Shown: piece by piece, positions 1 through 64,000 of the stretch
Numbering within the stretch: the first letter of the stretch is position 1
Layout: the number at the start of each line of letters is the position of its first letter
DNA from: a virus
IMG/VR virus record: IMGVR_UViG_3300032011_000001
Location: 62,001 to 126,000 of that record
Length of the DNA stretch: 64,000 nt
Strand: one strand, 5' to 3'
The notes under the pieces: model-generated
What the model saw: only the letters and a program-made list of their open reading frames with translations
Database searches by the model: none
What the model was told of the DNA's origin: nothing
Made by a program: the position numbers and the translations under genes

Positions 1-174
1 TTTATCAACAAGTTCGTCAAAAGCTGGGTGTATGAAATCTCTATATAATTGTTCTTTTGTTTTTCTATCATCAGTAGATGCATATTGGACGATAGCGGCT
101 TCGTGTACTTCCGTAAAGTAATTTCTCTTTTTTCTACGGCCTCGCTTTTTGGTCGTCTTCTTCTTTGTCGTCAT
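1..174 (-). CDS. 55: Late-transcription sigma factor, T4 gp55-like (N-terminal part; runs off left edge)
   Basis: This is the start of a gene that continues beyond the left edge, and only 58 codons are visible. The start is a Lys/Arg-rich tail (MTTKKKTTKKRGRRKK) followed by RNYFTEVHEAAIVQY and a segment ending HPAFDELVDK. That pattern (basic tail, NYFT..HE.AI..Y, then LYR..I.PAF..LVDK) is what I remember from gp55 late sigma factors of marine T4-like phages. In T4 the protein replaces host sigma70, recognises TATAAATA boxes and works with the sliding clamp. It overlaps the preceding membrane-protein gene by about 40 nt and is the last visible member of the leftward operon. The main uncertainty is that the helical core that binds polymerase lies outside the window. 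Confidence 0.75.
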   Translation of the reverse strand, partial: MTTKKKTTKKRGRRKKRNYFTEVHEAAIVQYASTDDRKTKEQLYRDFIHPAFDELVDK

Positions 175-454
175 CTTCTTCTCCGTTGGTACTGCTTTCA
201 TTCAAAACGGCTTCCATGTCAAGAAGATAAGAACCTAGTTCTCTTGAGTGGTCCAGCATATTTTGCAGGGTGTCATCGCCATAAAAGGTTTCCATCTGAT
301 AAACATCTGATAGATGTCCTTGGAAACTTTGTAGGCTAAAAATAATTTCATCAATATTATCAGAAAAATATAAAGCTCTCCTTAAAGTGCGGTATAGCAA
401 ATAAGATAGCCCTATGTTGAATATTAAAGATATTAAAAACAGTATTAAATACAT
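134..454 (-). CDS. Small membrane-anchored protein with acidic tail
   Basis: The product has 106 residues. Residues 1-20 form one hydrophobic segment (MYLILFLISLIFNIGLSYLL). A soluble, probably helical region follows, and the tail is very acidic (EEDDDKEEDDQK). I recognise no named domain. Its place directly before the late sigma factor gene, with a 41-nt overlap, suggests translational coupling to it. The predicted topology is one N-terminal TM helix with the rest cytoplasmic. A role in transcription is possible only by context. Confidence 0.7.
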   Translation of the reverse strand: MYLILFLISLIFNIGLSYLLYRTLRRALYFSDNIDEIIFSLQSFQGHLSDVYQMETFYGDDTLQNMLDHSRELGSYLLDMEAVLNESSTNGEEDDDKEEDDQKARP

Positions 455-455
455 A

Positions 456-716
456 TTAGTTATAAGTTACTTTCTTTAGTCTATCCCTCTCGCCCTTAAC
501 TTCGGTGCGAATTTCTTCGATAGACCTCTTTACAATATCACCATTATTGCTTTTTTTTAAGTCATTTTTTTTAGTAAACGTGCGAAAAGAAGAGACTTTT
601 TTACTAACACAGCCAGTCTCGTTACATTCTGGACATTCCTCACAAGTCTCACTCATGAGGTGTGTGGCGTAAAATTCCTCTTCGCATTCTTCACATTTAT
701 AAAGATATTTAGGCAT
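456..716 (-). CDS. FmdB-like zinc-ribbon protein
   Basis: The 86-residue protein opens MPKYLYKCEECEEEF and continues with SETCEECPEC, giving two CxxC pairs in the first ~32 residues. This is a classic FmdB/CxxC_CXXC_SSSS-type zinc ribbon. The C-terminal half is basic and charged and has no visible domain. Small zinc-ribbon proteins of this type are frequent in marine T4-like phages, where they may bind nucleic acid or partner proteins. It overlaps the upstream gene (709-906) by 8 nt and sits in the leftward operon. Confidence 0.75.
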   Translation of the reverse strand: MPKYLYKCEECEEEFYATHLMSETCEECPECNETGCVSKKVSSFRTFTKKNDLKKSNNGDIVKRSIEEIRTEVKGERDRLKKVTYN

Positions 717-906
717 CGCCTAATATTCCCTTGTCTAGCTTGCTTTCATCAATCTGCAAGTTAGGTGGGTTCAACACAACAAGTTCACCGTCGTCGCCGG
801 GTTCAAAGTTGAGGTCTTCTAAAAGTGGCATAATATCACTTTGTTCCATTAAACATTTCTGCAGAGTCATCATAAGTGCACCTGCTGCTTGATTTGACAA
901 TTTCAT
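709..906 (-). CDS. Conserved small T4-like phage protein
   Basis: This 65-residue protein begins MKLSNQAAGALMMTLQKCLMEQ and then is acidic (LLEDLNFEPGDDGELVVLNPP). I recall similar short proteins (MKLsN..yGALMMaLQk.LmEQtDi) in marine T4-like phages, where they are unnamed. The N-terminal half looks amphipathic-helical. No catalytic motif is visible. It lies between the zinc-ribbon gene and a HAD-like gene. Function is unknown. Confidence 0.7.
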   Translation of the reverse strand: MKLSNQAAGALMMTLQKCLMEQSDIMPLLEDLNFEPGDDGELVVLNPPNLQIDESKLDKGILGDA

Positions 907-909
907 TTT

Positions 910-1218
910 TTACTCCTCTTCAGAAAAAAAAGTTTCTGAGTTTATGTTTTTATCATCAATAAAAATATCGTAATGAGGTTTCCACATCTTCAGCTCATGA
1001 TGCTTGGCTCCCCATTCTGATAACTGTTTGTGAGTTAGTTCTGTCCAGTCTATTCCTGTGTTAGAACCTCTCGCTGTCCAATAAACGACCGTATGACCTT
1101 CGTCGTACAGCTTGTTTATCTTTTCAATTCTCTCCATCCACGGTACCGCATTGTCATACTTTCCCTGTGTGTTGCAACATATCGTACCATCAATATCTAC
1201 ATAATATATTTTTTTCAT
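910..1218 (-). CDS. HAD-superfamily phosphatase-like protein
   Basis: The 102-residue protein starts MKKIYYVDIDGTIC, which is HAD motif I (DxDGT, with the nucleophile Asp near residue 8). VVYWTARGSN in the middle matches motif II (T/S), and YDIFIDDKNIN near the C-terminus matches the motif IV acidic pair. It is a minimal HAD with no visible cap domain. In polysaccharide loci such short HADs are often annotated as sugar-phosphate phosphatases. Here it directly follows the aldolase-like gene, with a 4-nt overlap, at the end of the glycan operon, so a sugar-phosphate substrate is plausible but not shown. Confidence 0.75.
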   Translation of the reverse strand: MKKIYYVDIDGTICCNTQGKYDNAVPWMERIEKINKLYDEGHTVVYWTARGSNTGIDWTELTHKQLSEWGAKHHELKMWKPHYDIFIDDKNINSETFFSEEE

Positions 1219-1982
1219 GTTCTCTCCCCGATCTTCTTTACCCTGTCCATAAAAGACTCTGCCTTTAGAGAGTGAAAGTGTTCTCTTTTGGCCAAAAGCA
1301 TCTGTTCGTATTCGATTGCTTGTTTGATTGCATCATCTATAGACACTCCACTCACCATATCAAAGACTACTGCCCTTGTTTCAAAGCCATCCAAGAGGCC
1401 TTTTTCGTGCATCTCTTCTAGGCGGGGAGCACTTTTCTTGGAGACAGAGCCTCCCATTTTTGTTTTTAGGTTATACTTTTTTGCTGCTGTCAGTGCTTTC
1501 TCTGCGTATACCATGACCAAGTAATCATCAACATTGTTTTTTGATAAGCCAAGAGAGCGCGATAAGTCAGAACGTCCCACTACAATGCCGTCTATGCTTT
1601 TGTGGTGTTCTTTAAGTATGTCCTCTATCTTCTCACATGCTGTCTTTGTCTCGATGTTAATAAACTGTTGTGGCGGCGTGACTTTCAGCAAATCACATCT
1701 ACTTTCCATGGAAGATATAAATTTAGAAACTGCAAATTCACTTTCCACCATTGGTGCGACCACGCCTGCCACGCCGAGCCTTAAACACTTCTCAATGTCC
1801 CTGTTTGCTTCGCATCCACCTATCTTAACGAAGACCTGTAAATCTGGTGTGCCAGCAAGCATAACCAGATCTGTTAAGTCAGAGTCTGTTACTCCCTCGT
1901 CCTCGAAAGAGGCTTTCAGAGCTGAAGCTCCGTACTTCTCTTTCATTAGTGTTATCTTTTGTTTAATCTTATCATTGAACAT
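1215..1982 (-). CDS. HpcH/HpaI aldolase / citrate-lyase-beta-like enzyme
   Basis: I chose the internal ATG (MFNDKIKQK..., 255 aa) because the longer frame starts only at a TTG. Motifs seen are FVKIGGCEANRDIEKCL, VAGVVAPMVESEFA, FINIETKTACEKIEDIL and IVVGRSDLSRSLG. The ETK glutamate and the GRSD aspartate match the metal-binding acids of the HpcH/HpaI (2-keto-3-deoxy acid) aldolase TIM barrel. Such enzymes join or split pyruvate or oxaloacetate and an aldehyde. In this operon it might act on a 2-keto sugar acid or feed precursors to the NeuB-type synthases. The exact reaction is not deducible. Confidence 0.75.
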   Translation of the reverse strand: MFNDKIKQKITLMKEKYGASALKASFEDEGVTDSDLTDLVMLAGTPDLQVFVKIGGCEANRDIEKCLRLGVAGVVAPMVESEFAVSKFISSMESRCDLLKVTPPQQFINIETKTACEKIEDILKEHHKSIDGIVVGRSDLSRSLGLSKNNVDDYLVMVYAEKALTAAKKYNLKTKMGGSVSKKSAPRLEEMHEKGLLDGFETRAVVFDMVSGVSIDDAIKQAIEYEQMLLAKREHFHSLKAESFMDRVKKIGERT

Positions 1983-2646
1983 TTTTAAACTCACTCTCGT
2001 AGATATATTCAGCAAACTTAAAGTCTAAGGCAGTGTCTATATCCATTGCCTCTATTTCATCCAATATTAAGAATGCTGGTTTTTTACCTACGATGTTCTT
2101 ATTTTCCATTATTAAATCTCTGGGACAGATACAAACGCCATAGGTAATTTTATAAATATTTGGCAACTCTTGGCTATTAGGGGAATTACTCGGGTCATAG
2201 TTTAGTGGTTTGCCTCCAAGCCACATGTGATGCTTCATTGTAGACACGGTTGCAACAGAGTCAATACCATGTCCTACCTGAAATGCTCTTTTTGCCTTTT
2301 CTAGAGTCTCTTTGTTTATAAAAGGACTTGTTGGAGGACAATAGGCTATTGCGCCCTCGGACACAATTGTAGTTAAATTACAAAAAAAATCACTAGCAGA
2401 ACAATAGTCGCTAGCATAATATTCCTCCCTCTTATGGGAGCTTATGCCATGTCTTTCTGCAAACTTCAAAATGTCATCCGAGTCCGTAGAGAGTATTATC
2501 TCATCAAAAACTTCCGCTTCCTTGAGAGACTCAATCTTTAGATCCAGCAATGTAGTGTCGCCAAAAGGTCGAACACTCTTGTTGGGCACTCTCTTAGAGC
2601 CTGAGCGCACTGGTATTATAGCTGTTATCTTGCTGGAGCTTCTCAT
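1972..2646 (-). CDS. CMP-sugar synthetase, NeuA/PseF-like (acylneuraminate cytidylyltransferase)
   Basis: The product is 224 aa. The N-terminus AIIPVRSGSKRVPNKSVRPF matches the CTP-binding signature of acylneuraminate cytidylyltransferases (IPARxGSKxxxxKN). Further matches are STDSDDILKFAERHG, AYCPPTSPF and the C-terminal MDIDTALDFKFAE, which carries the metal-binding Asp residues. These enzymes transfer CMP from CTP to a nonulosonic acid such as sialic, legionaminic or pseudaminic acid. It is the best NeuA match of the three cytidylyltransferase-like genes here. It overlaps its upstream neighbour by 4 nt and the aldolase by about 10 nt. Confidence 0.85.
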   Translation of the reverse strand: MRSSSKITAIIPVRSGSKRVPNKSVRPFGDTTLLDLKIESLKEAEVFDEIILSTDSDDILKFAERHGISSHKREEYYASDYCSASDFFCNLTTIVSEGAIAYCPPTSPFINKETLEKAKRAFQVGHGIDSVATVSTMKHHMWLGGKPLNYDPSNSPNSQELPNIYKITYGVCICPRDLIMENKNIVGKKPAFLILDEIEAMDIDTALDFKFAEYIYESEFKNVQ

Positions 2647-3341
2647 AAGTTTGTTGCCCTATAAATGAAGTCCAAGTATTTGAATTGCCACTCATGATCT
2701 ATGTCCAGAGACTCTCTTTCAGATATAGGGAACAGTTCGATATCTCCCTGCTCGGAAAAGTCTCCCATAAAAACGCCGTCGCCGATGGTGGCCATTTCGC
2801 TAGCATACAGACAATGAGCTGCTTCGTATGTGGCTTCAACCGCCTTTGTATTTAAGTTTGGTTCTCCCTCGGGCCACTCGTTCAACATTTTCCCACTCTC
2901 GTTCCAAAAGTAGTTCTTCTTCTCTATGACCGCGAACAAGCCCTTGCTTGGTGTTTGCAAATAGTGTTCGTAAAAGCTATCTATGGTGGATGTCTCCAAA
3001 AATGGATTGCAGGCGTTGACAAGTATGATATACTTATAAGATAGTTTATCCCACCACTCATACATGCCCGTTAACTTAGATCCGGTTCCGCCGTCCCATA
3101 CTGCAGAGTGTTCGCTCCTCTTGAATATATTGACTCCATTTTTTACCCCGACATCTACAAGTTCAGGCTCATTAACGGATAAATAAAAGTTTTCTTTTGG
3201 GATAGCTTTGGAATCCAATATCTTCTTGACTGCGATATCAACCAAATTGGTTCCGCCAAAATCTCTTATCATTTTCCTTTTGCATCTTTCCGAAGAAAGT
3301 CTTGCTTGAATTATCACACATACTTCTGATGGTTTTTTCAT
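2643..3341 (-). CDS. Cytidylyltransferase-like protein (SpsF/NeuA family), paralogue 1
   Basis: The protein has 232 aa. CVIIQARLSSERCKRKMIRDF resembles the GxxGSxRxxxK nucleotide-binding start of SpsF/NeuA-type transferases. VNACNPFLETSTI occupies the place of the usual C/A-P-x-SPF loop, and SLDIDHEWQFKYLD matches the C-terminal IDxxxDF motif. It is clearly paralogous to the gene at 8067-8753 (shared FAVIEKKNYFW, EAAHCLYA, WQF). It probably activates a sugar acid with CTP, although the divergent loop could mean another substrate. It sits in the glycan operon with 4-nt overlap coupling. Confidence 0.75.
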   Translation of the reverse strand: MKKPSEVCVIIQARLSSERCKRKMIRDFGGTNLVDIAVKKILDSKAIPKENFYLSVNEPELVDVGVKNGVNIFKRSEHSAVWDGGTGSKLTGMYEWWDKLSYKYIILVNACNPFLETSTIDSFYEHYLQTPSKGLFAVIEKKNYFWNESGKMLNEWPEGEPNLNTKAVEATYEAAHCLYASEMATIGDGVFMGDFSEQGDIELFPISERESLDIDHEWQFKYLDFIYRATNL

Positions 3342-3689
3342 TTAATCTCCCTTTTCGACCCTATAGCTGTCCTCGTCAAAATGAGTAGTAGAAAACTCAT
3401 ACATCTCTGTGTCCTCTAGCGCGATCATTCTGTGAATAAGGCCAGTGGGGACATGGAAGTTGTCTCCCTTTTCTAAAATGACTTCAGATGCAGTGCTAAT
3501 ATCCTCATCATAAGAATATAATACTCTCAGCTTCCCGCTATGGATATAGAAAACTTCATCTTTAATTTTATGGTAATGCCAAGAACACTTTTTTCCTTTT
3601 ACAAAAAACAAAAGCTTACCGCAGTATTTATCGTTATTGACAATCCATTTTTCATAACCCCAACCTTTGGGGACAAAATTCATTTCCAT
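3342..3689 (-). CDS. Cupin-fold protein (mannose-6-phosphate-isomerase-like / dTDP-sugar isomerase-like)
   Basis: The small 115-aa single-domain cupin shows GWGYEKWIVNNDKYCGKLLF, then CSWHYHKIKDEVFYIHSGKLRVLY (motif 1: H-x-H with a following E) and GDNFHVPTGLIHRMIAL (motif 2: G-x5-P-x-G-x2-H). All likely metal ligands are present. This arrangement is typical of the C-terminal domain of GDP-mannose pyrophosphorylase/PMI-type cupins found alone in sugar operons. It probably isomerises or epimerises a sugar phosphate or nucleotide sugar. Its ATG directly abuts the stop of the previous gene. Confidence 0.8.
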   Translation of the reverse strand: MEMNFVPKGWGYEKWIVNNDKYCGKLLFFVKGKKCSWHYHKIKDEVFYIHSGKLRVLYSYDEDISTASEVILEKGDNFHVPTGLIHRMIALEDTEMYEFSTTHFDEDSYRVEKGD

Positions 3690-4682
3690 TTACAACTCCA
3701 GAGGAAAAAACCTTTTTGAGATCTCTTTGCTCATATTATTATCGTAGTTTTCTCCAATATTTTGATATTTTATCATTCTATTATTATAAGTTAAGAGATA
3801 ATCCCAAAACAAAACTGCTTCTCTTCTTTGAAAATCAAAGTTATAGTTTGCGCTTATCTTCAACTTCTTGTTTGGCTCGAATGCGTGAGCGCCTGCATTA
3901 ATGTTTTCTATCTGCTCTTGTGTCCAGCCATCCCATCCAGCAAATATAACCTTTTTAGCTCCCAAATATGTCGCTAATGTTATCAGCTTTGGAACAGCTC
4001 CCGATGTCAATGATACCCTCTGGTTAAAGAGGAAGCACTTGCACATCTCGTCATAAAATGTCTGGATCATCGACGGGCTTCTAGATATAGAGGTATCTAT
4101 GGCGCAGATAGTGTCGTCTCTCTCTACAACGTCTGCGAACTCTGGTATGTTCATATCAAGCTCTGAGTTAATGTAGCATAGAGATATTTCTCTTTCTTTC
4201 AGTTCCTTGTTTTTGTAGAATGCGTTACAAGTCCACAAGTAATCTCTTTCTACGTTATCGTAGTCAATCTGAAGTGCGGATGGTCCTCCGCCGACGATAA
4301 GTATTGTGCTGTCTCTGTACTTCTTCAGTTCTTCTAAATTTTCACACCACATGTCGCCAGTTCTAGTGACGCTCTTTTGGGGGTGTGTTAAGAACGAACG
4401 ATAAGGTTCCGGTGGCGGGTATCCATGTTTTGCATTTAAAAGAAAGTCTTCTTTTGTTGTTAGCATACTTGCTTCATTAGCGGGATACTTTGAAACTATA
4501 TTGCTATAAGTTTCATCCGGGCCAAAGCACCTTTTGCTTATTTTATCATACCACACATTGTACTCTGGCTCTCTGGCTATTCTTTTCCTAAATTCAGAGT
4601 ATGCACCTTGCCACTCGCTTTCAACAAAAAGTTTATCTTCTCTAGAATTGTATATCTGAATACAGTTGTCTATTTCTAACAA
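3690..4682 (-). CDS. DUF115/MptE-like or GT42 sialyltransferase-like protein
   Basis: This 330-aa protein has a C-terminal Rossmann-like domain that begins ILIVGGGPSALQIDYDNV at about residue 130 and continues DYLWTCNAFYKN. Around residue 225 it shows RVSLTSGAVPKLITLATYLG followed by AKKVIFAGWDGW. The order GxGPS, CN.FY, TSG and LG.K.I...G.D is shared by GT42 sialyltransferases (CstI/CstII) and by DUF115/Maf motility accessory factors that transfer pseudaminic acid to flagellin. The first ~120 residues are unassigned. In a locus with NeuB and NeuA homologues, a nonulosonic-acid transferase is the natural guess. An MptE-like pyrophosphokinase fold with another role remains possible. Confidence 0.6.
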   Translation of the reverse strand: MLEIDNCIQIYNSREDKLFVESEWQGAYSEFRKRIAREPEYNVWYDKISKRCFGPDETYSNIVSKYPANEASMLTTKEDFLLNAKHGYPPPEPYRSFLTHPQKSVTRTGDMWCENLEELKKYRDSTILIVGGGPSALQIDYDNVERDYLWTCNAFYKNKELKEREISLCYINSELDMNIPEFADVVERDDTICAIDTSISRSPSMIQTFYDEMCKCFLFNQRVSLTSGAVPKLITLATYLGAKKVIFAGWDGWTQEQIENINAGAHAFEPNKKLKISANYNFDFQRREAVLFWDYLLTYNNRMIKYQNIGENYDNNMSKEISKRFFPLEL

Positions 4683-4692
4683 AGCAGGCTCT

Positions 4693-6351
4693 CTATTTCT
4701 CTATGATATATTTTCCAACGACCAAGACATCAATGTTTGTACTCATAAAGCATTTGTACGCATCTTCACAGTCGTTTACAATAGGTTGCCCCTTCACGTT
4801 AAATGAAGTATTAAGCAAAATGGGGTATCCAGTTTGCTTGTTGAAAGTCTCTATCAAGGTTCTATATCTCGGGTTAAGTGAGTGGACAGTCTGTACCCTA
4901 GCAGAATTGTCAACATGAATAACTGCACCGATGTCCTCGACTTTATCCTCTCGACATTGGACTGCCCTTAGCATATGAGGGCTATCATATCTTATCTCAA
5001 ACCATTCTCTTGCTTCCTCTGCCAAGACAGAGGGCGCGAAGGGCCGAAAAGCTTCTCTAAATTTAACACGGGCGTTTACATGATCTTTTATCGCAGAGGG
5101 AAATGGCTTTGCCAAAATACTTCTATTGCCTAAAGCTCTTGGCCCAAACTCAGCGCCACCTTGCACCCACCCTATTATTTTTCCTTCTTCTAACCTCTGG
5201 GAAACCAGTGAGAAAGCTTCATCTGCTTCCACATAGGTTATTTCCTCTCTGTCTAGAAAAGATTTTATTTCTTCGTCTGTTTGACGGTGGCCAAGAAAGA
5301 AATCGTGATACTTCCCGATCTCTACTTTGCCTCTTCTGGACAAACTCAAATAGGCTGCTCCGATGGAAGTTCCATTGTCTCCGGATGCAGGAGGTACGAA
5401 GATCTCATCGAAAATGTTCTTGCTTTCTATCTTGCCGTTAAGAGAGCAGTTCAAGCCAACCCCGCCTGAAATGCACAGTTTGTCCACTTCGTACTCTTTT
5501 CGTAACAGTGTCAGTTGCTCTAGAACAATCTCTTCTAGTCTGTCTTGCAGTGCTGCAGCAATGTTCTTATGGTTGTCTGTTATTTCGTCTTCCCACTTTT
5601 TAAGTGGACCAAACATAGAGATAAACTCGTCACTAACAAATTTGTCTCTCTCTTTGTGAAAAGAAAACCATTTTTTATTTATTTCGATGTCGTATCCATT
5701 TACATTGACCATCTCCCTAAAGACATCAATATATCTCTTATCTGTATTTGGAATAGTTTCTCTGCTGTTTCCTAATGGAGCAAGGCCCATGACAATTCCC
5801 TCGTCACACATTGGTTTCCATCCAAGATAAAATGTTATAGCAGAGTAAAAAAGACCCAATGAGTTGGGCCATGGGTTCCCCTTGTGTATTACTTTTATCT
5901 CTCCATTGACGGCCATGGCCATCATGGAGCAGTGGGTTTCTCCAATGCCATCGTTGCTATATAGGAGAGCAGTATCAAAGCCGCTTGGATAATAAGAACT
6001 TGCCACATGACACAAGTGATGGTGATTAAAATCAACGTCACCGTCATATCCAATTTGCTCTTTTAGTATTCTTACATACTCTTTTTCTGAAGGGAGATCC
6101 CTTCTCATTTTTCTTACCTGCCCAGAGGCTTTAAGAAGAATGGAAGGCTTGTAGGAAAAGCTAACAACATCTATATCGGAAATTTCCAAAGAGGCAATCT
6201 TCAAACAATCATTAATTGCATTCTTTGGAAAGTCTCTTGTGTGCTTATCCCCACAGTACCTCTCCTCTTCGCAGGCGGCCACGAGTTTGCCGTTCTTTAA
6301 AAGAGCTGCAGATGTGTCGTGGCCACCATAATTAATTCCTAAAATATTCAT
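4693..6351 (-). CDS. Sugar O-carbamoyltransferase, NodU/CmcH/TobZ family
   Basis: The product is 552 aa, close to the family norm of ~550-600. The N-terminal Kae1-like domain opens MNILGINYGGHDTSAALL and contains HHHLCHVASSYYPSGF, whose histidines are the metal ligands, and LYSNDGIGET. The C-terminal YrdC-like portion shows LCISGGVGLNCSLNG, VPPASGDNGTSIGAA, EFGPRALGNRSIL and YPILLNTSFNVKGQPI. All signature motifs are intact. These enzymes make carbamoyl-adenylate from carbamoyl phosphate and ATP and transfer the carbamoyl group to a sugar hydroxyl. In the glycan operon it would add a capping decoration to the nonulosonic acid or another sugar. Confidence 0.9.
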   Translation of the reverse strand: MNILGINYGGHDTSAALLKNGKLVAACEEERYCGDKHTRDFPKNAINDCLKIASLEISDIDVVSFSYKPSILLKASGQVRKMRRDLPSEKEYVRILKEQIGYDGDVDFNHHHLCHVASSYYPSGFDTALLYSNDGIGETHCSMMAMAVNGEIKVIHKGNPWPNSLGLFYSAITFYLGWKPMCDEGIVMGLAPLGNSRETIPNTDKRYIDVFREMVNVNGYDIEINKKWFSFHKERDKFVSDEFISMFGPLKKWEDEITDNHKNIAAALQDRLEEIVLEQLTLLRKEYEVDKLCISGGVGLNCSLNGKIESKNIFDEIFVPPASGDNGTSIGAAYLSLSRRGKVEIGKYHDFFLGHRQTDEEIKSFLDREEITYVEADEAFSLVSQRLEEGKIIGWVQGGAEFGPRALGNRSILAKPFPSAIKDHVNARVKFREAFRPFAPSVLAEEAREWFEIRYDSPHMLRAVQCREDKVEDIGAVIHVDNSARVQTVHSLNPRYRTLIETFNKQTGYPILLNTSFNVKGQPIVNDCEDAYKCFMSTNIDVLVVGKYIIEK

Positions 6352-6361
6352 GTTTACCTTT

Positions 6362-7243
6362 TTACACTACCATAACATTAGGGGTAAAGTATCTAAGTTT
6401 GTTTGCGACCTCAACTTCGTGCTTTAAGAAGTGTTTCTGGCCAGTGCCAAGGGTGTTTACGACTTGTCTGGAAACATCTACCAACTCTTTAAGTTCGCCC
6501 TCCTCAATAGAGGCAGATTGGTCCGAACCATACATGCTTCTGTCCAGCGTGATGTGCCGCTCTAATGCTTTAGCGCCATAGGCGACTGCCAAGATAGACG
6601 GAAATATTCCTTGTTCGTGACCGCTGTATCCCACAGGGACGTTGTACTTTTCTGCAAGAGTTTTAACTGCCAAAATATTGCAGTCTTCATTTTTGCAAGG
6701 GTAGGTAGAAACACAGTGAAGCAAAGTAAACTCGCACTCATGTGAGTTAAAGATCATCATTGCTTTCTCGATGTCAGAAGAATTGCACATCCCTGTCGAG
6801 ATAAACGTGTGCTTTTTCTCTGAAGCTATCTCATTTAAAAGTTCTTCGTATGTCAACATGGCCGAGGCCACTTTGTTAAAAGACACATCGTATTGTCTCA
6901 AGAAGTGTTGGCTCTTTATGTCCCATGCCGATGCAGTCCATAAGATACCTTTTTCTTTACAATATTCAGAGATCTGATCATACTCTTCTTTTCCGAATTC
7001 TAAGCCTTCTTTTTGATCTCTCTGTGTAGTCCCCCAGGGAGACTGTCTACTGGATTTTAAATATTCCTGTGTGTAAACAGTATCAATATCTCTTTTCTGA
7101 AACTTGACTGCTTGGCATCCCGAACGTACTGCCGCATCTATCAACTTCTTTGCAACCTCAATATCACCATTGTGGTTGATGCCGATCTCGGCAATAAAAA
7201 ATGGATTATTGACTGTCTTTTCATATGGATTAAATTTGCTCAT
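6362..7243 (-). CDS. NeuB-type nonulosonic acid synthase, short form without SAF domain
   Basis: This 293-aa protein starts PFFIAEIGINHNGDIEVAKKL, with QAVKFQKR after it, the hallmark N-terminus of NeuB/PseI/LegI TIM barrels. Later come TFISTGM, LLHCVSTYP, VGYSGHEQG and ALERHITLDRSMYGSDQ, which include the metal and PEP-binding residues. It condenses PEP with a six-carbon amino sugar. It ends shortly after the barrel at YFTPNVMVV, so it lacks the C-terminal antifreeze-like SAF domain that normally lends an arginine to the partner active site. The second NeuB-like protein (9523-10524) has that domain. Either the short form is active alone, as some homologues may be, or the two work together. 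Confidence 0.85.
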   Translation of the reverse strand: MSKFNPYEKTVNNPFFIAEIGINHNGDIEVAKKLIDAAVRSGCQAVKFQKRDIDTVYTQEYLKSSRQSPWGTTQRDQKEGLEFGKEEYDQISEYCKEKGILWTASAWDIKSQHFLRQYDVSFNKVASAMLTYEELLNEIASEKKHTFISTGMCNSSDIEKAMMIFNSHECEFTLLHCVSTYPCKNEDCNILAVKTLAEKYNVPVGYSGHEQGIFPSILAVAYGAKALERHITLDRSMYGSDQSASIEEGELKELVDVSRQVVNTLGTGQKHFLKHEVEVANKLRYFTPNVMVV

Positions 7244-7257
7244 TCTTATTTTTCCTT

Positions 7258-8070
7258 TTATAATTCTTTAAACGGAAGAACCCTGTTTAAATATGACATA
7301 TTGTCGGGTGCACTTGTGTAAATGTTCATCCCATGCAACTCCTTCCATTGTAACCACTTTTTCAAAATATTTAAAGGTATTTCCAAACTTTTTTCCATTT
7401 CGCCATTTTGAGACTCATCTGACCAAGGGTGCCTGTCGTCGTCGTTATAAAATCTAGGGCCAAACATATCAAAACCTAATATGCAAATCTCCTTTGCGCC
7501 CAGTGCATAGCAGATGGGAAAGACAGCACTACTAAGCTTGTTTTCAAGTCCCCACTTGTATTGTAAGCCGATAACAGATTCGCTATCAAATTCTATAGAA
7601 CCCACTATAGTTTCAGGGTGCATAAATCTGTAATATGCGCCTTCTGTAAAGATATCTTCTTCTGGAAAACTCTTAGAGTTGTTTTTAATATATTTTGTAG
7701 TAGTACACTTCACTTCCTCTATATTATATTTTTCCGAAACTTTCTCTATGAGTTCCTCAAACATTTTCCACCCTCCTGGAATTCTCATTAGAGGTGTAGT
7801 GCCGCAGTATCTTCTGTATTCGGGAAACCCTTGTTTGAAGAATGATGGTATAATGATTCTCATGTCGGAGAATTCTTGTGTTTCGTTTTTCAACAAATAT
7901 TCAAAACCCTCCACATAAGCAAACGGGTCTGCACTAAACCATATATCCGGAACGATACCTAGTCTTTCGTGACAGTGGGGAAAGGTTCTTTGGAAGGCCA
8001 TTATTTTTTCCCCGTCTTTTTTCTTTGCCAGTTTTGTACTAAGGCCTGGTCCTATCACTAATATGTTCAT
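7258..8070 (-). CDS. DUF115/GT42-like putative sugar transferase
   Basis: The product is 270 aa. It begins MNILVIGPGLSTKLAKKKDG, continues HERLGIVPDIWFSADPFAYVEG, and toward the C-terminus shows SSAVFPICYALGAKEICILGFDMFG followed by a His/Asp-rich loop (DDDRHPW). The GPG start, LGAKEI..LG.D motif and final strand (NIYTSAPD) parallel the other DUF115/GT42-like proteins here. Those families include sialyltransferases and flagellin pseudaminyl transferases. ATG overlaps the stop of the upstream cytidylyltransferase (8067-8753) by 4 nt, so donor synthesis and transfer may be coupled. The similarity is weaker than for the 3690-4682 gene. Confidence 0.5.
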   Translation of the reverse strand: MNILVIGPGLSTKLAKKKDGEKIMAFQRTFPHCHERLGIVPDIWFSADPFAYVEGFEYLLKNETQEFSDMRIIIPSFFKQGFPEYRRYCGTTPLMRIPGGWKMFEELIEKVSEKYNIEEVKCTTTKYIKNNSKSFPEEDIFTEGAYYRFMHPETIVGSIEFDSESVIGLQYKWGLENKLSSAVFPICYALGAKEICILGFDMFGPRFYNDDDRHPWSDESQNGEMEKSLEIPLNILKKWLQWKELHGMNIYTSAPDNMSYLNRVLPFKEL

Positions 8071-8753
8071 CGTTCTTCATCTTTCTTTTTCTTGTAGAGT
8101 GACTCGCACAATTCAAACTGCCATTCGTAGTCTACGTCTAGCGCCTCTTTTTCTTCCATGGTCCACAGTTTGACGTCACCCTGCTTTGTGAGATCGCCCA
8201 TCCAGATGTCGTTACCAATATCCTCTATAGAGCCAGCATACAGACAGTGGGCTGCTTCTCTAACTGGGGCTGCTGACTTTGTATTCATATTTTCTGAAAA
8301 TGGTGTCAACAGCTTTCCATCTTCTTGCCAAAAATAGTTTTTCTTTTCTAGGACAGCAAACATGCCATTCTTATCGGTGCTCAAGTAGTCGCTGTAAAAA
8401 CGCTCTATTGTGGACGTATTAAGAAATGGGCAGCATGCACTAACCATGACAATGTTTTTGAAGGGTATCTTGTCCCACCATTCAAAAATTTCTGTTATCG
8501 GATCTCCTTCAGAGTTCGCAGACTTCTCACTTCGACGAAAGATATTGACAGGATATTGTTTTACCTTTTCAAGCAACTCCTCTTCGTATACCGAACAATA
8601 GATATTTTCGTTTGGTATATTAGATGATACCAGTTTCTCTAAAAGAATGTCCATGAGAGTCGTATCGTGAAATTTTCTAGTCATCTTTCCTGGGCATCTC
8701 TGAGAAGAAAGTCTTGCTTGTACCATGAGTGCCACTTCCTTTTTCTTTTTCAA
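8067..8753 (-). CDS. Cytidylyltransferase-like protein (SpsF/NeuA family), paralogue 2
   Basis: The 228-aa protein has ALMVQARLSSQRCPGKMTRKF at its N-terminus, VSACCPFLNTSTI in mid-protein and ALDVDYEWQFELCE near the end. It shares order and many residues with the gene at 2643-3341, including FAVLEKKNYFW and EAAHCLYAG, so the two arose by duplication. The expected role is CTP-dependent activation of a sugar acid. Two such copies plus the NeuA-like gene suggest more than one activated sugar. It overlaps both neighbours by 4 nt. Confidence 0.75.
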   Translation of the reverse strand: MKKKKEVALMVQARLSSQRCPGKMTRKFHDTTLMDILLEKLVSSNIPNENIYCSVYEEELLEKVKQYPVNIFRRSEKSANSEGDPITEIFEWWDKIPFKNIVMVSACCPFLNTSTIERFYSDYLSTDKNGMFAVLEKKNYFWQEDGKLLTPFSENMNTKSAAPVREAAHCLYAGSIEDIGNDIWMGDLTKQGDVKLWTMEEKEALDVDYEWQFELCESLYKKKKDEER

Positions 8754-9523
8754 GTCTCTCCTCCTGCATCGTTTTCCGACAGTTCTTCCAATAGTTCATT
8801 TACAATTCTGTCGCACTCTTTTATATCTTTGAAGATCTCTCTTGCTCTGTCTGGTGCTAGCTCGAAACACAACCTGACTGCATCCATCCAGTTTACGTTG
8901 TTTCTCTCTCTTATCTTCTGCACGTCGTCAATTATATCTTTATCTGTTCTTTCCTTCAGAAAACCGTCTATAGAGGAAACCTGAGTGTTCCAGCCATCTT
9001 TCTCTAACAAATGCATGTGTGGTTCTTTGTGCTTCATTCTATGGGTATTACCCTCGCTGATATCTTGTTTCATTCTTTTATATTTTCTTTTCTTTATGTA
9101 ATACCATTTTTCAATAAACAAATTAATAAGATTATCATTAAGTTTCTGATAGGAGGAAGACAGTGTATCACTTTTATTAAAAGACACTTCTCTTTGAAAA
9201 ATTACATCCCCAGTGTCAACGCCTGCATCGACATGGTGGATAGTCACCCCTTTTGGGGTTCCCTCAAGAAAGCTCCACAAGTTAGGGTCAGAACCCCTGT
9301 TCCAAGGCAACATAGAGATATGAAGGTTGATAATATTATCCCCAGACTCATCAATTATATTTTGCTTTATGATGTGCCTATATCTGTAACTTATGCATAG
9401 TTCTATGTTATTTTCAGTAATGAACCCTGGCTCTATCTTTTCTGAGGTGTAAACAACTTCGTTGCCTTCTTCTAAAAAGTCTTTCAGTTCGTATGGCTCT
9501 ACTCCAAGATACAAAATTTTCAT
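8750..9523 (-). CDS. Formyltransferase-fold enzyme (10-formyl-THF-dependent sugar N-formyltransferase-like)
   Basis: The product is 257 aa. The core NLHISMLPWNRGSDPNLWSF followed by GVTIHHVDAGVDTGDVIFQ is the formyltransferase signature, with the catalytic Asn-His pair (N-x-H) and downstream Asp (D in DTGD). Family members transfer a formyl group from 10-formyltetrahydrofolate to methionyl-tRNA, to sugars such as dTDP-Qui4N, or in other pathways. The last ~100 residues are charged and helical and not typical of methionyl-tRNA formyltransferase. With an aminotransferase in the same operon, the likely acceptor is an amino sugar. No PseH-like acetyltransferase is present, so formylation may replace acetylation. 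Confidence 0.8.
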   Translation of the reverse strand: MKILYLGVEPYELKDFLEEGNEVVYTSEKIEPGFITENNIELCISYRYRHIIKQNIIDESGDNIINLHISMLPWNRGSDPNLWSFLEGTPKGVTIHHVDAGVDTGDVIFQREVSFNKSDTLSSSYQKLNDNLINLFIEKWYYIKKRKYKRMKQDISEGNTHRMKHKEPHMHLLEKDGWNTQVSSIDGFLKERTDKDIIDDVQKIRERNNVNWMDAVRLCFELAPDRAREIFKDIKECDRIVNELLEELSENDAGGET

Positions 9524-10524
9524 TATCCCAGATCCTCTCTTCTGATTACGGTTCCCGGTGCTATATCTCTGAGTGTCTTACTTCCGATGATCTCCCTATA
9601 GGAGCTAGCAGGAACAGCCCCTTCAAGAAATGGGCGACTTGTGGTTATATTTTCCTGTGTAAGTTCTTGACCTTTTTTTATTTCTTCTTTGGAAATAACA
9701 GAACGTCTTGCCATTTTAAAATCTTTTTCTGAGTCGGTATATTCCGACTTCTTTCTTTTCAGAGAAAGTTCTGCCAAGGAAATCTCTTCGTTCATCTTCT
9801 TTAAATCATTCGGCTCCATAGCAAACGGATGATCAGGGCCTGGTAGTTTATTAGAAATTGTAAAGTGCTTTTCTATTGTTGTTGCCCCTACCATAACTGC
9901 TAAGGCAGGAGTTATGGTGCTCATTGTATGATCAGACAAACCCACCTTCACTCCCTGTTTACCATACTTTTCTAGTATGTCCTTTACCATCAACAGGTTT
10001 ATATCTTCCTGGGGTGTTGGATATGCATTGTTACAATGGAGAATTGTTATGTCGTAGTTGCTTTGCTTATGACATGTGTCTATTATTTCTTGAATAAAGT
10101 CTATGTGACAGCCTATACCTGCAGATATAATAAGCGGCAATTTTGTTGCTGCCACCATTTCAACAAAGCGCAAGTCTGTTGATTCAAAGCCAGCAATCTT
10201 CATCCTCTTTACGCCAACATCGCAAAGTTGCTGAATGGCTTCTTCGTCAAATGGTGTTGCCATAAACTCTATGTTCTTTTTATCACAATATTCTTTTATT
10301 TTAGGAACCCACTCTCTCGGCAGCTCAAGCGTTTTCATGAGGGCGTTTATGTCCCCATAGCCTGCAAAGTTTGGTGTGTTTTCTGCATATAAAGTTTTTG
10401 AAGAAAATATTTGAAACTTTACTGCTTGTGCGCCAGACTCTTTGGCCACGTCCACAAGAGCATATGCCTGTTCGAGACTCTTATTGTGATTTGAGCCTGC
10501 TTCTGCGATAACAAAAGTATTCAT
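9523..10524 (-). CDS. NeuB/PseI/LegI-type nonulosonic acid synthase with SAF domain
   Basis: The 333-aa protein starts FVIAEAGSNHNKSLEQAYAL and AQAVKFQIFSSKTLY, then IEFMATPFDEEA, MKIAGFEST, ISAGIG, ITILHCNNAYPTP, VGLSDHTM, TIEKHFTISNKLPGPDHPFA and finally RRSVISKEEIKKGQ with PGTVIRREDL, the C-terminal SAF (antifreeze-like) domain. All features of a complete PEP-dependent sialic-acid-type synthase are present. It should make a nine-carbon nonulosonic acid from a 2,4-diamino or 2-amino hexose and PEP. The exact sugar (Neu, Leg or Pse type) cannot be read from sequence alone. Stop and start overlap with neighbours show it is inside the operon. Confidence 0.9.
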   Translation of the reverse strand: MNTFVIAEAGSNHNKSLEQAYALVDVAKESGAQAVKFQIFSSKTLYAENTPNFAGYGDINALMKTLELPREWVPKIKEYCDKKNIEFMATPFDEEAIQQLCDVGVKRMKIAGFESTDLRFVEMVAATKLPLIISAGIGCHIDFIQEIIDTCHKQSNYDITILHCNNAYPTPQEDINLLMVKDILEKYGKQGVKVGLSDHTMSTITPALAVMVGATTIEKHFTISNKLPGPDHPFAMEPNDLKKMNEEISLAELSLKRKKSEYTDSEKDFKMARRSVISKEEIKKGQELTQENITTSRPFLEGAVPASSYREIIGSKTLRDIAPGTVIRREDLG

Positions 10525-11525
10525 AGTACAGATATTATATATTCAATCTGCTCTTTTGTTAAGTTATGGTGTATGGGGAAGTTCACTATCTTTGGATGAA
10601 CTTTCTCTGCATTGATCAATATTGTTCTCTGCTTCATCGCCGTCGTCTTGTGGAGAAGTGGGTACAACCTAGATGTGTTAAGTTTTTTCATTATATCTTC
10701 TGAGTTCTCTCTCAGTGCTGAACCGATGTAGTAAGAAGAATTTGGAGAATGCTGAACCAAGGGTTTATCCACCATTTCGGAAATATACTCGTAGTTTTCT
10801 TTTCTCCTCTCGCGGAGTTCTTCATATACTCTCATACTTTCCAGGCCAAAGGTTGCATTCAAGTTGTTCATATAAAACTTAAAGCCATTCATAACTATGT
10901 CGTAGGTATTTCCAGCATTTTTTCTACCAAAGTTTCTAAAAGAACGAAAATACTCAGAGGCGGAATCGTGGTTTGTGGAAATCATCCCTCCGTCGGATGT
11001 GCATATCGGCTTCATTGGATGAAAGGAAAAGAACGAAAAGTCACACTCTAAACTTGGTGTAACGCAGTGGGCAGAGTCTACAACAACTATTTCATCACCC
11101 ACCAGGTTCCATCCCTTTATGTTATCAACTCCACCGTATAATACAGGCATGACAACCTTGGGGTTGACTGAGTTTGTGTTTCTTCTCTTTATTCTATAAT
11201 CTTTACAGTCGAACTGTAGCTCTTTTGTTATGTCCACATAGTGAACTGTGTGTCCGACGTGTTTAGCTGCCCAAGCAGGAGATATAAATCCCAGGGTTGT
11301 GGTGTAGACCTCGCAGGGACCATACTGTTCATAGAGGTAATAAAAGATCATGAAGGCGGCTGCACTAGCAGAGTTAGTGGCTATATTGTTTTTCTTTTGC
11401 GAGAAGCTCTTAAACTTGTTCTCAAACTCAACAACATTGGGGCCAAAGCCCAAGTTTCCACTCTCGATGGTCTTTGATATTTTATCGTAACTATCTCTGA
11501 GGAAAAATGGTTCGTATATCTTCAT
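10521..11525 (-). CDS. DegT/DnrJ/EryC1/StrS-family PLP aminotransferase
   Basis: The product is 334 aa, slightly short for the family (~370). Seen are NNIATNSASAAAF, DEIVVVDSAHCVTPS with the PLP-ring Asp, and FSFFSFHPMKPICTSDGGMI, where the Lys of HPMKP takes the place of the internal aldimine lysine. RNFGRKN and FYMNNLNATFGLESM follow as in family members. Such enzymes aminate 4-keto or 3-keto nucleotide sugars and would act after the PseB-like dehydratase gene just upstream (11525-12511). The pair recalls PseB-PseC or LegB-LegC. Start and stop overlap neighbours by 1-4 nt. Confidence 0.85.
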   Translation of the reverse strand: MKIYEPFFLRDSYDKISKTIESGNLGFGPNVVEFENKFKSFSQKKNNIATNSASAAAFMIFYYLYEQYGPCEVYTTTLGFISPAWAAKHVGHTVHYVDITKELQFDCKDYRIKRRNTNSVNPKVVMPVLYGGVDNIKGWNLVGDEIVVVDSAHCVTPSLECDFSFFSFHPMKPICTSDGGMISTNHDSASEYFRSFRNFGRKNAGNTYDIVMNGFKFYMNNLNATFGLESMRVYEELRERRKENYEYISEMVDKPLVQHSPNSSYYIGSALRENSEDIMKKLNTSRLYPLLHKTTAMKQRTILINAEKVHPKIVNFPIHHNLTKEQIEYIISVL

Positions 11526-12511
11526 TAGCTGCTCTCTTTGGTTCCCCTAGAGATAAGTTCCAGCAGAACATTAACATCGTCGCTCATGTGAAGAGATGAA
11601 TTGAATTCAGTTCCTTCATATTTCTTCCACTTGGCCCTGTTCGTTCTTTTCGTATATTGTGGTCTAACACAAAGAAGGTTTAGGTTTGCCACTTCGTAAG
11701 TAAACGGCAGTTCTGTTTCCGCCAACATATCTTCGTGAAGCTTTTCTCCTGGTCTTAGTCCTACTATTTCCTTCTCGAAAGAAGAACCATGAAGTTTTTC
11801 GATTGCCTTCAGGATAGTTTCCATTCCATATGATTTAATCTTCGGAATAAAGACCTCGCCACCTTCACTAGCCTCGACTGCGTTCAGGACCGTATCTACG
11901 GCATCCTCAAGCGTAAACAAGAACCTACTCATATCCAGAGAGGTAACTTTTATTTTCTCGTTAGAAGCGAGCAGAGAGAGCCACAGGGGTATAAATGAAC
12001 CACGGCTAGCTATAACATTACCATACCGGACAGAAGAGAACACAGTTTCCGTGGAATGATAGTCATAATTGGTAAAGAAACGCTCTGCAATAAATTTAGA
12101 AGAACCATATACATTAACCGGAAGACATGCTTTGTCGGTGGATACAAGAACACACTTCTTTATATCATTTAAAAGTGCGGCTTTTGCAACATTCTCAGAA
12201 CCAAGTACATTGGTATTGACACATTCATCTGGGTGGAATTCCATATCGTCTATTCTCTTTAATGCAGCAGTGTGGATGATAAGGTCTGGTTTTGTTCTTT
12301 TTAGGGTAACATTAAATTTGTCAAAGTCTCTAATATCCCCGATAACACAGTGAACCGAGCTACCGCCATAAATTAATGCTTGCTTTCCCTCATCCCTAGA
12401 AAAGATGATGATCTGGTTTCCTTGTTTTACCAGCCTTTTTGTCAGTGCTTTTCCTAGTGAGCCTGTCCCCCCTGTTATTAGGATCTTTTTTCCCGTTATG
12501 TTTTTGTGCAT
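11525..12511 (-). CDS. UDP-sugar 4,6-dehydratase, PseB/LegB/CapD-like (extended SDR)
   Basis: The 328-aa protein starts KILITGGTGSLGKALTKRL, a Rossmann GxxGxxG motif. It has IIHTAALKRIDDME, VLVSTDKACLPVNVYGSSK with the TDKA and YxxxK catalytic elements, then SVRYGNVIASRGSFIPLW and EIVGLRPGEKLHEDML. These are signatures of inverting or retaining UDP-GlcNAc 4,6-dehydratases that begin pseudaminic and legionaminic acid synthesis. The length fits the short soluble PseB type and not the membrane-anchored PglF/CapD type. It feeds the DegT-type aminotransferase immediately downstream. Confidence 0.88.
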   Translation of the reverse strand: MHKNITGKKILITGGTGSLGKALTKRLVKQGNQIIIFSRDEGKQALIYGGSSVHCVIGDIRDFDKFNVTLKRTKPDLIIHTAALKRIDDMEFHPDECVNTNVLGSENVAKAALLNDIKKCVLVSTDKACLPVNVYGSSKFIAERFFTNYDYHSTETVFSSVRYGNVIASRGSFIPLWLSLLASNEKIKVTSLDMSRFLFTLEDAVDTVLNAVEASEGGEVFIPKIKSYGMETILKAIEKLHGSSFEKEIVGLRPGEKLHEDMLAETELPFTYEVANLNLLCVRPQYTKRTNRAKWKKYEGTEFNSSLHMSDDVNVLLELISRGTKESS

Positions 12512-14514
12512 TATATCTTTACTCTCTCGATGTCTTCACTAGCTTGGTTGATATCTGAACATATTTTTAAGGTGCATCCTTTTTCGCTTAACCATTTTGA
12601 CCACTTGCCAATTGCCTCAACGGAGATGCGCTCCTCTTCTTTGAGTTTTTCCATAGGCACGATGGACATGGTATCATTTTCTTGAATAAAATCTTTTTTA
12701 TCAAAAGATGTTCCGCTTTTAGTGTAGAAGTGTTGCTTCTCTTTATCAGCGCCGATAAGTCTGTTATCATAACCCACTGTTACTATCTCAGATAGACCTA
12801 AGTGTTCAACAAGGTAAATGACTGCTTCTGTCATAATGCCGGGACCATATGGCCGTAGAACCTTTTGCTTTTCAAGAGTCCAATCTTCATATTCGTCAGT
12901 TGATGCCAGAGAATTTGCAAAGTCCCTCTCTTTGATAAAGAATTTCAAATCGCATTGCCCCAATCTATAAGGGGTAGATGAAGCCTCCATAACAAGAGGA
13001 TGCTTTTTATTATAGTCATAGTGTTTGAAGTTGGCACAATTATAAACGTGAAAGTCTACAAACTCACCATACAAGTCATAAGCTTGCTTTACTGATATGC
13101 AAATGTTTTCTTCAAGCAGTTTTTTTAACTTTTCTTGATCGTTGTCCAACAGAGTTGGTCCACAAGAAACAATATATGCCTTTTCTCCCTTTAGAGAATC
13201 TTTTAAGAATCTCAACTTCTCGTTCTGAGAAGGGATTTCTCTACATTTTTCTACTATAAAATCTGCTTTCTTTTTTCCCTCTAGCTTATCAGCCTCTTCT
13301 CTTAAAGCAGGAATAGGATCGACGTACTCCACATGGCCCATCGCATCCATAAACTGTGCCATTACTTTATCTGGGCTATGTTTTTCGAGCAATATTTTTT
13401 GAAGCTTGTTTGCTTGACTCTTTAGTCTAGTATGCTCCTTGGCCATCTCTTCTATTCTCTGCTGAAATGATACCTTCTTTGGAAAGCACCACGATGCATA
13501 AGGCTCTATAACACCTTTCCAGTGTGCCTCTTTTTGTACTCTTCCCATCTCAAATTGAACATTTGAAAAATATTTCTTTTTCTTTTTCTTTCCTTTTTCT
13601 TCCTGCGTTAAGAAGTCCATCTGTCCAGACCAGCCTGGGGCTATCACCGGAAGGCCATGATAGGCTGCTTCAAATAAAGGAAGCCCATATCCCTCGCCAT
13701 GGGCCAGGCTGACCATTGCTTTCACTTTATCGTGTTGCAACAAAGATGACATCTCTTCCTCTGTCATCCTTCCATGCAGAAGGTGCACTTTGCACTTTCT
13801 AGTTGGATATTTATTCAATATAGATGAGATCTTGTGTTTCGTATGCATGAGGTCTAACTCTGAATTTCCTGCCATGCCGGTCTTTAAGATAAGGCCCACA
13901 TCTTCTCTATCATGAAACTTCTCAATAAACCACATTATGGTGTTTTCAACGTTCTTTCTTACGCCCATAAGGGCGACGAGCAGAAAGTTAAAGTCAGAGG
14001 AAAAGTCTATATCAAGCTTCTTTTCTGAGATCTCTTTTACTGGGTATCCGACAACATCCACAGGAGTATTTAACGCTAGTTGAGCTCCGCCGCCTGCATC
14101 AAGCGAAGTGTCCAAGAGTCCACTTTTAGCATGTTCTGATACAACAATTACCTTATTCATCAAATTGCACTTCTGAATCCACTCTGGTGAGATCTGGTCG
14201 CATTCAATTCCTGCAGTGCATCCGATATTATAATTTGCCACCTCATTATTGAACTCATTCGGGATAGTCACTTGCAAGGATATGTCGAACGCCTGATCTG
14301 CTGGTGGTTTGGTTGTCAGTTTGTCGGCCAACTCTGTCATCCATCGGCCTTCGTCTGTATCTGGAAACTCCCATGAGGTTTGGCCCCAGTTTAAAGGATG
14401 AAGATAAATATCATAAGTATTCTCGTGTTCTCGAAGTGATCTAAGAACAAAGCGACAATGCTCTCCGTAACCTGATGCGCTAAATGCTGGCCCTATTACG
14501 ATTACTGTTTTCAT
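12511..14514 (-). CDS. GT4-type glycosyltransferase fused to a DUF115/GT42-like domain
   Basis: The start at MKTVIVIGPAFSASGYGEHC gives 667 aa and a 4-nt ATGA overlap with the upstream glycosyltransferase stop. Residues 1-~420 are a GT-B glycosyltransferase, with KVIVVSEHAKSG, FLLVALMGVRKNVENT, then the acidic signature AHGEGYGLPLFEAAYHGLPVIAP. Residues ~440-667 are a different domain beginning AYIVSCGPTLLDND, followed by FHVYNCANF and RPYGPGIMTEAVIYLVEHLG with IVTVGYDN. That matches the GPS / CN / TSG-like / LG..I...G.D order of the other DUF115/GT42-like genes. A fused protein could add two successive sugars, the second possibly a nonulosonic acid. Confidence 0.75.
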   Translation of the reverse strand: MKTVIVIGPAFSASGYGEHCRFVLRSLREHENTYDIYLHPLNWGQTSWEFPDTDEGRWMTELADKLTTKPPADQAFDISLQVTIPNEFNNEVANYNIGCTAGIECDQISPEWIQKCNLMNKVIVVSEHAKSGLLDTSLDAGGGAQLALNTPVDVVGYPVKEISEKKLDIDFSSDFNFLLVALMGVRKNVENTIMWFIEKFHDREDVGLILKTGMAGNSELDLMHTKHKISSILNKYPTRKCKVHLLHGRMTEEEMSSLLQHDKVKAMVSLAHGEGYGLPLFEAAYHGLPVIAPGWSGQMDFLTQEEKGKKKKKKYFSNVQFEMGRVQKEAHWKGVIEPYASWCFPKKVSFQQRIEEMAKEHTRLKSQANKLQKILLEKHSPDKVMAQFMDAMGHVEYVDPIPALREEADKLEGKKKADFIVEKCREIPSQNEKLRFLKDSLKGEKAYIVSCGPTLLDNDQEKLKKLLEENICISVKQAYDLYGEFVDFHVYNCANFKHYDYNKKHPLVMEASSTPYRLGQCDLKFFIKERDFANSLASTDEYEDWTLEKQKVLRPYGPGIMTEAVIYLVEHLGLSEIVTVGYDNRLIGADKEKQHFYTKSGTSFDKKDFIQENDTMSIVPMEKLKEEERISVEAIGKWSKWLSEKGCTLKICSDINQASEDIERVKI

Positions 14515-15776
14515 AGCTCTACGTGCCTCCATGTTTCATAATTTTTTCTAGTTTCCCAAGAGCCATGCTCCTCGGCGACTCGCTCAAAGATGTCTTGCCA
14601 TTGTTTGTTAAAATTATCAAAGTTATAATTTTTCAAGACATGTTCTCTGCCTTTTTTGCCCATCTCTCTTCGTTCTTTTTCAGACATATTAATAAACTTC
14701 TCTAGGCATTCAATAAGGTCATCTTCGTTTATTCGGTCCTCGTAGATATATGGTATTTCTTGTGAACCAATAATTGCCTTTGAAGAAGGCTCAATACCAA
14801 AGCCAAACCATTCTTCTCCATCTGTAACTTGTTCTTGTAAGCCGCCTGTCATATTAACTATGATGGGGCGCTCAGCCGACAGACTCTCAAGAGTCGCGAG
14901 GCCGAAGCCCTCGGCGTCGCTTATGTTTATGGTACAGTCAATGCAGTTATACAAAGTGCCCATATTTTCAGGAGGTAGTTTTTGAGTGGAGAACTTTACT
15001 TGACCTTCTGTAAGTTTTAGATATCCCAAAATTGCATCTAGGTCTTGGCCATGAACATCCTTAACATCTGTGTGCATAAGTAACATAGCTTTGTCGTGAC
15101 CTACTTTATCTAGAAACTTTTTAAACCAAAAAATCAAAGAACCACTTTGTTTTCTCCTGGCGTTTCTATTGTTCCAAAAAAATATTACTTTTTCGGAGTT
15201 ATTGTTGGTTAGTTCCTGCCTCATCCTGCGAACATCTTCGTTGTCATCTGGGAGTCTTTTGAAGATCTCTGAGTCTACAGCGTGAGGCACCCTCTCTCTG
15301 TCTACATTTGGTGCAAGAGTCTTGACAATATCGTCAGTGACCTTACTGATCGTAGCTATAAAATCATTTGAGCGGTACCACACTGAATTGTAATCTGGGT
15401 ATGGATAGTTGTCCCAGACATGATAATACAAAAGTGGACACTTAGATCTTATCTCGTCTTCCATCGACCACAGCCAACCATAAAATCTTGGGTCTGTCAT
15501 GATCCAAACAAAGTCTGGCTTGTCCGTATTGATAATGGACCTGACCATTTCTTTTGTTCCGTATCCATCTACTGGTTTTATTAGCCAGTCTTGGCCGAAC
15601 TCTTCTACGCTTTGTAGACGATAGTCAATGTGTTTTATAGCTCCGGCCAAGGAAAGTATTTTATATTTTCCTGTCCTAAGCAGAGCTTCACAAACGTACT
15701 TTGTTTGTGTTCCGACGCCACTTGGTGAAAGAGGGTGGTCGGAAATTGTTAAAATAGTTTTTTTCTTTTCGGACAT
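14511..15776 (-). CDS. Group 1 (GT4-like) glycosyltransferase
   Basis: This 421-aa GT-B enzyme shows TILTISDHPLSPSGVGTQTK at the N-terminus, FIATISKVTDDIV and VPHAVDSEIFKRLPDD at the domain linker, FFWNNRNARRKQSGSLI, and DAEGFGLATLESLSAERPIIV as the acidic EX7E-type signature. It uses a nucleotide-sugar donor. It is the second gene of the long leftward operon after the nuclease-like gene, and its stop overlaps the next start. The acceptor is unknown: host envelope glycan, flagellin or a virion protein are all possible. Confidence 0.85.
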   Translation of the reverse strand: MSEKKKTILTISDHPLSPSGVGTQTKYVCEALLRTGKYKILSLAGAIKHIDYRLQSVEEFGQDWLIKPVDGYGTKEMVRSIINTDKPDFVWIMTDPRFYGWLWSMEDEIRSKCPLLYYHVWDNYPYPDYNSVWYRSNDFIATISKVTDDIVKTLAPNVDRERVPHAVDSEIFKRLPDDNEDVRRMRQELTNNNSEKVIFFWNNRNARRKQSGSLIFWFKKFLDKVGHDKAMLLMHTDVKDVHGQDLDAILGYLKLTEGQVKFSTQKLPPENMGTLYNCIDCTINISDAEGFGLATLESLSAERPIIVNMTGGLQEQVTDGEEWFGFGIEPSSKAIIGSQEIPYIYEDRINEDDLIECLEKFINMSEKERREMGKKGREHVLKNYNFDNFNKQWQDIFERVAEEHGSWETRKNYETWRHVEL

Positions 15777-15788
15777 TTATTACTCCAT

Positions 15789-16571
15789 TTATGGACAATG
15801 CTCCGTTCTGTGAAAGGCGCATGTGCGGCACGATAAGCGGTTCTTAAACCAACGCTCACTATCGACATTGTACACTGCATCACTCAACATTTTAAGAGCA
15901 TTATTTATTTTCTTTTCGCCGTTTGCAACTTCGACGAATTCAACTTCGTTTTTCTTCGCAGTTCTTTTTAACAAAGCAAAATAAGTTTTAATGTTTTCCT
16001 TGGGAATCCCGAGGGCTTCAGAGACAAAGTGTTTGTAATATGAAAGCTGATAAGTGGTCATGGTGTCTGCCTTCTTTCTAGCATCCCATCCCCACGAACA
16101 AGTCTTCCAATCTATAACGTGATATGTGTCTCCGGTTTTGATAATGAGATCGACATAACCAACAAAGTCGTATTCATCGGTGGTGTCGAATTCTAGGTCC
16201 CTTATCTTTTCTCTTATTTCGTATTCAGCATCAACAACTTTGAATTCCCCAAACCTCTTCTTGAGTTCTGGGTATACCAAGTGTGATAGCTTTTTTCCTT
16301 GTTCTAGAAATTCATAATAGGTATCTTCATCATATTCTTCTATTACATCTTGTGGTAGTTTTTTCATTTCTAGGAAATATTGTTTCTCGAAGATAGCTTC
16401 GTGATTTACATTATTGTTTTTAAGTACTGCGTTCTCACACAATGTGTGGAGAGCCGTACCAAAAGCAGTGTAGATATTTCCCTGAAAAGCTTTTAGCTTA
16501 TCTACTCTTGTAAGTTTATAATAGAAAGGACAGAATTTCCAGTCTTTGATACCCGAAAAAGATAAATGCAT
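15789..16571 (-). CDS. PD-(D/E)XK nuclease, Cas4/RecB-like with probable Fe-S cysteines
   Basis: The internal ATG was chosen because AGGAG lies 5 nt before it and the promoter at 16591-16619 sits just upstream, giving 260 aa. MHLSFSGIKDWKFCPFYYKLTRV is the typical start of RecB/AddB/Cas4-type domains, and AFGTALHTLCE follows. The catalytic core is DEYDFVGYVDLII then YHVIDWKTCSW (D, D-x-K). QLSYYKHF matches the motif QxxxY. One Cys near residue 14 plus CRTCAFHRTEHC at the C-terminus gives four cysteines placed as in Fe-S Cas4-like nucleases. It likely processes DNA ends during replication or recombination. It is first in the glycan operon, which is an odd partner. Confidence 0.85.
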   Translation of the reverse strand: MHLSFSGIKDWKFCPFYYKLTRVDKLKAFQGNIYTAFGTALHTLCENAVLKNNNVNHEAIFEKQYFLEMKKLPQDVIEEYDEDTYYEFLEQGKKLSHLVYPELKKRFGEFKVVDAEYEIREKIRDLEFDTTDEYDFVGYVDLIIKTGDTYHVIDWKTCSWGWDARKKADTMTTYQLSYYKHFVSEALGIPKENIKTYFALLKRTAKKNEVEFVEVANGEKKINNALKMLSDAVYNVDSERWFKNRLSCRTCAFHRTEHCP

Positions 16572-16590
16572 ATTTACTCCTTGAGGTATT

Positions 16591-16619
16591 ATTATATCAC
16601 TTAGTTGTTGTTTTGTCAA
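16591..16619 (-). promoter_or_regulatory. Consensus sigma70 promoter (TTGACA-17-TATAAT)
   Basis: On the minus strand TTGACA (16619-16614) is followed by a 17-nt spacer and TATAAT (16596-16591), both hexamers exact. Transcription would begin near 16584, about 13 nt before the ATG at 16571. The promoter overlaps the 3' end of the gene at 16597-16989 and should drive the nuclease and the ~16 kb glycan operon down to the gp55 gene. Confidence 0.85.
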
Positions 16620-16989
16620 CTACTTTTGTTTGAAAACTTGTTTTCTTTGCAAAAACAGGCACTTCAGGGCTTCCTTCTGTTGCCGACCTTACCGTTTTTT
16701 TGAGTTTTTGTTTTGGTGGTATCGTTTTTTTAGGAACTTTTGGCTTGCTTTGTTGTTGCGATAGCGGAAAGATCCATGTACCTTGGTGCTGACATGTTCC
16801 CTTTTCGTTTGAAAGAGTGCATTCTTTTATGAATGTTTTTGAGAAAACAATTCCCTCTTCCTTGAGCAGTTGAATTACATCTCTGGTTGTCACTTGTTTT
16901 TGTTCCTGTGTTGCTAGTTTTCTTTTTGGAAGTTTAATAGTTATAGAAACTGTGCCTTCCTTATTATTTATTTTAATATCTTTTTTCAT
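16597..16989 (-). CDS. Hypothetical basic protein
   Basis: The product has 130 aa. The first ~65 residues look like a small folded domain (VSITIKLPKRKL, TRDVIQLLKEEGIVFSKTF, CTLSNEKGTCQHQGTWIF). The remainder is a Lys/Pro/Thr-rich, probably disordered tail (KPKVPKKTIPPKQKLKK). I do not recognise a family. The basic tail suggests nucleic-acid contact, by inference only. It lies between PIN-PhoH-linked genes and the nuclease, and its 3' end contains the promoter for the next operon. Confidence 0.6.
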   Translation of the reverse strand: MKKDIKINNKEGTVSITIKLPKRKLATQEQKQVTTRDVIQLLKEEGIVFSKTFIKECTLSNEKGTCQHQGTWIFPLSQQQSKPKVPKKTIPPKQKLKKTVRSATEGSPEVPVFAKKTSFQTKVVDKTTTK

Positions 16990-17000
16990 TATTTCTCCTC

Positions 17001-17615
17001 TTAATGTTCGATAGCTTTGCTTATAATTTTATACACCTTATTGTGCATTTGTTTAAGTCTTGTTTTCTTTTTTTGATAATAACCAACGAGACAATCTGAA
17101 AAATATTCTTCTATACTCACAATAGATTCTTCATTTAGAAAGCTCTTTTTTATTTGCTTTGACAGAAGTTCTGTATCTATTTTCGCTATTTGTCTTTCAA
17201 AACTATTATTTTTTTCCTCATACAAAAAGTCGCAGAGAGGAACTTTGTTTGTTTTTCCGACAACGCCATAATATAATTCTACTTTTTTGGCAAAATAGAG
17301 ATCTCTTATCTTTGCAGAGATTCTTTTTTCATTTTCTCGATAATATTCAAGGGAGATCTCTTTTAAGAATGAGGAAAAACATTTTTCTATATTATAAACT
17401 TCGTTAGATAAAAATACAGTACCTTTTTTATAAGAAGCTTTTCTGTCTTCCAGCTTTTCTTGTCTGATGAATATAATTTTTTTGATATTCGATAAAAAAA
17501 CTTTATCTACTTTATCTATCTTTTTTATTAAAATATTGACATCAAAGTTTATGGGAGCGGTATCTCTAAAATATACGGGAATTCCTTGTTTAGTTTCATA
17601 ATACTTTCGCTGCAA
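17001..17615 (-). CDS. Hypothetical helical phage protein (PhoH operon)
   Basis: The 204-aa product is rich in Lys, Glu, Ile and Phe with no cysteine-rich or catalytic motif I recognise. An N-terminal segment YYETKQGIPVYFRDTAPINFDV precedes long likely helices. The start lies inside the 3' end of the PIN-PhoH gene (overlap ~20 nt), so the two are probably co-translated. Function is unknown. In T4-like phages, proteins beside PhoH are seldom characterised. Confidence 0.65.
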   Translation of the reverse strand: MQRKYYETKQGIPVYFRDTAPINFDVNILIKKIDKVDKVFLSNIKKIIFIRQEKLEDRKASYKKGTVFLSNEVYNIEKCFSSFLKEISLEYYRENEKRISAKIRDLYFAKKVELYYGVVGKTNKVPLCDFLYEEKNNSFERQIAKIDTELLSKQIKKSFLNEESIVSIEEYFSDCLVGYYQKKKTRLKQMHNKVYKIISKAIEH

Positions 17616-18927
17616 GGGAAGCCACCTCTGATCTTTCTCCCTTTTTAAGTGTGATATGCCCGGATATCTGATATTCTTTAAACTTTTCTACTGCATGAAC
17701 AAGACCGTTCGAAGTCTCATTGATATAGACATTATCTATTTGTTCGACATCGCCGGTGAGAATAATCTTTGTATTGTCGCCGACTCTTGTTATTATAGTC
17801 TTAATTTCGTGTCTTGTTAAGTTTTGAGCCTCATCAATTATAATATATGCGTTTGCGATAGATCTGCCTCTAATAAAAGTTAGGGCCTCTACCTCAATAA
17901 TACCTTTGTCCATATATTCCTGAAACATCTCTTTGTCATTACCCATCAAGAACTGAAGGTTGTCTTGTATCGGGGATAACCAAGGGATCATTTTTTCCTC
18001 TAGTGTTCCTGGCAAGAAGCCAATGTCTTTCCCTAAAGGCTGTACTGGTCTTGAAATTATAAGCCTGGAGTATGCATCTGTATCGTTTGACAAAGTTTGC
18101 TGTAGGCCTGCAGCGAGGGCACACAATGTTTTTCCCGAACCTGCTCTACCAATGAGGGAAACTACTTTGATGTTCTTATCCATAAGAAGATCAAATGCAA
18201 AGCTCTGCTCTTTGTTTCTTGGCTGTAAGCCCCATACTGAGTCTCTTTTTACAATCTTCCTAAGTGGTGTCTCATAGTCTGTAAACCTAGACAGTGCTGT
18301 TTTCTTTTCGCTAGAGTTGGATATCAACATTATAAATTCATTGCACTTGTGATTGGGGTGTTGTTCCTTGTCGAGATAAATATCATCTCCCGCATAAAAC
18401 CTGTCTATGAGCTCGTCATCCATCAAAATTTCAGAAAAGCCATAATAAACATCCTCTTCGCTACTAACAACCTTTTCCGTATCGAAGTCTGCGGATTTCA
18501 TGCCAATGCATTGACATATGACTCGCATATTGATATCTCTTGATACGACAACAATTTCGTCTAAAATATTTATTTTTCTTGCATAGTTGTAGATTGTCTG
18601 CAGTATTTGATGATCTGCTATCTCTTGCGAAAGCTCTTTTGGGAGTGCTAGCTCTCCAGTGTCATAAACAACAATAAGGTTTCCTTTCCCCTCTGTTATC
18701 TGAACACCCTCTCTCAAGTCTCCCTTCTCTCGAAGTTCATCAAGGGCTTTGATCGCAAGCCTAGCGTTCATGCCAACAGAGTCTTGGCGCTTCTTGTGTT
18801 TATCTATCTCTTCTAATACTTTTATTGGAAGAACTATGTCGCTTTTACTACCAAAGCTATATATGCAACTTGCGTTTGTCAATAAAACACTGGTGTCTAA
18901 AGCGTAGGTTATGCGTTTTTCTGTCAT
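17596..18927 (-). CDS. phoH: PIN domain-PhoH fusion ATPase (PhoH2/YlaK-like)
   Basis: The start at MTEKRITYALDTSVLLTN has AAGGA 6 nt upstream and gives 443 aa. The PIN domain (about residues 5-165) has the metal-site acids DTSVLL, LEEIDKHK and VVSRDINMR. The PhoH domain begins near residue 225: NKEQSFAFDLLMD, Walker A GRAGSGKT near residue 257, RPVQPLGKDIGFLPG, Walker B AYIIIDEAQN and sensor TGDVEQID. This two-domain architecture is known as PhoH2/YlaK and is thought to be an RNA helicase plus RNase. PhoH genes are common in marine T4-like phages, where their role is unsettled. An ATAAATAG-type motif lies upstream of the start. Confidence 0.92.
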   Translation of the reverse strand: MTEKRITYALDTSVLLTNASCIYSFGSKSDIVLPIKVLEEIDKHKKRQDSVGMNARLAIKALDELREKGDLREGVQITEGKGNLIVVYDTGELALPKELSQEIADHQILQTIYNYARKINILDEIVVVSRDINMRVICQCIGMKSADFDTEKVVSSEEDVYYGFSEILMDDELIDRFYAGDDIYLDKEQHPNHKCNEFIMLISNSSEKKTALSRFTDYETPLRKIVKRDSVWGLQPRNKEQSFAFDLLMDKNIKVVSLIGRAGSGKTLCALAAGLQQTLSNDTDAYSRLIISRPVQPLGKDIGFLPGTLEEKMIPWLSPIQDNLQFLMGNDKEMFQEYMDKGIIEVEALTFIRGRSIANAYIIIDEAQNLTRHEIKTIITRVGDNTKIILTGDVEQIDNVYINETSNGLVHAVEKFKEYQISGHITLKKGERSEVASLAAKVL

Positions 18928-18943
18928 TAACATTCCTTACACT

Positions 18944-18951
18944 TATAAATA
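18944..18951 (+). promoter_or_regulatory. TATAAATA box (T4 late-promoter-like)
   Basis: The octamer TATAAATA matches the T4 late-promoter consensus and lies about 50 nt before the plus-strand start at 19001, correctly oriented for that gene. Its complement is also 16-17 nt before the PhoH start on the other strand. Only sequence resemblance supports it, but the neighbouring gp55 gene makes late-promoter use plausible. Confidence 0.4.
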
Positions 18952-19000
18952 GTTTTATAAAAATATTTTGTAGAATATCACTCGAAAGTATATTTACATT

Positions 19001-19720
19001 ATGAAGAAAATATTCTTAACGAGCCTGTGTGCACTATTTTTATTATCATCTTGTACAATTTTTAGCACACTCGTTATCAAAAATAAGAAAGATTCTTTCG
19101 TTCAAGTCCTTTCTATAAAGACGGTAAGCGGTGGAGAGATCGGACTTAGCACTGCTTCCGGAGTAGTTGTTGAAAACCGAGGTAACAAGTCCTACATTTT
19201 GACTGCTGGTCACTTTTGTCTAGATAAAGACGATATTAATAAAACTATATCGCCTATCGAGGGAGTGGTTATAACTAAATTAAACGGAGGGCATGAGAAA
19301 GGTCGAGTCTTTGCGATCTCTAGATTGTGGGACATATGCCTGTTAGAATCCCCGAAGCTGGGTCTTGACTCTGTTAAAGTCGCTGCTCACGATATTGAGG
19401 TTGGCGACAACGTAGTAAACATCGCTGCACCTAACGGTTTATTTGGAAAAGATCTTGTAATGTCATATGAAGGACGATATTCCGGGCATGGCGGGAACGG
19501 ATATGCTGTGGAGACAGAAGTTGATTTCTATACATTCCCTGTCGCTCCTGGTAGTTCAGGGAGTCCAATATTTAATTTAAAAGGCGAAATTGTAGGCTTA
19601 GTATTCGCCGTAGACGCCAGGTATCACCATATTACCTTGGCAGTAACAAGAGAACAAATAATAATGTTTTTAGAGAGTGTTCTCGACCTAGACTATATTA
19701 TAGAAAGACCAAGGAAGTAA
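19001..19720 (+). CDS. Secreted trypsin-like serine protease, lipoprotein
   Basis: The 239-aa protein starts MKKIFLTSLCALFLLSSC, a lipoprotein signal peptide with lipobox LSSC (Cys18). The chymotrypsin-fold triad is visible: His in YILTAGHFC (~residue 70), Asp in LWDICLLE (~110) and Ser in VAPGSSGSPIFN (~187, GxSGxP form). Length fits a minimal S1/DegP-like protease without PDZ domains. It is one of only two clear plus-strand genes, divergent from PhoH and followed 31 nt later by a J-domain-like gene. It would sit on the periplasmic face of a host membrane, perhaps for envelope remodelling, exclusion or lysis. Substrate unknown. Confidence 0.88.
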   Translation: MKKIFLTSLCALFLLSSCTIFSTLVIKNKKDSFVQVLSIKTVSGGEIGLSTASGVVVENRGNKSYILTAGHFCLDKDDINKTISPIEGVVITKLNGGHEKGRVFAISRLWDICLLESPKLGLDSVKVAAHDIEVGDNVVNIAAPNGLFGKDLVMSYEGRYSGHGGNGYAVETEVDFYTFPVAPGSSGSPIFNLKGEIVGLVFAVDARYHHITLAVTREQIIMFLESVLDLDYIIERPRK

Positions 19721-19751
19721 CTATTTACCTGTATTAACCTGGTCCTTTCTC

Positions 19752-20426
19752 TTGAAAACAAAAAACAAAAAAAGAAAAATTCTAAAGTTTGAGTTATTGT
19801 CCTTAGACTATCAAGACGTATGTGATGTTTTTGAAACATGCGAAACTGAATTTCATAAGAATTTCTTTGATCCCAAATTAGAAGAGCAAATAAAAGAACA
19901 AGAAGAAGCTATGAAAAAAAGGGAAGAAAAAGATAAGGAAAACAATGCCAAGGAAAAAGAAAAAAAGATGTCCGATTCCACAGATATTCAATCTCCCAAC
20001 AAACAAGAACAGAGCAGCGAGAAAGAAAGCAGCGAACTCGAAGTAAAAGAAGAGAAGATCTCTAAAAAAGTGGTTCGAAAGTTGTTCAGGGCAATTGCGC
20101 TTGAGACACACCCCGATGCTCTATACGGCGAAGATGCAGATACAATAGAATATAAAGAGAGCTTATATAAAAAAGCAGCTCGTGCTGCCAAAAAAGGTAA
20201 GGAGTACGAGCTGCTTGAAATAGCTGTATCGTTAGGTATTACTGATATATTAAACGATACGGAAATTTATTTATTATTAGATAAAGCCATGATGAACTTG
20301 AAAAATAAAGTACATCAACTAAAAAATTCTATAATGTGGCTATGGTATCACGCCAACGGTAAACAGAAAAATATTCTTGAAATACAGATACAAAAACAAC
20401 TTGGCCTTAAAAAAAGAGATGAATAA
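19752..20426 (+). CDS. J-domain-like (DnaJ-type) protein
   Basis: The frame begins at TTG, since no earlier ATG gives the same N-terminus, and encodes 224 aa. The middle is a long charged coiled region rich in Lys and Glu (about residues 40-100). From residue ~105 comes SKKVVRKLFRAIALETHPDALYG, which contains the HPD tripeptide of J domains in the right context after a helix II-like segment, then YKESLYKKAARAAKKG and YELLEIAVSLG. A J domain would recruit host DnaK. Similar HPD proteins occur in marine T4-like phages. It probably shares a transcript with the protease gene and converges on the next minus-strand gene. Confidence 0.72.
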   Translation: MKTKNKKRKILKFELLSLDYQDVCDVFETCETEFHKNFFDPKLEEQIKEQEEAMKKREEKDKENNAKEKEKKMSDSTDIQSPNKQEQSSEKESSELEVKEEKISKKVVRKLFRAIALETHPDALYGEDADTIEYKESLYKKAARAAKKGKEYELLEIAVSLGITDILNDTEIYLLLDKAMMNLKNKVHQLKNSIMWLWYHANGKQKNILEIQIQKQLGLKKRDE

Positions 20427-20427
20427 A

Positions 20428-20610
20428 TTATTCTTCTGAGGCGCAGGCGACAGTAATTTTCTGAGGTTCGAAAACATAGCTTGTTTCTGTTCCCGAGTCT
20501 TTTTCATTGCCAGCGTCTGGAATGCCTGCATCTGGGCTGTCTACAACCAGAGGGTTGCACGATAGGCAAGTCAATGCCAAGAAAGTAAGGGTACTTGCTC
20601 TTTTTTTCAT
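20428..20610 (-). CDS. Small lipoprotein with DAG-rich linker
   Basis: The 60-aa product opens MKKRASTLTFLALTCLSC, a lipoprotein signal peptide with Cys18 as the likely lipidated residue. SPDAGIPDAGNEKDSG follows, a Pro/Asp/Ala/Gly-rich linker of the kind that abounds in Myxococcota lipoproteins. The rest (ETSYVFEPQKITVACASEE) is too short for a domain. It converges with the J-domain gene with only 1 nt between stops. It may be a host-derived surface lipoprotein or an exclusion factor. The linker style is one of the clues to the host. Confidence 0.65.
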   Translation of the reverse strand: MKKRASTLTFLALTCLSCNPLVVDSPDAGIPDAGNEKDSGTETSYVFEPQKITVACASEE

Positions 20611-20672
20611 TTTAATGTCCTTTGTTTTGAAATATTAGTAAAAAATAAGATGTATTAGCTGTATAAGTAGTA

Positions 20673-21191
20673 TCATACTACGTCAAAATCCTCTTTGCGG
20701 CGCTTAGAAAACCATTTTGGGATCTTTTCTTGTGGATACCGCATCTTTGGCTTGTCAGAATAGAAGTCACGATATGACTTGACAACGTTGTCACTCTTAT
20801 ATTCATCGGGCATACACAGAGGAAGTTGCGTAGGCTCGTGGCTTGGGAACTTCGATACATCGAACAACTCTTTGCAAATGTTTAATACACGCTCACACTT
20901 GTGAACTTTGTGTTGGCCGAAGCGCAACTTGTATTCTTCCAACATAGCCTCGGTATGTTTTACCAAGTTAAGGAAGTTGGCAGAAGACTCGCGCACCCAT
21001 TTTGTAGATGGGTGGTTGAAGTGTGCATTACGATAAGGTGTCTCGAAGCCGTGATGGTTGAGAGTTGTGCAAAGCATTTGACAGCTTTCTAATATCATCT
21101 TGACAACACGATAGTTGTCTAGCTCACGAGCTGACTGTTCCCAGTCGATAGTTCCGGTTTGTTCGCATCCACTAATAGCAAAAATATTCAT
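20673..21191 (-). CDS. Conserved phage protein (MNIF...KMILES...MPDEYK type)
   Basis: This 172-aa protein begins MNIFAISGCEQTGTIDWEQ and shows YRVVKMILESCQMLCTTLNHHG, NAHFNHPSTKWVRESSANF, EYKLRFGQHKVHKC, PLCMPDEYKSDNVVKSYRDFY and KWFSKRRKEDF. I recall proteins with exactly this motif order in cyanophages and other marine T4-like phages, unnamed. The invariant His, Asn and Glu residues (NHP, WVRES) suggest an enzyme, but I cannot assign a reaction. It has its own consensus promoter at 21214-21242 and an AGGAGG site before the ATG, so it is likely an early gene. Confidence 0.75.
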   Translation of the reverse strand: MNIFAISGCEQTGTIDWEQSARELDNYRVVKMILESCQMLCTTLNHHGFETPYRNAHFNHPSTKWVRESSANFLNLVKHTEAMLEEYKLRFGQHKVHKCERVLNICKELFDVSKFPSHEPTQLPLCMPDEYKSDNVVKSYRDFYSDKPKMRYPQEKIPKWFSKRRKEDFDVV

Positions 21192-21213
21192 ATGATCCCT
21201 CCTAGAGAGTCAT

Positions 21214-21242
21214 ATTATACTACATGTGTGGATATTTGTCAA
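21214..21242 (-). promoter_or_regulatory. Consensus sigma70 promoter (TTGACA-17-TATAAT)
   Basis: TTGACA (21242-21237) and TATAAT (21219-21214) on the minus strand are separated by 17 nt and are exact matches. The start site would be near 21207, about 16 nt before the gene at 21191, leaving room for the AGGAGG ribosome site. Confidence 0.85.
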
Positions 21243-21248
21243 GTATGT

Positions 21249-22163
21249 TTATTCTGCGTCGGTGAATGTAACGATTGTTCCGTCATCAAGCTGCAGGCTA
21301 GCTAGCCAGTCTATATCACCGTTCTGATCTCTTTGAATTGGGGAGTCATCTCCAGTAAAAAGATCTCTCATACTTTTTGTGCCCTTTTCAATTGTAGCTT
21401 TTGCGTCTCTGCCATAGGATTTCTCAACATGAGATTCTGCGGCCTCTACACTAGGAAACGTGGTTGGTGTATTTGCTTGTGCACCTGTGCCGAATAGGGA
21501 TGCAGCCATTATGCCGCCTATCACCAGAGGAACACCAAGTTTCCTTTTCAGAGAGCTAACAAATTGCTTTGCTCCCTCATTTAAATGTAAATCATATTCT
21601 TCAAGGAGAGTATCTATTTCTTCTTCCAATAGTTGCTCGTCCAATTGCTTTGAGAATCTTTCGATGATGTCTTCTTCGCGCATTGCTTGAGTGGTTGAAG
21701 CACGATCTGTCCTTGTTTTGCTGGGCACTGTGTCTGCACCACTCTTAACGCCCGGCATTGAACGAGTATTTTCATCATCGTCATCATATATGTCATCTAG
21801 TGTGGCTTTTGGTAAAGTATCTGTGATGTTCTTTGCCATGATCTTCTGGACGCCTGGATCAAAGATGATACCCTTAACAATCTTTTCAATTGTTTTTATC
21901 ATCTCTGGGGTTACTTTGTTTTTTCTGAATTTGTCAAGAAAACTAGATTTTTTAGCATCGTCTGGTGTGACACTTTTCACTGCTTGATCTACAGTGTTCA
22001 TTCTTGAGTCTTTCGACTGCTTTTTAAGGAGTGCGCGGTAAACTTTTGGATCGTTTGGATCTAAGCCCTGACGCTTGAGGGCCGCTATTCCTGCGGGACT
22101 AAAGTTTATCCCGTCTCCTGGAGCTTCTTGTACTCTTCCTCTTTTAACAATAACCTTTTTCAT
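21249..22163 (-). CDS. Hypothetical protein with central hydrophobic segment
   Basis: The 304-aa product starts MKKVIVKRGRVQEAPGDGINFSP and has a basic N-terminal region. An acidic, helical stretch of about residues 165-200 (IIERFSKQLDEQLLEEEIDTL) follows. Residues ~210-230 are hydrophobic (GVPLVIGGIMAASLFGTGAQA), resembling either a TM helix or an internal signal-like segment. The C-terminal ~80 residues are soluble (TFPSVEAAESHVEKSYG). I recognise no family. A cleavage near AQA could release the C-terminal part. It lies between the KamA-like gene and an early gene. A weak TATAAT-like box at 22182-22177 precedes the start. Confidence 0.6.
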   Translation of the reverse strand: MKKVIVKRGRVQEAPGDGINFSPAGIAALKRQGLDPNDPKVYRALLKKQSKDSRMNTVDQAVKSVTPDDAKKSSFLDKFRKNKVTPEMIKTIEKIVKGIIFDPGVQKIMAKNITDTLPKATLDDIYDDDDENTRSMPGVKSGADTVPSKTRTDRASTTQAMREEDIIERFSKQLDEQLLEEEIDTLLEEYDLHLNEGAKQFVSSLKRKLGVPLVIGGIMAASLFGTGAQANTPTTFPSVEAAESHVEKSYGRDAKATIEKGTKSMRDLFTGDDSPIQRDQNGDIDWLASLQLDDGTIVTFTDAE

Positions 22164-22192
22164 ATCTCACCTCGATATTATATATAGAAGCT

Positions 22193-23595
22193 TTATTCTG
22201 AAAAATACTTTATCTTTGGCATGCCAGTATATTTACAAGCTTCCTCCAGGGCAGCTCTTAGCATTTGTTCTCTCTTTTTGGGATCTTTCCAGTCCTCTTT
22301 CATTGACGGAGATAATGTTCGTAGTGGGTCAACATATGTAAATAATTTACCTCGCTTTACAGCAGGTGCCTTAAATACTGATATGCCAGTTTTTCGGTCG
22401 TAATGTTCGTAGCTGTGTGCATCTCTTTTTCCGCCACCGCCCATTGTATCCACAATAAACAAAGGAACATTAAAGCCTGCAGTAGAACCTCGGACTTCTT
22501 TCTCTAGGTCAATAGCTGTTTGGACTGTGGTTCTAAGATCTTCCGTTCCTCTAACCAAGTCGTGTACATAAACATAATATGGATGCACATTGATGTAACT
22601 TAGTTTCTTAATTAAGTCTCCCATGAGTTCTGGAGTGTCGTTTACTCCTGCCTGTAATACCGTTTGGTTGCGAACAGTGATACCCCTCTCAAATAATAGG
22701 TTCATGGCATCCTGAGAAATACCCGTCACTTCGTTTGGGGTATTGAAGTGAGTATGTATAACAACTTCTTTGTGAAGCTTTCTACCTCTCTCCACGATTT
22801 CAGTTACTGCGTCCGTCCATTCTGTGTCAGTTAAGATCTTCATAGGCTGAATGGCCAGACCCTTAGTGGCAAAGCGGAATCTCCTGACATGTGGAATATC
22901 TAACAATGCATGGCCCAACTCAAGAACTTGGCTTGGCTTTAAACGATACATGTCGCCACCGCTGATGACAATATCTTCTAGCTCTTTGCGTTCCTTAATA
23001 TACTGAAACGCCTTGTCCCATCTTTCTTGGTTTGCTTTGAGCTGTACTTTCTCGACGGTATCTGTATCTAAGCCAACAGCATAGGAGCGAGTACAAAAAC
23101 GACAATACACTGGGCATGTGTCCAGAGCTAGAAACAGGGCTTTGTCTGGGTATCTGTGAGTAAGGCCGTCAACAGGTGCATCGGCCTGCTCATGTAGTGA
23201 ATCCAAAGTTAGGAGAGGATGATCTTCTTCTAGTTGAGAGCCCACTGGAAGGAATTGCCTTCGTATAGGGTCTGTGTAGGGGTTTTCCCAATCAATGAGA
23301 GAAAGCAAATAGGGAGATATTCGAACTGCCATAGGTGCAGCACCAAAGCCAGCTTTGACATCTTCAATAAACTCTTCTGATACAATATCCTGAACTGCTG
23401 CTATGAGCTTCTTTGGTTTTGTGATAGCATTTCTCTCTTGCCACTTATGGCTCAAGAAAGTTTCTTCATCTATCTCTTTCCAAGCTGGTATTCTCTGCCA
23501 GAAGGCATCTCTCCTTAAATTTCTCCACGAAAGACTCTGTTCCGAAACTTTTGGCTTTAAGTGATTTACCTTCTCTTCTACTATCTTCAAACTCA
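22193..23595 (-). CDS. kamA: Lysine 2,3-aminomutase family radical SAM enzyme
   Basis: I start it at MSLKIVEEK, because GGAGG lies 6-7 nt before this ATG, giving 467 aa, near the family norm of ~420-470. The radical SAM cluster CxxxCxxC appears as CPVYCRFCTRSYAVG (~residue 158). PLP is bound by the Lys in DTMGGGGKRDAH (~385). Asp residues in VHDLVRGTEDLR and FIVDTMGG correspond to the two that hold the substrate side-chain amine in clostridial lysine 2,3-aminomutase. Also seen are VISGGDMYRL and VVIHTHFNTPNEV. The enzyme converts lysine to beta-lysine, or acts on a related amino acid. An EF-P-modifying EpmB-like role is an alternative. It has its own promoter just after the upstream terminator, like a cargo gene. 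Confidence 0.9.
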
Positions 23596-23616
23596 TAAGG
23601 GCCTCCAACATTGCAC

Positions 23617-23645
23617 ATTATATCATACATAGCATTTTTTGTAAA
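23617..23645 (-). promoter_or_regulatory. Sigma70 promoter (TTTACA-17-TATAAT) for the aminomutase gene
   Basis: On the minus strand TTTACA (23645-23640) and TATAAT (23622-23617) are 17 nt apart. The -35 hexamer begins within the T-tract of the terminator at 23643-23670, so stop and restart of transcription are back to back. Confidence 0.75.
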
Positions 23646-23670
23646 AAAAAAGAGCCCCTTTCGGGGCTCT
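23643..23670 (-). terminator. Rho-independent terminator after outer-membrane protein gene
   Basis: On the minus strand an 8-bp perfect stem AGAGCCCC / GGGGCTCT with a GAAA loop is followed by a run of eight T. It lies ~23 nt after the stop of the gene at 23693-24334 and is the clearest intrinsic terminator in the window. Confidence 0.92.
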
Positions 23671-23692
23671 CTTGCTTCTAAGGGCCGAAAGC

Positions 23693-24334
23693 TTAGAAGT
23701 TAATTCCCGCCGACAGTGTAACAACGTTTGCGTCGTCACCTTCGGTATTCTGTTGACGGAAGTATTCTGCACGAACACTAACGCCTGCGCCCACTTCTGT
23801 TGACGCTCCGGCAAGGATGCGGTTCTCTGATACACCGTCTTGGTTAACGTGTACTTCATCGCCCACGGATACATCAACGGTTGCGATCTTTAAGTCCAAA
23901 GACTTTGTGAGCATAATTTGCTCACGAACTCGCATTTGTTCTGTGCCAACGGCAGTAACGTCGCCATGCTCATCTAGTTGCAGGCGCAGTCTGTTGGCTA
24001 ATGTAATACCGAGTGGTAATGCCACATCGTTATTTACATCTAAAGAAACTCGGTTCTCTGATGTGCCATTAGTATTAGTGTTTCGGATGCGTAACTGTAA
24101 ATCCATATTCTCAGTTAAGTCACGAGACACTGCGAACACGGTGTGTTCATAACCAGCGGCCTTCGTAACCATGTCCTCACTAATGCTTAGATCATGGCGA
24201 ACTTGCTCTTCTGCTGAGAGTGTAAAGCCGCCAAGCTTTGCAGATCCAGCGGTAGCTTCCAAACGAAGTTCGTCTGCATAACTAACGCTACTTACCAAAA
24301 ACGCCATAACGGTCGCTAATAGTGCTTTTTTCAT
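23693..24334 (-). CDS. Secreted outer-membrane beta-barrel protein, DUF2490-like
   Basis: The ATG of MKKALLATVMAFLVSSVSYA is used because a GGAG site precedes it, giving 213 aa. Residues 1-20 are a Sec signal peptide with AxA-like cleavage after SYA. The mature chain alternates polar and hydrophobic residues as in beta-strands (LRLEATAGSAKLG, LQLRIRNTN, NRLRLQLDEHG, IATVDVSVGDEVHVN) and ends VVTLSAGINF, with the terminal Phe recognised by the BAM machinery. The motif SENRILAGAS then VRAEYFRQQ resembles DUF2490 outer-membrane proteins. A phage-encoded OMP could alter host permeability or mask receptors. It has its own promoter and terminator, as morons do. Confidence 0.78.
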   Translation of the reverse strand: MKKALLATVMAFLVSSVSYADELRLEATAGSAKLGGFTLSAEEQVRHDLSISEDMVTKAAGYEHTVFAVSRDLTENMDLQLRIRNTNTNGTSENRVSLDVNNDVALPLGITLANRLRLQLDEHGDVTAVGTEQMRVREQIMLTKSLDLKIATVDVSVGDEVHVNQDGVSENRILAGASTEVGAGVSVRAEYFRQQNTEGDDANVVTLSAGINF

Positions 24335-24389
24335 AGTTTTCTCCTTTTCATTCACCCGCTTAATTGCGGAGTGATGTTAAGTTGATATA

Positions 24390-24418
24390 ATTCTATCACG
24401 GTTCGTATATTATGTCAA
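24390..24418 (-). promoter_or_regulatory. Sigma70 promoter (TTGACA-17-TAGAAT) for outer-membrane protein gene
   Basis: Minus-strand TTGACA (24418-24413), 17-nt spacer, then TAGAAT (24395-24390). The predicted transcript starts about 50 nt before the ATG at 24334. One mismatch from consensus in the -10 box. Confidence 0.8.
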
Positions 24419-24480
24419 GGGGTGTATCTAAAGTAAAACTTTAACTTTGACGCAATGGGTCATACGAGGAGAAAAAGTGT

Positions 24481-24526
24481 AATAAAAACAAGCATTTAGG
24501 ATGGTTTGTAAGTACTTGTTTTTATT
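24481..24526. terminator. Inverted repeat, possible terminator between DUF5872-like and OMP genes
   Basis: A 12-nt perfect inverted repeat (AATAAAAACAAG ... CTTGTTTTTATT) has a 22-nt spacer, and T-rich sequence lies on either side. It follows directly after the stop of the minus-strand gene at 24534. The low GC content of the arm makes it a weak or bidirectional terminator at best. Confidence 0.4.
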
Positions 24527-24533
24527 GCGTTTT

Positions 24534-25613
24534 TTACCACTTTCTACAAGACCAATATCTAGCTTTTGTCTTAGGTCCTGGATTCTTGCAATTGTGACGG
24601 GCTCTAAAGCTCTTTCTTCTTTTTGGGTTTGACTTTTTAATTTTCATTCCCTTTTGTCCGAAGTTTACTTTCTTGACGTTTCCTGTCTTTGGATCTTTCA
24701 CATAAACTTTGAATTTCTTAACGTCGCCGCGCATAGGCTTGTTGAGCTTTACTTTGCGTCCTTGGTACTCTGCTTCAGCAACAACGTCGTCCCAGAACTC
24801 CATGTTCTCTTCAACAGGAGTGCCGTCATCATAAGTAGCGTCAGAGATATGATAATAAGTTTCCAACATTCTGAACTGTTCGTCTTTTAAAATTTCCGCT
24901 ACGACTCTAGCGATAAAGTTTTGTTCGTTTTGCATCTCAATCGACTCCTTTTTCTTTCCCCACTTTTTTCCTTTTCCCTTTGTCCCACACGCTGATGGCG
25001 TTGGTCGGCAGGATGGATATTTAGATCTTTTTTCTCCATCTTTTCTTCCGCAAGACTTGCAGGTCTTTCTTCCCGTCTTCTTGTCTTTCCTGCAGGTGTT
25101 GCAGTCAACCCAGCCTTTGCTTTTACCTTTCCCGCCTTGGCGAGAAAACCAACCATGAAGGCCATCTTTCTTTTCTTTGGAATAGTCTGTCTTGGCTTTC
25201 TTCTTTTTTACTTTTCTCTTCTTTTTCTTTTCTTCGATGCTCTTTCTTATTTCTTTCTTTATTTTAACTGGTTCTGCTTGTGCGCCTCTACCAAAAAACT
25301 TTTGCCTCATACCTACTGATAGAGTATCCTCGCCAGAAAGAACTGATGCTAAATAATCAATGCTGGCGTCGAGGTCTTCGAGGGTGTCTAGCTTGTTACT
25401 AATTTGCCTTAACAGGTTTAGCTCTTCTGTGTTCTCTTCTGTCTCTTCGACTTCTTTGATACCTTTCCAAATTTTACCTTGTCGGCATTTTACAACAGCT
25501 CCGGAAGCATAAGCGGATGGCCACACATCATATTTTCTTTTAGCAATACGAGTGCATCTATCTGATTTTTTCTTTTTTACTTTACGCTTTTTCTTTTCTT
25601 CGATATCACTCAT
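24534..25613 (-). CDS. Very basic Lys-rich protein with DUF5872-like domain, probable DNA-binding or virion protein
   Basis: The 359-aa product is extremely rich in Lys. Three modules are seen: (i) residues ~18-50, RCTRIAKRKYDVWPSAYASG with VVKCRQGKIWK; (ii) ~150-210, DGLHGWFSRQGGKGKSKGWV with CNTC, CKSCGRKDG and YPSCRPTPSACG, the DUF5872 pattern of glycine/lysine-rich loops and paired cysteines; (iii) C-terminal ~290-359, KKFKVYVKDPKTGNVKKVNF then RRKSFRARHNCKNPG and YWSCRKW. All three modules recur in marine phages, singly or combined, as best I recall. The cysteine pairs may bind zinc. A capsid-internal or DNA-condensing role is inferred from charge. Confidence 0.75.
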   Translation of the reverse strand: MSDIEEKKKRKVKKKKSDRCTRIAKRKYDVWPSAYASGAVVKCRQGKIWKGIKEVEETEENTEELNLLRQISNKLDTLEDLDASIDYLASVLSGEDTLSVGMRQKFFGRGAQAEPVKIKKEIRKSIEEKKKKRKVKKKKAKTDYSKEKKDGLHGWFSRQGGKGKSKGWVDCNTCRKDKKTGRKTCKSCGRKDGEKRSKYPSCRPTPSACGTKGKGKKWGKKKESIEMQNEQNFIARVVAEILKDEQFRMLETYYHISDATYDDGTPVEENMEFWDDVVAEAEYQGRKVKLNKPMRGDVKKFKVYVKDPKTGNVKKVNFGQKGMKIKKSNPKRRKSFRARHNCKNPGPKTKARYWSCRKW

Positions 25614-25780
25614 TTTTTCTTGCCTCTTTTCTTAACCTTTTTTTCCACTTGCTCTAAACGCACTTTTATAAGTTCGTTATCAATTTCAAGCTGGCGTATA
25701 GTAGTCAACTGATATGTCATAACTCCCACAACAAGCGTTGTGACGAGTGCAGTGGCTACTTTTGTAAGATCTATATGCAT
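25610..25780 (-). CDS. Small membrane protein with coiled-coil tail
   Basis: A 56-aa gene starts MHIDLTKVATALVTTLVVGV, one TM helix spanning about residues 8-24. A charged helical tail follows (TIRQLEIDNELIKVRLEQVE) that ends in Lys/Arg. Its stop overlaps the ATG of the basic protein gene by 4 nt (ATGA), which supports reality. The layout (N-in TM plus coiled coil) is like small holin- or spanin-type accessory peptides, but no assignment is possible. A CTATTTAT motif lies 3 nt before the start. Confidence 0.6.
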   Translation of the reverse strand: MHIDLTKVATALVTTLVVGVMTYQLTTIRQLEIDNELIKVRLEQVEKKVKKRGKKK

Positions 25781-25830
25781 ACAATAAATAGATGCGTATT
25801 TCTTAAAGTATTTGGTTGTTGTTTATTTTT

Positions 25831-26016
25831 TTAATATAAGATGCCGATGATCATACATTCAGACAAGGTATGTGATGATTTCGAGACACATTCAGCAAAC
25901 AAGATAAGAGACTCCGCGATAACTTTCACTACTAAGGCCCCGAGGATAGCACCAACCGTCACTCTCCCTATCCCTGCAGCTAAGGCTGGCCTGCATATGT
26001 CTATCAGCTTTTTCAT
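25831..26016 (-). CDS. Small hydrophobic membrane protein
   Basis: The 61-aa product has ALAAGIGRVTVGAILGALVV and VKVIAESLILFAECV as hydrophobic stretches, suggesting one or two TM helices. It ends ECMIIGILY. No family is recognised. It is adjacent to another small TM protein gene (25610-25780) and follows a conserved phage gene (26034-26381). Its open frame on the opposite strand is nearly as long, so reality is moderately supported by codon context only. Confidence 0.45.
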   Translation of the reverse strand: MKKLIDICRPALAAGIGRVTVGAILGALVVKVIAESLILFAECVSKSSHTLSECMIIGILY

Positions 26017-26033
26017 GCAGAGTATATAGGGTC

Positions 26034-26381
26034 TTATTCTTTAAAATATTTACCTGGACTATATTTCTTTAGAAGTCTAGACCAAGCTTCTTCTTTTAAT
26101 CCTAAGAAGTCTCTGGCATCGTTTAAAGAATTACATTTGCTGAGGGCATATAAGATAATTGATTCATTAACAATATCTCTGACAGCATTCCAAATATTAA
26201 AGCCAAAATACTTGCCATGACACTTCTTAGTAGTTAATTCTAATTTAAGAGAGATCAATTCTTCTAGACTTAAAGAATTAATAGCTATCTCTACTTTTTC
26301 ATCAATTACATTATCAGCATAGAGTTTGTTTCTAACTGAGTAATCTTTATTTAATCCTTGAGTGTGCTTAGATCTAATCAT
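26034..26381 (-). CDS. Conserved T4-like phage protein, possible Fis-type HTH
   Basis: I use the ATG at MIRSKHTQGLNKDYSVRNKL (115 aa). A longer form begins at a GTG 45 nt upstream. The body shows VEIAINSLSLEELISLKLEL, then KYFGFNIWNAVRDIVNESII, and ends ALSKCNSLNDARDFLGLKEE with WSRLLKKYSP. The final ~35 residues look like a helix-turn-helix of the Fis C-terminal kind (A..LG......L..KL). I recall similar unnamed proteins in T4-like marine phages. A DNA-binding or structural role is possible. Confidence 0.65.
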   Translation of the reverse strand: MIRSKHTQGLNKDYSVRNKLYADNVIDEKVEIAINSLSLEELISLKLELTTKKCHGKYFGFNIWNAVRDIVNESIILYALSKCNSLNDARDFLGLKEEAWSRLLKKYSPGKYFKE

Positions 26382-26469
26382 AACTGCTTTAGTGCTTAGG
26401 CATAGTGCATTGCCTCGCCCACCCACACCCTAAGCTTAATATAGAATATAAAATTAATTAAGTAACGAT

Positions 26470-27336
26470 TTATAAATTATCTAAATCAAGTTCAGGTTCT
26501 TCTTCAGCAGGCTCTTCAGTAGGTTCTTCTTCAGTACCTAAGTCATCTAAATTTAGATCCCCTAATCCTGCATCGTCTTCACCAGCAGATCCCAAGCCAA
26601 TATCACCACTAGAAACTTCTTTTTCTGCATCGTCATATTCAGGATTTGTTGGTTCATCTACGCTAGTTGAGAGCTCATCTTCAAATCTATCAAAATATAA
26701 TTTTAAGTTTGCAGTCAAATAGTCGTAGAATAGATCACTGTCAGAGGGATCAGCTAAGAGCTTGTAGGAGTCCAAGATGTTTTTTTCAATTTTCTGGAAT
26801 GTAACCATTGCAAAGTTACGACCAGTTTCATCAGCACCAGAGATGCCAAAAGAATCAGCGTCCTGCTTCTTACCGCCACTCGTTGTGATGTCGGGCTTTG
26901 TTTTTCCGTATATGTCAATGAACTTATTTAAGATGTTTTCATCTTCAACTTCATCTTCCATCACGACAGATGCATCTTCAGAGAGGCCAGACCTTTCCAT
27001 ACCAATTTCAGGCAACAATAAGTTTTGGACAGCCTTTACAATGTGTGCCCTAAAAGATTCCCTCTGTTCAGAGCTGGAGGTTAAAGTTTTAAAGTCTTGT
27101 TCGAGGACAGGAATAATTTTCTTTAATAATTTCTCTAGCTCGTTGATACCAGTGTTTTTGTGCGGAGAATTCTCTACATCTTCAGCAACCATCTTCTTGA
27201 TGGCTTTTCTAATTTCTGTCTCGCTGATAAGCTTCTGTAAAACTTCTACATCTTTTTCAGCAAACTTCTTTGCGACAGATTCTCTAATAGCTTTACGAAG
27301 GTATATTTCTTCGTGCATGTCTTTTCTACTAAGCAT
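26470..27336 (-). CDS. Acidic-tailed phage protein, probable structural or assembly factor
   Basis: The 288-aa product has a helical N-terminal half (RKDMHEEIYLRKAIRESVAK, LEKLLKKIIPVLEQDFKTL). A central part reads ENILNKFIDIYGKTKPDIT and GRNFAMVTFQKIEKNILDSY. The last ~70 residues are strongly acidic and low complexity (EEEPTEEPAEEEPELDLDNL). Acidic tails like this occur in scaffold and internal head proteins, so an assembly role is inferred. Its start overlaps the end of the ligase-like/adenylyltransferase gene by 8 nt. Confidence 0.6.
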   Translation of the reverse strand: MLSRKDMHEEIYLRKAIRESVAKKFAEKDVEVLQKLISETEIRKAIKKMVAEDVENSPHKNTGINELEKLLKKIIPVLEQDFKTLTSSSEQRESFRAHIVKAVQNLLLPEIGMERSGLSEDASVVMEDEVEDENILNKFIDIYGKTKPDITTSGGKKQDADSFGISGADETGRNFAMVTFQKIEKNILDSYKLLADPSDSDLFYDYLTANLKLYFDRFEDELSTSVDEPTNPEYDDAEKEVSSGDIGLGSAGEDDAGLGDLNLDDLGTEEEPTEEPAEEEPELDLDNL

Positions 27337-29401
27337 TTTTACGTCTCCTTCGAACCTTTTTGGTGGCCTTACCGCTGTGCCCTACAGCACTACCAATGGC
27401 CATTCCCGAAATTTCTTTAAGTTTTCTTTTTACAATTTTAATTTCTCTCTTCACCGGAACAACAGCGATCCCTTCAGCATCCTCCGGCTCGCTCTCTTCT
27501 TCAATACTGGCCCACCGTCTTCGTGTGGACGGATAAGCTTCGTTAACACATTGTAATACAATATCTTGTATTTCTTTACCTTCAATAGTTAAAGCCTCAT
27601 TCAGACCAATGTTAGATCTAAGCAAAGAAAATATTTCCATCGCATCGTCGCGCTTCGTTTTATCCTGGTAAATATCGGGCATCATTTTTAAAAATGTTTC
27701 AAAGTCATCTTCCCGAACCGAGTTGCGAACATCGGTGGCTCTTGCAAAACGACCTGCGACAACTTGGTCTATAACAATATCGTCCCTGTCTTTTCCAGCA
27801 TTATTGTATCTTCCGTCCTTGACATCATCTTCACCGATGACAAGAACAATGCGTGAGTTAGCCGGTGCATTATCAATATAGTCGTAAACAGCTTGTATAG
27901 GGGAAGGAACATCAGTTGTCATCAATTCATTATGAAAAAGGGGGATAATATCTCCCTGCAAACCATGATGCTCAACAAACAGTTCCCAAACCTGCCTTGA
28001 GAGCTCCGGAGAGAAGTTCTCATGCGTTTTCTCGGATATTGCCACTAACACCTCGTCCGTACTCTGCAAAGCCTTTAGAGCGGCGTCAAAGTGGCCTTTG
28101 TGTGGTGGCTTAAACTTACCTGGGAATAATGCGATGTTTAATGGTCTATCCGAACCTTCTTCTTTAATACTTTTAGGGTCTACCTTTTTGGTTCTACCAA
28201 ACTTTAAGATACCGAGTATTTGGTTTACGGGTGCAAAGTTTCCGGTAAACTTATATACGTTTCCTTTATAATTGAAAACAAAGCCCTCCGACGCAGTGGT
28301 GATATTGTCGAAGTCTTTAATTTTTGAAAGTTGCTTTCTTAGGATATTAAGCTCGCCTTCGTCATTAGCTGACGTGATGGCATCTATTGCTTGTTTCAAT
28401 TGCTTCTTTAATCTTTTTACCTCTGCTCTGTTGTCAAGGACATACATGCTATTGAGGTTCTTTAACATCTCTACGGCAAAATCATGAATAGTATCTTCTA
28501 GTGGATAAACAATCCCACTTAGCATCTTGGGGGATTCTTTAATAAAGTCTTTAACTGCGCTGCGAACACCAACATCATCCTTTGGGATCATTTTCATTAT
28601 TTGTGGAATACCTGCGCCTTTTACCTTAAAGACTCTTCTAATAACCTCGACACGAACATCATCTTCAATGCCCGGTATTGCTTCCCTTAATTTCTCATCC
28701 ACGTTCTTTACCATGAAATCACCAACAGTGTCTCCATCGCTAAGGTTGTTTCTGTCTAGCAAGCTATCTATCCTATCAAGAGCCTTATCCAAGTGTTTGC
28801 CGTCGGACAATGCTTTGAGTCGTATATAGGCGCTCACATGTACCTCATGTTCTCCCTGCTGGCCAAGCTCTCCTACCTTGTTGAGGATATTCTCGATGGT
28901 GGCAATATTATCATCATTCTCTAGCGGAGTCATTTCTTTTGTCTTGGGATCAATACGAACATGACCACTTCTATGTAATGTAATATATTTTCCGCCCAAG
29001 TTTACAACATTAGCAGTTCTTGGGTCCATTATTTCAACACTATAGAATTTGTCAGCATCACGTCCAAAGACTTTTCTCTGGGCCGAGTATGGAAGACTTC
29101 TACAGAAGTTCTCGAAAGCTGCAAGAGCCTCGGAAAAAGTAAACTCTAAGTCTCCTCTTCCCTTGAACTTATCCACTAGCTGGTCTACATCTAAGCCACC
29201 ATCTTTTATATTGGATTTATTTCTAGCAGAAACAGCTTTATCTCTCGCAATAGAGTAAGATACAAACAGGTTCTGTCCATCTGTCTTTTCTGTACCAACA
29301 AGTTCACCCTGACTTGCTTTGCTGAAAAGTTCTTTTATCTCAGCGAATGTCAAATCAGGGTTATCATGTAGGTGCATCAAGTGACCATAAAGTCCACCCA
29401 T
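27329..29401 (-). CDS. Fusion of an RNA/DNA ligase-like nucleotidyltransferase and an NMNAT-like cytidylyltransferase-fold domain
   Basis: The start MGGLYGHLMHLHDNPDLTF is chosen because AGGAG precedes it and its ATG overlaps the upstream TAA, giving 690 aa. The N-terminal domain has GTEKTDGQNLFVSY with the motif I lysine (K-x-DG, ~residue 39). Then come FYSVEIMDPRTANVV, EGFVFNYKGN (motif IV) and VYKFTGNF (motif V-like), as in covalent nucleotidyltransferases. From ~residue 425, IALFPGKFKPPHKGHFDAA carries the HxGH signature of adenylyl/cytidylyltransferases, with VLVAISEKTH and VLVIGEDDVKDGRYNN after it. The C-terminus is Lys/Arg-rich. Similar fusions are annotated in marine T4-like phages. 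End repair of RNA or NAD metabolism are candidates. Neither is shown. Confidence 0.82.
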   Translation of the reverse strand: MGGLYGHLMHLHDNPDLTFAEIKELFSKASQGELVGTEKTDGQNLFVSYSIARDKAVSARNKSNIKDGGLDVDQLVDKFKGRGDLEFTFSEALAAFENFCRSLPYSAQRKVFGRDADKFYSVEIMDPRTANVVNLGGKYITLHRSGHVRIDPKTKEMTPLENDDNIATIENILNKVGELGQQGEHEVHVSAYIRLKALSDGKHLDKALDRIDSLLDRNNLSDGDTVGDFMVKNVDEKLREAIPGIEDDVRVEVIRRVFKVKGAGIPQIMKMIPKDDVGVRSAVKDFIKESPKMLSGIVYPLEDTIHDFAVEMLKNLNSMYVLDNRAEVKRLKKQLKQAIDAITSANDEGELNILRKQLSKIKDFDNITTASEGFVFNYKGNVYKFTGNFAPVNQILGILKFGRTKKVDPKSIKEEGSDRPLNIALFPGKFKPPHKGHFDAALKALQSTDEVLVAISEKTHENFSPELSRQVWELFVEHHGLQGDIIPLFHNELMTTDVPSPIQAVYDYIDNAPANSRIVLVIGEDDVKDGRYNNAGKDRDDIVIDQVVAGRFARATDVRNSVREDDFETFLKMMPDIYQDKTKRDDAMEIFSLLRSNIGLNEALTIEGKEIQDIVLQCVNEAYPSTRRRWASIEEESEPEDAEGIAVVPVKREIKIVKRKLKEISGMAIGSAVGHSGKATKKVRRRRKNA

Positions 29402-29649
29402 TACTTTTTCTCCTGCAGAGGTTTTTGCTCTTCCTCTAAGACCTTCACCCTCTCTTGAAGCCTCTTCGCATGCTTGCGACATTGCTTGATGCTTTCTTTC
29501 GCAACCGCAATCCTTCGAGCCTCTTGCTTGGAAGCAGGTCTAATACTAGAAAGAATTTCTCCGACATGTTGAATATATTCCAACAAGCCAGGTTTGTCAA
29601 GTGACTCCCCCATGAGAAATCTTCTGGTCATCTTATCATAATCAATCAT
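29401..29649 (-). CDS. Small coiled-coil protein
   Basis: The 82-aa product begins MIDYDKMTRRFLMGESLDKPG and ends in a helix of heptad-like charged residues (CRKHAKRLQERVKVLEEEQK). It overlaps the next start by 1 nt (TAATG) and its own start overlaps the upstream stop by 8 nt, so it is tightly co-translated with the ligase-like fusion. No family recognised. Confidence 0.6.
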   Translation of the reverse strand: MIDYDKMTRRFLMGESLDKPGLLEYIQHVGEILSSIRPASKQEARRIAVAKESIKQCRKHAKRLQERVKVLEEEQKPLQEKK

Positions 29650-29860
29650 TAAGAATTTCCCTTATACTTCTAGCCTTCTTTTTGGGAGCTTCGACCACCT
29701 CTTCAACTACTTCTTCTTCTGCAGTCTCAACTTCGGCAACCTCTACGGGCTCCTCTACAACAACAACTCTCTTAGGAATAACCTCAGTTACTGTTTCTCT
29801 TTCTTGTTCTCTCAAGAGCATTGCTCTAGCTCTCTTCTTTCTTTGCTTTGGACTTGCCAT
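29642..29860 (-). CDS. Small protein with basic head, acidic-valine-rich middle
   Basis: The 72-aa product begins MASPKQRKKRARAMLLREQE. A low-complexity Val/Glu stretch covers residues ~25-55 (VVVVEEPVEVAEVETAEEEV), then KKKARSIREILND. The biased composition suggests a disordered or partner-binding peptide. It overlaps both neighbours. Function unknown. Confidence 0.55.
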   Translation of the reverse strand: MASPKQRKKRARAMLLREQERETVTEVIPKRVVVVEEPVEVAEVETAEEEVVEEVVEAPKKKARSIREILND

Positions 29861-31130
29861 ATCTAATCACCACCTTTCGTTTTTTATTTTCTCGTAACAT
29901 CCCTTCCTTAAAAGGGATATTGTTAATTTTAAATTCTCCTGCCAATGCCTGAAGGACTTGTTTGATAGCATCTCCGGGAATATTTCTACTTTTCATAGTG
30001 TCTTTAAGGGATTGGCTCCCTTTCACTTTAGTATTCCCCACTGCAGATGGACCTCTTGTTAGGGGTGCAGTTTTTGCATCGAGTTGCTCGTCGTCGCCTT
30101 TTAGCTTTGGCGCAACTTTCATATATTTGGAAAGAACGTTTTTCAGGCCCGTTGCTATGTCTGAAGGGTTTGGTATCTTGTCGTTTACTATATCTGTAAT
30201 TGCTGTAATCACTTCTTCATACTCAGCTCTGCTATTGATGAGAGCGAGTTGCCTTATCAGAGCGGGATTCTTTCCCATATAAGTTTGCAATCTCTTTGCA
30301 TCAGAAGTTTTGTACCCACCAAGAGCCTGCTCAATATCTGCCTTAACTGCCTCTTCGTTCATGCTTGTGAGTTTGTTTGTGAAGTTGAACACATTTGGTG
30401 CGGTCCAGGCAGCATTGGCTTTCCAATTGGTTTTGGTATTCCCCCAGTTTCCTTTGGCGGGATCAAAATAGGAATCCATAGCCCTAGCTAAAGATTTTAG
30501 GGCTCCTGGCTCTACGCCGGGATAATCTTTAAGCCACTTGATAATACCCAAAGTATCAATCTTTCCTTTTTCTCCTGCTAGCTTTAGAGGAGGATATTTA
30601 TCAGGAGCAAGTTCAACATCTGCAGGAACTTCTTTAGCAACAGCAGTAACATCTGTTGCATCAAGCTCGCCGTCCTGGGCGACCTTCTTAATGTTATCTA
30701 TAGCTTTCTCTGTTTCTTCTGGGGGCTTGTCGGCCAACATACCAGCAAGCTTGCCGAGGAGGTCCCTTGTATTACTTTGTAAATCAGTAAGACCAAGACT
30801 CGCAACTTGTTGCATAAGCCGATCAGCCTTTTCCTTATCGGACACTGGAGCCTCTTCCTTCTTTAGTTTTCCTGTTGAATGCCACCATTCGGCTGCAGCT
30901 TGATATAATTGTTTTTCAGCTTCAGGATCTGACATACCGGAAGAAGCAATATCCCATGCGTCTTTCCAGGCATCCTCGCCAGTGGAACCAACAACTGCTT
31001 GCTTGAAACTACTGAGTCTTTTGCTGAGAGAAACCTCGTTGAGAGTGTTATCTTTTTTCAAAGAAACACCTTGGTTCTCCAAAAGCCTTTCAAACAGCTT
31101 CAGGTTTCTTTTGTCAAAGACCTTCTTCAC
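29826..31130 (-). CDS. Hypothetical virion-associated protein with LLENQG N-terminal motif
   Basis: A GTG start at 31130 gives 434 aa and an N-terminus KKVFDKRNLKLFERLLENQG that matches the N-terminus of the gene just upstream (NNRNEKLFNRLLENQG). The GTG overlaps the preceding TAG by 1 nt. The body is soluble and mostly helical, with WHSTGKLKKEEAPVSDKEKA and a predicted folded stretch around TLGIIKWLKDYPGVEPGALK. It ends in Lys/Arg (RKVVIRYGKSKAKKEES). No known family. The shared N-terminal motif may be a targeting or docking peptide. Confidence 0.62.
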   Translation of the reverse strand: MKKVFDKRNLKLFERLLENQGVSLKKDNTLNEVSLSKRLSSFKQAVVGSTGEDAWKDAWDIASSGMSDPEAEKQLYQAAAEWWHSTGKLKKEEAPVSDKEKADRLMQQVASLGLTDLQSNTRDLLGKLAGMLADKPPEETEKAIDNIKKVAQDGELDATDVTAVAKEVPADVELAPDKYPPLKLAGEKGKIDTLGIIKWLKDYPGVEPGALKSLARAMDSYFDPAKGNWGNTKTNWKANAAWTAPNVFNFTNKLTSMNEEAVKADIEQALGGYKTSDAKRLQTYMGKNPALIRQLALINSRAEYEEVITAITDIVNDKIPNPSDIATGLKNVLSKYMKVAPKLKGDDEQLDAKTAPLTRGPSAVGNTKVKGSQSLKDTMKSRNIPGDAIKQVLQALAGEFKINNIPFKEGMLRENKKRKVVIRYGKSKAKKEES

Positions 31131-31543
31131 TACTCGTCTTCCTTCGTAGAACAATGAGCTTCGTCTACTTTTTCCTCGCCACTGAGCTTTGCGCCACAGT
31201 TCGTGCAGTGGTTGTTAGCTTTGCTATTCAAAGTTCCGCACTGAGGACAGTGCATGGCCATGATGCCTTCTCTAACTTCTTCTTGCTCTTCTTTCATCTC
31301 ACACTCACAAGGAGACTTGCCACACTTGGGACACACTTCGCCTTCAGTGACTTCTTTTTTGGCTTTTGCGTCTTTTGCAGCTTTTTCCATTGGCTCGTCT
31401 TTGTTGCCATCACCGTCGAGATCTCGATAATCAGGCTTCTTTTCTTCTTCCTTGATGGAACTCTCGTGTTTTAAACCTTGGTTTTCAAGCAGTCTATTGA
31501 AGAGTTTTTCATTTCTGTTATTTAATAGCTTATGTCGTTTCAT
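31130..31543 (-). CDS. Double zinc-ribbon protein with LLENQG N-terminal motif
   Basis: The product is 137 aa. Residues 1-24 carry NRNEKLFNRLLENQGL. Then comes YRDLDGDGNKDEPMEKA, an EF-hand-like or linker segment often seen in marine phage proteins. Next are two zinc-binding clusters: CPKCGKSPCECE (~residue 70) and MHCPQCGTLNSKANNHCTNC (~95-115). The second is a zinc ribbon of CxxC-x10-CxxC type. The shared N-terminus with the following gene suggests both go to the same complex. Function unknown. Confidence 0.65.
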   Translation of the reverse strand: MKRHKLLNNRNEKLFNRLLENQGLKHESSIKEEEKKPDYRDLDGDGNKDEPMEKAAKDAKAKKEVTEGEVCPKCGKSPCECEMKEEQEEVREGIMAMHCPQCGTLNSKANNHCTNCGAKLSGEEKVDEAHCSTKEDE

Positions 31544-31932
31544 TTTTTAATACTCCCGTATTTTATTCCATCTTCCCAATCTCGCAGGAGACAGTTACCT
31601 TCTAAGTAGGCTTCTTTTTCCATTAATCTCAAATGTTCGTTGTTTTGCATATATCCCTCTGTTGCAGGGCCAGCGTTATCAAACTCACCTCGACAGTTCT
31701 GTGCGTGATGTACCAGCTCGTGTGCAAGAGAACGCATACAGTCTTTCGGCTGTCTGTTTGTTGTGTATATCACAATCTTGTTTTCTGCAGGAGAATAGTG
31801 AGCAGTCATCCCCAATAATAGTTTAGCATTTTCAGGGTCATGACGCAATACGACTCTCACAGGCTTATTATATCCGAGGACACCCTGTGCATACGGAACG
31901 AATTCCTTTATCATATCTTTTAGATCTTTCAT
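31540..31932 (-). CDS. Putative zinc metallopeptidase (HELVH)
   Basis: This 130-aa protein contains CMRSLAHELVHHAQNCRGEF, with the zincin HExxH motif, and EHLRLMEKEAYLEGN about 30 residues later, offering a third (Glu) ligand as in gluzincins. Upstream ENAKLLLGMTAHYSPAENKIVIY is likely the edge strand. Similar short proteins occur in cyanophages and other T4-like phages and are probably intracellular. It might mature a virion protein. A TATAAATA-containing motif lies 4 nt before the ATG on the opposite strand. Confidence 0.75.
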   Translation of the reverse strand: MKDLKDMIKEFVPYAQGVLGYNKPVRVVLRHDPENAKLLLGMTAHYSPAENKIVIYTTNRQPKDCMRSLAHELVHHAQNCRGEFDNAGPATEGYMQNNEHLRLMEKEAYLEGNCLLRDWEDGIKYGSIKK

Positions 31933-31948
31933 GCATATAAATAGTATT

Positions 31949-32284
31949 TTATAGTGCTACTTGCACTAAAATAATGATTATACACAGTACAAGGCATATT
32001 CCGGTCTTAATTGTTACGGTTTCACCGAGAAAAAAATAGGTCATAAAAGTGAAAACAATTGTACCGATAGTAAAGCCCATGATGCGACAAGGCCAGAGAT
32101 TTTCCTCAAAAACTTCATAGCCAAGTCTCGTAGCTTGAATAAAGATATATGAAAATGGAATACCAAGGAGACACAGCAGCGGAGTGTTATCTCTAAAACT
32201 TTTCCAAACAAGTTGGCCACTACTCTGTAGCCAGACAAGAATATGCCCTAAGAATACTAAGCCAACAAATGTCAGGAGTTTCAT
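31949..32284 (-). CDS. Four-helix membrane protein, SMR/EamA-like
   Basis: The 111-aa product has hydrophobic segments at about residues 3-18, 35-52, 66-85 and 92-110. ATRLGYEVFEENLWPCRIMG lies in between, and the last two helices read VFTFMTYFFLGETVTIKTG and LVLCIIIILVQVAL. Size, helix number and the FLGE..T..GI pattern fit half-size drug/metabolite transporters (SMR-like). Similar membrane proteins exist in marine T4-like phages. What it moves, if anything, is unknown. Its start overlaps the stop of the long gene upstream by 1 nt. Confidence 0.7.
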   Translation of the reverse strand: MKLLTFVGLVFLGHILVWLQSSGQLVWKSFRDNTPLLCLLGIPFSYIFIQATRLGYEVFEENLWPCRIMGFTIGTIVFTFMTYFFLGETVTIKTGICLVLCIIIILVQVAL

Positions 32285-35200
32285 TACGCACCAGAGCCAG
32301 GAGGAGCACTCTTACTTCTCTTGGTGGGTGCAAGCTTGTGCCCCTTATCAGCCGTTTTTCCAGGAACTCTTATAAGCAGGCCCTTCCTCGTGGAGTGTTG
32401 TTTTTTAGCCGGACTATTCTGGTAGTCTTTTGCTTCTTGAGCTGGCTGTGGAGCTCCCAACGTTGCACCCACTGGCTCTCCTGCTTGGACACCTGCGAGC
32501 TTTCTGTCGGCATCAAAATTATTATCTCTTCTGATACTCTGAGGGTTCATCTTTATCCATCTCTCAGTAGCAGACTGAAGAGAGGCTTGCCAGAGCTTCC
32601 AGTGTTTGTCGAATAGTCTAGTTCCGTCAACAATAGCGTCGAGTTCTTCCTCGCTGTATTTGGAGAGTTCAACGGATATATCCATTTTAGCTGTTGTCTT
32701 ATAAACTATCATGTAACCCACCAAATCATTTCTTTCCGAAACATACATGATTCTATCAATGATATCGTCTGTGTCCTGCTCCTCCATACCTGGTAGAGAA
32801 GGCTGTCTTTGTAGAAGCTTTTGAAAGACATTTAGTCCTCTTCTGAGTATTTTCTGAGCTCCGTCATTACTTGGCCTATCACCAATAATTTGTGTCTTGT
32901 CTTGCTGTACTTCTTCCGGTGGTGGATAAGGAATACTAAATTCCATCTCGCCATTTTCCGGGTCAAAAGATATCAAGTGAAGATTCTTATATTGTTCTTC
33001 AAACTCATCCTGTAATTCTTTTGCAGTTTTATCTTCAACTTCTCTGCCGTCGTCTTCGGGGTCATATACTTGAACTTCAGCATTCTCACCCTGACCATAA
33101 AGCAAAGTATCATATTTTGTGAAAGGTAAAACACCTCCCTCAATGAGAGTTGCCCTTATTTTTCCTTGGCATGCTTCATATTTGTTATCGGGACCATACT
33201 CGACATTGTTGAAGAAGTCTTCTGCTCCTTCTATACCACTTTCTCCATAAAAAGAGCCATAGCATTCAATTGTTACTTTCACAGTTCTTCCACTAACGTG
33301 GATATCAATATACTGCATAAGATCTTGCATGATGGCCGGGTCTTCCTGATTGCCAATCATGAGGTTCTGATTTGCATCCTGAAACGCATCCCGAAGGGCA
33401 TCGAGCTCATACATATCCAAGTCTTCTTTCCCGTCAAACTCTCCTGAGTCGTAGATAAAAGATATCGTTGCTTCCACATTGATAGTCATATCTTCGTAGT
33501 CGTCGTATGTATCGAAAGCTAGCGATATTCTATTTCCATGATCGAGGCGCTGTTCTGCTGCTTCCATTATCTCTTTCAGTTTACTATCGTAATCAATCAT
33601 CTCATAATCGAATACAGTATCAAACCTACCTTCAAAGCCATTGTCTTTAAGTACATCTTTTAATTTACCATGTAATATTTCAAACTCATCCCCGCGCACA
33701 GGAGTATCTGTTACATCCATAAACTGCTTTGAACCATAATGAAACTGGAATCTGTCTCCGTCATCTTCGGGATCATCACGAGTATCTCCCGGAGTATGGA
33801 TATAAAACAACGGGTCATCCTCGCCACCGTAGTATTGATTAAAATAATCTAAGCCAGGAGAAGCAGTGCACCAGCTAGTCTTTTTACCTAGTAAACATGC
33901 AGCGCCCTTTCCATGAGCTGCAGCAATAACCCAGCCATCCTTACTTCTTCTAAACTGAGGGATGCCCTGCTCGTCTCGAAGAACTTGGCCCTTGTCATCT
34001 AACTTATACCCACCAGCGAAAAACTCTGTTCTGCCAACAGCATCATTTGCCATCTTCTTGTCGTTTTCTGCATCAATAGAAGCCTGTCCAGCTTTGACGA
34101 CATCATCTAGCATTTCTTTAGTTTTTATTTGCCCGATGTCAGAAACTTTCATATGTCTTGGGTGCTGAAAGAACGTTTCGAAGTTCTGACGGATAAGTAT
34201 AGCATCACGGTTGGCCAGCGGGTACTGTCCTGAGAGTATTCTGTCTCTCAGCTCAGTGTCTGTTTTAAGATACCTCAGCCACCAAAATATTATCTGAGCT
34301 CGGTTTGAATCTTGTATGGATTTGTGTTTCTCCGGTTGGTGGGTGCGAGAAATGTTACCAGGAACTACATCTGCCGGAGTATATGTCAGAGATATTACTG
34401 AATGCAATTTCTTGTGTAGTCTATTATAGTCATCACCGGGATCTTTACCTTGATCAAAGTTATAGCTTTTGATAATCTTCTTTCCGGCTTTGCCTCCGAG
34501 GGAACTCATTGCGTCGTCAAGACTGACTTCTTGCAACAACTCCTCTCCAAGTAGTTTTACTAAAATTCTTTCTTCTAACTTCATAGCACTTTCCTCTAGA
34601 CCTAACTGGCCCATAATAGCATCAATACTGTCTCGCGTACCTACGAGCTCTTTTTCTGGAGCCTCTCGCGGATGATTCTTTATCCACTCTTTCGCAAGTT
34701 TTGTAAACTCTTTAAAAGCTTTCACGTCCATCTTTTCGGGCCACTCATTAGCGGCGGGACCGGTCGTTGCTGGCAAATCTGAACTCAACGAATGTGAGAA
34801 GTTTCTCAAATCGCTGATAGCACCTGCATAAAGCCTATCCATTTCTTCTGCTGGAATTTTGCTTTCGGGGTCTGTGATCATCACTGACCAGCGCATGTCC
34901 ATAATAATATATTCTTGCTTTCCTTTGCGGCCAGTAATATCAAGCTTTGGTTCTCTTATTTTGGCCTTGAAAACTCTATCCACAGGAACTTCGCCATTAT
35001 CATATTTTTCCTTACCACTGTTGAATGTATGTAATGCAACGCCTTCAACCATCTTAGAATATTCAGGAAGGTCCATTTTCATTCGGAGGTAACTCACAAA
35101 CTGCTCGTTCCTTGATCTGTCGTTACCTCGGAATTCCTCGTGTCCTGTCATCTTCTCATAACCACCGATTTCATCTGGTATGGGCAAATAAACAAAATTC

Positions 35201-36354
35201 TTAATATTTGCAACGAGCCTTCCAGCTTCAACCTCAGTGGCAGACATATATGCGTGTGCACTTGGTTTGTCCGGAGCTTCGTTGTGTAGGGGAAGAACTT
35301 TGTCGTGATAGTTGCTTTCCCATTCTTTAGTCAACTTGTCCATCAGGTCTGAATATTTCTTTTGACGTGATGCTGCAGGGTTTGGGTTTTTCTCTAGGTC
35401 ATCTTCCAGTGTATCAAGCAACACATCCACCATCATTTCTATCTTGTCTTCTTCAACACCCCAAGCTTTAAGAGCACCATCAAGAAAGTCAATGTCGTGC
35501 TGCTTATCTTCTGCGTCGAATATTTCCATCCGACCGTTGGCGTTGAACACAAGCGCGACTTTATCGTAGCGAGTTCGATCTTTAGTCTTCGTCGGCTTCT
35601 TTTCTTTCCCAGGTTTTTCTTCTCGACCGATAAAGGGGAGAAGTTCGTGGTATTTTTTGATGAGGTTTGTGACTCTGTTGCGAGCAAACAACTCTCTTCT
35701 TCCGCTGACCTTGCCATCGTCGTCCAGCACAACTATATCATTTGCGTTTTTAACCATCCAGGCTAAATATTTGTTTTTTCCAGAAGGGTCTTCTTGTGAC
35801 ATCTTGTCAATACCCCTTGGGCCACTGTATGTCTTATTCCAGTCTTCATAATCTGATAGAACCCATTGGGGGTATTTCTTTTTTAAGTCTTCGAGTTTGC
35901 CTTCAAACAGGTCGTCGAGCTGAGCGTTGAAGTCTTCAACCTCATCATCAGACATGTCTCCTGCTCTACCAGCATCAACACTTTTCGGAAGAATGTAATA
36001 GAGAGTTACGCCATGACGGTTATAATATCTATCAAACATATTTGATTCTTTGGAACCAGCCGTACACCACTTTGTCCCAGAACCATAGTGACAAGAAGCT
36101 TCTGTTGTTTTCGGTGCGACAATTTGAAATGCATCACTAGGACTTTCTACTTTTCTGTATTCTTCTGGGGGAACACTTTTCTTTGCTTTCTTTTCTTGAG
36201 AGGCTTTCTTTAAGCTTGCGGCCTTCTGAATGACGACTCCCATTTCCCTGGGGGTGAGAGTAGTGTGGTCTTTAGGGTTTGACTTCTTTCCTTCTTCTAT
36301 CTCGTTGTCTGGCTTTCTTGTTATTTTAGCATATATCTTTTCTTCTAATTTCAT
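32284..36354 (-). CDS. Giant protein with two WCTA-type domains (tandem duplication/fusion)
   Basis: The 1356-aa product has two halves. Half 1 (1-590) starts MKLEEKIYAKITRK and shows AFQIVAPKTTEASCHYGSG followed by TKWCTAGSKE and YNRHGVTLYYILPKS. Half 2 starts at Met591 with MKLEERILVKLLGEELLQEV, and later WVIAAAHGKGAACLLGKK, TSWCTASPG, YFNQYYGG, PLFYIHTPGD. The WCTA...F..YY...L(Y)YI domain recurs in proteins of marine T4-like phages and is uncharacterised. Both halves begin with near-identical codons, and an AGAGGA site precedes codon 591, so an internal product of 766 aa is possible. The many acidic surface residues and size suggest a virion or assembly protein. Confidence 0.7.
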   Translation of the reverse strand: MKLEEKIYAKITRKPDNEIEEGKKSNPKDHTTLTPREMGVVIQKAASLKKASQEKKAKKSVPPEEYRKVESPSDAFQIVAPKTTEASCHYGSGTKWCTAGSKESNMFDRYYNRHGVTLYYILPKSVDAGRAGDMSDDEVEDFNAQLDDLFEGKLEDLKKKYPQWVLSDYEDWNKTYSGPRGIDKMSQEDPSGKNKYLAWMVKNANDIVVLDDDGKVSGRRELFARNRVTNLIKKYHELLPFIGREEKPGKEKKPTKTKDRTRYDKVALVFNANGRMEIFDAEDKQHDIDFLDGALKAWGVEEDKIEMMVDVLLDTLEDDLEKNPNPAASRQKKYSDLMDKLTKEWESNYHDKVLPLHNEAPDKPSAHAYMSATEVEAGRLVANIKNFVYLPIPDEIGGYEKMTGHEEFRGNDRSRNEQFVSYLRMKMDLPEYSKMVEGVALHTFNSGKEKYDNGEVPVDRVFKAKIREPKLDITGRKGKQEYIIMDMRWSVMITDPESKIPAEEMDRLYAGAISDLRNFSHSLSSDLPATTGPAANEWPEKMDVKAFKEFTKLAKEWIKNHPREAPEKELVGTRDSIDAIMGQLGLEESAMKLEERILVKLLGEELLQEVSLDDAMSSLGGKAGKKIIKSYNFDQGKDPGDDYNRLHKKLHSVISLTYTPADVVPGNISRTHQPEKHKSIQDSNRAQIIFWWLRYLKTDTELRDRILSGQYPLANRDAILIRQNFETFFQHPRHMKVSDIGQIKTKEMLDDVVKAGQASIDAENDKKMANDAVGRTEFFAGGYKLDDKGQVLRDEQGIPQFRRSKDGWVIAAAHGKGAACLLGKKTSWCTASPGLDYFNQYYGGEDDPLFYIHTPGDTRDDPEDDGDRFQFHYGSKQFMDVTDTPVRGDEFEILHGKLKDVLKDNGFEGRFDTVFDYEMIDYDSKLKEIMEAAEQRLDHGNRISLAFDTYDDYEDMTINVEATISFIYDSGEFDGKEDLDMYELDALRDAFQDANQNLMIGNQEDPAIMQDLMQYIDIHVSGRTVKVTIECYGSFYGESGIEGAEDFFNNVEYGPDNKYEACQGKIRATLIEGGVLPFTKYDTLLYGQGENAEVQVYDPEDDGREVEDKTAKELQDEFEEQYKNLHLISFDPENGEMEFSIPYPPPEEVQQDKTQIIGDRPSNDGAQKILRRGLNVFQKLLQRQPSLPGMEEQDTDDIIDRIMYVSERNDLVGYMIVYKTTAKMDISVELSKYSEEELDAIVDGTRLFDKHWKLWQASLQSATERWIKMNPQSIRRDNNFDADRKLAGVQAGEPVGATLGAPQPAQEAKDYQNSPAKKQHSTRKGLLIRVPGKTADKGHKLAPTKRSKSAPPGSGA

Positions 36355-36938
36355 TTGATGTCCTCGTTGAGAAAGATTTCTGTTTTCCCAAACTTGGGAG
36401 TATCAAATATGTCTACTTTCTCTATTTCGAATTTTGCTGCAGCGACATAGCAGCAATCGTATATATCTGCTGAGTCTATCATCCATTCATTTTTGTCTAC
36501 CTTGTTTGGTAAACGATAGTCACACCAATATTCTTGGCCGTTTTTCTCGTATATACATAGTGCATGGGCAGACATCTGTCCGTTGCCCTTTTTAAGCATA
36601 GAATAATATCCGAACCACACTCTGTCAACGAGGTTGGACTTTTTCAAAACAGTAGCCCAAAATATAGCATGGTCGTCACAATCGCCAAACAGCTTGCCGG
36701 AGTCTATATTATTTTGCAGACGTGAAGGATGAGTAAGATAGTCTAGCATTCCATTTACAGGATCTTTGCGATACTTTGTACCCCAATCAAAAAACTCGGG
36801 TATCTCACAAATGTCATTCATTTTTCTTAGTGTAACATTGTCTCTAGTTAGAAACATGGTAAGTCGATACCACACTTTTGCAAATGAGACGTTTAGTGAG
36901 AATAATTTTTTGGTGAGGAATATCTTAATTTTCTTCAT
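36351..36938 (-). CDS. Transglutaminase-like cysteine protease-fold protein
   Basis: The 195-aa product shows SGKLFGDCDDHAIFWATVL, then SAHALCIYEKNGQEYWCDYRL. The Cys of GDCDDHA, His of SAHAL and Asp of WCDYR are spaced like the Cys-His-Asp triad of the transglutaminase/cysteine protease superfamily (GxCxxxA...HA(W)...D). The N-terminal ~30 residues (KIKIFLTKKLFSLNVSFAKV) are basic and amphipathic. It might process or crosslink a virion protein. ATGA overlap couples it to the WCTA protein, and an ATAAATAG motif lies 3 nt before its ATG. Confidence 0.68.
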   Translation of the reverse strand: MKKIKIFLTKKLFSLNVSFAKVWYRLTMFLTRDNVTLRKMNDICEIPEFFDWGTKYRKDPVNGMLDYLTHPSRLQNNIDSGKLFGDCDDHAIFWATVLKKSNLVDRVWFGYYSMLKKGNGQMSAHALCIYEKNGQEYWCDYRLPNKVDKNEWMIDSADIYDCCYVAAAKFEIEKVDIFDTPKFGKTEIFLNEDIK

Positions 36939-36941
36939 GAT

Positions 36942-36949
36942 ATAAATAG
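36942..36949 (+). repeat. ATAAATAG motif next to a gene start
   Basis: This is one of six ATAAATA(G/T) sites found within 20 nt of gene starts (also 18945, 25784, 31937, 42712 and 62975). It reads as the T4 late-promoter octamer TATAAATA on the plus strand, which is antisense to the gene at 36351-36938. Confidence 0.4.
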
Positions 36950-36953
36950 TTTT

Positions 36954-37181
36954 TTAATACACAACTTCTAAAAAGTTTTTATACATGAAGCAGGAATAGG
37001 GTTTTTGATCAAAACTGAATGGCGCATCGGGCCGCCAAAGCCAACTAACTTTCACCATTCTTGGGTCCGGTGACAAGCCACTGCACTTCAAAATAATACC
37101 ATATCTTTTTGGGGAACACTTGCTGCTCACTAATGTTCCGACATCAATTTTATTACTCTTAACAGGTTGGACTGATTTCAT
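36954..37181 (-). CDS. Small SH3-like barrel protein
   Basis: The 75-aa product reads KIDVGTLVSSKCSPKRYGII then LSPDPRMVKVSWLWRPD, ending FMYKNFLEVVY. The pattern (short polar start, G-T-L-V, GII, hydrophobic strand with VSW) matches the series of tiny beta-barrel-like proteins scattered through this window. No specific function. It overlaps the upstream gene by 23 nt. Confidence 0.6.
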   Translation of the reverse strand: MKSVQPVKSNKIDVGTLVSSKCSPKRYGIILKCSGLSPDPRMVKVSWLWRPDAPFSFDQKPYSCFMYKNFLEVVY

Positions 37182-37437
37182 CTATTTCTACTCCCATAAT
37201 AAACAGATTTAACAAAAGTTCTTCATACTCTACTTCATCTAACACAAACATCATATAAGATAAGAATTCTTTAGCATCACTCCTACACAGTGTATCTATA
37301 TGATAACATATAAATGTCATTATCTCTGCGTCGATGACTTCTGGTATTTCCGGAAGGCTCTCGATAGGTATATTGAATTTATATTTTGAAATTTCTTTTT
37401 TTACTTTAGCTATCTTTTCACTTCTTTTTTCAAACAT
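37159..37437 (-). CDS. Hypothetical helical protein
   Basis: The 92-aa product begins MFEKRSEKIAKVKKEISKYK. The rest is acidic and helical (VIDAEIMTFICYHIDTLCRS, FVLDEVEYEELLLNLFIMG). It resembles a four-helix mini-domain. Start overlaps the upstream gene by 8 nt. No recognised family. Confidence 0.55.
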   Translation of the reverse strand: MFEKRSEKIAKVKKEISKYKFNIPIESLPEIPEVIDAEIMTFICYHIDTLCRSDAKEFLSYMMFVLDEVEYEELLLNLFIMGVEIDEISPTC

Positions 37438-37957
37438 TTTCTTCCATTAAGCCCTCATAGTATTCGTCCAGCTCCTCTTCTGTCATCCATTCTGTAGGTA
37501 TAAAATCTGAAGTGTTTATCTTTCCTGCGCCGGGCAAAGGAACACTCTCTTTTGTTATTTCATCTTCCCATTCAGAATATAGCTGGTCTTCTTCCTTATC
37601 AGTACGTATCTCTTCGTCTTGTTTTTCAGGCTCGGAAAAAACGTGTCTTAAAATATCATCTCTTGCTTTTTTGCAAACTCTTTCATGTTCTTGCAATTGA
37701 TCGCAAGCTCTTTTAATGCTTTCGTCATATATTATATCATACTTCTCTACTTTAATGCAATAAGAATCTAACGCCCATGCTTCTCTGTTTTTATATTTTA
37801 TCCTTAAAAATATAACTCCCTGGTGTGAGCGGCTGGATTTTACATCTATGACTTCACAAACATTTCCAGGTATCATGTTATTTGATGCCTTCCAGTATTT
37901 CCACCACTTTATTCTATTAGCTATTTGAACCCAATCACCCTTACTAAAGCTCGCCAT
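37430..37957 (-). CDS. SH3-like barrel domain with helical tail
   Basis: The 175-aa product begins MASFSKGDWVQIANRIKWWK and continues IPGNVCEVIDVKSSRSHQGV, FLRIKYKNREAWALDSYCIK. This is an expanded version of the K-G-D-x-V...G.V.EV small-barrel pattern. Residues ~85-175 are charged helices with an acidic end (WMTEEELDEYYEGLMEENV). It is the longest of the barrel family. It overlaps the HNH gene by 14 nt, so expression is coupled. Confidence 0.62.
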   Translation of the reverse strand: MASFSKGDWVQIANRIKWWKYWKASNNMIPGNVCEVIDVKSSRSHQGVIFLRIKYKNREAWALDSYCIKVEKYDIIYDESIKRACDQLQEHERVCKKARDDILRHVFSEPEKQDEEIRTDKEEDQLYSEWEDEITKESVPLPGAGKINTSDFIPTEWMTEEELDEYYEGLMEENV

Positions 37958-38549
37958 TGTTAACCCCCAAGAACCGAAACCATTCAGTCTTTTTAAAGCG
38001 CCTTGCGTAGTATCTAAAAAATTTAATATCGAAACATAAAGGCTTTGGTCTTTTAAGTAGTTTCATGTTACATTGTAACAGAGTCTTACTGCCTTTTAAA
38101 TTATTGCACTCTTTGCAGCTCGTTGCTGCATTTGCCCATGACATCTCTCCCCCTTTGGACTTTGGGATAATATGATCCACGGTCGCATGGCCTTGGGATA
38201 ACTTTATTCCGCAGTATTGGCACTCGTACATATCTCTGATAAATATGTTCATCTTGGTACATGAGGGAGAGCGAGTTCTTTTTTGAATATAGTTTTTAAG
38301 TATTATTATTTTTGGAATTCCAAACACACTGCTTACTGAGCGAAGAACTTCGAAGTCTGCATCCCTCATTTCATTCCTGTGTTTCGAATGTCTCATCCAC
38401 TCTTCGAGAGTAAAAACATTATAGTCATTATCTATCACATTTGCTGCTTCTCTGAAAACAAGATAAATGGCCCCGCGAACGCTTGTTATTCTTATGGGGC
38501 GATAGTTTTTATCTAAGACTAATACCTTCTTATTAAGAATCAAAGGCAT
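37944..38549 (-). CDS. HNH endonuclease
   Basis: The 201-aa product has an N-terminal VLVLDKNYRPIRITSVRGAI domain. The HNH core is DMYECQYCGIKLSQG, then ATVDHIIPKSKGGEMSWANA with ATSCKECNNLKGSKTL. The CxxC pairs bind structural zinc, and the DH of VDHIIP and N of CxxCN are catalytic. This layout (N-terminal ~85 aa plus HNH) is common for free-standing phage and bacterial HNH proteins. Possible roles are homing, host DNA cutting or packaging support. GAGG precedes the ATG. Confidence 0.85.
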   Translation of the reverse strand: MPLILNKKVLVLDKNYRPIRITSVRGAIYLVFREAANVIDNDYNVFTLEEWMRHSKHRNEMRDADFEVLRSVSSVFGIPKIIILKNYIQKRTRSPSCTKMNIFIRDMYECQYCGIKLSQGHATVDHIIPKSKGGEMSWANAATSCKECNNLKGSKTLLQCNMKLLKRPKPLCFDIKFFRYYARRFKKTEWFRFLGVNNGEL

Positions 38550-38639
38550 GGCAGCATCCTCGGCAAACTCCCTCCTACGGGCGTAGTGCCCTATGAGGAC
38601 ACCACCATATTAATATATATGATAGAAGAGATATTTTAA

Positions 38640-41600
38640 CTATCCCAAATTTATAAAGTTTACATTGGCAGGCACAGATTCCGCTTTAATCATGAGGGGC
38701 GCATATCCGGCTCCTGCCTTTACTTGTACATTTTCGTTCGTGCTATCAACTTTCATTTGGAAATACATTGTTTTAGATTCCCCAGCAGCCCAGTTGTGGG
38801 TTCCGTCTGTCCCATCAAAATACCACTGAAGAACATATATGCCGAACTTCTCTTCTGTGTGTCCGTTTATTTGTTCATCATTCCAATCAGAGCCCCAGCT
38901 TCCCTCAGTGGATTCAGAGTCGCTATCGGTTATTCTACATCTCCAAAGATTCTCTGAAGAATCAAAATCTCTAATAGACATCTTGAGAGTCACCAGCACC
39001 TTGCGGCTCGCTGGGACAGTGAAAGTGATAGAGGGCTTAATGTTGGCATCACTATCACTATTAATTTGTTTATAGGTCGTTGTGAAACTGCCGCAGGAAA
39101 ATGTAGTAGTTGCACCGTCCATAATTGTTTGTGACAAGAGAGTTGAACCGCTGACGATATCGAGAGGAACTTTCGGGTTATTCGTTCCAATACCTACATT
39201 TCCGGAGCCACTAATGAACAAAGAGTTTGCAGTTGCTTTTCTACTTATCGACAACACATTGGTATCTGATGTGGAGTTATCTCTGACTCCCAAATGAAGC
39301 ATTCCATTGTGAGGAGAAGCGGCATCACCGTCATAATCTAGAAATGCGCCATAGGTCATAACTTGACTTCCGTTAGTATCCTCTGCCATCTCTAGCCGAC
39401 CAGAAAAGTTTGATGCTGAACTGTTGTCTCCACCGAGGCGTATTGAAACTACTCCGCCATCTGCATCGCCCTCAATTGATAAGTTAGCATAAGGGCTGGT
39501 CGTACCAATTCCTACCTTGTTGCCGCTACTATCAACATATAGAGTGTCTGTATCAAACGTCGCATTACCGGTGAAAGTCGGACTTGCAGTAGGCGCTTTC
39601 GCATCAAGCTGAGTTTGAATAGCACTGGTCACACCGTCAACATAATTTAGTTCTGTTGCTGTAGCTGTGACTAAAGTACCGCCCAGGGATAAGCCTGCCG
39701 AAGAGCCGTTATGTGATGATATATCAGCGTCGCCAGTTACAGTGAGATCATCATTTACAAACATATCATCAGTGCATCTTATATCTCCGTTCACGTCCAA
39801 GGTATAACTTGGGGTACTATCAAGGATGCCAACAAAACCGTTTGTTCCTTTGATGCTTATTGCTGTGTTTGTCGTGCTGTCTCTTTGTCCAAATATTAAA
39901 TTACCACTAGAATTATAATAAATAGGAAACCAATTATCTGCATCTGATTTTTCAAGCCTGATGCCGCCTGTGCTATCTTGGGCCGACTGTTTAATATGAA
40001 ATTTAGAGTCCGGGTCGTTGGTACCAACACCAACATCACCATCATTCTGGATTCTCATTCTTTCAGTATCGTTTGTGCCGAAATAGAGGTCGTAGTTTGT
40101 TGATACATTCAGGTAAGTGTTACCGTCGGTATTTATAGAATTGCCGTCAATATACATGTTGGTACTGCTGTCTGTTATTTTTACAGTAGCGTTACCTAAT
40201 GTAAGCCCACCTATATCTCCAACTGTAGCATTTCTGTCAACGTGCAATGCTGCAGCCGGAGAAGTTTCATTGATGCCAACTCTGTTCAAACTTGGGTTGT
40301 AAGAAATACCAGCGTCGGTTTTTAATTGTTGTGTTGCAGCAGTGCTATCAACAAAGGTTAGGTAATGAGATGCGTTGCCGCTATCCGTTGCGGTAGTGAC
40401 GTTAGTAGCGTTAGTAGCGTTGGTAGCAGTTGCGGCATTGCCACCGGTTGCTAATTTTCCGTCTAATTGAGTTTGGATGGCGGAGGTTACACCGTCAACG
40501 TAATTTAGTTCTGTTGCAGTTGCAGTGACTAATGTGCCACCAAGTTTAAATCCATTGGCAGAACCGTCGTGAGTGCTGATATTAACATCTGCTCCGAAGG
40601 TAGCATCACCATCTTGGTCAACCAACAATGCGTTTACATCTGTGCCACTCTGATTATCCATAATAAGAGCAAACTGGTTTGCATCACCGTCATTGTCTCC
40701 AAGATACCTAATTGCCCACCCATGCGTTTGGACGCCGCTTTGTAATACCCTAATTACGTCTGCATCCGTATCGTTGCCTCCATTCATAATTATCGCGGGA
40801 GTTGTTTCTGTGAGTTTGGTGATGGTGAGCGAAGCACCATCCCATGTAAGATCACTGTTTCCTTTAAAGGAGCCTGTGCCAGTTGCTGTAAGGACTCTGT
40901 TGTTTGCTCCGCTCGACATAAAGTCAGTAACGTCTACGGATAGATGATCTCCAGTTAAGTCAAGCCCGTTACCTACTGCTAAGTTTGTATTATCACTTAT
41001 ATCAATTGAGCTGAGTGTTGCCAACGATCCTAAGCCTAGTGTAGCTCTGGCTGTCGAAGCATTTGCGTCGTCGATAAGAGTTTTACCGAATGCAGATACG
41101 GTCGTTGTGCCAATAGTCAAGTCGCCATCTATCTGCAAGTTTCCGGACTCATCAAGATTTAAAATTTCCGTATTATAAGCATTGACAGTAAACTCATTAG
41201 ATGAATTATTATTTGAGTCTATAACAAGATTTATATCGCCATAAGATCTAATATTGAGATCACTGGTGGTGCCATTTATATCTCCGCCCTCGACCACGAT
41301 ATCCTTGTGAGCAGTTAAATCTCCTTCAACTCTTAATGTGTCTCCAAGAGTTGCCGCTCCGGAGCCAGAGATGGTCCCTTCGACAGACAAGTTATTGCCT
41401 AAGCTTGTTGCGCCTGCAACTTGCAAAGTACTAGAGCCGGAAATAGCAGCAGCAGCCAAGTTTCCTGTGAAAGTTGGGCTCGCTGCAGGCGCTTTCGCAT
41501 TCAACTGAGTTTGAATAGCACTGGTAACACCGTCAACATAATTTAGTTCTGCTGCAGTTGCAGTAACTAATGTGCCGCCGAGCTTGAAGCCATTGGCAGA

Positions 41601-42695
41601 TCCGTCGTGAGTGCTGACATTGACATCTGCGCCGAAAGTGATGTCACCGTCTTGGTCTGCAAGAATTGCATTAACTGGCGTTCCGTCTTGATTATCCATT
41701 TTAAGGGCAAAACGGTTGGCATCACCGGTTCCAGTTCCCATGTACTTAATCTGCCATCCGTGGGTATCTGTCTGGCCCTCTCTTGCTCTAAGGATGGTGA
41801 CATCATTATTATCACACTCCGCAACGAAGGCAGGATTATTATCACTCTCTTTGTTTATGGTAAGGGTATTGCTAGAATTAAAAGTTAAGTTCGCTTCGCC
41901 GCTTATTGCAGAAGCCCCCGTTGCGGTTACTACTCTATCGTCTAAACCGTTTGATAGTGTGGCACCACCACCAGCCGAAGGGAGATTAGAAATTAAAACT
42001 TTCTTAGTAGAGTTGTCAGTTACATCTTGTAAGACAACATAGTCCGAGGTTGCCGCCGTTGTGCCCAAGGCAGATAGTTCATTTACATCCAGCGACAATA
42101 CCCCGCTTGATGCTGCGAGGCCATTGCCAGCCATAAACGTAGCGACATCATCAATACTCTCTAACTGTTCGGTAGAACCGTCGGAGTCTAAAACTAAAAA
42201 CTTATCACCAGAGGCTATTTGTACATCTGAAAACTCGCTTATGTCTACATTTAAAGTTGCAGCTCCAGAGTTCGCTCCACCAGATAAGCCAGTACCCGCA
42301 ATAACAGAAGTTATGTCAGCGTCGATGGTGCTTGTAAGGTTTGAAACGGTTACTTTTTTTGTAGAGTTGTCGGTGATGTCCTGCACCACGATGAAGTCAC
42401 CGCTAGCAGGCGCTGTGCCCAACGCTGTTAGCTCGCTAGCATCGAGGGCTAGCGATACCTCACCCGCAGTCCCACCCCCGGAGAGGCCGACTCCGGCGCT
42501 CACAGAGGTAATGTCACCATCACCTCCACCGGTATGAAAGTCAAATATCTCTGTCTCGACACCTTTGATGACTTGAAAAACTTTAAGATTGTCATCGTCG
42601 CCCACACGAATATCGAAATATGTTCCCTTGCTTCGGGCTTTATTCAATATTTTGAGGGTTTCGGACCAAAGGTTGCTTAGTTTGTTTGAAGGCAT
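38640..42695 (-). CDS. Tail-fibre-like / receptor-binding structural protein with internal repeats
   Basis: I start at MPSNKLSNLWSETLKILNKA because GGAG lies 6 nt upstream, giving 1351 aa. It contains three copies of LGGTLVTATAxELNYVDGVT followed by SAIQTQL (near nt 41540, 40500 and 39640). There are also several ITSVxAGxGLSGG and SDFVVLQDxTDNSTKKV units and a THGW..Y.G...DAN.FAL.MDNQ repeat. These are typical of fibre or appendage proteins in marine T4-like phages. The C-terminal ~150 residues (TFTVPASRKVLVTLKMSIRD, GIYVLQWYFDG) are unique and likely the tip or a carbohydrate-binding end. Many Asp/Gly/Ser and Ala repeats suggest a trimeric beta-helix. Confidence 0.85.
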   Translation of the reverse strand: MPSNKLSNLWSETLKILNKARSKGTYFDIRVGDDDNLKVFQVIKGVETEIFDFHTGGGDGDITSVSAGVGLSGGGTAGEVSLALDASELTALGTAPASGDFIVVQDITDNSTKKVTVSNLTSTIDADITSVIAGTGLSGGANSGAATLNVDISEFSDVQIASGDKFLVLDSDGSTEQLESIDDVATFMAGNGLAASSGVLSLDVNELSALGTTAATSDYVVLQDVTDNSTKKVLISNLPSAGGGATLSNGLDDRVVTATGASAISGEANLTFNSSNTLTINKESDNNPAFVAECDNNDVTILRAREGQTDTHGWQIKYMGTGTGDANRFALKMDNQDGTPVNAILADQDGDITFGADVNVSTHDGSANGFKLGGTLVTATAAELNYVDGVTSAIQTQLNAKAPAASPTFTGNLAAAAISGSSTLQVAGATSLGNNLSVEGTISGSGAATLGDTLRVEGDLTAHKDIVVEGGDINGTTSDLNIRSYGDINLVIDSNNNSSNEFTVNAYNTEILNLDESGNLQIDGDLTIGTTTVSAFGKTLIDDANASTARATLGLGSLATLSSIDISDNTNLAVGNGLDLTGDHLSVDVTDFMSSGANNRVLTATGTGSFKGNSDLTWDGASLTITKLTETTPAIIMNGGNDTDADVIRVLQSGVQTHGWAIRYLGDNDGDANQFALIMDNQSGTDVNALLVDQDGDATFGADVNISTHDGSANGFKLGGTLVTATATELNYVDGVTSAIQTQLDGKLATGGNAATATNATNATNVTTATDSGNASHYLTFVDSTAATQQLKTDAGISYNPSLNRVGINETSPAAALHVDRNATVGDIGGLTLGNATVKITDSSTNMYIDGNSINTDGNTYLNVSTNYDLYFGTNDTERMRIQNDGDVGVGTNDPDSKFHIKQSAQDSTGGIRLEKSDADNWFPIYYNSSGNLIFGQRDSTTNTAISIKGTNGFVGILDSTPSYTLDVNGDIRCTDDMFVNDDLTVTGDADISSHNGSSAGLSLGGTLVTATATELNYVDGVTSAIQTQLDAKAPTASPTFTGNATFDTDTLYVDSSGNKVGIGTTSPYANLSIEGDADGGVVSIRLGGDNSSASNFSGRLEMAEDTNGSQVMTYGAFLDYDGDAASPHNGMLHLGVRDNSTSDTNVLSISRKATANSLFISGSGNVGIGTNNPKVPLDIVSGSTLLSQTIMDGATTTFSCGSFTTTYKQINSDSDANIKPSITFTVPASRKVLVTLKMSIRDFDSSENLWRCRITDSDSESTEGSWGSDWNDEQINGHTEEKFGIYVLQWYFDGTDGTHNWAAGESKTMYFQMKVDSTNENVQVKAGAGYAPLMIKAESVPANVNFINLG

Positions 42696-42795
42696 AAAAA
42701 ACTCCGTCCCAATAAATAGTGAGGAACGGAGCATTTGTTGCTTATCGGCAGCGAAGCGCCGAATTTTTTGCGATTTTTTTTGCGCTAAATTTTTT

Positions 42796-43008
42796 CTAGA
42801 GGCTTAAATTGTATTTTTTGCTCAAATAAGCCTTAATTTCTTCCGGGCTTGAGGCTGTCATGATAGGTCGCTCCTCATTGTGAAGCATATAAAGCTCCCT
42901 ACCGTCCTTTGTTCCCATAGTAACGTGCAAATTTAGGCCATTTCTCTTAATAGAGAACACTTCTCTTACTTCATCCCACATATCTAACTCCAAAATAAAC
43001 TTATTCAT
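42796..43008 (-). CDS. Small hypothetical protein
   Basis: The 70-aa product reads MNKFILELDMWDEVREVFSI, then LNLHVTMGTKDGRELYMLHN, and ends EEIKAYLSKKYNLSL. It looks like an alpha/beta mini-fold, but no family is known to me. It overlaps the next upstream gene by 8 nt and precedes the tail fibre gene by ~100 nt. Confidence 0.6.
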   Translation of the reverse strand: MNKFILELDMWDEVREVFSIKRNGLNLHVTMGTKDGRELYMLHNEERPIMTASSPEEIKAYLSKKYNLSL

Positions 43009-43201
43009 CCACTTTTTGTTCCGTTACGTCCAGAGTACCAGCGAAATTCGCCCTTTCAGAGACTTTTGCAGTACCATCCATAAGACTTTCGAGGTCATAA
43101 CCTAAATTTTCGAGCGTATCTCGCATAATTTCTGCTTTTTTCTTAGCTTTGCGTTTAATTCGCTCTTCTCTTTTGGTAAACTTCTTCATCATTTTGCCCA
43201 T
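43001..43201 (-). CDS. Small basic helical protein
   Basis: The 66-aa product starts MGKMMKKFTKREERIKRKAK, with a strongly basic first half, then AEIMRDTLENLGYDLESLMD. AGGAGA stands 8 nt before the ATG. It may bind nucleic acid through the basic helix, by inference. Overlaps its downstream neighbour. Confidence 0.6.
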   Translation of the reverse strand: MGKMMKKFTKREERIKRKAKKKAEIMRDTLENLGYDLESLMDGTAKVSERANFAGTLDVTEQKVDE

Positions 43202-43210
43202 TATTGTCTC

Positions 43211-43522
43211 CTATTGTTGTAAGTATGGGGAAACGAGGTCTATCTCCTCGTCAAAAAACTCTTCTTTGCGTCCATCCGGTAAAAGTACGAGATATAATGG
43301 AACATATTCGAACGGTTCATCAGGACTATTATATATTTCAGGGTGCTCGCGGTACAATTCAATATCATAATATCTCTCACTATAAAAAGGAGACTCCAGC
43401 TCGTGACATACATTCAAGACAATGCCAACGTGATGGTACATATCCTTATTAACGAAAGCAGGCTCCCTTATCTTAACTAAGTCTCCCTTCATGTACTTCG
43501 GTTCCTTCTTCTTGACACCCAT
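43211..43522 (-). CDS. SH3-like barrel protein
   Basis: The 103-aa product contains YMKGDLVKIREPAFVNKDMY, then HHVGIVLNVCHELESPFYSE and PLYLVLLPDGRKEEFFDEE, ending IDLVSPYLQQ. The K-G-D-L-V-K-I and VGIVL strands match the family of small barrels here. The ATG at 43522 lies only ~3 nt from the predicted transcript start of the promoter at 43531-43559. An inner ATG at 43492, preceded by AAGGA, may be the true start (93 aa). Confidence 0.65.
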   Translation of the reverse strand: MGVKKKEPKYMKGDLVKIREPAFVNKDMYHHVGIVLNVCHELESPFYSERYYDIELYREHPEIYNSPDEPFEYVPLYLVLLPDGRKEEFFDEEIDLVSPYLQQ

Positions 43523-43530
43523 AGCACACT

Positions 43531-43559
43531 ATTGTAGCACAGATACTCACAAAAGTCAA
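43531..43559 (-). promoter_or_regulatory. Sigma70-type promoter (TTGACT-17-TACAAT)
   Basis: Minus-strand TTGACT (43559-43554), a 17-nt spacer, then TACAAT (43536-43531), each one mismatch from consensus. It directly precedes the barrel gene at 43211-43522 and starts a leftward run of small genes. Confidence 0.65.
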
Positions 43560-43562
43560 ATA

Positions 43563-43742
43563 TTATTTAATAAGAGATACTTTATCTTCCACATACCATG
43601 AGTTACCACCCGCCATCTTGATGAAACCAATAGTAGGCTCAACGTAGTACCATATATCCTCATGGGCTGAGACTCCCCTTACTTCTCCCTCGAAAAGCAA
43701 CTCACCATCTTTTACAAGTACCTTGTCTCCAATACTAAGCAT
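43563..43742 (-). CDS. SH3-like barrel protein
   Basis: The start MLSIGDKVLVKDGELLFEGE has GGAGGG 8 nt upstream and gives 59 aa. GEVRGVSAHEDIWYYVEPTI and NSWYVEDKVSLIK complete a compact all-beta pattern with the G-D-K-V opening shared by its neighbours. One of the smallest members. Confidence 0.65.
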   Translation of the reverse strand: MLSIGDKVLVKDGELLFEGEVRGVSAHEDIWYYVEPTIGFIKMAGGNSWYVEDKVSLIK

Positions 43743-43867
43743 GTACCTAACCCTCCTATGAAACTCTCTTAGAGAAGCTTCTGTTAGCTTACACAAATAT
43801 GCTAAGCATTAGTACATAGTATTAGATATATGCTATTGAAAAAACTCAAAAAATAACAAGCAGAATT

Positions 43868-44224
43868 TTAGCAGCCTTCCCATGACTCCAAATCATCGTC
43901 GTTGTAGGCCATCTCATAAGTATCTGTCTCTTCATTGTACCTAAGAGGCGATAGGTTGTTGTGTCCCATCCACATAGAGCGACAACTAAGCTGCTTTACC
44001 GCACTTAACATGTCGTCTTTCTCTATCTGTTCTGCTATATCGTGTATTAGGCCCTCGTCTATCCAAGGTTTTATCTTATAATACACCTGATCTAAGTTTA
44101 CACTGGTCCATGACAATGAAGGATCTTCTTTTATCTCTAGTATTTCCGCTGCATAGCAATAGTCTTTAACAATCTGGCTAGTCGGCCAACGGTTGACCAA
44201 CACAATATCACCTATCCTATACAT
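43868..44224 (-). CDS. SH3-like barrel protein with extra C-terminal region
   Basis: The start MYRIGDIVLVNRWPTSQIVK was chosen (AAGGA upstream), giving 118 aa. The motif G-D-I-V-L-V opens the barrel, then YAAEILEIKEDPSLSW, VNLDQVYYKIKPWIDEG. The C-terminal half (AVKQLSCRSMWMGHNNLSPL) is unlike the other members and includes an acidic end (NDDDLESWEGC). Overlaps the upstream barrel gene by 8 nt. Confidence 0.6.
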   Translation of the reverse strand: MYRIGDIVLVNRWPTSQIVKDYCYAAEILEIKEDPSLSWTSVNLDQVYYKIKPWIDEGLIHDIAEQIEKDDMLSAVKQLSCRSMWMGHNNLSPLRYNEETDTYEMAYNDDDLESWEGC

Positions 44225-44474
44225 TCCCTTCATCCTTCTCATTAGGTTCCCCATCCCAATTTTCCATGTATTGGTAAATAGGTGCCAACTTGACTAACCT
44301 CTGAGGATGCCAATCAACTTTTCCTGATGCGTTGTTTGGAATGACCTTGTAGAACACCTCTTTGTCGTGTGCCCTCTCTGCGACATCTGCGACAATGCCC
44401 TTAAAACCCATTGATGGTGCGCGTTGCATTACTACAACCTCTGTACCGATGCCTATTATCATGCTATTTGTCAT
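44217..44474 (-). CDS. SH3-like barrel protein
   Basis: The 85-aa product starts MTNSMIIGIGTEVVVMQRAP, continues FKGIVADVAERAHDKEVFYK and ends near WHPQRLVKLAPIYQYMEN. G-T-E-V-V-V and KGIV follow the family pattern. GGAG stands 5 nt before the ATG within the tail of the small gene upstream (44464-44613), implying coupled translation. Confidence 0.6.
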   Translation of the reverse strand: MTNSMIIGIGTEVVVMQRAPSMGFKGIVADVAERAHDKEVFYKVIPNNASGKVDWHPQRLVKLAPIYQYMENWDGEPNEKDEGNV

Positions 44475-44613
44475 ACTGGCTCCACTCTTCGTTGAATACC
44501 CATCGTCTTACGCCCGTCTTGTTGCTCATCATAAGTGCATGGTCAAAGTACAAGTCCAATACGAGCCACGATGTCTCATCCATTCTTCTTATTAGTAAGT
44601 CACCTATTTTCAT
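44464..44613 (-). CDS. Very small barrel-like protein (49 aa)
   Basis: The 49-aa product begins MKIGDLLIRRMDETSWLVLD, then MMSNKTGVRRWVFNEEWSQY. The I-G-D-L-L-I opening is the same as in neighbouring barrel proteins, although the chain is shorter. AAGGAGA stands 6 nt before the ATG. The stop overlaps the start of the next gene. Confidence 0.55.
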   Translation of the reverse strand: MKIGDLLIRRMDETSWLVLDLYFDHALMMSNKTGVRRWVFNEEWSQYDK

Positions 44614-44673
44614 GCTGTCTCCTTAATTCTCAAAAATTGGGCCGTGTGTTACGAACGCCCTTAGCTTGCTTTA

Positions 44674-44745
44674 TACCCCCCTAGTAGGTAGTAGTACCCA
44701 CTCTCCGGGTACCCCCCCGGTGGGGGGTAGGGGTAGGGGGGTGTG
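44674..44745. repeat. GC-tract hairpin / G-run region
   Basis: A C-then-G-rich patch contains the perfect inverted repeat TACCCCCC-CGGT-GGGGGGTA (44710-44729), preceded by another TACCCCCCTA and followed by GGGG and GGGGGG runs separated by TA. It has no gene and contrasts sharply with the AT-rich surroundings. Plus-strand G-runs could form a G-quadruplex. Function unknown. Confidence 0.55.
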
Positions 44746-44752
44746 CCCTTGC

Positions 44753-45031
44753 TTAGAACACCTCGTCACGCTTGCCCATTTGATATGTCAATGGCCTAAA
44801 CCAATGGCGACCCTTGCATAGGTTAGGGTGCTGCCTCCTGCATGCATCAAGTGGCTTCTCCTTGGTATCTTCTAAGTGTACCTTAACATGCACCGCTTGT
44901 GTCATGTCAGGATACACGCTGCCATACTTAGTGTTATACTTATACGGCGCAAGGATAGCAGTGAACTCACACAGCATTGCCTTGATCGCACCGCGCTTTA
45001 ACTTCTTACTCTTTGTACTTTTTCTAGCCAT
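44753..45031 (-). CDS. Small basic hypothetical protein
   Basis: The 92-aa product begins MARKSTKSKKLKRGAIKAML and has conserved-looking DACRRQHPNLCKGRHWFRPL near the end, with two Cys and two His that might bind metal. AGGAG precedes the ATG, and a consensus promoter lies at 45062-45090. Not recognised. The basic N-terminus hints at nucleic-acid contact. Confidence 0.6.
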   Translation of the reverse strand: MARKSTKSKKLKRGAIKAMLCEFTAILAPYKYNTKYGSVYPDMTQAVHVKVHLEDTKEKPLDACRRQHPNLCKGRHWFRPLTYQMGKRDEVF

Positions 45032-45039
45032 GTGATCTC

Positions 45040-45168
45040 CTAAATGAAATACTTACCTACTATTATACCAAGAATGAACCAGCATGTCAAGTCTGCTAGG
45101 TGTGCTACTAATAGTTTTCTGTTATGTCTCTCGCATACTTTGAGCCACTGATATGTATGATCGTTCAT
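45040..45168 (-). CDS. 42-residue membrane peptide
   Basis: The peptide begins MNDHTYQWLKVCERHNRKLL and continues with a hydrophobic helix (ADLTCWFILGIIVGKYFI). GGGAG stands 9 nt before the ATG, and the ATG overlaps the start region of the ImmA/IrrE-like gene's stop. A consensus promoter lies inside the gene, so this DNA serves two purposes. Topology would be N-in, one TM. Confidence 0.5.
   Translation of the reverse strand: MNDHTYQWLKVCERHNRKLLVAHLADLTCWFILGIIVGKYFI
45062..45090 (-). promoter_or_regulatory. Consensus sigma70 promoter (TTGACA-17-TATAAT)
   Basis: Exact TTGACA (45090-45085) and TATAAT (45067-45062) on the minus strand with a 17-nt spacer. It lies inside the small TM gene (45040-45168) and drives the gene starting at 45031, with a predicted 24-nt leader. 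Confidence 0.85.
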
Positions 45169-45596
45169 TATGCTTGCTCCCTTACATATGTCATCACCCA
45201 TCGTGATGCATAGTTGTTATATTCTTCTTTGTTTATGTTTATTTTTAATCTACCCGCCAACTTTAGTCCACGCTTCCATGCGTCTAGCTCCTCCGCGATA
45301 ACTTCACATCGGTATGCATTGCGGCGCTTGTTGACCTTGCTATCCTTGAAGCGATAGGCAGCGAGGGTAGGGAAACTTTCCTTGTAACCTTTGCTGTTGT
45401 ACGCAATCGCATGACCACATTCGTGAAGCAGGGAATAGACTTGGTTCTTCTTGCTCTTGATCTTAGAGTTATAGACAATATGTTTCTCCTCATGTAGATA
45501 GGCATCAATGCCATAGCTCTTGTATACCTCGAAGCCACGTCTATGTGCCCATGCTTCCAGTTTAGCTAATGCTGTAGTATATTCTTTCTTGTTCAT
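45168..45596 (-). CDS. ImmA/IrrE-like zinc metallopeptidase
   Basis: The start MNKKEYTTALAKLEAWAHRR gives 142 aa. YSLLHECGHAIAYNSKG carries HExxH (HECGH), and RCEVIAEELDAWKRGLKLAG supplies the downstream Glu/Asp helix as in ImmA/IrrE (M78) proteins. IrrE-type peptidases cleave repressors, so the phage protein may target a host or superinfecting-phage regulator. The weak SD spacing is a caveat for the exact start. Confidence 0.72.
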   Translation of the reverse strand: MNKKEYTTALAKLEAWAHRRGFEVYKSYGIDAYLHEEKHIVYNSKIKSKKNQVYSLLHECGHAIAYNSKGYKESFPTLAAYRFKDSKVNKRRNAYRCEVIAEELDAWKRGLKLAGRLKININKEEYNNYASRWVMTYVREQA

Positions 45597-45629
45597 ACTT
45601 AACAAATACCTTCTTTTATGTTATAATTA

Positions 45630-45851
45630 TTATAGTTTTGTTCCCGGCAAAACAGGTTGCTCAGTCTCAGCATCGTATATGATCACGGGGAGGTCTTGTG
45701 ATCGAAGCTTGAGCTGAAGTGCTTGCCTAGCATCTTCCAATTCACTGAAGATGGCTACTGTAGTGTGCCCAAAGTGTGGGCTGATGGTCCTTAACTCATA
45801 GCGAGAGAAGGTTACGTTAGGATGTTTTTGTGAATATAGTTTGTTAGTCAT
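45630..45851 (-). CDS. Small hypothetical protein
   Basis: The 73-aa product reads MTNKLYSQKHPNVTFSRYEL, ISPHFGHTTVAIFSELEDAR and ends VIIYDAETEQPVLPGTKL. This looks like a beta-alpha-beta mini-fold of the SPOR or glyoxalase size. No family is certain. It is close to the gene at 45853-46176 and likely in the same early operon. Confidence 0.55.
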   Translation of the reverse strand: MTNKLYSQKHPNVTFSRYELRTISPHFGHTTVAIFSELEDARQALQLKLRSQDLPVIIYDAETEQPVLPGTKL

Positions 45852-45852
45852 G

Positions 45853-46176
45853 TTATCGTTCTCCCGCCACAGTATTCATGCGGCTTTCAGGTGCTAAAAA
45901 GGTTTGCCATTCACGGCCATGAAGCTCGGACAGGTCCATAGGCGCACCACGATCATCATAGCGGTTACACATACGCTTGAAGGCGTTGATGTGCTTGCTT
46001 GTGGTTGTGGAATATCTTTCTGCGGTTTCGTGTACGGTTGCGTCACGGTAGTTGACAACTAACACAGGCACACCATAGGAGAAATAAACATCCTTGTCCC
46101 AAGTGAGGTCCAGTTCTTCATCTGGAATTTGCACAATAACGCGAGTTTGGTTCTTACCTAAGTTTTCTAATTTCAT
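45853..46176 (-). CDS. Small hypothetical protein
   Basis: The 107-aa product begins MKLENLGKNQTRVIVQIPDE, then VPVLVVNYRDATVHETAERY, and ends WQTFLAPESRMNTVAGER. The mid-part SKHINAFKRMCNRYDDRG is a helix with basic residues. No family is known to me. Tight spacing to both neighbours. Confidence 0.55.
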   Translation of the reverse strand: MKLENLGKNQTRVIVQIPDEELDLTWDKDVYFSYGVPVLVVNYRDATVHETAERYSTTTSKHINAFKRMCNRYDDRGAPMDLSELHGREWQTFLAPESRMNTVAGER

Positions 46177-46178
46177 AT

Positions 46179-46322
46179 TTACTCCTCTTCATATCCGTCA
46201 AACCAGCCATCGCCGGAGGTTGCAGGGTCTTTACAGTGGGCTTGTGCTTGTTCGAGAGTTAAACCTCGCTTGATAACACGGTTATTGCCTTTAAAACGAA
46301 ACCTAATAATCTTATATGTCAT
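46179..46322 (-). CDS. Conserved tiny phage protein (WFDGYEEE type)
   Basis: The inner ATG is used because GAGGTG precedes it and a known protein family starts here: MTYKIIRFRFKGNNRVIKRG, then LTLEQAQAHCKDPATSGDGW and FDGYEEE. I recall very similar 45-60 aa proteins in many unrelated phages (pattern YRVVRF..KG..R.I..GLTLEEAQAHC.DPETS...WFDGY). Function unknown. The wide distribution suggests a useful early role. Confidence 0.75.
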   Translation of the reverse strand: MTYKIIRFRFKGNNRVIKRGLTLEQAQAHCKDPATSGDGWFDGYEEE

Positions 46323-46323
46323 A

Positions 46324-46656
46324 TTATCGCACCTCTTCTTTAACTTCAAGTGAATTGTATTCAGGGCTACGTTCGCGAGTAAAGAAATAATACTCGTTGT
46401 CAAAGCTCCCGAAATACAGGGCATGCTCAGGCTGAGGCTCGCGAGCGTCGGGGTAAGCCTGAGTTTCATTTACCATGCTAGCAAGATCACCAATGGTGTG
46501 CTTTGCCTCATGGTGTGTCCACATAAGGCGAGCAATGGCTAGTTCCATGATCTCGCTCTTGGTCAAACACTTGTTGACCATGTATTCGGCCACGGCTTGG
46601 CTCACCTTGGTTTGATTGACTTTTGTATTGGGGATAGTGAGGTATTTGTTTTCCAT
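46324..46656 (-). CDS. Small hypothetical protein
   Basis: The 110-aa product starts MENKYLTIPNTKVNQTKVSQ, then AVAEYMVNKCLTKSEIMELA and IARLMWTHHEAKHTIGDLAS. This looks helical, ending in a charged tail. First gene after the promoter at 46696-46723, with a ~30-nt leader. No family recognised. Confidence 0.58.
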   Translation of the reverse strand: MENKYLTIPNTKVNQTKVSQAVAEYMVNKCLTKSEIMELAIARLMWTHHEAKHTIGDLASMVNETQAYPDAREPQPEHALYFGSFDNEYYFFTRERSPEYNSLEVKEEVR

Positions 46657-46695
46657 GCTTATTTCCTTTTCGGTTTCGCTGTTTAATATGGGTTA

Positions 46696-46723
46696 ATTAT
46701 ACACTTCTGAGCGAGGATTGCAA
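46696..46723 (-). promoter_or_regulatory. Sigma70-type promoter (TTGCAA-16-TATAAT)
   Basis: TTGCAA (46723-46718) and TATAAT (46701-46696) lie on the minus strand with a 16-nt spacer. The same arrangement follows the second copy of the repeated element (55349-55376), supporting both. Confidence 0.7.
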
Positions 46724-46741
46724 GAACTTTCTTTCCTTATA

Positions 46742-46853
46742 TTCCGGGCACTTACGGATAAAGCGACAATTGAGTGTTTTCGGGGGGTTGCGCGGGAATG
46801 CTGGGACTTACGTGGATCTCCATTGAGGGCAGATCTGCATCGCCATGTCGCAC
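46742..46853 (-). repeat. Conserved non-coding element, copy 1
   Basis: Blocks shared with the copy at 55405-55524 read, on the plus strand, TTCCGG (46742), ACTTACG (46750), AAAGCGACAAT (46760), ACTTACGTGGATCT (46806), AGATC (46831) and CATCGCCATGTCGCAC (46838). GGATCT/AGATC and GCGACA/TGTCGC can base-pair, giving a nested stem structure. Both copies lie between a terminator and a TATAAT promoter. Operator, replication origin or structured RNA are the main options. Confidence 0.65.
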
Positions 46854-46860
46854 TAGCATT

Positions 46861-46902
46861 AAAAAGACACCCACAACTAGAGTAGGTTTAGTCATGGGTG
46901 CC
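46861..46902 (-). terminator. Rho-independent terminator of the putative small RNA
   Basis: On the minus strand an 8-bp stem GGCACCCA / TGGGTGTC (one G-T pair) with an inner ACTA/TAGT pairing is followed by TTTTT at 46865-46861. It stands alone, not next to a coding gene stop. Confidence 0.72.
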
Positions 46903-46988
46903 TCAAAGATAAGGGGGTTTGATCCTAGCCCCTATCATATGTTGTTAAGGCTCGCCGAGCGTAGGAGGGGAACAGCGACATGCCTAAC
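46861..46988 (-). ncRNA. Putative ~128-nt small RNA
   Basis: A TTAACA-17-TATAAT promoter (46995-47023) and the terminator at 46861-46902 delimit a short minus-strand transcript with no convincing reading frame. It contains a GCTC-GGC-GAGC hairpin and a GATAGGGG...CCCC stem with one bulge. No tRNA, 6S or known riboswitch pattern was recognised. Evidence is positional and structural only. Confidence 0.45.
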
Positions 46989-46994
46989 TTAAAC

Positions 46995-47023
46995 ATTATA
47001 TCATGACGACGAGGGTATGTTAA
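46995..47023 (-). promoter_or_regulatory. Sigma70-type promoter (TTAACA-17-TATAAT)
   Basis: Minus-strand TTAACA (47023-47018) and TATAAT (47000-46995) with a 17-nt spacer. No coding gene starts within the next ~330 nt, so it seems to serve the small RNA. Confidence 0.65.
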
Positions 47024-47196
47024 GTGGTGACGACGTTATTTGTTACTCTTTTTTAACGCAGTGCGTATATACTATGTAACGTGCGTGTGCTAGATACATG
47101 GCATAGTTCACCACCATTTACCACTTTATTCCACAGAATACCACTAAAGTAGCAACCCCTACCACAGGGCATGCAAAGCTATCACCCATCTTTTAG
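47024..47196. other. Gene-free stretch, no recognised signal
   Basis: Together with the element, small RNA and promoters, 46657-47196 forms the longest gene-free stretch in the window (540 nt). In 47024-47196 I see no open frame with a ribosome site, no strong hairpin and no repeat besides short TAGTGGTA/TGGTAAA-like words. Confidence 0.5.
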
Positions 47197-47385
47197 CTAC
47201 TCATCATCATCTTCTTTATCGGCATCGAGCTCCGCAGCAAGCATCTCTTTAAAGTGTTTAAGCATAGTCTCAGTACCAACAATGGGCATGCCTTGTATAG
47301 ACTCAGTTACCATCTTCTGCTCATAGTCTCTTATCCTATACTCAAGGTATTCTATCTTCTTTTCTTTCTCTTCTCTATTAGTCAT
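47197..47385 (-). CDS. Small coiled-coil protein
   Basis: The 62-aa product begins MTNREEKEKKIEYLEYRIRD, a heptad-like helix, and ends ELDADKEDDDE (acidic). The middle (GMPIVGTETMLKHFKEMLAA) is helical. It is the last gene of an operon that ends before the small RNA. No family known. Confidence 0.55.
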   Translation of the reverse strand: MTNREEKEKKIEYLEYRIRDYEQKMVTESIQGMPIVGTETMLKHFKEMLAAELDADKEDDDE

Positions 47386-47632
47386 CTTCTTCTACTTTCT
47401 TTAATTTAAACTCTTGTAGACCATAATGCTCAGGGTTACTCAGTATGTCCCTACACTTGTCTTTCCATATAAGCTTCTGTATGTATACTTGTACCCATTG
47501 CCTATTCTCATAGGAACCTCTTTGGTCTGGTTCTAGACCTAGCTTCCTTCTCTTATCCTCTGGTACTGAGTTGTACCTTGTACTATACTCTGCTTCTACT
47601 TCTTTTACTATTTCATTCCAGCTTTTTATCAT
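47378..47632 (-). CDS. Small hypothetical protein
   Basis: The 84-aa product starts MIKSWNEIVKEVEAEYSTRY and contains RKLGLEPDQRGSYENRQWVQ and VYIQKLIWKDKCRDIL, mostly helical. Overlaps the downstream gene by 8 nt. Not recognised. Confidence 0.55.
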   Translation of the reverse strand: MIKSWNEIVKEVEAEYSTRYNSVPEDKRRKLGLEPDQRGSYENRQWVQVYIQKLIWKDKCRDILSNPEHYGLQEFKLKKVEEDD

Positions 47633-47643
47633 GATACTTACTC

Positions 47644-47904
47644 CTACCCAAGTATAATGTTGTCTGTGTTCTTCATGTACTTTACATGTACTAATTCTAT
47701 TTTATTATTTACTAATACCCTATAGCATTTATTCTTTATATCCCTCGGGTCATTCCATTCTTCTCCCGCCCATTCTAGGACGATGCCCACTGTGCCATGT
47801 AGTCGCATCTTGCTGAATACTCCAAGCTCTTCGTACAGGCTGTCTCTTGGTGTGGTATCCCTAATGGAAACCAAGTCACCCTTCTTAAACGTGTTCTCTT
47901 GCAT
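47644..47904 (-). CDS. SH3-like barrel protein
   Basis: The 86-aa product begins MQENTFKKGDLVSIRDTTPR, then MRLHGTVGIVLEWAGEEWND and YRVLVNNKIELVHVKYMKN. It is a textbook member of the K-G-D-L-V ... GIVLEW series in this window. Small beta-barrels of this type can bind RNA, DNA or protein. No specific role can be assigned. Confidence 0.68.
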   Translation of the reverse strand: MQENTFKKGDLVSIRDTTPRDSLYEELGVFSKMRLHGTVGIVLEWAGEEWNDPRDIKNKCYRVLVNNKIELVHVKYMKNTDNIILG

Positions 47905-47916
47905 TGGTGTTCTCTC

Positions 47917-48579
47917 TTATAGGTTTATAAGCTTAAAGTATAAGTTCATTCTTCTTATAAACTGACTATGTTTCTTTGTCCATCCGCCAAACCTTACACC
48001 AACGTGGTCCGGGTCGCAATGAAGGTATCCGTTCTCGGTGCATATGGCGACATGGACGAGCTCGTGGACAAAGCTTGTGTTATGTAATTTGATGTTCTTT
48101 GCCCCTCTCGTTGACACCCATATCCTTGCACCATTTCCCAACGTCAACCCATGCAGTGGAGTCTCCCTCAAGAAACGCCCTTTCGAGTCGTATACGTTTT
48201 GCGCGACAAGCTTCCTTGAGCTAAACTCTATCTCAAGAGAGCGCAAGTCGTCTAAGAGTTGTTGCCTTGTCTCGTCCGTGTGGCAGAAGCCCTCGTCCAC
48301 CCAAAAGGAATAGAACAAAGATAGACCCATTGCCAAGTCAAACTTGTCAACAGGGAAGAAGCAAGAGTCTTGCTCTAGCGTTGCATTACCGAAGCCAACG
48401 ATAGTAGACTTGGCTGTCCTGAGACACTTTCTATCATCTTCGAAGGTGTGAATGAAGCCTGTCTTGACATAGTTGCTCCACTCACTGTGGTAAAAGCCAT
48501 ACTGGTCTGCTTGCGGCGTGTAGGCCGAGGCAAGGAATAGTATGGTTGCTGCAATGTATGCTTTCATCATCTTCCTCAT
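47917..48579 (-). CDS. Secreted zinc metallopeptidase (HELVH)
   Basis: The 220-aa product starts MRKMMKAYIAATILFLASAY, a Sec signal peptide. The mature part contains NTSFVHELVHVAICTENGYL followed by HCDPDHVGVRFGGWTKKH. HExxH plus the later DPDH can coordinate zinc. Several cysteines (SCFF, GFCH, ICTEN) suggest periplasmic disulfides. It may cleave envelope protein or peptidoglycan during entry or lysis, and is a second exported protease besides the trypsin-like lipoprotein. The 4-nt overlap with the upstream TM gene suggests they act together. Confidence 0.72.
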   Translation of the reverse strand: MRKMMKAYIAATILFLASAYTPQADQYGFYHSEWSNYVKTGFIHTFEDDRKCLRTAKSTIVGFGNATLEQDSCFFPVDKFDLAMGLSLFYSFWVDEGFCHTDETRQQLLDDLRSLEIEFSSRKLVAQNVYDSKGRFLRETPLHGLTLGNGARIWVSTRGAKNIKLHNTSFVHELVHVAICTENGYLHCDPDHVGVRFGGWTKKHSQFIRRMNLYFKLINL

Positions 48580-48794
48580 CTTTCCATGATGATAAAGGCT
48601 AGCATGGCCAAGTAGATAACTGTAAAGATGGCGTCTGTGCTCCTCTTAAACAAATAATATGTATAAAGCTTTAAGCCCGTCAATGTTAGCATGGCAAAGA
48701 TGAATAGTTGCGTGTGCCCTGTGAACAAGGTTAACAACATAGCAATGATGGCCATGAGTTGTAGGCGGTTTATTAGTGTTTCGTTTATTTTCAT
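48576..48794 (-). CDS. Small integral membrane protein
   Basis: The start MKINETLINRLQLMAIIAML has AGGAG upstream and gives 72 aa. Two to three hydrophobic segments (IIAMLLTLFTGHTQLFIFAM, FTVIYLAMLAFIIM) alternate with short loops. It precedes the secreted metallopeptidase with a 4-nt overlap, so a holin-like or partner role is possible. Confidence 0.6.
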   Translation of the reverse strand: MKINETLINRLQLMAIIAMLLTLFTGHTQLFIFAMLTLTGLKLYTYYLFKRSTDAIFTVIYLAMLAFIIMER

Positions 48795-48805
48795 ATGTAC
48801 TCCTG

Positions 48806-49078
48806 TTACTTTACTGCCCGAAAAACATAGTCGGTTATCCACTTCGAGCAGGTTGGCCCTTCCTTGACAGCTATCTTCAAGAGGCTACGGTAGTAGCTTT
48901 CAAGACTCTCATGATGCCATATGGACTTGCCTGTTCTATTCTTTTCACGCGAACATGAGCGGTGAAACTCTATCTTCTCTTGCAAGAAGGATATATGTTC
49001 CTCGTAACCCTCACGCAATAGGGCTGTTCGCTCATCATATGATAAGGTATCTTCCATTTTATCTTCGCTATCTGACAT
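48806..49078 (-). CDS. Small hypothetical protein
   Basis: The 90-aa product begins MSDSEDKMEDTLSYDERTAL and is helical with Lys/Glu/Arg (EHISFLQEKIEFHRSCSREK). It ends LLKIAVKEGPTCSKWITDYV. No known family. Confidence 0.55.
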   Translation of the reverse strand: MSDSEDKMEDTLSYDERTALLREGYEEHISFLQEKIEFHRSCSREKNRTGKSIWHHESLESYYRSLLKIAVKEGPTCSKWITDYVFRAVK

Positions 49079-49119
49079 ATTATGCCTCTGTTTGGAAAAA
49101 ATTTGGGGCGAAAAGCTTT

Positions 49120-49224
49120 TTAGTCTGAGGACAAAAGCTCCCTTGCCTCCAACATAATCTTTTCTGCCGCGATGAGAGCCACGACATACCCGGCGAGTGC
49201 TGTCTCGATGAGTGCCGTTAACAT
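49120..49224 (-). CDS. 34-residue membrane peptide
   Basis: The peptide MLTALIETALAGYVVALIAA continues with a short polar tail (KIMLEARELLSSD). GAGG stands 8 nt before the ATG, and the start overlaps the stop of the upstream gene (49218-49520). Single TM with a tiny cytosolic tail. It is too short for family assignment. Confidence 0.45.
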   Translation of the reverse strand: MLTALIETALAGYVVALIAAEKIMLEARELLSSD

Positions 49225-49520
49225 GCCATCATCCTCATTTTATTTTGACGTCTGGCTGCAGCCTCAATAACATTAAGACCGGCAGAGATAGCTACGTTAT
49301 CTCCCATCGGGTCGCGCAATTGAGCCTCAAGGCGAGCGTCAATGTAATCGGAGAGAGTGAAGCCAAGGTTTGTGAACATGTATTTCTCATCCTTCAGGCC
49401 TGAATAGTATTTATCGTGGTAGGTAAAATACTCCAAAAGGCTATCCCCTTGTTGTAATAGTTTTAACTTTTTTCTTTCCTGCTGACTTTTTACGGGCAGC
49501 TTCTTTTTCTTAAAAGGCAT
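49218..49520 (-). CDS. Small basic hypothetical protein
   Basis: The 100-aa product begins MPFKKKKLPVKSQQERKKLK and continues helical (LGFTLSDYIDARLEAQLRDP, LNVIEAAARRQNKMRMMAC). AGGAG lies upstream. No family recognised, and the basic start suggests nucleic acid or membrane surface contact. Confidence 0.58.
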   Translation of the reverse strand: MPFKKKKLPVKSQQERKKLKLLQQGDSLLEYFTYHDKYYSGLKDEKYMFTNLGFTLSDYIDARLEAQLRDPMGDNVAISAGLNVIEAAARRQNKMRMMAC

Positions 49521-49537
49521 TTATACTCCTCTCAGTG

Positions 49538-49684
49538 TTAATAAAGAACAACAACACCAGTGGCGTGTAATACTGTAATGATGCCGAAGGCCGTTGCAGC
49601 TCCTCGCAAATACCATCGACTCAAGTCTGACAACGTGGCAAATAGCGCCATTGCCACTTTCTTTGTATCAATTTCTACGTTCAT
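49538..49684 (-). CDS. 48-residue membrane peptide
   Basis: The peptide reads MNVEIDTKKVAMALFATLSD, then LRGAATAFGIITVLHATGVV. This gives one or two hydrophobic stretches around a basic linker. The start is coupled by 4 nt to the upstream gene stop (49681-49908). Function unknown. Confidence 0.45.
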   Translation of the reverse strand: MNVEIDTKKVAMALFATLSDLSRWYLRGAATAFGIITVLHATGVVVLY

Positions 49685-49908
49685 AACTTTGTACCATTCC
49701 TTTCGCAAACAAGATCAGTGTCGTGCTTTTTCTCGACAACACTTGTTGACATATAGTTAATTATGCCCTGCAAGGCATTAATTGAGGTTTTCATCTTCTT
49801 TTTGTGGTTATCATCAGCAGTGGTAAAGTGCTCAGAGCCTATTTCTTCGTGCATCTGTTTCAGAATTTCCTTAATCTGATCTTGATATTTTATTAATGTC
49901 CTAAACAT
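49681..49908 (-). CDS. Small helical protein
   Basis: The start MFRTLIKYQDQIKEILKQMH has AGGAG upstream and gives 75 aa. It is acidic-basic helical (SEHFTTADDNHKKKMKTSIN, ALQGIINYMSTSVVEKKHDT). No family known. Confidence 0.55.
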   Translation of the reverse strand: MFRTLIKYQDQIKEILKQMHEEIGSEHFTTADDNHKKKMKTSINALQGIINYMSTSVVEKKHDTDLVCERNGTKL

Positions 49909-50126
49909 TGCTGGCTCTCCTGAGTGGGTCTTGATATTAGTTCTAAGTCTTGGTATGGAACACACTTAACTGTCCCTATCTCGTCCTCGATGAAGGTGTC
50001 TAGCACATACACTAGGACAACTGCCTTGCCTCTCTTCTCCTCAACATCCTTTACTATACCCAATGGAATAGATTTTGGATACTTCGCATAACCAACAAGA
50101 TCATTCTTTTCAAATTTATTAAACAT
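49893..50126 (-). CDS. SH3-like barrel protein
   Basis: The 77-aa product begins MFNKFEKNDLVGYAKYPKSI, then PLGIVKDVEEKRGKAVVLVY and GTVKCVPYQDLELIS. The K-x-D-L-V and L-G-I-V strands place it in the small-barrel series. It follows a sigma70-type promoter (50136-50164) closely. Confidence 0.62.
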   Translation of the reverse strand: MFNKFEKNDLVGYAKYPKSIPLGIVKDVEEKRGKAVVLVYVLDTFIEDEIGTVKCVPYQDLELISRPTQESQQCLGH

Positions 50127-50135
50127 ATTCTGTCC

Positions 50136-50164
50136 ATTCTATCACACTTTGGTAACATTGTAAA
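50136..50164 (-). promoter_or_regulatory. Sigma70-type promoter (TTTACA-17-TAGAAT)
   Basis: Minus-strand TTTACA (50164-50159), a 17-nt spacer and TAGAAT (50141-50136). The predicted start is only a few bases before the ATG at 50126, so the leader would be very short. Confidence 0.6.
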
Positions 50165-50167
50165 GCA

Positions 50168-50302
50168 TTATTCTTCTCTTACTTTTTCTCTGCAAATGTT
50201 ACGGTTCTTTTCTTTCTTCTTGTCCTTGAATATTTGGTTCTTATGATCGTTCAACTTGGGGACAAGAGGGTTTCTTGGTAGTCTTTCTTTGCTTTTTGTC
50301 AT
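50168..50302 (-). CDS. 44-residue basic peptide
   Basis: The peptide starts MTKSKERLPRNPLVPKLNDH and is Lys/Arg/Asn-rich to the end (KKKEKNRNICREKVREE). Likely disordered or nucleic-acid binding. It follows the Fe-S carrier gene by only 2 nt. Reality is moderately supported by codon context only. Confidence 0.45.
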   Translation of the reverse strand: MTKSKERLPRNPLVPKLNDHKNQIFKDKKKEKNRNICREKVREE

Positions 50303-50304
50303 GA

Positions 50305-50640
50305 TCATACCCCGAAAGAACTTCCACAACCACACTTCTTCTTGGCGTTTGGATTTATAAACTGAAAGCCGCTGGCCATAAAGCTCGTTCCGTAGTCAAG
50401 CGTAGTCCCTTCTAGCACCACCGCACTGTAACCATCAACAACAACCTTTAAACCAGATACCTCTGTGATGTGATCGTGATCGAAACTCTCGGTGTCTATC
50501 TCCAGCTTGTATTGAAGCCCGGAACAGCCGCCGCCCTGAATGGCTGCTCTAAGGAATGAACCTTCTTTGCCCTCTACTTCGATAGCTTCCTTGGCCTTCT
50601 CTATTGCGGCCTCAGTTAATGTCAGTGGGAAATTACTCAC
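50305..50640 (-). CDS. A-type Fe-S cluster carrier (IscA/ErpA/HesB-like)
   Basis: The 111-aa product has the full family pattern: LTEAAIEKAKEAIEVEGKE, FLRAAIQGGGCSGLQYKLEI (first Cys) and the C-terminal FINPNAKKKCGCGSSFGV with the C-G-C pair. These three cysteines hold the cluster or iron. Similar proteins are found in marine T4-like phages. It may repair or load host or phage Fe-S enzymes. In this genome the aminomutase and the Cas4-like nuclease would need clusters. Confidence 0.9.
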   Translation of the reverse strand: MSNFPLTLTEAAIEKAKEAIEVEGKEGSFLRAAIQGGGCSGLQYKLEIDTESFDHDHITEVSGLKVVVDGYSAVVLEGTTLDYGTSFMASGFQFINPNAKKKCGCGSSFGV

Positions 50641-50824
50641 GCTCTTTCTTCCTCATTGCTGTTAAAAACAATTCTGCATGTGTTCGATATTTAAAGTCTG
50701 CTATGCTAGAATTATATATGTCTCCTGCAGAATCTGTCAACACTCGGTATACCGTATATCCACCGGGGCCAAATGTTGTGTTGTACCCAAAAGTACCTGG
50801 CTTGTTTCCAACGTCATATTTCAT
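50633..50824 (-). CDS. Small hypothetical protein
   Basis: The 63-aa product reads MKYDVGNKPGTFGYNTTFGP, then GGYTVYRVLTDSAGDIYNSS and ends LFLTAMRKKERE. Glycine-rich beta start with a helical end. Overlaps the Fe-S carrier by 8 nt, so it is probably co-expressed with it. No family. Confidence 0.58.
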   Translation of the reverse strand: MKYDVGNKPGTFGYNTTFGPGGYTVYRVLTDSAGDIYNSSIADFKYRTHAELFLTAMRKKERE

Positions 50825-50932
50825 AACAAATACCTCATGGCGAATGCGTCAATATATAAACAAGAAGATTACAACCTGCTATCAAAAGAGTTATGTATAA
50901 AAAGATCGCGGCGTGTCCGTCCATACATATAA

Positions 50933-51250
50933 TTAGTACACTTCTTGGAATTCAAGAGTATCGTCCAAGTCAAGCTCTGGCGGCTCGTCACCCGGATCGA
51001 TGGTTGCGTCAGCCGACAGAACCGCTGCACCATACTTCTTTGCTGCAGCAACCTTTGCTGCTCTGACAACTTCATTAACAGCATAGTTCCTGTCCACTTC
51101 CACAACGATGTTGCAAAACTCGGGAAACCATTCGTCTCCCACGTTGTTCACAACTCCCGTCCTGCTTGCCCAAGTAATGTTTCTCAGAGTCACAACGTAC
51201 TCTTTCTCCAGGGGCATATCAAATACATCAATTTTACTTGTCACGATCAT
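50933..51250 (-). CDS. Small hypothetical protein
   Basis: The start MIVTSKIDVFDMPLEKEYVV gives 105 aa. It continues TLRNITWASRTGVVNNVGDE, FCNIVVEVDRNYAVNEVVRA and has an acidic tail (EPPELDLDDTLEFQEVY). The first half may be beta-rich. No recognised family. A small TM gene (51234-51308) overlaps its start by 17 nt. Confidence 0.55.
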   Translation of the reverse strand: MIVTSKIDVFDMPLEKEYVVTLRNITWASRTGVVNNVGDEWFPEFCNIVVEVDRNYAVNEVVRAAKVAAAKKYGAAVLSADATIDPGDEPPELDLDDTLEFQEVY

Positions 51251-51308
51251 ACTCCATAGTTTTGCAAATACAAATATAAAACAACATTCCAACTATTATC
51301 CATTCCAT
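51234..51308 (-). CDS. 24-residue membrane peptide
   Basis: The peptide MEWIIVGMLFYICICKTMEY with tail DRDK has a GAGG site 6 nt before the ATG. It overlaps the following start, as many coupled genes here do. One short TM helix, probably at the limit of what is translated. Confidence 0.35.
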   Translation of the reverse strand: MEWIIVGMLFYICICKTMEYDRDK

Positions 51309-51364
51309 ACTAAACCTCTATTCCGTATAACATCAATATAAAATAATAAATGAACACCAAGAAC

Positions 51365-51703
51365 TCATACATCCTTCGATTCTCCACCTTCTTCTGCGAC
51401 AGGCTCAACCTCGGTGATGTAAGACGTCAAGTACTCAGTCATTATCGTCTTTCCTGGTTGCACTTGCCAACACACTCTAACACCTTCTGGCATCTCTTCG
51501 TAACTGTCTCCTCCCCAGCCGCCCATTGAAATACCAGTCTTAATAACAATCCCAATCCACTTGTCCGTGTGAGGCCCATACCAATATTCCATGTCACTCA
51601 TGTTCGCCGGGCCAGGGGCACTCTGCCTCTCAGACAGGCTCATCTCGTAAAAGCGGCGCTTGAAGCGAACCAAGTCTCCCACTTTAGGCTTGTACTCCAT
51701 CAT
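51365..51703 (-). CDS. SH3-like barrel protein
   Basis: The start MMEYKPKVGDLVRFKRRFYE gives 112 aa and a 4-nt overlap with the upstream gene. The chain continues DKWIGIVIKTGISMGGWGGD, VRVCWQVQPGKTIMTEYLTS, matching the V-G-D-L-V ... GIVI pattern, with a more acidic tail. One of the larger members of the series. Confidence 0.65.
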   Translation of the reverse strand: MMEYKPKVGDLVRFKRRFYEMSLSERQSAPGPANMSDMEYWYGPHTDKWIGIVIKTGISMGGWGGDSYEEMPEGVRVCWQVQPGKTIMTEYLTSYITEVEPVAEEGGESKDV

Positions 51704-52071
51704 GAGCCCCATCGGTTCTCATCACTAATAAGCTTCCACCAGTCTGACCTCTTGGTCACACCACGAATGTGCTTATGACGGATAAAGAACCGTCGGTACA
51801 TGCCTTTTCGACCCTCGGTAGGGAGGAAGGTGCAGTGGTTCTCAGGAACCAACACTAAGCAGCCCCTTGGGGTTGCTGCAAAGCTATTGTCGTTAACGAC
51901 CTCCGCCAAAATATGAGGATCAACCTCCCTCTCACCCGCTTTACGGATGAACTTAGGCTTAGTGCCATGTACGTCTACGAGCTTAATGCACTCGATAGAC
52001 GAGCCGTCAGGACGCATATCGCCCATGATCTTTTCTACCATATCTCTAGCTAAGAAGTCTGCTGCTCTCAT
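51700..52071 (-). CDS. Hypothetical protein
   Basis: The 123-aa product begins MRAADFLARDMVEKIMGDMR, then IECIKLVDVHGTKPKFIRKA, FAATPRGCLVLVPENHCTFL and RFFIRHKHIRGVTKRSDWWK. It looks like an alpha/beta fold with basic end. No family recognised. ATGA-type overlap with the barrel gene downstream. Confidence 0.58.
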   Translation of the reverse strand: MRAADFLARDMVEKIMGDMRPDGSSIECIKLVDVHGTKPKFIRKAGEREVDPHILAEVVNDNSFAATPRGCLVLVPENHCTFLPTEGRKGMYRRFFIRHKHIRGVTKRSDWWKLISDENRWGS

Positions 52072-52080
52072 AATATCCTC

Positions 52081-52293
52081 CTATGACTCAATGGTGGTTT
52101 CGTAATAAGCATCATCATCATCTGTGATGCGAATGGTACATTGGGAATGCTCCGATGCTACCTCCCTGGCAAGTGATAGTGCCTCTTCTTCTGAGGCGAT
52201 ATCCTCTTTCAAAACTTCCCAAGATGGGTCATCAGATAGTCGCCCATTGGTGGATGCCCAAGGGCAATACTTGATACCTACTTTATATGCCAT
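52081..52293 (-). CDS. Small acidic hypothetical protein
   Basis: The 70-aa product begins MAYKVGIKYCPWASTNGRLS and shows VLKEDIASEEEALSLAREVA, HSQCTIRITDDDDAYYETTI. AAGGAG lies upstream. Beta-alpha-beta layout like tiny regulatory or decoy proteins. No family. Confidence 0.58.
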   Translation of the reverse strand: MAYKVGIKYCPWASTNGRLSDDPSWEVLKEDIASEEEALSLAREVASEHSQCTIRITDDDDAYYETTIES

Positions 52294-52302
52294 GACATCT
52301 CC

Positions 52303-52443
52303 TTAAAGAGTCTGTTGTCGCTTGTCGCCTTCGACTCGCTTTTTGATAACCTTTTTGTACGCATATTCCATTATTTTAAAAAACTGTTCTTCAGTTACAT
52401 TTAAAGACTTGCATACTAATTCTAATTCTTCTTGGTCTGTCAT
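52303..52443 (-). CDS. 46-residue helical peptide
   Basis: The peptide reads MTDQEELELVCKSLNVTEEQ, then FFKIMEYAYKKVIKKRVEGD, a helical hairpin with a basic end. AGGAG precedes the ATG, and the gene abuts the next one upstream. Possibly DNA-binding. No family. Confidence 0.5.
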   Translation of the reverse strand: MTDQEELELVCKSLNVTEEQFFKIMEYAYKKVIKKRVEGDKRQQTL

Positions 52444-52444
52444 T

Positions 52445-52642
52445 TTATTCTCCTGCAGCTACTTCAATGTAGCCCTGATTGATGAGCATTTCTGCGTGTC
52501 TCTGATAGCTTCCCTGTAGTGAGTTCAGGATGTTGAGGTCAACGAGTTCCTGGAAAAGGTCTACGACCTCTCCTTCGTCTAGTCGCCCTTCTTCATACGC
52601 CATGATCTTGTCCACAATGCTATGATATTTTCTCAAGTTCAT
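52445..52642 (-). CDS. Conserved small phage protein (DUF7417-like)
   Basis: The 65-aa product MNLRKYHSIVDKIMAYEEGR continues LDEGEVVDLFQELVDLNILN and SLQGSYQRHAEMLINQGYIE. The pattern Y..IV.KIMAYE.G.LdeeevveLFQeLVd...aw.LQGSYgR.A..LI..G.I is widespread in phages. Function unknown. The -10 box of a consensus promoter overlaps its ATG, so either this promoter makes an mRNA lacking that start, or translation begins further in. Confidence 0.75.
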   Translation of the reverse strand: MNLRKYHSIVDKIMAYEEGRLDEGEVVDLFQELVDLNILNSLQGSYQRHAEMLINQGYIEVAAGE

Positions 52643-52669
52643 TATATCACTTCCCCTTCTTTATGTCAA
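52641..52669 (-). promoter_or_regulatory. Consensus sigma70 promoter overlapping a start codon
   Basis: Exact TTGACA (52669-52664), a 17-nt spacer and TATAAT (52646-52641) on the minus strand. The last bases of the -10 box are part of the ATG at 52642-52640, so the predicted transcript start lies inside the gene. Confidence 0.8.
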
Positions 52670-52775
52670 ATTTATTATCTATCCGGCATTTTCCGTAGTA
52701 CATGATCCCTATCCAAATAGAGAACAAGATACCATCAGTATACGTCAATTCGTGCCATACGTCAAGGAAATTCAT
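52647..52775 (-). CDS. 42-residue membrane peptide
   Basis: The peptide MNFLDVWHELTYTDGILFSI continues WIGIMYYGKCRIDNKFDIKK. One TM helix in the middle and a basic tail. It is adjacent to a helical gene (52775-53074) whose stop overlaps its start. The promoter at 52641-52669 lies in its 3' end. Confidence 0.45.
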   Translation of the reverse strand: MNFLDVWHELTYTDGILFSIWIGIMYYGKCRIDNKFDIKKGK

Positions 52776-53074
52776 TAGTTGATCTTCTTTTTGTCAATGG
52801 CGAACTCGCCAAAAGCAGTGTATTCATTGCTCCTTTGAGGCAACATTGGGCTTGAAGCCTTTGCCAAGTCTTGGTATACATCGAATTCAAACCTCTCATC
52901 TCGCATGGGACTGAAGGCTCTCAAGAGGTATTTAATGAAGTCATACTTGAGATCGATATACTCTGACTTCAACTTGTATGCGTCTTCTGGGCTCATTCTA
53001 TCTTGTGCTGCGAGCAACTTGTGCTCAAAGCGGTTAAGAGTTTCGTTTAATTCTACTTCCATTTTGTTTTTCAT
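52775..53074 (-). CDS. Small helical hypothetical protein
   Basis: The 99-aa product MKNKMEVELNETLNRFEHKL continues LAAQDRMSPEDAYKLKSEYI and LKYDFIKYLLRAFSPMRDER, mostly helical. AGGAGA precedes the ATG. No known family. Confidence 0.55.
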   Translation of the reverse strand: MKNKMEVELNETLNRFEHKLLAAQDRMSPEDAYKLKSEYIDLKYDFIKYLLRAFSPMRDERFEFDVYQDLAKASSPMLPQRSNEYTAFGEFAIDKKKIN

Positions 53075-53082
53075 ATTATCTC

Positions 53083-53301
53083 CTATTGAATTTTGTTTAA
53101 TTTTCTAACGTCAAACCATGTTTTCATGCTCACCCGATGGGCTCCGCTATCATTAAGCCAAAAGACTTGTGCAACGCGCTCCACTTGGTCTGAACTTAGC
53201 TCTTTCATCTCGCGCACGATACCCATTAAAGGCGGGTATCCGTACTTCTCCTGCTTTGCTGATAAGCCATCGTGAGTCACTGTATCGCCTACTTTGATCA
53301 T
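53083..53301 (-). CDS. SH3-like barrel protein
   Basis: The start MIKVGDTVTHDGLSAKQEKY has GGAG upstream and gives 72 aa. It continues PLMGIVREMKELSSDQVERV and AQVFWLNDSGAHRVSMKTWF. The V-G-D-T-V and MGIVRE strands fit the small-barrel series, and the end (VRKLNKIQ) is basic. Confidence 0.62.
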   Translation of the reverse strand: MIKVGDTVTHDGLSAKQEKYGYPPLMGIVREMKELSSDQVERVAQVFWLNDSGAHRVSMKTWFDVRKLNKIQ

Positions 53302-53302
53302 T

Positions 53303-53563
53303 TTAATACTCCCCCACATCTGCGTCAAAGCACCATTTTTCAATCTTAGCCTCTTCAAAGAGATCATCTTGGCAGGACTGGCAAAGGCCAGAAATTTCAA
53401 ACTCCTTAGCATCCGCATTAGTGCGGAATTTGGTCACAGGCATGCCGCAACCAATGGGTGCGGATACGCAAACCTCATCAAGAATGGCTTGCTCGCGGTT
53501 AACGCCGAACGTGGCCTTGAGATGGTTGTCAATACGGGGGCTTTTAATAGTTGGAATAAGCAT
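53303..53563 (-). CDS. Zinc-finger-like conserved phage protein
   Basis: The start MLIPTIKSPRIDNHLKATFG (AGGAGA upstream) gives 86 aa. Two cysteine clusters, EVCVSAPIGCGMPVTKFRTN and ISGLCQSCQDDLFEE, look like a four-Cys zinc site. Small proteins with a GCGxPVTxFRxxxxxxExxISGLCQSCQD pattern are found in many phages and some bacteria, to my recollection. Function unknown. Confidence 0.68.
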   Translation of the reverse strand: MLIPTIKSPRIDNHLKATFGVNREQAILDEVCVSAPIGCGMPVTKFRTNADAKEFEISGLCQSCQDDLFEEAKIEKWCFDADVGEY

Positions 53564-53574
53564 AGTGTCTCCTT

Positions 53575-53808
53575 TTAGTCTCGATAACAGCCATAGTCCC
53601 AAGCATCTGGGCTAGACTTTTCAATCTTGTGGTCATAAGTAACGCGAGCGAGCTGCAGAATGCGGTCGCGGCTTTCATCATCGAGTTCCCCCAAGTCAGA
53701 AAGAAAGCTCAAAAAGTCAATATCTGCAAAAGAGTTCACAGACTTTTTGAGGTGTTGTTCGGTTGCGCTCATGCGCTCTTCAAGATATAATTCGTGTGCT
53801 GTTTTCAT
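53575..53808 (-). CDS. Small helical hypothetical protein
   Basis: The 77-aa product MKTAHELYLEERMSATEQHL continues NSFADIDFLSFLSDLGELDD and ends ARVTYDHKIEKSSPDAWDYG. Acidic, helical. No family known. Confidence 0.55.
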   Translation of the reverse strand: MKTAHELYLEERMSATEQHLKKSVNSFADIDFLSFLSDLGELDDESRDRILQLARVTYDHKIEKSSPDAWDYGCYRD

Positions 53809-53817
53809 TCGAGTCTC

Positions 53818-54063
53818 CTATAAAGAAAATACTGCTGATACTTCGTTGTTAATTGCTTCTACATAATGCATGCCAGGTAGCTCGTTAGACACTTGTCCCC
53901 ACTCAGTAAGACGGCTAACAGAAGGCATACCATTGGTATGGTATATAATAACCTCAGCGGAGGGTGCCCACTCGCCGGGGTCTTCGCTTGCAGGGCAAAT
54001 GCACTGTGGATTGACCGTCATGCAGAATACTTTTTCAATTGCTTTTGTTACTTGATGTTCCAT
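53818..54063 (-). CDS. Small hypothetical protein
   Basis: The 81-aa product MEHQVTKAIEKVFCMTVNPQ continues CICPASEDPGEWAPSAEVII and GQVSNELPGMHYVEAINNEV. The CMTVNPQCIC stretch might be a metal site or disulfide. Not recognised. Confidence 0.55.
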   Translation of the reverse strand: MEHQVTKAIEKVFCMTVNPQCICPASEDPGEWAPSAEVIIYHTNGMPSVSRLTEWGQVSNELPGMHYVEAINNEVSAVFSL

Positions 54064-54066
54064 ATC

Positions 54067-54327
54067 TTACTCTCCTTCTGTTAATAGTGTTTCTTCAACT
54101 TCATCAACCGGAATCCAGCCGAACCATCGAGGGTATTTTGCCTGCTTGGGATCTCTCTCTAGGCTGCAAAATGCCTGACACTTGCGGCCCTTGAACCCAA
54201 AGACGTTTTCTGAAAACTCGTCTCCACGGTTGCCAATTGGCCCTTCTTCCTCTGAGAAGGGGATGATAGTATGCTCCCTGAAGCGGTTCTTTGTTCGCTT
54301 GGTTGCGTTTTTGCTAGGCTTAAACAT
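54067..54327 (-). CDS. Small hypothetical protein
   Basis: The start MFKPSKNATKRTKNRFREHT (AGGAG upstream) gives 86 aa. It continues FSENVFGFKGRKCQAFCSLE, RWFGWIPVDEVEETLL. A basic N-terminus precedes a compact domain with two Cys. Similar short phage proteins (KNR.REH...F..F.G......S..) exist. Function unknown. Confidence 0.58.
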   Translation of the reverse strand: MFKPSKNATKRTKNRFREHTIIPFSEEEGPIGNRGDEFSENVFGFKGRKCQAFCSLERDPKQAKYPRWFGWIPVDEVEETLLTEGE

Positions 54328-54548
54328 TATTGTTGCTCCTGTTCCAAAAGGTCGTCGTAACAACCACCATGTTGATCAAAAATTTGGTCTTTCAATTGCT
54401 CAAGTGTATACTCGGTGTAAAATTGCTGATGAAGTGTTTCTATTGCCATCGTAACAAGGGTATCCATATCCATATCATCAACTAAGCGGGTCGCATAGTT
54501 TTCTGCTAAAGTGTTGTGTGTCATTTTGTCGCTTGAGTTATTAACCAT
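54327..54548 (-). CDS. Conserved small phage protein
   Basis: The 73-aa product MVNNSSDKMTHNTLAENYAT continues RLVDDMDMDTLVTMAIETLH and QQFYTEYTLEQLKDQIFDQH. The HNTL.ENY..RLVDD.DMD.L...A.E.L....Y...EL pattern is common among small marine phage proteins. Helical, acidic. Function unknown. Confidence 0.68.
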   Translation of the reverse strand: MVNNSSDKMTHNTLAENYATRLVDDMDMDTLVTMAIETLHQQFYTEYTLEQLKDQIFDQHGGCYDDLLEQEQQ

Positions 54549-54771
54549 TGATAATATCCTTCGAGTTAAAGAGTTTAGATGGGCATTCGCTCATAACAAT
54601 TGTTTGAATGCGAGGCTTTGTGATACCAAAGTTCTTAACAAGCTCATCGCGGGTGGCGTGTGCCTGTGTTGATGAGTTAATTCGAGTACACAAAAGCGAC
54701 TCTTCAATACCATCGGGGATAATACCCCAAATTGCATATTCTACTTCACTGGTTATATCTTTATCGTTCAT
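54541..54771 (-). CDS. Small hypothetical protein
   Basis: The 76-aa product MNDKDITSEVEYAIWGIIPD continues EESLLCTRINSSTQAHATRD and KNFGITKPRIQTIVMSECPS. Alpha/beta-like mix. Overlaps both neighbours by 1-8 nt. Confidence 0.58.
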   Translation of the reverse strand: MNDKDITSEVEYAIWGIIPDGIEESLLCTRINSSTQAHATRDELVKNFGITKPRIQTIVMSECPSKLFNSKDIING

Positions 54772-55109
54772 TATTGTTGTTCCTGTTCTACTGCCATTCG
54801 TGCTGCTGTTTTCAAAATACTTACCAAACCCGCTTGTGTTGGGAAGTCTTCAACCATGTCCCATTCAAATTTATTGGGCAAGAAGCCATTAACGCTTGCG
54901 GTTGCGGCTGCATTGTCCCACTTCTGCAGCGAGATATGATTGAAGTGTCCGTCATTGCGAGTATCGGACAACCACTTAGTGGTAAATACATCTTTTACAA
55001 ATTCAACCAAAGCAGGTTTAACCAATTGACGATAGTATGTCTGATGATCTATCGAGCTTCTAAGATAGTCGCTTCTGGTATAAATGAATGGTTTTAAGAT
55101 ATTCGGCAT
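54771..55109 (-). CDS. Small hypothetical protein
   Basis: The 112-aa product MPNILKPFIYTRSDYLRSSI continues HQTYYRQLVKPALVEFVKDV and ISLQKWDNAAATASVNGFLP. Aromatic-rich and helical. No known family. The stop/start overlap ties it to the next gene. Confidence 0.58.
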   Translation of the reverse strand: MPNILKPFIYTRSDYLRSSIDHQTYYRQLVKPALVEFVKDVFTTKWLSDTRNDGHFNHISLQKWDNAAATASVNGFLPNKFEWDMVEDFPTQAGLVSILKTAARMAVEQEQQ

Positions 55110-55118
55110 AATAAACTC

Positions 55119-55316
55119 CTATTGGCTTTCGGTGAATTGGTCATAAGATGCAGACTTTTCTGATGCTTTGTAACCATTGTTATATCCATGCTCAAATGCG
55201 GCGCGGTTTGTATCAAATATTCTTTTATAATAAGAACCATTAATATCCTTATATACGCCCAAGACCTTCGAACGATCTCCAACGGTTGTTACATACGTTT
55301 TGAACTCTTTCATCAT
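55119..55316 (-). CDS. Small hypothetical protein
   Basis: The 65-aa product MMKEFKTYVTTVGDRSKVLG continues VYKDINGSYYKRIFDTNRAA and FEHGYNNGYKASEKSASYDQ. First gene after the promoter at 55349-55376. Beta-like start, helical end. Not recognised. Confidence 0.58.
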   Translation of the reverse strand: MMKEFKTYVTTVGDRSKVLGVYKDINGSYYKRIFDTNRAAFEHGYNNGYKASEKSASYDQFTESQ

Positions 55317-55348
55317 TTTTGTTTCCTTTGCCTCTTTAAGATGTACCC

Positions 55349-55376
55349 ATTATACCAAGCCTGACAGAAATAGCAA
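55349..55376 (-). promoter_or_regulatory. Sigma70-type promoter (TTGCTA-16-TATAAT)
   Basis: Minus-strand TTGCTA (55376-55371), a 16-nt spacer, then TATAAT (55354-55349), downstream of the second copy of the conserved non-coding element. Same spacing as the promoter after copy 1. Confidence 0.7.
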
Positions 55377-55404
55377 GGCTTTTTTCATCTTTTTTTCTCT
55401 TTAA

Positions 55405-55524
55405 TTCCGGCAACTTACGCAAAAAGCGACAATCAGGTACTTACGCGCATTTGCTTGACTTGTGGCCACTTTCAGGTACTTACGTGGATCTGCTTTTGGG
55501 GGTAGATCCATCGGCATGTCGCAC
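55405..55524 (-). repeat. Conserved non-coding element, copy 2
   Basis: Blocks on the plus strand are TTCCGG (55405), ACTTACG (55413), AAAGCGACAAT (55423), extra ACTTACG (55439), ACTTACGTGGATCT (55478), AGATC (55504) and CATCGGCATGTCGCAC (55509). This copy carries two TCAGGTACTTACG units. A GGATCT/AGATCC stem and a GCGACA/TGTCGC pairing are possible. It lies between the terminator at 55529-55555 and the promoter at 55349-55376. Confidence 0.65.
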
Positions 55525-55528
55525 ATAC

Positions 55529-55555
55529 AAAAAAACCCCCTAAAAACAGGGGGTT
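55529..55555 (-). terminator. Rho-independent terminator
   Basis: Minus-strand 8-bp perfect stem AACCCCCT / AGGGGGTT with a GTTTTT loop, extending into a run of T. It lies ~17 nt after the stop of the gene at 55572-55877 and ends the operon from the right. A further ACTTACG lies on the minus strand just before it. Confidence 0.88.
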
Positions 55556-55571
55556 ACGTAAGTACTTGTAT

Positions 55572-55877
55572 TCATTGAAGTTTTCTCTTCCAGTGTTCTA
55601 TGGTCTTGACCTTCTTGCCCACCGGACAGATCTCGTATGTTCCACCGTTAAAGGCCGTCATAACAAAACGTATGCCCTTAACATTCACAAGGATCTTCCT
55701 CTCCCACATATCAACATCTTCCACCACCGCTATGCGACAATGGAAAGCGTGAACAAATGCATCAATATACTTTTCCACCTGTGGCAGTGTCGGAACCTTT
55801 GCTACTATCGGCAAAGATACAATAGCAAAGGAAAAGACACACCCCAGAAAAAAGCTTAGCACATTGCCTCGGCTCAC
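55572..55877 (-). CDS. Small membrane-anchored protein
   Basis: The 101-aa product MSRGNVLSFFLGCVFSFAIV continues SLPIVAKVPTLPQVEKYIDA, with one TM helix of about residues 7-25 (or a signal anchor), then a soluble domain (AFHCRIAVVEDVDMWERKIL, FVMTAFNGGTYEICPVGKKV). Last gene before the terminator at 55529. No family. Confidence 0.6.
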   Translation of the reverse strand: MSRGNVLSFFLGCVFSFAIVSLPIVAKVPTLPQVEKYIDAFVHAFHCRIAVVEDVDMWERKILVNVKGIRFVMTAFNGGTYEICPVGKKVKTIEHWKRKLQ

Positions 55878-56164
55878 ACATCCCCAGCCTTTGCTGATGC
55901 GGCGTACTCATTGAACCTTTCGATGATCTGCTCAAAAGTTGCCTTGTCTTTTAAAGAAAAGCTGGTTGTCACAAAACGAATGTCCACATTCTCTGTGTCA
56001 ATCGCTGTGTTTCCTTCTTCATCTTCTTTCAGAACTTGCTTGGGTAGGTAGAATTCGTTTACTCCCTCTGGTTTTAAAACAATAACATAGTCTTCACTAT
56101 CGTTGATGTTATATTTGTCTTCCATTTCGATATTGCCCTTCATTGCTTCTTCTTTTTTTGTCAT
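55874..56164 (-). CDS. Small acidic hypothetical protein
   Basis: The start MTKKEEAMKGNIEMEDKYNI (AGGAAG-like site upstream) gives 96 aa. It continues DYVIVLKPEGVNEFYLPKQV and FVTTSFSLKDKATFEQIIER, a beta-rich core with a helical end. Coupled by 4 nt to the membrane-anchored gene. Confidence 0.55.
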   Translation of the reverse strand: MTKKEEAMKGNIEMEDKYNINDSEDYVIVLKPEGVNEFYLPKQVLKEDEEGNTAIDTENVDIRFVTTSFSLKDKATFEQIIERFNEYAASAKAGDV

Positions 56165-56186
56165 TCGACTTCCTTTCGTTTTTATC

Positions 56187-56414
56187 TTAATTGTAATAGG
56201 CAAAAGAGTCAGAACTCTTTCGCTTTCTTAGGCGAGTTTCTTTCTCCACAACGACGAGTGCTTTGCGAACTTCGGTCAGAGAAGCTGATGGCATCTCTTG
56301 TCTCTCAAGGATGTCGTTTACCTCTTCTCTTATCTGTCTTGCTGTTTTGAAGTGTATGTACGACAGAACGTCGATCACACACAATTCTATTTCTTTTCTC
56401 TCTGCTTTGGTCAT
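56187..56414 (-). CDS. Winged-helix-like small protein
   Basis: The start MTKAERKEIELCVIDVLSYI (GGAGG upstream) gives 75 aa. It continues KTARQIREEVNDILERQEMP and SASLTEVRKALVVVEKETRL with the end RKRKSSDSFAYYN. The order helix - helix-turn-helix - basic wing with an aromatic tail is typical of minimal winged-helix DNA binders. Early operon, possible regulator. Confidence 0.6.
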   Translation of the reverse strand: MTKAERKEIELCVIDVLSYIHFKTARQIREEVNDILERQEMPSASLTEVRKALVVVEKETRLRKRKSSDSFAYYN

Positions 56415-56428
56415 AGGGCCTCCTCCCA

Positions 56429-56623
56429 TTATCCAAGAACTTTGACTAAAAATGTAACGTCGATATAATTGCTTATTAATACTTTATCACATAAAGAAGA
56501 AACTTTAATATATTTTCTTTGCATGGTGCCATAATCTATGGTTTTTATCTTTTCTTCTAGTATTATGACGACGGAGCCATCAACTAAAGAGACGAGCTCA
56601 CCTCTCTTGTATCGAGCTTCCAC
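56429..56623 (-). CDS. SH3-like barrel protein
   Basis: The 64-aa product MEARYKRGELVSLVDGSVVI continues ILEEKIKTIDYGTMQRKYIK and SNYIDVTFLVKVLG. The R-G-E-L-V-S-L opening and V-V-I-I-L strand match the small-barrel series. Next to another barrel gene (56626-56826), only 2 nt apart. Confidence 0.62.
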   Translation of the reverse strand: MEARYKRGELVSLVDGSVVIILEEKIKTIDYGTMQRKYIKVSSLCDKVLISNYIDVTFLVKVLG

Positions 56624-56625
56624 AA

Positions 56626-56826
56626 TTAACCTGAAATTTCCTGCAGCTCTTGTGGCTGGAAGTATAAAACCTTCTGAGTATTTCCCCTGGAGATTGGGAC
56701 AGAAACGGCAACTACGTCACCCTCGCAGAATGTCTCTATTGACACAACGCTCCCCTGTAAACCAATCAGCTCATCGCTAATGCCAAGTAGATCTTCTTTA
56801 ATTAAAACAATAGAACCTATTTTCAA
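56626..56826 (-). CDS. SH3-like barrel protein
   Basis: The 66-aa product MKIGSIVLIKEDLLGISDEL continues IGLQGSVVSIETFCEGDVVA and VSVPISRGNTQKVLYFQPQE. It has the I-G-S-I-V-L and GSVV strands plus a second G-D-V-V-A-V strand. A textbook small barrel by pattern. Confidence 0.65.
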   Translation of the reverse strand: MKIGSIVLIKEDLLGISDELIGLQGSVVSIETFCEGDVVAVSVPISRGNTQKVLYFQPQELQEISG

Positions 56827-57113
56827 AACTGCTCTCCTCTTTCGTTAATCATTTCATAGTACTTAACTATCCACTTCAATGTCCTCATGAATGCTGCCCT
56901 CTTCTTTTTCAAATCCTTTGCCTCGTCTTTGTCAACACAATGATACGTCCTCACTGTTGACTCTATGCATGCGAACAGGCTATAGAGATAGCAGTTCACA
57001 AGGAGGGATGACTTATCTGGCTCATTCTGCCAGCCTTCGTCATCGTCAGCGGAGAGAATTTTCCAAAGGTTCCCCTCGTTCCCTACCTCTAACGGTTTTA
57101 AGTGTGTCGCCAT
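56823..57113 (-). CDS. Small helical hypothetical protein
   Basis: The start MATHLKPLEVGNEGNLWKIL (GGAGGG upstream) gives 96 aa. It continues SLLVNCYLYSLFACIESTVR and AAFMRTLKWIVKYYEMINER. Helical and aromatic-rich. The 5' part overlaps the barrel gene 57046-57294 by 68 nt in another frame. Confidence 0.55.
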   Translation of the reverse strand: MATHLKPLEVGNEGNLWKILSADDDEGWQNEPDKSSLLVNCYLYSLFACIESTVRTYHCVDKDEAKDLKKKRAAFMRTLKWIVKYYEMINERGEQF

Positions 57114-57294
57114 GTTTGTACCCTCCGGAAGATATTTCCATAAAACATTCTCGATGCTCAACACATTTACGAATGTCGCGGCCACAAAGCCAAGCTACTC
57201 GATAAGTGTTCTTTTCTCTTCCTGGCCCGACAACGACTCCCACTCCGTAGGAAACATTCCAAGGCTTTACTCCGAGAACAAGAGCTCCGTCCAT
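57046..57294 (-). CDS. SH3-like barrel protein with basic tail
   Basis: The 82-aa product MDGALVLGVKPWNVSYGVGV continues VVGPGREKNTYRVAWLCGRD and EHRECFMEISSGGYKHGDTL. The G-V-G-V-V-V-G-P pattern fits a small barrel, although the start lacks the usual G-D. The last ~20 residues (KTVRGRERGEPLENSLR) overlap the next gene. Its ATG comes within 4 nt after the stop of the VWA gene. Confidence 0.5.
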   Translation of the reverse strand: MDGALVLGVKPWNVSYGVGVVVGPGREKNTYRVAWLCGRDIRKCVEHRECFMEISSGGYKHGDTLKTVRGRERGEPLENSLR

Positions 57295-57297
57295 ATA

Positions 57298-58464
57298 CTA
57301 AATACCCAGAACCTTCTCATTCCCGCATTTAAAATTTGTATAAGACATAACTCTTTTCGGAGCGATCCAAAGACGCTTGCACATACTTCGGCCTGGAGTC
57401 GGGGCTCCAAGGTCTGTAACGACGATATGAGCATCATAATTGTGCTCATTCACATACTTTGTCGGTGCATCAAAACATGTACCTCCAGTCAATACTCTCT
57501 CTCGTTTTACGCTATGTCCCTTCTTTACTCTGACAATCTTATCCTCGTGGACCCTTGTATCGAAAGGTATAAGATCAAAGTCAACAATGCTGCTCAGTAC
57601 ACTAATCTCAGAAAAGAATTCGGCCAACATCTTATCGTCAACCGAGCCGGACTGATCTAGGCTCAGGGCTATCTTTGCAACTCTTCTAACTTTCTTGGCT
57701 GGAAAGACGTATGGAAACCTCTTGTTTATTTTTCTAACTGTGCTGTTCTTTTCCATTCTTTGGGAAGTCTTACAGAAATACCTGAGTACTTTTTGCCAAC
57801 TAACTCTTGCTCCAACATATTTGTCGATAAGTTTGTTTTTCATCTCCGCTGTAACGGTTCCCCACCTGTTTGTCTTTGAACAGTCGCTAACTGCTTTCGA
57901 GATAGCATCCTCTAGATTGCTGTTTGCTATCTCAGAGCCTACAGAGGCTTTTGCATCGCCCGGTGTATCACCAGTCGCCGGTGCCCACTCCTCGTGGCTG
58001 TCGAGCTCTGAGACACCATCAACATCCTCGTCGGACATCTGGGAAAGTATGGCCTGATAATACCACTCTGAGGTTTTTCCAGCAGGCATGTTCTCAAAAG
58101 GACCTTTTCCTGGGAAGCATGCAATATCTGGTAGCTCGCCCTCCAGGTGACTGTTGATGGCAAGATCTGCAGCGATGTTCCAAACCTTATGGTTTGTTCT
58201 CTTTTCTGCAGTGACGTGGTTAAAGATAAGATGATAGAACTCGTGCTTTAGAACGCCCAAGATCTCTCTAGCTGGTAATGAATTTATAAACTCTTCATTG
58301 TAGAGAAGTTGAAAGCGGCTCGTCGATTCGTTGAAGCGAACTCCGCAAGTGGGCACACTGCTGTCACTTATCTTATCTATCTGTAGAGAAATGTATGAGA
58401 AAAACGGCTCGTCCCTCAATAGGGCAGACAAGTGCTTTCTCATATCAAACTTTCTTTTACTCAT
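57298..58464 (-). CDS. VWA-like metallopeptidase-fold protein (DUF2201 type), MoxR partner
   Basis: The start MSKRKFDMRKHLSALLRDEP has GAGG 8 nt upstream and gives 388 aa. An N-terminal metallopeptidase-like domain shows ILGVLKHEFYHLIFNHVTAE with HExxH (~74-78) and VWNIAADLAINSHLEG. The C-terminal VWA-like domain begins KIALSLDQSGSVDDKMLAEF (MIDAS DxSxS at ~260) and has VLTGGTCFDAPTKY and AHIVVTDLGAPTPG. These features match DUF2201 proteins that pair with MoxR AAA ATPases. The MoxR gene is immediately upstream with an 8-nt overlap, so the two act as a unit. Confidence 0.88.
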   Translation of the reverse strand: MSKRKFDMRKHLSALLRDEPFFSYISLQIDKISDSSVPTCGVRFNESTSRFQLLYNEEFINSLPAREILGVLKHEFYHLIFNHVTAEKRTNHKVWNIAADLAINSHLEGELPDIACFPGKGPFENMPAGKTSEWYYQAILSQMSDEDVDGVSELDSHEEWAPATGDTPGDAKASVGSEIANSNLEDAISKAVSDCSKTNRWGTVTAEMKNKLIDKYVGARVSWQKVLRYFCKTSQRMEKNSTVRKINKRFPYVFPAKKVRRVAKIALSLDQSGSVDDKMLAEFFSEISVLSSIVDFDLIPFDTRVHEDKIVRVKKGHSVKRERVLTGGTCFDAPTKYVNEHNYDAHIVVTDLGAPTPGRSMCKRLWIAPKRVMSYTNFKCGNEKVLGI

Positions 58465-59578
58465 CTTTCTGGTCCTCGACAAAGCTCAAAATGTCAACGA
58501 TATATTCACGAATAACAGTACCATCCGCTGTTTTAGATTTGTGAAATGCCACAATGTTTTTAAGTTCCCCCGAACCGATGATCGACCAAAGCTTGGCAGC
58601 GGCCTCGGAAGGAACCTTGACAAAGTATTCACACACGTTTGCAAGCACCTCTTCTTCGATCTCTTCAGGGCCGATGAAAAGAGCTGAATTCTCCTCATCT
58701 AATTTCTCGATAAGATCGCAATGCTCTGATAGGGTGAAGTCCTCCACCAAGTCCAGCTTACCATCATAAAACACATCCTCGATAGAGACTTTTCTTTCGC
58801 AGTTTTTCAGATAGTCAGCAAAGGACACAGATGCCTGCATGCCAACAAAAGAGCATGAGATGTTGTAAATGGACTCTAGAACGAATTCATCCTTATTGTG
58901 CATGTATTGTTGAATGAGCTCACCTACCGTGGTGCTTAGTCGATCCCAAGATCTTCGACTAGGATATACGGTGCCGGGAGAGTGCTCCTCTGCAAACTCT
59001 AAGAACTTTGGCTCTCTGTCCAGGAAGTCAATAATTTCCGAGACAACTTTTCCTTTGGCCCAAGCCTTCCAATCTTCATGCGAAGGGTCAACATCAAAGA
59101 CCGACCACCTGTCTAACTCTGCAGGGTCCATCTCTCCCACTTGGTATGAAGAGCTTTCCTGAGCTCCTCCGTTAATGGCTGCGAAGATGATGGTGTCCGG
59201 GTGTAGCGTCCAGCCTGCCAGCTTTCTGCTGTCCGTTAACTCAAAAATACCCTGTCGGACTTCGAGGACCGCACGATCAATTTCGTCGAAGAAAAGCACA
59301 ACAGGCTCAGTGCATGCTTGCACTAGCCATGAAAACGGTCTAAACCTTGATGCCTTCTGGCCATTGACATCGTAAGACTCCTGGCTCGGGATACCAAGTA
59401 AGTCACCCTCTGTCATCTGAGAAGCTCGGCGCTCTACAACTGGAAGCTCGACGGTATTCGCGAACTGGTATATAACCTGGCTTTTTCCAATCCCATGCTT
59501 CCCTCTAAGAAGCACAGGCAACCTAGCACTGGTTACTAACGGAAGGCATCTATTCAACGAAGAAAAAGAAATGCTCAT
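58457..59578 (-). CDS. MoxR/CbbQ-like AAA+ ATPase
   Basis: The 373-aa product shows VLLRGKHGIGKSQVIYQFAN (Walker A GKHGIGKS, ~26-33), QMTEGDLLGIPSQ, VVLFFDEIDRAVLEVRQGIF (Walker B DEID), IIFAAINGG (sensor 1) and MDPAELDRWSVFDVDP with the arginine-finger region. A ~100-residue C-terminal helical extension follows. MoxR-type ATPases remodel or activate partner proteins together with VWA proteins. Phage copies occur in T4-like phages and lack a proven role. Confidence 0.9.
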   Translation of the reverse strand: MSISFSSLNRCLPLVTSARLPVLLRGKHGIGKSQVIYQFANTVELPVVERRASQMTEGDLLGIPSQESYDVNGQKASRFRPFSWLVQACTEPVVLFFDEIDRAVLEVRQGIFELTDSRKLAGWTLHPDTIIFAAINGGAQESSSYQVGEMDPAELDRWSVFDVDPSHEDWKAWAKGKVVSEIIDFLDREPKFLEFAEEHSPGTVYPSRRSWDRLSTTVGELIQQYMHNKDEFVLESIYNISCSFVGMQASVSFADYLKNCERKVSIEDVFYDGKLDLVEDFTLSEHCDLIEKLDEENSALFIGPEEIEEEVLANVCEYFVKVPSEAAAKLWSIIGSGELKNIVAFHKSKTADGTVIREYIVDILSFVEDQKDE

Positions 59579-59600
59579 TTTTTATCCTTTTGTGTTTTAG

Positions 59601-60602
59601 TTAATAGTTGTTGTACTTGCGGCTTGATGAGATCATCTCATCAGTCCTCTTTATGAAGGCTCTTGCTATATCATACCACTGTTGTTCGGTAATGTCAATA
59701 GCTAGATCAATGTTTTTTTGATTTTCTTGTATTGGCTCTCCGGATGGAGAAATAACCTCAACATTACTAGACAGTTCTATAAACTTATATCCGCTGGCCA
59801 GCTCTGCATGCAAGCTTTCGAGCAACGTTCCGAGAACCTGCATCGCGCTTCTCTCTCCCTTTGACAGCTCTTCAATAGCGTTGATGTCGTGAGCCTCAAG
59901 TTGTCGATACAAAGCTGCAACCTGCCTCTGAGAGTAAAGGGTGCATGCATGAAGAAATGGTGTGTTTATCTTTATGATTTCCCTCTCTCGAAAGTCACAC
60001 TTATGATATGCAGTAGAGTAGGCATTGTGAGTCTTTGTCTTTTTTTTGGGAGGAGCAAAAGGTAGAGAGCTAAGTTCTATAAACTTGTCTCTTGCATACA
60101 CTCCCTTTAGCATCTTCCTAAAAGATTTGTCACTCATTCCCCTGGGCTTTTGTCTCTTCATATCCGCACTCAATTCGTGCTTATAGTTGTGCACTGCCCA
60201 CAAATTGTAATACATCTTTTCTGCCATCCTTCGAAGAATAGGAAAGGCGTTGGTGAACGAAGGACCAAACAAGCCAGAGTTTGCGAGAGGGAGAGCAGTG
60301 ACAGCGAAAGTATTCGTGCTGCCAGTCTTGGATGAGTCATACAAGCTGCTACCTAAAGTTCCTGGAGTAAAGCTTCTACTTGGTTCGTAGACATATTCAT
60401 TGCTTGTCTTCGAATAAAAATAGTGGGGTTTATTTTTTATCTTCAAGATAGACATGTGGCCAACACCATTCTTATTGAGTTCCTCGAATAGACCTCTAAA
60501 GAAAAGCTTAGCACACTCCCGAACAAGGGGAATGTGCTTTGCTTTGTGTGGACACTTTCGAATATCGTGAGTCGGCTCTTTGCAGTACGAGCATTTTCTC
60601 AT
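59601..60602 (-). CDS. Zinc-knuckle (CCHC) protein in the MoxR operon
   Basis: The 333-aa product begins MRKCSYCKEPTHDIRKCPHK, a perfect C-x2-C-x4-H-x4-C zinc knuckle at residues 4-17, a fold best known for single-stranded nucleic acid binding. The rest has no domain I know: LFFRGLFEELNKNG, SSLYDSSKTGSTNTFAVTAL, KMYYNLWAVHNYKHEL, PFAPPKKKTKTHNAYSTAYH, QVAALYRQLEAHDIN. Position before the MoxR gene (~22 nt) suggests it recruits or is a substrate of the MoxR-VWA pair. Confidence 0.75.
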   Translation of the reverse strand: MRKCSYCKEPTHDIRKCPHKAKHIPLVRECAKLFFRGLFEELNKNGVGHMSILKIKNKPHYFYSKTSNEYVYEPSRSFTPGTLGSSLYDSSKTGSTNTFAVTALPLANSGLFGPSFTNAFPILRRMAEKMYYNLWAVHNYKHELSADMKRQKPRGMSDKSFRKMLKGVYARDKFIELSSLPFAPPKKKTKTHNAYSTAYHKCDFREREIIKINTPFLHACTLYSQRQVAALYRQLEAHDINAIEELSKGERSAMQVLGTLLESLHAELASGYKFIELSSNVEVISPSGEPIQENQKNIDLAIDITEQQWYDIARAFIKRTDEMISSSRKYNNY

Positions 60603-60610
60603 ATTCTAAC

Positions 60611-60955
60611 CTACTTCTTTTTCTTGGTAGATGTCTTTGTCTTCTTGGCGGGTGTTTTTGGTTTTGGCTTTGCTTTAGGTTGGGCCTTCTTTGTCGGCGG
60701 GGCCACAGCCTTAGTCGCTCTATCCTTCAAGGATTTCACTTCTTGTTTTGCTTCGTCCAATTTTGACTTTAAGTACAGCACTTCGTTTTCAAGGGAAACC
60801 TTGTCATACAAAGCTGCTCGAAGTCTTGCTTGTGCTTCTTCGTACTTCTTTTCCATGTCTATCAATGCTGCATTAACTTTCTTTTGCAGATCGGGGGACA
60901 AGAGTCTTGAAGTGTTTTGTGCCACACTTTTCATGGCTTCTCTTAAACTAGGCAT
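60611..60955 (-). CDS. Coiled-coil protein with histone-H1-like Lys/Pro/Ala tail
   Basis: The 114-aa product has a helical coiled-coil (KKVNAALIDMEKKYEEAQAR, LENEVLYLKSKLDEAKQEVK) over residues ~25-80. A tail of Lys/Pro/Ala/Thr repeats follows (PTKKAQPKAKPKPKTPAKKT). The tail resembles bacterial and phage H1-like DNA-binding tails. First gene of the operon that continues into the zinc-knuckle, MoxR and VWA genes. Has its own promoter (60992-61020). Confidence 0.7.
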   Translation of the reverse strand: MPSLREAMKSVAQNTSRLLSPDLQKKVNAALIDMEKKYEEAQARLRAALYDKVSLENEVLYLKSKLDEAKQEVKSLKDRATKAVAPPTKKAQPKAKPKPKTPAKKTKTSTKKKK

Positions 60956-60991
60956 AATATTCCTCTCCTTATGTGAGATCGTGTTTTCAAT

Positions 60992-61020
60992 ATTATATCA
61001 AATTTATTGTGGAATGTAAA
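60992..61020 (-). promoter_or_regulatory. Sigma70-type promoter (TTTACA-17-TATAAT) for the MoxR operon
   Basis: Minus-strand TTTACA (61020-61015), a 17-nt spacer and TATAAT (60997-60992), only 10 nt after the stop of the MopE-VWA gene. The predicted start is near 60985, giving a ~30-nt leader with a GGAGAGG site. Confidence 0.78.
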
Positions 61021-61030
61021 GTTATTTTTA

Positions 61031-62971
61031 CTAGAAGCAGACGTCTTGGAAAATATCCTTTAAAATTTCAGTATATCGAGAGCCGCTTGGTGGGTGAATA
61101 TCAATTGTTCTATCCGGATCTCCGTATGCTGCAGCCATCCAGGATGACAAATAATTGATCGCATCAATAAAAAAGATCTCTACTGCATCGCCCGGCTCGC
61201 ATCCGGCTATACCACATGGGGAGGCCAGCGCAGATATATCTTGAGGCTGATTTCCCCAAGTTGTTTGTGGCCCCTCATCGCTAATGCTGATCACATACGG
61301 AAAAGCATCACTTCTCCAAGGAATAGCCAGGGGGTTTACGGGGTCTACGGCTGCAGCAACGACATCAGATGTTCTCTCCCATCCGCCTCCATGACAACCC
61401 AAGCTTGCAATGATGCTGGTAAGTGATGCGGCATCAACCATCCCGGCCTGAGTCATTACGACTGCATTGCCATAGGAATTTGAATGATGCTGGCTTGGGT
61501 GCATTATTAACCCGAAACGATGGTCTGTTTCTTCAAAGTCAGCAACATATGATGCAATGCCTTCTGCTAGAGCTTCGATGTAGGGACACATGGAGCCTGA
61601 AGTGTCAATGACAAATACCATGTCCACTTTGTCATGTGCATTCAAGTCTTCGTCTATCTCTCCGTCACAGTCATTGTCTATCTGATCGCACACCTCTTCT
61701 TCTGGCAGTATCTCCCCTACGCAGTTACCCCAAGCACCTACTTCGCAGGTGGTGGTGCCCAGACGACACTGGCCAATGCCATGCAAGTTTGGATTGTTGC
61801 CGCACATGGAAACTATCCCGTCGATGTTGCCGTCACAGTCGTTATCCCAGTTGTCGCAAATCTCCGGCTCGATGCCTTGGTAAACACATGTTCCCCAAAC
61901 TCCAAACTCATCACAGACCTGCATACCAAAGCCACAGTTGAGGAGGTTGCCCTCAGTGTCGTAAATGTCTTCTCTGCACACCTGTATTTCGTCCTTTATA
62001 CAAAGGCACCCCTCGTCAATTTCTCCGTCGCAGTCGTTATCAATCTCATCACAAAGCTCTGTTGTGGGTTGTGGGGCGTCACAGAAAGCCCATCGACCGA
62101 GGAGGCACTTTTCCATACCTGGGCCACAAATAGACTCGCATGGTTGAAATAAGTTCTCGTCCGTCGCTCCGTCACAGTCATCGTCGAGGTTGTTGCACGT
62201 TTCATTCATTGGCATGACAGCATCAAAACATTTAAGATCTCCTTCAACACAATATTCCAAGCCATAGGCGCAAATACCGACATCGCTGAAACCGCATACC
62301 CTCTGGTTCAGTGAACTAAGTTCAACAGGGTCGTCGTCAACAATACCGTTACAGTCATTATCAACTCCGTCGCACCTTTCCTGCTCATCTAACACTTGCC
62401 CCTCACAGTTCGTCATTTGCCCGTCAGTGCATCTCATGATGCCAGTGGCACACGGAGTGGTATCGGAGAAGATAACGTCTTCAGAGCCCGTCCAGCACTC
62501 CACAGGGGGTATCTCATCTATCTCACCGTTGCAGTTATCATCATAACCATTGCAAACCTCAGTTCTCATTGGTCTAATGTCTGGATTTGTGTCATCGCAG
62601 TCTTGTGCATTCAAGCACGACTCTAATGAGTTGAAGCCATCGCCGTCCTTGTCTTCTGACAGGCCATCGTCGATAAGGCCATTGCAGTCATCGTCCTTTT
62701 CGTTACACTCTTCGTCTTGTGGTCCGAGGTATTCTTCGCAAGTAACTGAGTAGTCTCTATTATCGCACACCGTTGTGCCAAAAGAACACTCGCCCAACTC
62801 AGTCAGGCCTTGAAGGTCAATGCCTATCAAGACTTCTCCGTCTGTGCCGGTGGCACAAGGTTCTGGTGGTGGGCAAAAGCGTGTCAGTTGTTCATCGCAC
62901 TGTGGGCATGCAGCTAACACCAAAAGCATTATGGCGCTAACCGAAAAAAACCTAGACATTTTTTTTCTCAT
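61031..62971 (-). CDS. MopE-type Cys/Asp repeat lipoprotein with VWA domain
   Basis: The 646-aa product begins MRKKMSRFFSVSAIMLLVLA with lipobox LAAC (Cys22). Seven repeats of E-x-C-(D/N)-x2-(D/N)-(D/N)-(D/N)-C-(D/N)-G-x2-D follow: EECNEKDDDCNGLIDDG, EVCNGYDDNCNGEIDE, ERCDGVDNDCNGIVDD, ETCNNLDDDCDGATDE, ELCDEIDNDCDGEIDEG, EICDNWDNDCDGNIDG and EVCDQIDNDCDGEIDED. They match the Cu-binding MopE family repeats abundant in Myxococcota. A VWA domain (DMVFVIDTSGSMCP, MIDAS DTSGS at ~455) occupies the C-terminus. It is probably exposed on the outer membrane surface and may bind calcium or a partner. An ATAAATAT motif precedes the start. Confidence 0.85.
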   Translation of the reverse strand: MRKKMSRFFSVSAIMLLVLAACPQCDEQLTRFCPPPEPCATGTDGEVLIGIDLQGLTELGECSFGTTVCDNRDYSVTCEEYLGPQDEECNEKDDDCNGLIDDGLSEDKDGDGFNSLESCLNAQDCDDTNPDIRPMRTEVCNGYDDNCNGEIDEIPPVECWTGSEDVIFSDTTPCATGIMRCTDGQMTNCEGQVLDEQERCDGVDNDCNGIVDDDPVELSSLNQRVCGFSDVGICAYGLEYCVEGDLKCFDAVMPMNETCNNLDDDCDGATDENLFQPCESICGPGMEKCLLGRWAFCDAPQPTTELCDEIDNDCDGEIDEGCLCIKDEIQVCREDIYDTEGNLLNCGFGMQVCDEFGVWGTCVYQGIEPEICDNWDNDCDGNIDGIVSMCGNNPNLHGIGQCRLGTTTCEVGAWGNCVGEILPEEEVCDQIDNDCDGEIDEDLNAHDKVDMVFVIDTSGSMCPYIEALAEGIASYVADFEETDHRFGLIMHPSQHHSNSYGNAVVMTQAGMVDAASLTSIIASLGCHGGGWERTSDVVAAAVDPVNPLAIPWRSDAFPYVISISDEGPQTTWGNQPQDISALASPCGIAGCEPGDAVEIFFIDAINYLSSWMAAAYGDPDRTIDIHPPSGSRYTEILKDIFQDVCF

Positions 62972-63035
62972 AATATAAATATGATCAAAAACTATTATAA
63001 ATCACTTTTCCAAGGCTTACAAGCGGTTTTTTTTG

Positions 63036-63230
63036 CTATTCCTGGCCTAGTTTGTCCAAGATCTCCACTTTAAGTGTGCATTCATCCATATCATTTAAGT
63101 ACCTTACCACAGTTTTGAAAGAAGCTTCAACAAAAATATTACCATCAATATCACAATAGTGACAGCTCAGGCCTCGCTTCCCTCGACAAGTCATACAGGC
63201 ACACTTCACATAAAGCTTTTTATCTGCCAA
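63036..63230 (-). CDS. DnaJ-like zinc-finger small protein
   Basis: The 64-aa product MADKKLYVKCACMTCRGKRG continues LSCHYCDIDGNIFVEASFKT. C-x-C-x2-C-x-G-x2-G ... C-x2-C-x2-D-G resembles half of the DnaJ cysteine-rich domain, so it probably binds zinc. Similar CxTCxGkrg...C.yCd..G peptides occur in phages. Function unknown. Confidence 0.62.
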   Translation of the reverse strand: MADKKLYVKCACMTCRGKRGLSCHYCDIDGNIFVEASFKTVVRYLNDMDECTLKVEILDKLGQE

Positions 63231-63294
63231 GTGCTGTCCCTCTGAATTCTCGGTATGTCATATAGTAAATATGAGTACAAAAGACAAAGGGCTC

Positions 63295-63462
63295 TTAAAA
63301 AAATTGTAAAGTTTTTTTATCGTCGTCGGTGAAGGTTCTGTCATCATCAACAAGGGTAATGTCGAAGTCTTCAGGGATGGTCTGATCAGGGTCGAGCTTC
63401 ATGTGGTCCAGCCTTTTCATAAAAACTTCATTGATAAATTGTTCAGGTAATTTGTTCGACAT
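63295..63462 (-). CDS. 55-residue acidic peptide
   Basis: The peptide reads MSNKLPEQFINEVFMKRLDH, then MKLDPDQTIPEDFDITLVDD, and ends DDDKKTLQFF. A helix followed by an acidic tail. A TATAAT-like box overlaps the sequence before the ATG, but no clear -35 box is seen. No family. Confidence 0.45.
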   Translation of the reverse strand: MSNKLPEQFINEVFMKRLDHMKLDPDQTIPEDFDITLVDDDRTFTDDDKKTLQFF

Positions 63463-63518
63463 ATTATAACTATATCAGAAAAGTAGAAAAGTTATGTGTC
63501 AGGTGTGTGAAATGTGTA

Positions 63519-64000
63519 TCAAAGCTCTCTTTTTATGTGTCTTTCCTCACATACCACCAGAGCTTGCCTCTTTCCGACCAAAACTATGCTGTACTTCTTC
63601 GAGCCTTTTGCGAAGGATGAGATATATTGGTAGTTGTTTTTTATGACAATGGCCAAGTGACCCCTCATGTCCTGCCTAACAGTGGCTGCAGAGCGCAACA
63701 TGATAAGAGAGCCGATGGAATACTTTGGTTCTCTGGTAATTTCATGATATGCCTTGTTTGCATACTTGTTGTCGCACATCTTTTCATATGCTGTACGAGA
63801 AGGTACGAACTTGTCATCAGTTAGAATGCGAGTAGACATGGAGGCATAGTATCCTCCTGGGCCGAAGAAATATTGGTTGGCAATCACGAGAGCCTTTTCT
63901 CTGTGTTCCTTTCTGTACTCTTCTTTCCACTTGTTATGTTCTTCTATCACTTCAGGCTTTGTAAAACTTTCTATCTTTTCGAAAGCTCGGTGCTGGCGGT
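63519..64000 (-). CDS. SH3-like barrel protein, 5' end beyond the right edge
   Basis: The frame is open to the window edge (in-frame HRAFEKIESFTKPE precedes the GTG at 63950), so the gene is 5'-truncated here. The N-terminal visible part is helical (IEEHNKWKEEYRKEHREKAL). The C-terminal part has PKYSIGSLIMLRSAATVRQD, MRGHLAIVIKNNYQYISSFA and YSIVLVGKRQALVVCEERHI, which is the S-I-G-S-L-I-M-L ... L-A-I-V-I pattern of the small-barrel series. The largest member seen. Confidence 0.55.
   Translation of the reverse strand, partial: RQHRAFEKIESFTKPEVIEEHNKWKEEYRKEHREKALVIANQYFFGPGGYYASMSTRILTDDKFVPSRTAYEKMCDNKYANKAYHEITREPKYSIGSLIMLRSAATVRQDMRGHLAIVIKNNYQYISSFAKGSKKYSIVLVGKRQALVVCEERHIKREL

Follow-up and report, generated by a model that had tools for sequence, protein, structure and literature searches.

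A large marine-type tailed phage carries an operon that encodes two predicted nonulosonic-acid (NulO) modules. In the reading that we favour, to which we assign a probability of roughly 55%, this cassette would make CMP-NulOs that are attached to host surface glycans as a variable, serotype-like trait. That phages alter nonulosonic acids made by their hosts, and that they carry genes for surface glycans, was already known; here, one phage appears to encode most of two synthesis routes together with likely transferases. The locus is a source of candidate synthases and sialyltransferases, and it offers a system in which to test why marine phages devote ~15 kb to sugar chemistry.

The window, the 64,000-nucleotide stretch that was analysed, comprises bases 62001-126000 of a virus record of 158,153 bases. 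Sixteen co-directional genes on the minus strand run from 15776 to 910 of the window, abutting or overlapping and free of internal stops; their order of transcription is that of Table 1, beginning with the two GT4 genes and ending with a small HAD gene. An earlier note on this DNA had proposed a phage-borne NulO operon. All of the genes that it named are present as intact, tightly packed reading frames, with Pfam matches to NeuB (two, one of them with SAF), CTP_transf_3 (three), Formyl_trans_N, Carbam_trans_N and Carbam_trans_C, DegT and Polysacc_synt_2. The run is longer than had been listed: it reaches the HAD gene at 910 and also contains cupin and HpcH/HpaI aldolase genes. The genes previously described only as transferase-like correspond to two GT42-like genes (3690-4682 and 7258-8070) and a GT4-MptE-like fusion (12511-14532).

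Table 1. Predicted features of the operon and its flanks, in order of transcription (window coordinates)
Position	Strand	Feature	Evidence
15789-16619	-	PD-(D/E)XK nuclease, conserved left flank	PF12705 E 7e-18; flank in related phages
14511-15776	-	GT4 glycosyltransferase, constant component on the left side of the island	Glycos_transf_1 E 4e-10; PHROG 2170 glycosyltransferase
12511-14532	-	GT4 with C-terminal MptE-like/Maf-like fusion	Pfam GT4-conflict; MptE-like E 4e-6
11525-12511	-	PseB-like UDP-GlcNAc 4,6-dehydratase, inverting type	NCBIfam PseB best; motif STDKA..YGSSK intact
10521-11525	-	PseC-like DegT aminotransferase	NCBIfam PseC best; PLP-lysine motif FSFHPMKPICTSDGG intact
9523-10524	-	NeuB/PseI-type synthase with SAF	PF03102 E 4e-69; SAF E 2e-11; PDB matches SpsE, PseI, NeuB
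8750-9523	-	PseJ-type sugar N-formyltransferase	Best PDB match PseJ 6ci2 E 8e-50; N-x-H and D motifs intact
8067-8753	-	Cytidylyltransferase 1, SpsF-like	PF02348 E 3e-8
7258-8070	-	GT42 sialyltransferase-like	AlphaFold pLDDT 72; fold matches
6362-7243	-	SAF-less NeuB synthase	PF03102 E 7e-72; SAF absent
4693-6351	-	NodU-type carbamoyltransferase	Carbam_trans_C E 3e-68, Carbam_trans_N E 1e-53; PHROG 1601 E 8e-124
3690-4682	-	GT42 sialyltransferase-like	Family profile to CST-I/CST-II; fold to CST-II
3342-3689	-	Cupin, possible sugar isomerase/epimerase	Cupin_2 E 3e-10; cupin-NeuB fusions in other viral loci
2643-3341	-	Cytidylyltransferase 2, SpsF-like	PF02348 E 2e-12
1972-2646	-	Cytidylyltransferase 3, NeuA/PseF-like	PF02348 E 2e-16; NeuA structures E 1e-13
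1215-2015	-	HpcH/HpaI aldolase-family protein	PF03328 E 8e-12
910-1218	-	Small HAD-family protein, right end of the island	Motifs DIDGT, WTARG, FIDDK; weak HAD_PNKP
456-716	-	FmdB-like zinc ribbon, conserved right flank	Zn_ribbon_8 E 1.5e-5, under cut-off; related phages
134-454	-	Small protein, right flank before sigma-like gene	Same place in related phages

The source is a genuine large tailed phage of lytic type. The record carries genes for the large terminase (TerL), portal, head maturation protease, baseplate wedge, UvsX and SSB, and the same terminase family was matched in 12 of 17 sampled records (the record itself and 16 relatives). Fifteen of the operon's genes recur in an independent contig, L009, where the proteins are 41-75% identical to those of the window, one gene has a different position, and the small-protein and sigma-like genes again come next. 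The recurrence of this gene set with its downstream genes makes a chimeric assembly very unlikely. In all 15 genes common to the window and L009, amino-acid change is far below silent change; synonymous sites were saturated, so this comparison yielded no dN/dS value. The T4 late-promoter pattern TATAAATA was not in excess in the window and had no same-strand match just upstream of the operon.

Module 1, which comprises the PseB-like and PseC-like genes, the SAF-bearing synthase, the PseJ-type formyltransferase and a cytidylyltransferase, is a near-complete predicted route to an N-formyl pseudaminic-type sugar. The best NCBIfam matches of the dehydratase and the aminotransferase were PseB (264 bits, E 1e-78) and PseC (105 bits, E 4e-30), under the respective equivalog cut-offs of 408 and 424 bits; the synthases and cytidylyltransferases likewise score under theirs. 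The C-terminal SAF domain of the synthase, inspected for the substrate-contacting arginine, has an RP motif. For the formyltransferase, the PseJ structure was far ahead of other PDB matches, while the best NCBIfam models were other sugar formyltransferases with modest scores; through this enzyme the N-acyl step of the pseudaminic pathway (PseH or PseJ) is represented. In the viral relatives L033, L040, L063 and L066, a GNAT protein with PseH as its best NCBIfam match lies next or next-but-one after the SAF-type NeuB, and in L009, L034 and the window a formyltransferase occupies the slot after that gene. Acetyl and formyl variants of one step thus appear to trade places, which fits a pseudaminic-type route. 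ATP-grasp proteins with a HAD-like end also occur in this slot (L033 13767-14987 and L040 13898-15121).

The PseB-, PseC-, PseJ-, NeuB/PseI- and cytidylyltransferase-like genes adjoin one another in almost the order of the bacterial pathway (PseB-PseC-PseH/PseJ-PseG-PseI-PseF). The phage version differs in being phage-borne, in scoring under the equivalog cut-offs, in the addition of a second synthase and two transferases, and in PseG: no TIGR03590 or Epimerase_2 match, indicative of a PseG-, NeuC- or LegG-type hydrolase, was found in the 158-kb record, which may be incomplete.

Module 2 is predicted to consist of the SAF-less NeuB, its cupin and cytidylyltransferases. Cytidylyltransferase 3 matched NCBIfam PseF with an E value of 2e-26, under the cut-off. 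The NeuB domains of the two synthases scored 242 and 233 bits against a curated PF03102 cut-off of 22. According to the alignment, both keep the equivalents of E25, K53, K129, H215, H236 and D247 of N. meningitidis NeuB, which we take to be metal- and PEP-site residues. The SAF-less copy additionally keeps the equivalents of S132 and Y186, and Met replaces Glu134. A HAD gene lies near the viral SAF-less NeuB in 19 of 48 loci; HAD was dropped as an invariable pathway phosphatase, since in many phages its gene marks the island's right flank. Viral NeuB also comes in a third form, ~487 aa long and ending in a cupin domain, which was observed near SAF-less NeuB and GT42-like genes (L019 8788-10251, L033 16473-17930, L038 11645-13120 and L039 12244-13713).

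To place the synthases, we used a NeuB tree built by a quick method, with SH-aLRT supports and no bootstrap. Viral SAF-type synthases formed a separate, virus-only clade of eight (SH-aLRT 99). The viral SAF-less sequences, except for two with long branches, all fell in one clade (SH-aLRT 97), within which 29 grouped without bacteria (support 92). With moderate support, most viral SAF-less synthases appear to constitute their own clade; the copy in the window groups with those of L009, L010 and L011, in a section of the tree where viral and bacterial sequences intermingle. Both synthases lie within NulO synthase families with their catalytic residues kept, and neither outcome that the earlier note had named against itself, homologues outside these families or active-site loss in all copies, appeared. 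Its suggestion of two different sugars is backed by the comparison: the two synthases come from separate deep clades, and either module can be found alone in other phages. Placement in Neu, Leg or Pse clades succeeded in part: the SAF-bearing route is Pse-like, and the SAF-less route could be assigned to none of the three.

The SAF-less NeuB has 54 relatives in viral contigs and many in bacteria, where homologues are frequent in the surface-sugar clusters of marine species. This bacterial abundance is what would be expected if the operon had no function for the phage and consisted of common host genes being carried along, or of a bacterial fragment joined on by mis-assembly. We regard that explanation as having a negligible chance of being correct: the same gene set in the same position relative to downstream genes in L009, the low amino-acid relative to silent change in 15/15 shared genes, the virus-only NeuB clades and the hallmark phage genes on the same record all argue against it.

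The products of 3690-4682 and 7258-8070 are probably sialyltransferase-like enzymes, as predicted from profiles and structural models. Single GT42-like proteins gave at most a sub-threshold match to the Pfam CST-I model, so that a family profile was needed, and a close-relative search with the protein alone returned only the copy in its own record. The profile of 3690-4682, built from 31 viral sequences, ranked CST-I and CST-II at the top of its PDB matches (E 4e-8), with the first non-sialyltransferase at E 0.013 and MptE at E 0.16. Its AlphaFold model (pLDDT 90.6) had CST-II as the top Foldseek match (E 1.2e-5), followed by MptE (8sd5) and a P. multocida sialyltransferase; a Maf structure was a weak fold match. 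For the 7258-8070 model, the 13 best PDB fold matches were all GT42 sialyltransferases (CST-I, CST-II and P. multocida; best E 2.6e-4). TM-scores were only ~0.4-0.5, and we therefore call both proteins GT42-like. They share with CST-I and CST-II the GPS and N-x-F-Y motifs near the N-terminus, but at very low identity. In the alignment, the conserved His266 of the family lies near a CMP-contacting Tyr, and no equivalent of CST-II's catalytic base histidine could be located. In L033 (19344-20840) and L040 (17899-19521), a GT42-like protein of the 7258-8070 type is fused to a PhyH-type dioxygenase, a hint of sugar hydroxylation.

Among non-redundant loci with a SAF-less NeuB, a GT42-like gene occurred within 4 kb in 35 of 48 viral but 1 of 63 bacterial cases, a contrast biased towards viral matches by a profile made from viral sequences. 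This proximity suggests that synthesis is tied to transfer in phages. The phage SAF-less NeuBs thus resemble those of marine bacteria and Leptospira (chain 6ncs) in having the same domain without SAF, often with a cytidylyltransferase nearby, and differ from the marine bacterial ones in that most form their own clade beside GT42-like genes.

Homology supports a scheme of synthesis, CMP activation and transfer. The PseB-like, PseC-like and PseJ-type enzymes would convert UDP-GlcNAc to a UDP-4-formamido sugar. Once UDP had been cleaved off, by a hydrolase of the host or one that went unrecognised, the SAF-bearing NeuB would combine the sugar with PEP to yield a 7-N-formyl pseudaminic-type acid. 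The SAF-less NeuB and cupin, possibly with the HAD and HpcH proteins, would make a second NulO. Cytidylyltransferases would convert both to CMP-NulOs, which the GT42-like proteins would attach together with the GT4s, and the NodU protein may carbamoylate the product. The likeliest acceptor would be the surface glycan of the infected host, altering receptors against superinfection or against loss of progeny to debris. We favour the host surface on the basis of the GT42 precedent, since to our knowledge the GT42 enzymes described so far use lipooligosaccharide as their acceptor, and of the general practice of phage glycan genes.

The close runner-up as acceptor, possible but in our judgement on the unlikely side, is the phage's own virion, whose proteins would receive NulOs while still in the cytoplasm and thereby gain a shield or a determinant of adhesion. 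In that case, protein or a GT4-built glycan would be the substrate of the Maf-like/MptE-like domain and the GT42-like enzymes. The C-terminal domain of the 12511-14532 fusion, which the GT42-like profile picked up with an E value of 1e-13, is of a type shared with Maf enzymes, which glycosylate flagellin with NulOs, and 3690-4682 itself has the weak Maf match. The island also adjoins sigma-like and baseplate genes, and in mycobacteriophages phage enzymes are known to glycosylate the virion (as cited in PMC12619734). Against decoration of the virion stand the lipooligosaccharide acceptor of GT42 enzymes and the fact that no acceptor protein was identified.

A sugar destined for DNA hypermodification, rather than for a surface NulO, is a further and very improbable explanation. 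Phage glycosyltransferases can hypermodify DNA (likewise cited in PMC12619734), and carbamoyltransferases of the NodU type are an established phage family. However, no base-modifying gene was recognised among the Pfam matches of the operon genes, and the enzymes are of the CMP-NulO type with sialyltransferase-like transferases.

The host-surface reading, with its serotype-like variation, draws on the setting of the operon. Viral NeuB genes recur between a left flank of PhoH, PD-(D/E)XK, GT4 and GT4 and a right flank of, often, HAD, then FmdB, a small protein and a sigma-like gene. In seven distinct phages with both flanks, the islands measure 9.8-15.1 kb and the flank proteins are 37-63% identical, whereas of the 12-18 genes in the interior only 5-7 find a homologue with ≥35% identity in any other phage. 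We also examined an unselected sample anchored on the nuclease instead of NeuB (39 non-redundant loci, each with ≥8 kb of downstream sequence). A GT4 gene lay within three genes of PD-(D/E)XK in all 39; NeuB was present in four, and NeuB, GT42-like and cytidylyltransferase genes occurred together in three. Some islands were nearly empty (L168, L178, L204, L219 and L186, the last with a shorter tail; L212 is without even GT4 labels). The fixed flanks, with exchanged and nearly empty interiors, indicate that the NulO operon is one cassette of a swappable locus, whose layout is, by analogy, like that of bacterial O-antigen and capsule loci. Together, the virus-only synthase clades and the swappable island would imply long phage ownership and diversifying selection. 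More tentatively, and at less than even odds, a large group of marine phages may carry a capsule-locus-like glycan island in which a pair of glycosyltransferases stays constant and sugar cassettes can be exchanged, some of them encoding enzymes that make, activate and transfer phage-specific sialic-acid-type sugars that give each phage or infected cell a glycan 'serotype', possibly on the virion.

Pelagimyophage host recognition clusters, defined by tail fibres, glycosyltransferases and LPS genes, are likewise hypervariable, surface-glycan-rich regions of marine T4-like phages (PMC7029224); sialic and neuraminic terms and sialyltransferase are absent from the text of that paper. In Acinetobacter, prophage enzymes alter nonulosonic acid on the host capsule (EpaA/EpaB, PMC12053666; O-acetyltransferases, PMC6586298). 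Those enzymes modify host-made NulO, whereas the phage described here encodes synthesis, activation and probably transfer. Among the Pfam matches of the operon genes there was no GtrA flippase or membrane GtrB domain of gtrABC-type serotype conversion. Of 50,697 GenBank phage records, only 3 matched one or other of the two NeuB queries and none matched the GT42-like protein, and PHROGs gave no NeuB family match. Within the open-access (PMC) literature that was searched, no account of NulO synthesis by phage genes turned up, and we do not claim priority. In one unannotated marine Kyanoviridae genome, MH319754.1 (L159 7859-10142), DegT, SAF-less NeuB and HAD genes are adjacent, with a psbA-like protein nearby (by eye).

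Several other features were seen alongside. A ACTATTTATA-like motif, perhaps a phage promoter element, lies 9-18 bases before several minus-strand gene starts, including that of PhoH upstream of the island (window 18933-18951, 31932-31943, 36938-36948 and 62971-62981; L006 near 8643). The window also encodes a lysine 2,3-aminomutase-like radical SAM protein (22193-23611, by eye) and, at 61031-62971, a protein with D/N-rich putative metal-binding repeats (DDDCNGxIDD) and a possible von Willebrand-type region, which had no PHROG match. Chaperonin, IMP dehydrogenase-like, PolIII-alpha-like and Lon-like proteins were noted by eye in L006 (2830-4407, 9349-10416 and 13381-16821) and L007 (10604-12940). 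In L005 (470-4867), four tandem paralogues of ~360 aa lie near tail genes and are possibly receptor-binding variants.

Follow-up and report, generated by a model that had tools for sequence, protein, structure and literature searches.

We found that an uncultured T4-like bacterial virus has a gene for a 690-residue protein in which a predicted ligase-type nucleotidyltransferase is joined to an NMNAT-like HxGH domain, a pairing that an earlier note made from the DNA letters alone had proposed and that invariant motifs, matches to PF01467 and TIGR00125 and the predicted fold bear out. In our judgement the chances are evenly balanced that the product is a head-packaged, proteolytically processed RNA-repair enzyme coupled to an NMNAT-like/NAD enzyme.

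The gene lies in the window, the stretch of 64,000 nucleotides that was analysed (G000:C1:62001-126000, within a 158-kb virus record that also holds three tRNA genes). The reading frame is open throughout on the minus strand, from the ATG at 29401 to the stop at 27329, just as the earlier note had placed it. It looks translationally coupled, since it is preceded by an AGGAG ribosome-binding site and its ATG shares bases with the stop of the gene upstream (TAATG). The gene and its surroundings are as follows.

27329..29401, minus strand: whole gene, 690 aa, comprising the ligase-like domain, the HxGH nucleotidyltransferase and a basic tail (ORF translation; 100% match to G000:C1:89332-91401)
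29410..29414, minus strand: AGGAG ribosome-binding site, 8 bases 5' of ATG 29401 (sequence)
29401..29649, minus strand: small gene adjoining the 690-aa ORF upstream (16 relatives have a member of its family as their -1 gene)
26470..27336, minus strand: downstream gene, 288 aa, of a TGINxLxxLLKK family (comparison of relatives)

The N-terminal 404 residues have no convincing match in Pfam or PHROG and fall below every family cut-off. They carry, in order, motifs I, III, IV and V and an Arg after motif I, with the residues expected of a covalent nucleotidyltransferase.

28190..29401, minus strand: covalent-nucleotidyltransferase (RNA-ligase-like) domain, residues 1-404 (AlphaFold2, Foldseek, PF09414 in relatives, hhalign)
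29372..29383, minus strand: H7-x-x-H10 signature behind the N-terminal MGG (neither His varies in 84 domains)
29270..29290, minus strand: motif I, E38-K39-T-D-G42-Q-N44, with K39 the predicted nucleotidyl-lysine (aligned with EKIHGTN of T4 Rnl2)
29222..29224, minus strand: R60, invariant, equivalent to Rnl2 R55 (84-domain alignment, hhalign)
29033..29035, minus strand: E123, motif III candidate, Glu in 83 and Asp in 1 of 84 domains, on model strand 118-125
28319..28798, minus strand: all-helical insert, residues 202-361 (about 160), between motifs III and IV (DSSP on the AlphaFold2 model, pLDDT >90 over most of it)
28274..28288, minus strand: motif IV, E372-G-F-V-F, with E372 and F376 at 100% in 84 domains
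28247..28255, minus strand: motif V-like element, Y383-K384-F (V-Y383-K384-F-T-G), with Y383 and K384 at 100% in 84 domains

Conservation was assessed over 84 homologous domains, whose identity to the window domain is mostly about 28-45%. The motif I residues E38, K39, D41 and G42 are kept in every one of them, as are H7, H10, G32, R60, F89, F112 and N131 and, toward the C-terminal end, E372, F376, Y383, K384, G387, F389, N393 and Q394. Motifs kept this strictly at such low identity go far beyond chance. A mutated catalytic lysine pocket had been raised in the earlier note as a sign against the reading; checked by sequence, K39 never varies. The motif I Lys, the order of motifs III, IV and V and the ligase-type fold all agree with the covalent nucleotidyltransferase superfamily. 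The second Lys of the Rnl2 K-x-K is missing from the motif V-like element, which has T386 instead, and a C-terminal ligase domain (OB-type) is absent from the window protein; with both missing, sealing of nucleic acid is not assured.

Structure prediction, which the earlier note had suggested as a check, was in keeping with its claim. The AlphaFold2 model of the whole protein has a pLDDT of 84, and its C-terminal half is NMNAT/PPAT-like. Only HxGH structures were among the matches listed in a Foldseek search with the full-length model, so the ligase half was modelled separately, giving a ligase-type fold with a pLDDT of 91 and a pTM of 0.89. The first three PDB matches of this model were T4 Rnl1, followed further down by an archaeal RNA ligase, an African swine fever virus ligase complex, a tRNA ligase, a Naegleria RNA ligase and a capping enzyme. 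The PDB scores are modest (E about 3e-3, TM about 0.2), probably because the helical block at residues 202-361 sits between motifs III and IV. Among viral models in BFVD, the closest were a protein with no name (TM 0.91) and phage proteins called "cytidyltransferase-like" (TM 0.86-0.88), and at least a dozen viral RNA ligases were matched at E 1e-5 to 1e-2.

Sequence profiles lead in the same direction. PF09414 (RNA_ligase) was matched below threshold by 12 of 70 relatives, with a best E value of 4e-5, and no other Pfam family was matched by more than 3 of the 70. The gathering cut-off of 27 was not reached, the relative L034 scoring 21.1 bits and the window protein giving no match. In hhalign the T4 Rnl2 family was matched with P 35% and E 4e-4, placing EKTDGQN on EKIHGTN and bringing K39/K35, N44/N40 and R60/R55 into register; for comparison, Rnl1 against Rnl2 gave P=15% and an unrelated portal/terminase pair 0.3%. 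No significant hhalign match was obtained to Rnl1 (P 1.8%), and a PDB search by sequence alone with the ligase profile returned nothing meaningful. The window domain thus shares with T4 Rnl2 (PF09414) the EKxxGxN motif I, the later Arg, the EG of motif IV and the motif V Lys, but differs from it in scoring below the gathering threshold, in its helical insert of about 160 residues between motifs III and IV, in being without the Rnl2 C-terminal domain and in having K-x-T for K-x-K. With T4 RNA ligase 1, its best solved-structure match (Foldseek E 3e-3), it has in common a covalent nucleotidyltransferase fold and an extra all-helical region, which in the window domain sits between motifs III and IV whereas in Rnl1 it is located after motif V. 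From these profiles and models, the N-terminal domain is best described as a divergent ligase-type nucleotidyltransferase outside the named ligase families, with RNA ligases as its probable nearest kin.

The second domain belongs to a better-known fold.

27590..28144, minus strand: HxGH nucleotidyltransferase domain (NMNAT/PPAT fold), residues 420-604 (PF01467, TIGR00125, Foldseek)
28091..28126, minus strand: HxGH motif FPGKFKPPHKGH, residues 426-437 (translation)
27725..27745, minus strand: ARATDVR, residues 553-559, an ISSTxxR-like second motif (SASDMR and SGTxxR in relatives)

It passes the cut-offs of PF01467 (CTP_transf_like; 22.6 bits against 21, residues 425-460) and TIGR00125 (cyt_tran_rel; 31.2 against 27.7). 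NMNAT/NadM models are among its profile matches, and Foldseek with the C-terminal half retrieved NaMNAT, NMNAT and PPAT at E 2e-4. The equivalog cut-off for NMNAT proper was far missed (PRK01153, 21.5 against 127 bits), which would count against fixing the substrate as NMN on profile scores. The fold, the HxGH and the ISSTxxR-like motif are thus held in common with NMNAT, NadM and PPAT, from which the window domain is set apart by its scores far under the equivalog cut-offs and by a ligase-like fusion partner in place of a Nudix or kinase domain. Phage-encoded HxGH adenylyltransferases are also found in the phage NAD systems NadV, NadM-Nudix and NadR, where the parts of the reports used here describe fusion to Nudix or kinase and no fusion to a ligase (PMC7824862, PMC9503650). 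In contrast to those systems, neither an NAPRTase nor an AAA_33 kinase was found in the 158-kb record, which may be incomplete; judged from the sequence, their absence would count against the RNA-repair/NAD reading.

The relatives, too, show the two domains together. A tblastn search of 50,697 GenBank phage records gave only three matches, Microcystis phage Mel-JY01 and two uncultured phages of 462 and 484 kb. Mel-JY01 has the HxGH domain before the ligase domain, LR756508 has a ParB-like domain followed by HxGH and ligase, and in LR756500 the ligase stands by itself. IMG/VR, scanned with a five-sequence alignment as query, yielded at least 577 related stretches, from which 80 loci were kept. 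The polypeptide extends beyond the ligase domain on its C-terminal side in 31 members and on its N-terminal side in 48, and 77 of the 79 flanks fall into a single BLAST cluster, which includes the HxGH domain; the other two come from ORFs that end at a contig end. Both orders, ligase-HxGH and HxGH-ligase, occur, and on a quick tree the order changed once. Such near-constant pairing in both orders makes it very likely that the two functions are linked. Some HxGH-ligase polyproteins contain further domains, namely a CCA-adding head (2), HD (5), Nudix (3) and a P-loop kinase (3), as expected for RNA-end repair. A search of open-licence papers, which is weak evidence, found none describing a ligase-HxGH fusion and none naming DUF6267.

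How the ligase domain begins suggests that its N-terminus matters. Of the 82 domains whose GGxxGH start is clear, 44 have Glu before the Gly-Gly, 35 have Met and 3 have another residue. Where it is Glu, the residue two positions before is Leu in 32 cases, Ile in 9, Val in 2 and Met in 1, and the resulting (L/I)-x-E|GG is the cleavage pattern of T4-type prohead proteases, making it a candidate processing site. The Met cases have purine-rich ribosome-binding sites upstream, and an in-frame AAAGGAGTTATTATTAATG within long ORFs means that the ligase can start internally there. Met and Glu have exchanged at this position at least nine times on a quick tree. A Met start and a Glu cut site would lead to the same Gly-Gly N-terminus by different routes, suggesting a requirement for a free Gly-Gly.

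The window protein itself starts with MGG and has no cleavable leader. At its domain borders (L/I)xE occurs only as IKE at residues 412-414 and LNE at 600-602, the former in the linker.

28160..28168, minus strand: I-K-E, residues 412-414, in the ligase/HxGH linker, candidate prohead-protease site (putative cleavage)

Linkers between the two domains contain [LIVM]xE in 28 of 29 clade-1 members, where shuffles give 15.6. As a caveat against processing, [LI]xE is a short motif and the linkers are rich in Glu. The earlier note had spoken of one polypeptide; this holds for the gene, a single 690-aa ORF, but may be wrong in the infecting particle, given these 28 of 29 linkers. Members of the other clade have, for the ligase, either a separate internal start or an LxE|GG cut site.

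Several lines of evidence are compatible with packaging in the head. The phage encodes an S77 prohead protease (G000:C1:12444-12992, Peptidase_S77, E 3e-34), and T4 gp21 cleaves Alt behind ITE and LTE (PMC5694885). In clade 2, many polyproteins open with a short amphipathic stretch whose last residues are (L/I)xE, a leader that resembles capsid targeting sequences (PMC9958956). In cyanophages, the T4-GC190 cytidylyltransferase was detected in S-SM1 virions (PMC3037559), an NMNAT in S-SCSM1 virions (PMC9602691, which also cites an NMNAT in those of S-CBWM1) and a cytidylyltransferase in S-CREM2 virions (PMC10665884). By analogy, these proteomes would lend independent support for packaging; the proteins detected are diverged cyanophage counterparts of the HxGH half, and the authors allow for carry-over. 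The candidate (L/I)xE maturation sites, short leaders, multi-effector polypeptides and predicted co-injection of the family are also features of T4 Alt and the internal head proteins and of phage polyvalent proteins. In the part of the polyvalent-protein survey used here, 2H domains are not associated with RNA ligases and no ligase-HxGH fusion is named (PMC5512222).

A further link leads to the T4-like cyanophages. The ligase-domain model matched a 591-aa protein of S-PM2 (Foldseek E 3e-5) that agrees in length and annotation with S-PM2d138, a fusion of DUF6267 (PF19782, 1.6e-111) to CTP_transf_like, and in many cyanophages the DUF6267 gene (T4-GC71) directly precedes the cytidylyltransferase gene (T4-GC190). 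Most members of DUF6267 have an HxxH, and the family shows KWDGAP and EG(F/Y)V with a Lys 12 residues further on. It therefore shares with the window family the placing of an N-terminal domain ahead of CTP_transf_like, an HxxH close to the N-terminus, KxDG and an EG(F/Y)V that is followed 12 residues on by Lys, as well as a spacing of about 320-333 residues from motif I to IV, but has no Glu before the Lys and no GGxxGH start. The PF19782 profile does not match the window family, and since hhalign to DUF6267 was not significant (P 1.7%), the link is based on the fold and the arrangement of motifs, and we claim no membership. By analogy of fold, layout and partner, DUF6267 may itself be a ligase-type nucleotidyltransferase.

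The RNA-repair reading builds on what the sequences and models show, namely the motifs and their conservation, the fold class, the pairing in two orders, the Gly-Gly context and the protease gene in the phage; RNA and NMN as substrates, ATP as donor, cleavage and packaging are inferred. According to this reading, the N-terminal domain would self-adenylylate at K39, with ATP as the putative donor, and hand the AMP on to an RNA end that bears a 5'-phosphate, so that the break can be sealed; host tRNAs on which anti-phage anticodon nucleases have acted would be one example. NAD would be restored in the same infected cell by the HxGH domain, which would join ATP to a mononucleotide such as NMN. 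Both would travel as a capsid-targeted cassette, in which a T4-type prohead protease may cut the (L/I)xE of leaders and joints, exposing the N-terminal Gly-Gly of the ligase and separating the domains before injection.

The protease-type sites or internal starts between the domains would also fit two independent enzymes that share a delivery cassette, the HxGH domain rebuilding NAD against NADase defences and the ligase repairing tRNA with no chemical coupling. Unrelated further domains occur within the same polyproteins, and most cyanophages encode DUF6267 and the cytidylyltransferase in two neighbouring genes that are not fused. The nearly invariant pairing, however, suggests more than common delivery, and the missing NAPRTase weighs here too; we consider this reading somewhat unlikely. 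The opposite arrangement, a tightly coupled enzyme, would have the ligase take adenylate from NAD, releasing NMN, and the HxGH domain remake NAD from NMN and ATP. NAD-linked ligation had been put forward in the earlier note, and the constant pairing of ligase-type and NMNAT-like domains in both orders, the NMNAT/NadM models that match the HxGH domain and the NMNAT fold at the top of its Foldseek matches would all suit it. Against it stand the segment that precedes motif I, only about 35 residues with HxxH and no LigA-type Ia domain, and the profile and structural neighbours, which are ATP-dependent RNA ligases; no NAD-ligase family was among the Pfam matches of the window protein up to E 10, and protease-type sites in the linkers make a tight channel doubtful. 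The NAD-dependent ligase reading was set aside because of the lacking Ia domain, and we hold the coupled enzyme to be quite improbable.

The divergent motif V, the missing C-terminal OB-type domain and the new helical insert also leave room for another chemistry that involves no end sealing, such as RNA capping or tagging, or AMPylation of a protein or small molecule. For capping, which the earlier note had mentioned, the positive evidence is a weak match of the predicted fold to a capping enzyme among the PDB structures and nothing further. RNA ligases are the best neighbours in both sequence and structure, and the associated CCA-adding, HD and kinase domains likewise argue against a different chemistry, which we regard as unlikely. 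That the protein is a virion core component in which the enzyme folds are relics with a structural role is hardly credible to us: head genes lie nearby in one clade and relatives are detected in virions, but the catalytic residues do not change even between deeply diverged members, in which the remainder varies.

Returning to the packaged RNA-repair enzyme, we propose tentatively, as a possibility on the doubtful side, that it represents an unnamed and widespread class of RNA-repair polyproteins, in which a new covalent-nucleotidyltransferase family, active only with a free Gly-Gly and always accompanied by an NMNAT-like partner, would be packed in the head, cut apart by the phage's prohead protease and, once injected, would repair RNA and NAD ahead of phage gene expression. 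With these results, a domain family that goes unrecognised by Pfam and PHROG but occurs in hundreds of uncultivated phage contigs gains an identity open to testing, that of a ligase-type nucleotidyltransferase, which by analogy may extend to DUF6267 of the abundant T4-like cyanophages. It also offers a possible reason for the NMNAT-like "cytidylyltransferases" of cyanophage virions, which may make up half of a repair cassette that is injected. Should packaging prove right, RNA repair would arrive with the phage and need not wait for expression, which bears on the survival of defences that cut tRNA and deplete NAD.

A cellular origin of the family was considered and rejected. Its eight matches in bacterial or archaeal genomes are all in metagenome-assembled bins, nearly all on short contigs, and look like binned phage DNA; a "NadR" match from Flavobacterium immuto is without the ligase domain. 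The TGINxLxxLLKK domain encoded downstream in the window is a C-terminal fusion in several relatives (e.g., L009, L012, L027, L034, and L035), a feature that, like the (L/I)xE sites and the alternative domain order, the earlier note had passed over.

A conserved, in-frame AAAGGAG-N9-ATG lies immediately upstream of the ligase domain in L041, L040, L050, L054, L059 and other sequences of the analysis, within ORFs of up to 1458 codons, and this arrangement suggests that the ligase may be produced both alone and as part of a polyprotein. In the relative L042, a single ORF (5998-9357) holds ∼490 residues of unrelated sequence between the ligase and HxGH domains.

Other genes of note, in the window and beside the prohead protease of the 158-kb virus record (G000), are as follows.

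Window 31540-31932, minus strand: HExxH metallopeptidase-like protein
Window 32284-36354, minus strand: 1356-aa protein in which a GxGTKWCTA/GKKTSWCTA-type stretch occurs twice
G000:C1:11725-12150, minus strand: 142-codon ORF (L118) adjoining the prohead protease
Window 22193-23611, minus strand: lysine 2,3-aminomutase-like radical SAM protein
Window 4693-18933, minus strand: run of carbamoyltransferase, aminotransferase, glycosyltransferase and PhoH-like genes

A stretch resembling the HExxH protein is fused into a Flavobacterium phage immuto polyprotein (L097, 907 aa), which also carries a Pol-beta-like and an HxGH domain. The 1356-aa protein has what looks like a second N-terminus inside it, MKLEERILVKLLGEELLQE. 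The products of the neighboring genes at 29826-31154 and 31130-31543, both on the minus strand, have the N-terminal stretch LFxRLLENQG in common, which may be a targeting leader. The L118 leader, MNKKKLTEVLKPIIKECISEMLLEEG, resembles those of the clade-2 polyproteins.

The radical SAM protein, assigned from Radical_SAM and LAM_C matches that are each under the cut-off, is unusual for a phage, and the 4693-18933 run is probably a surface-sugar module plus PhoH.
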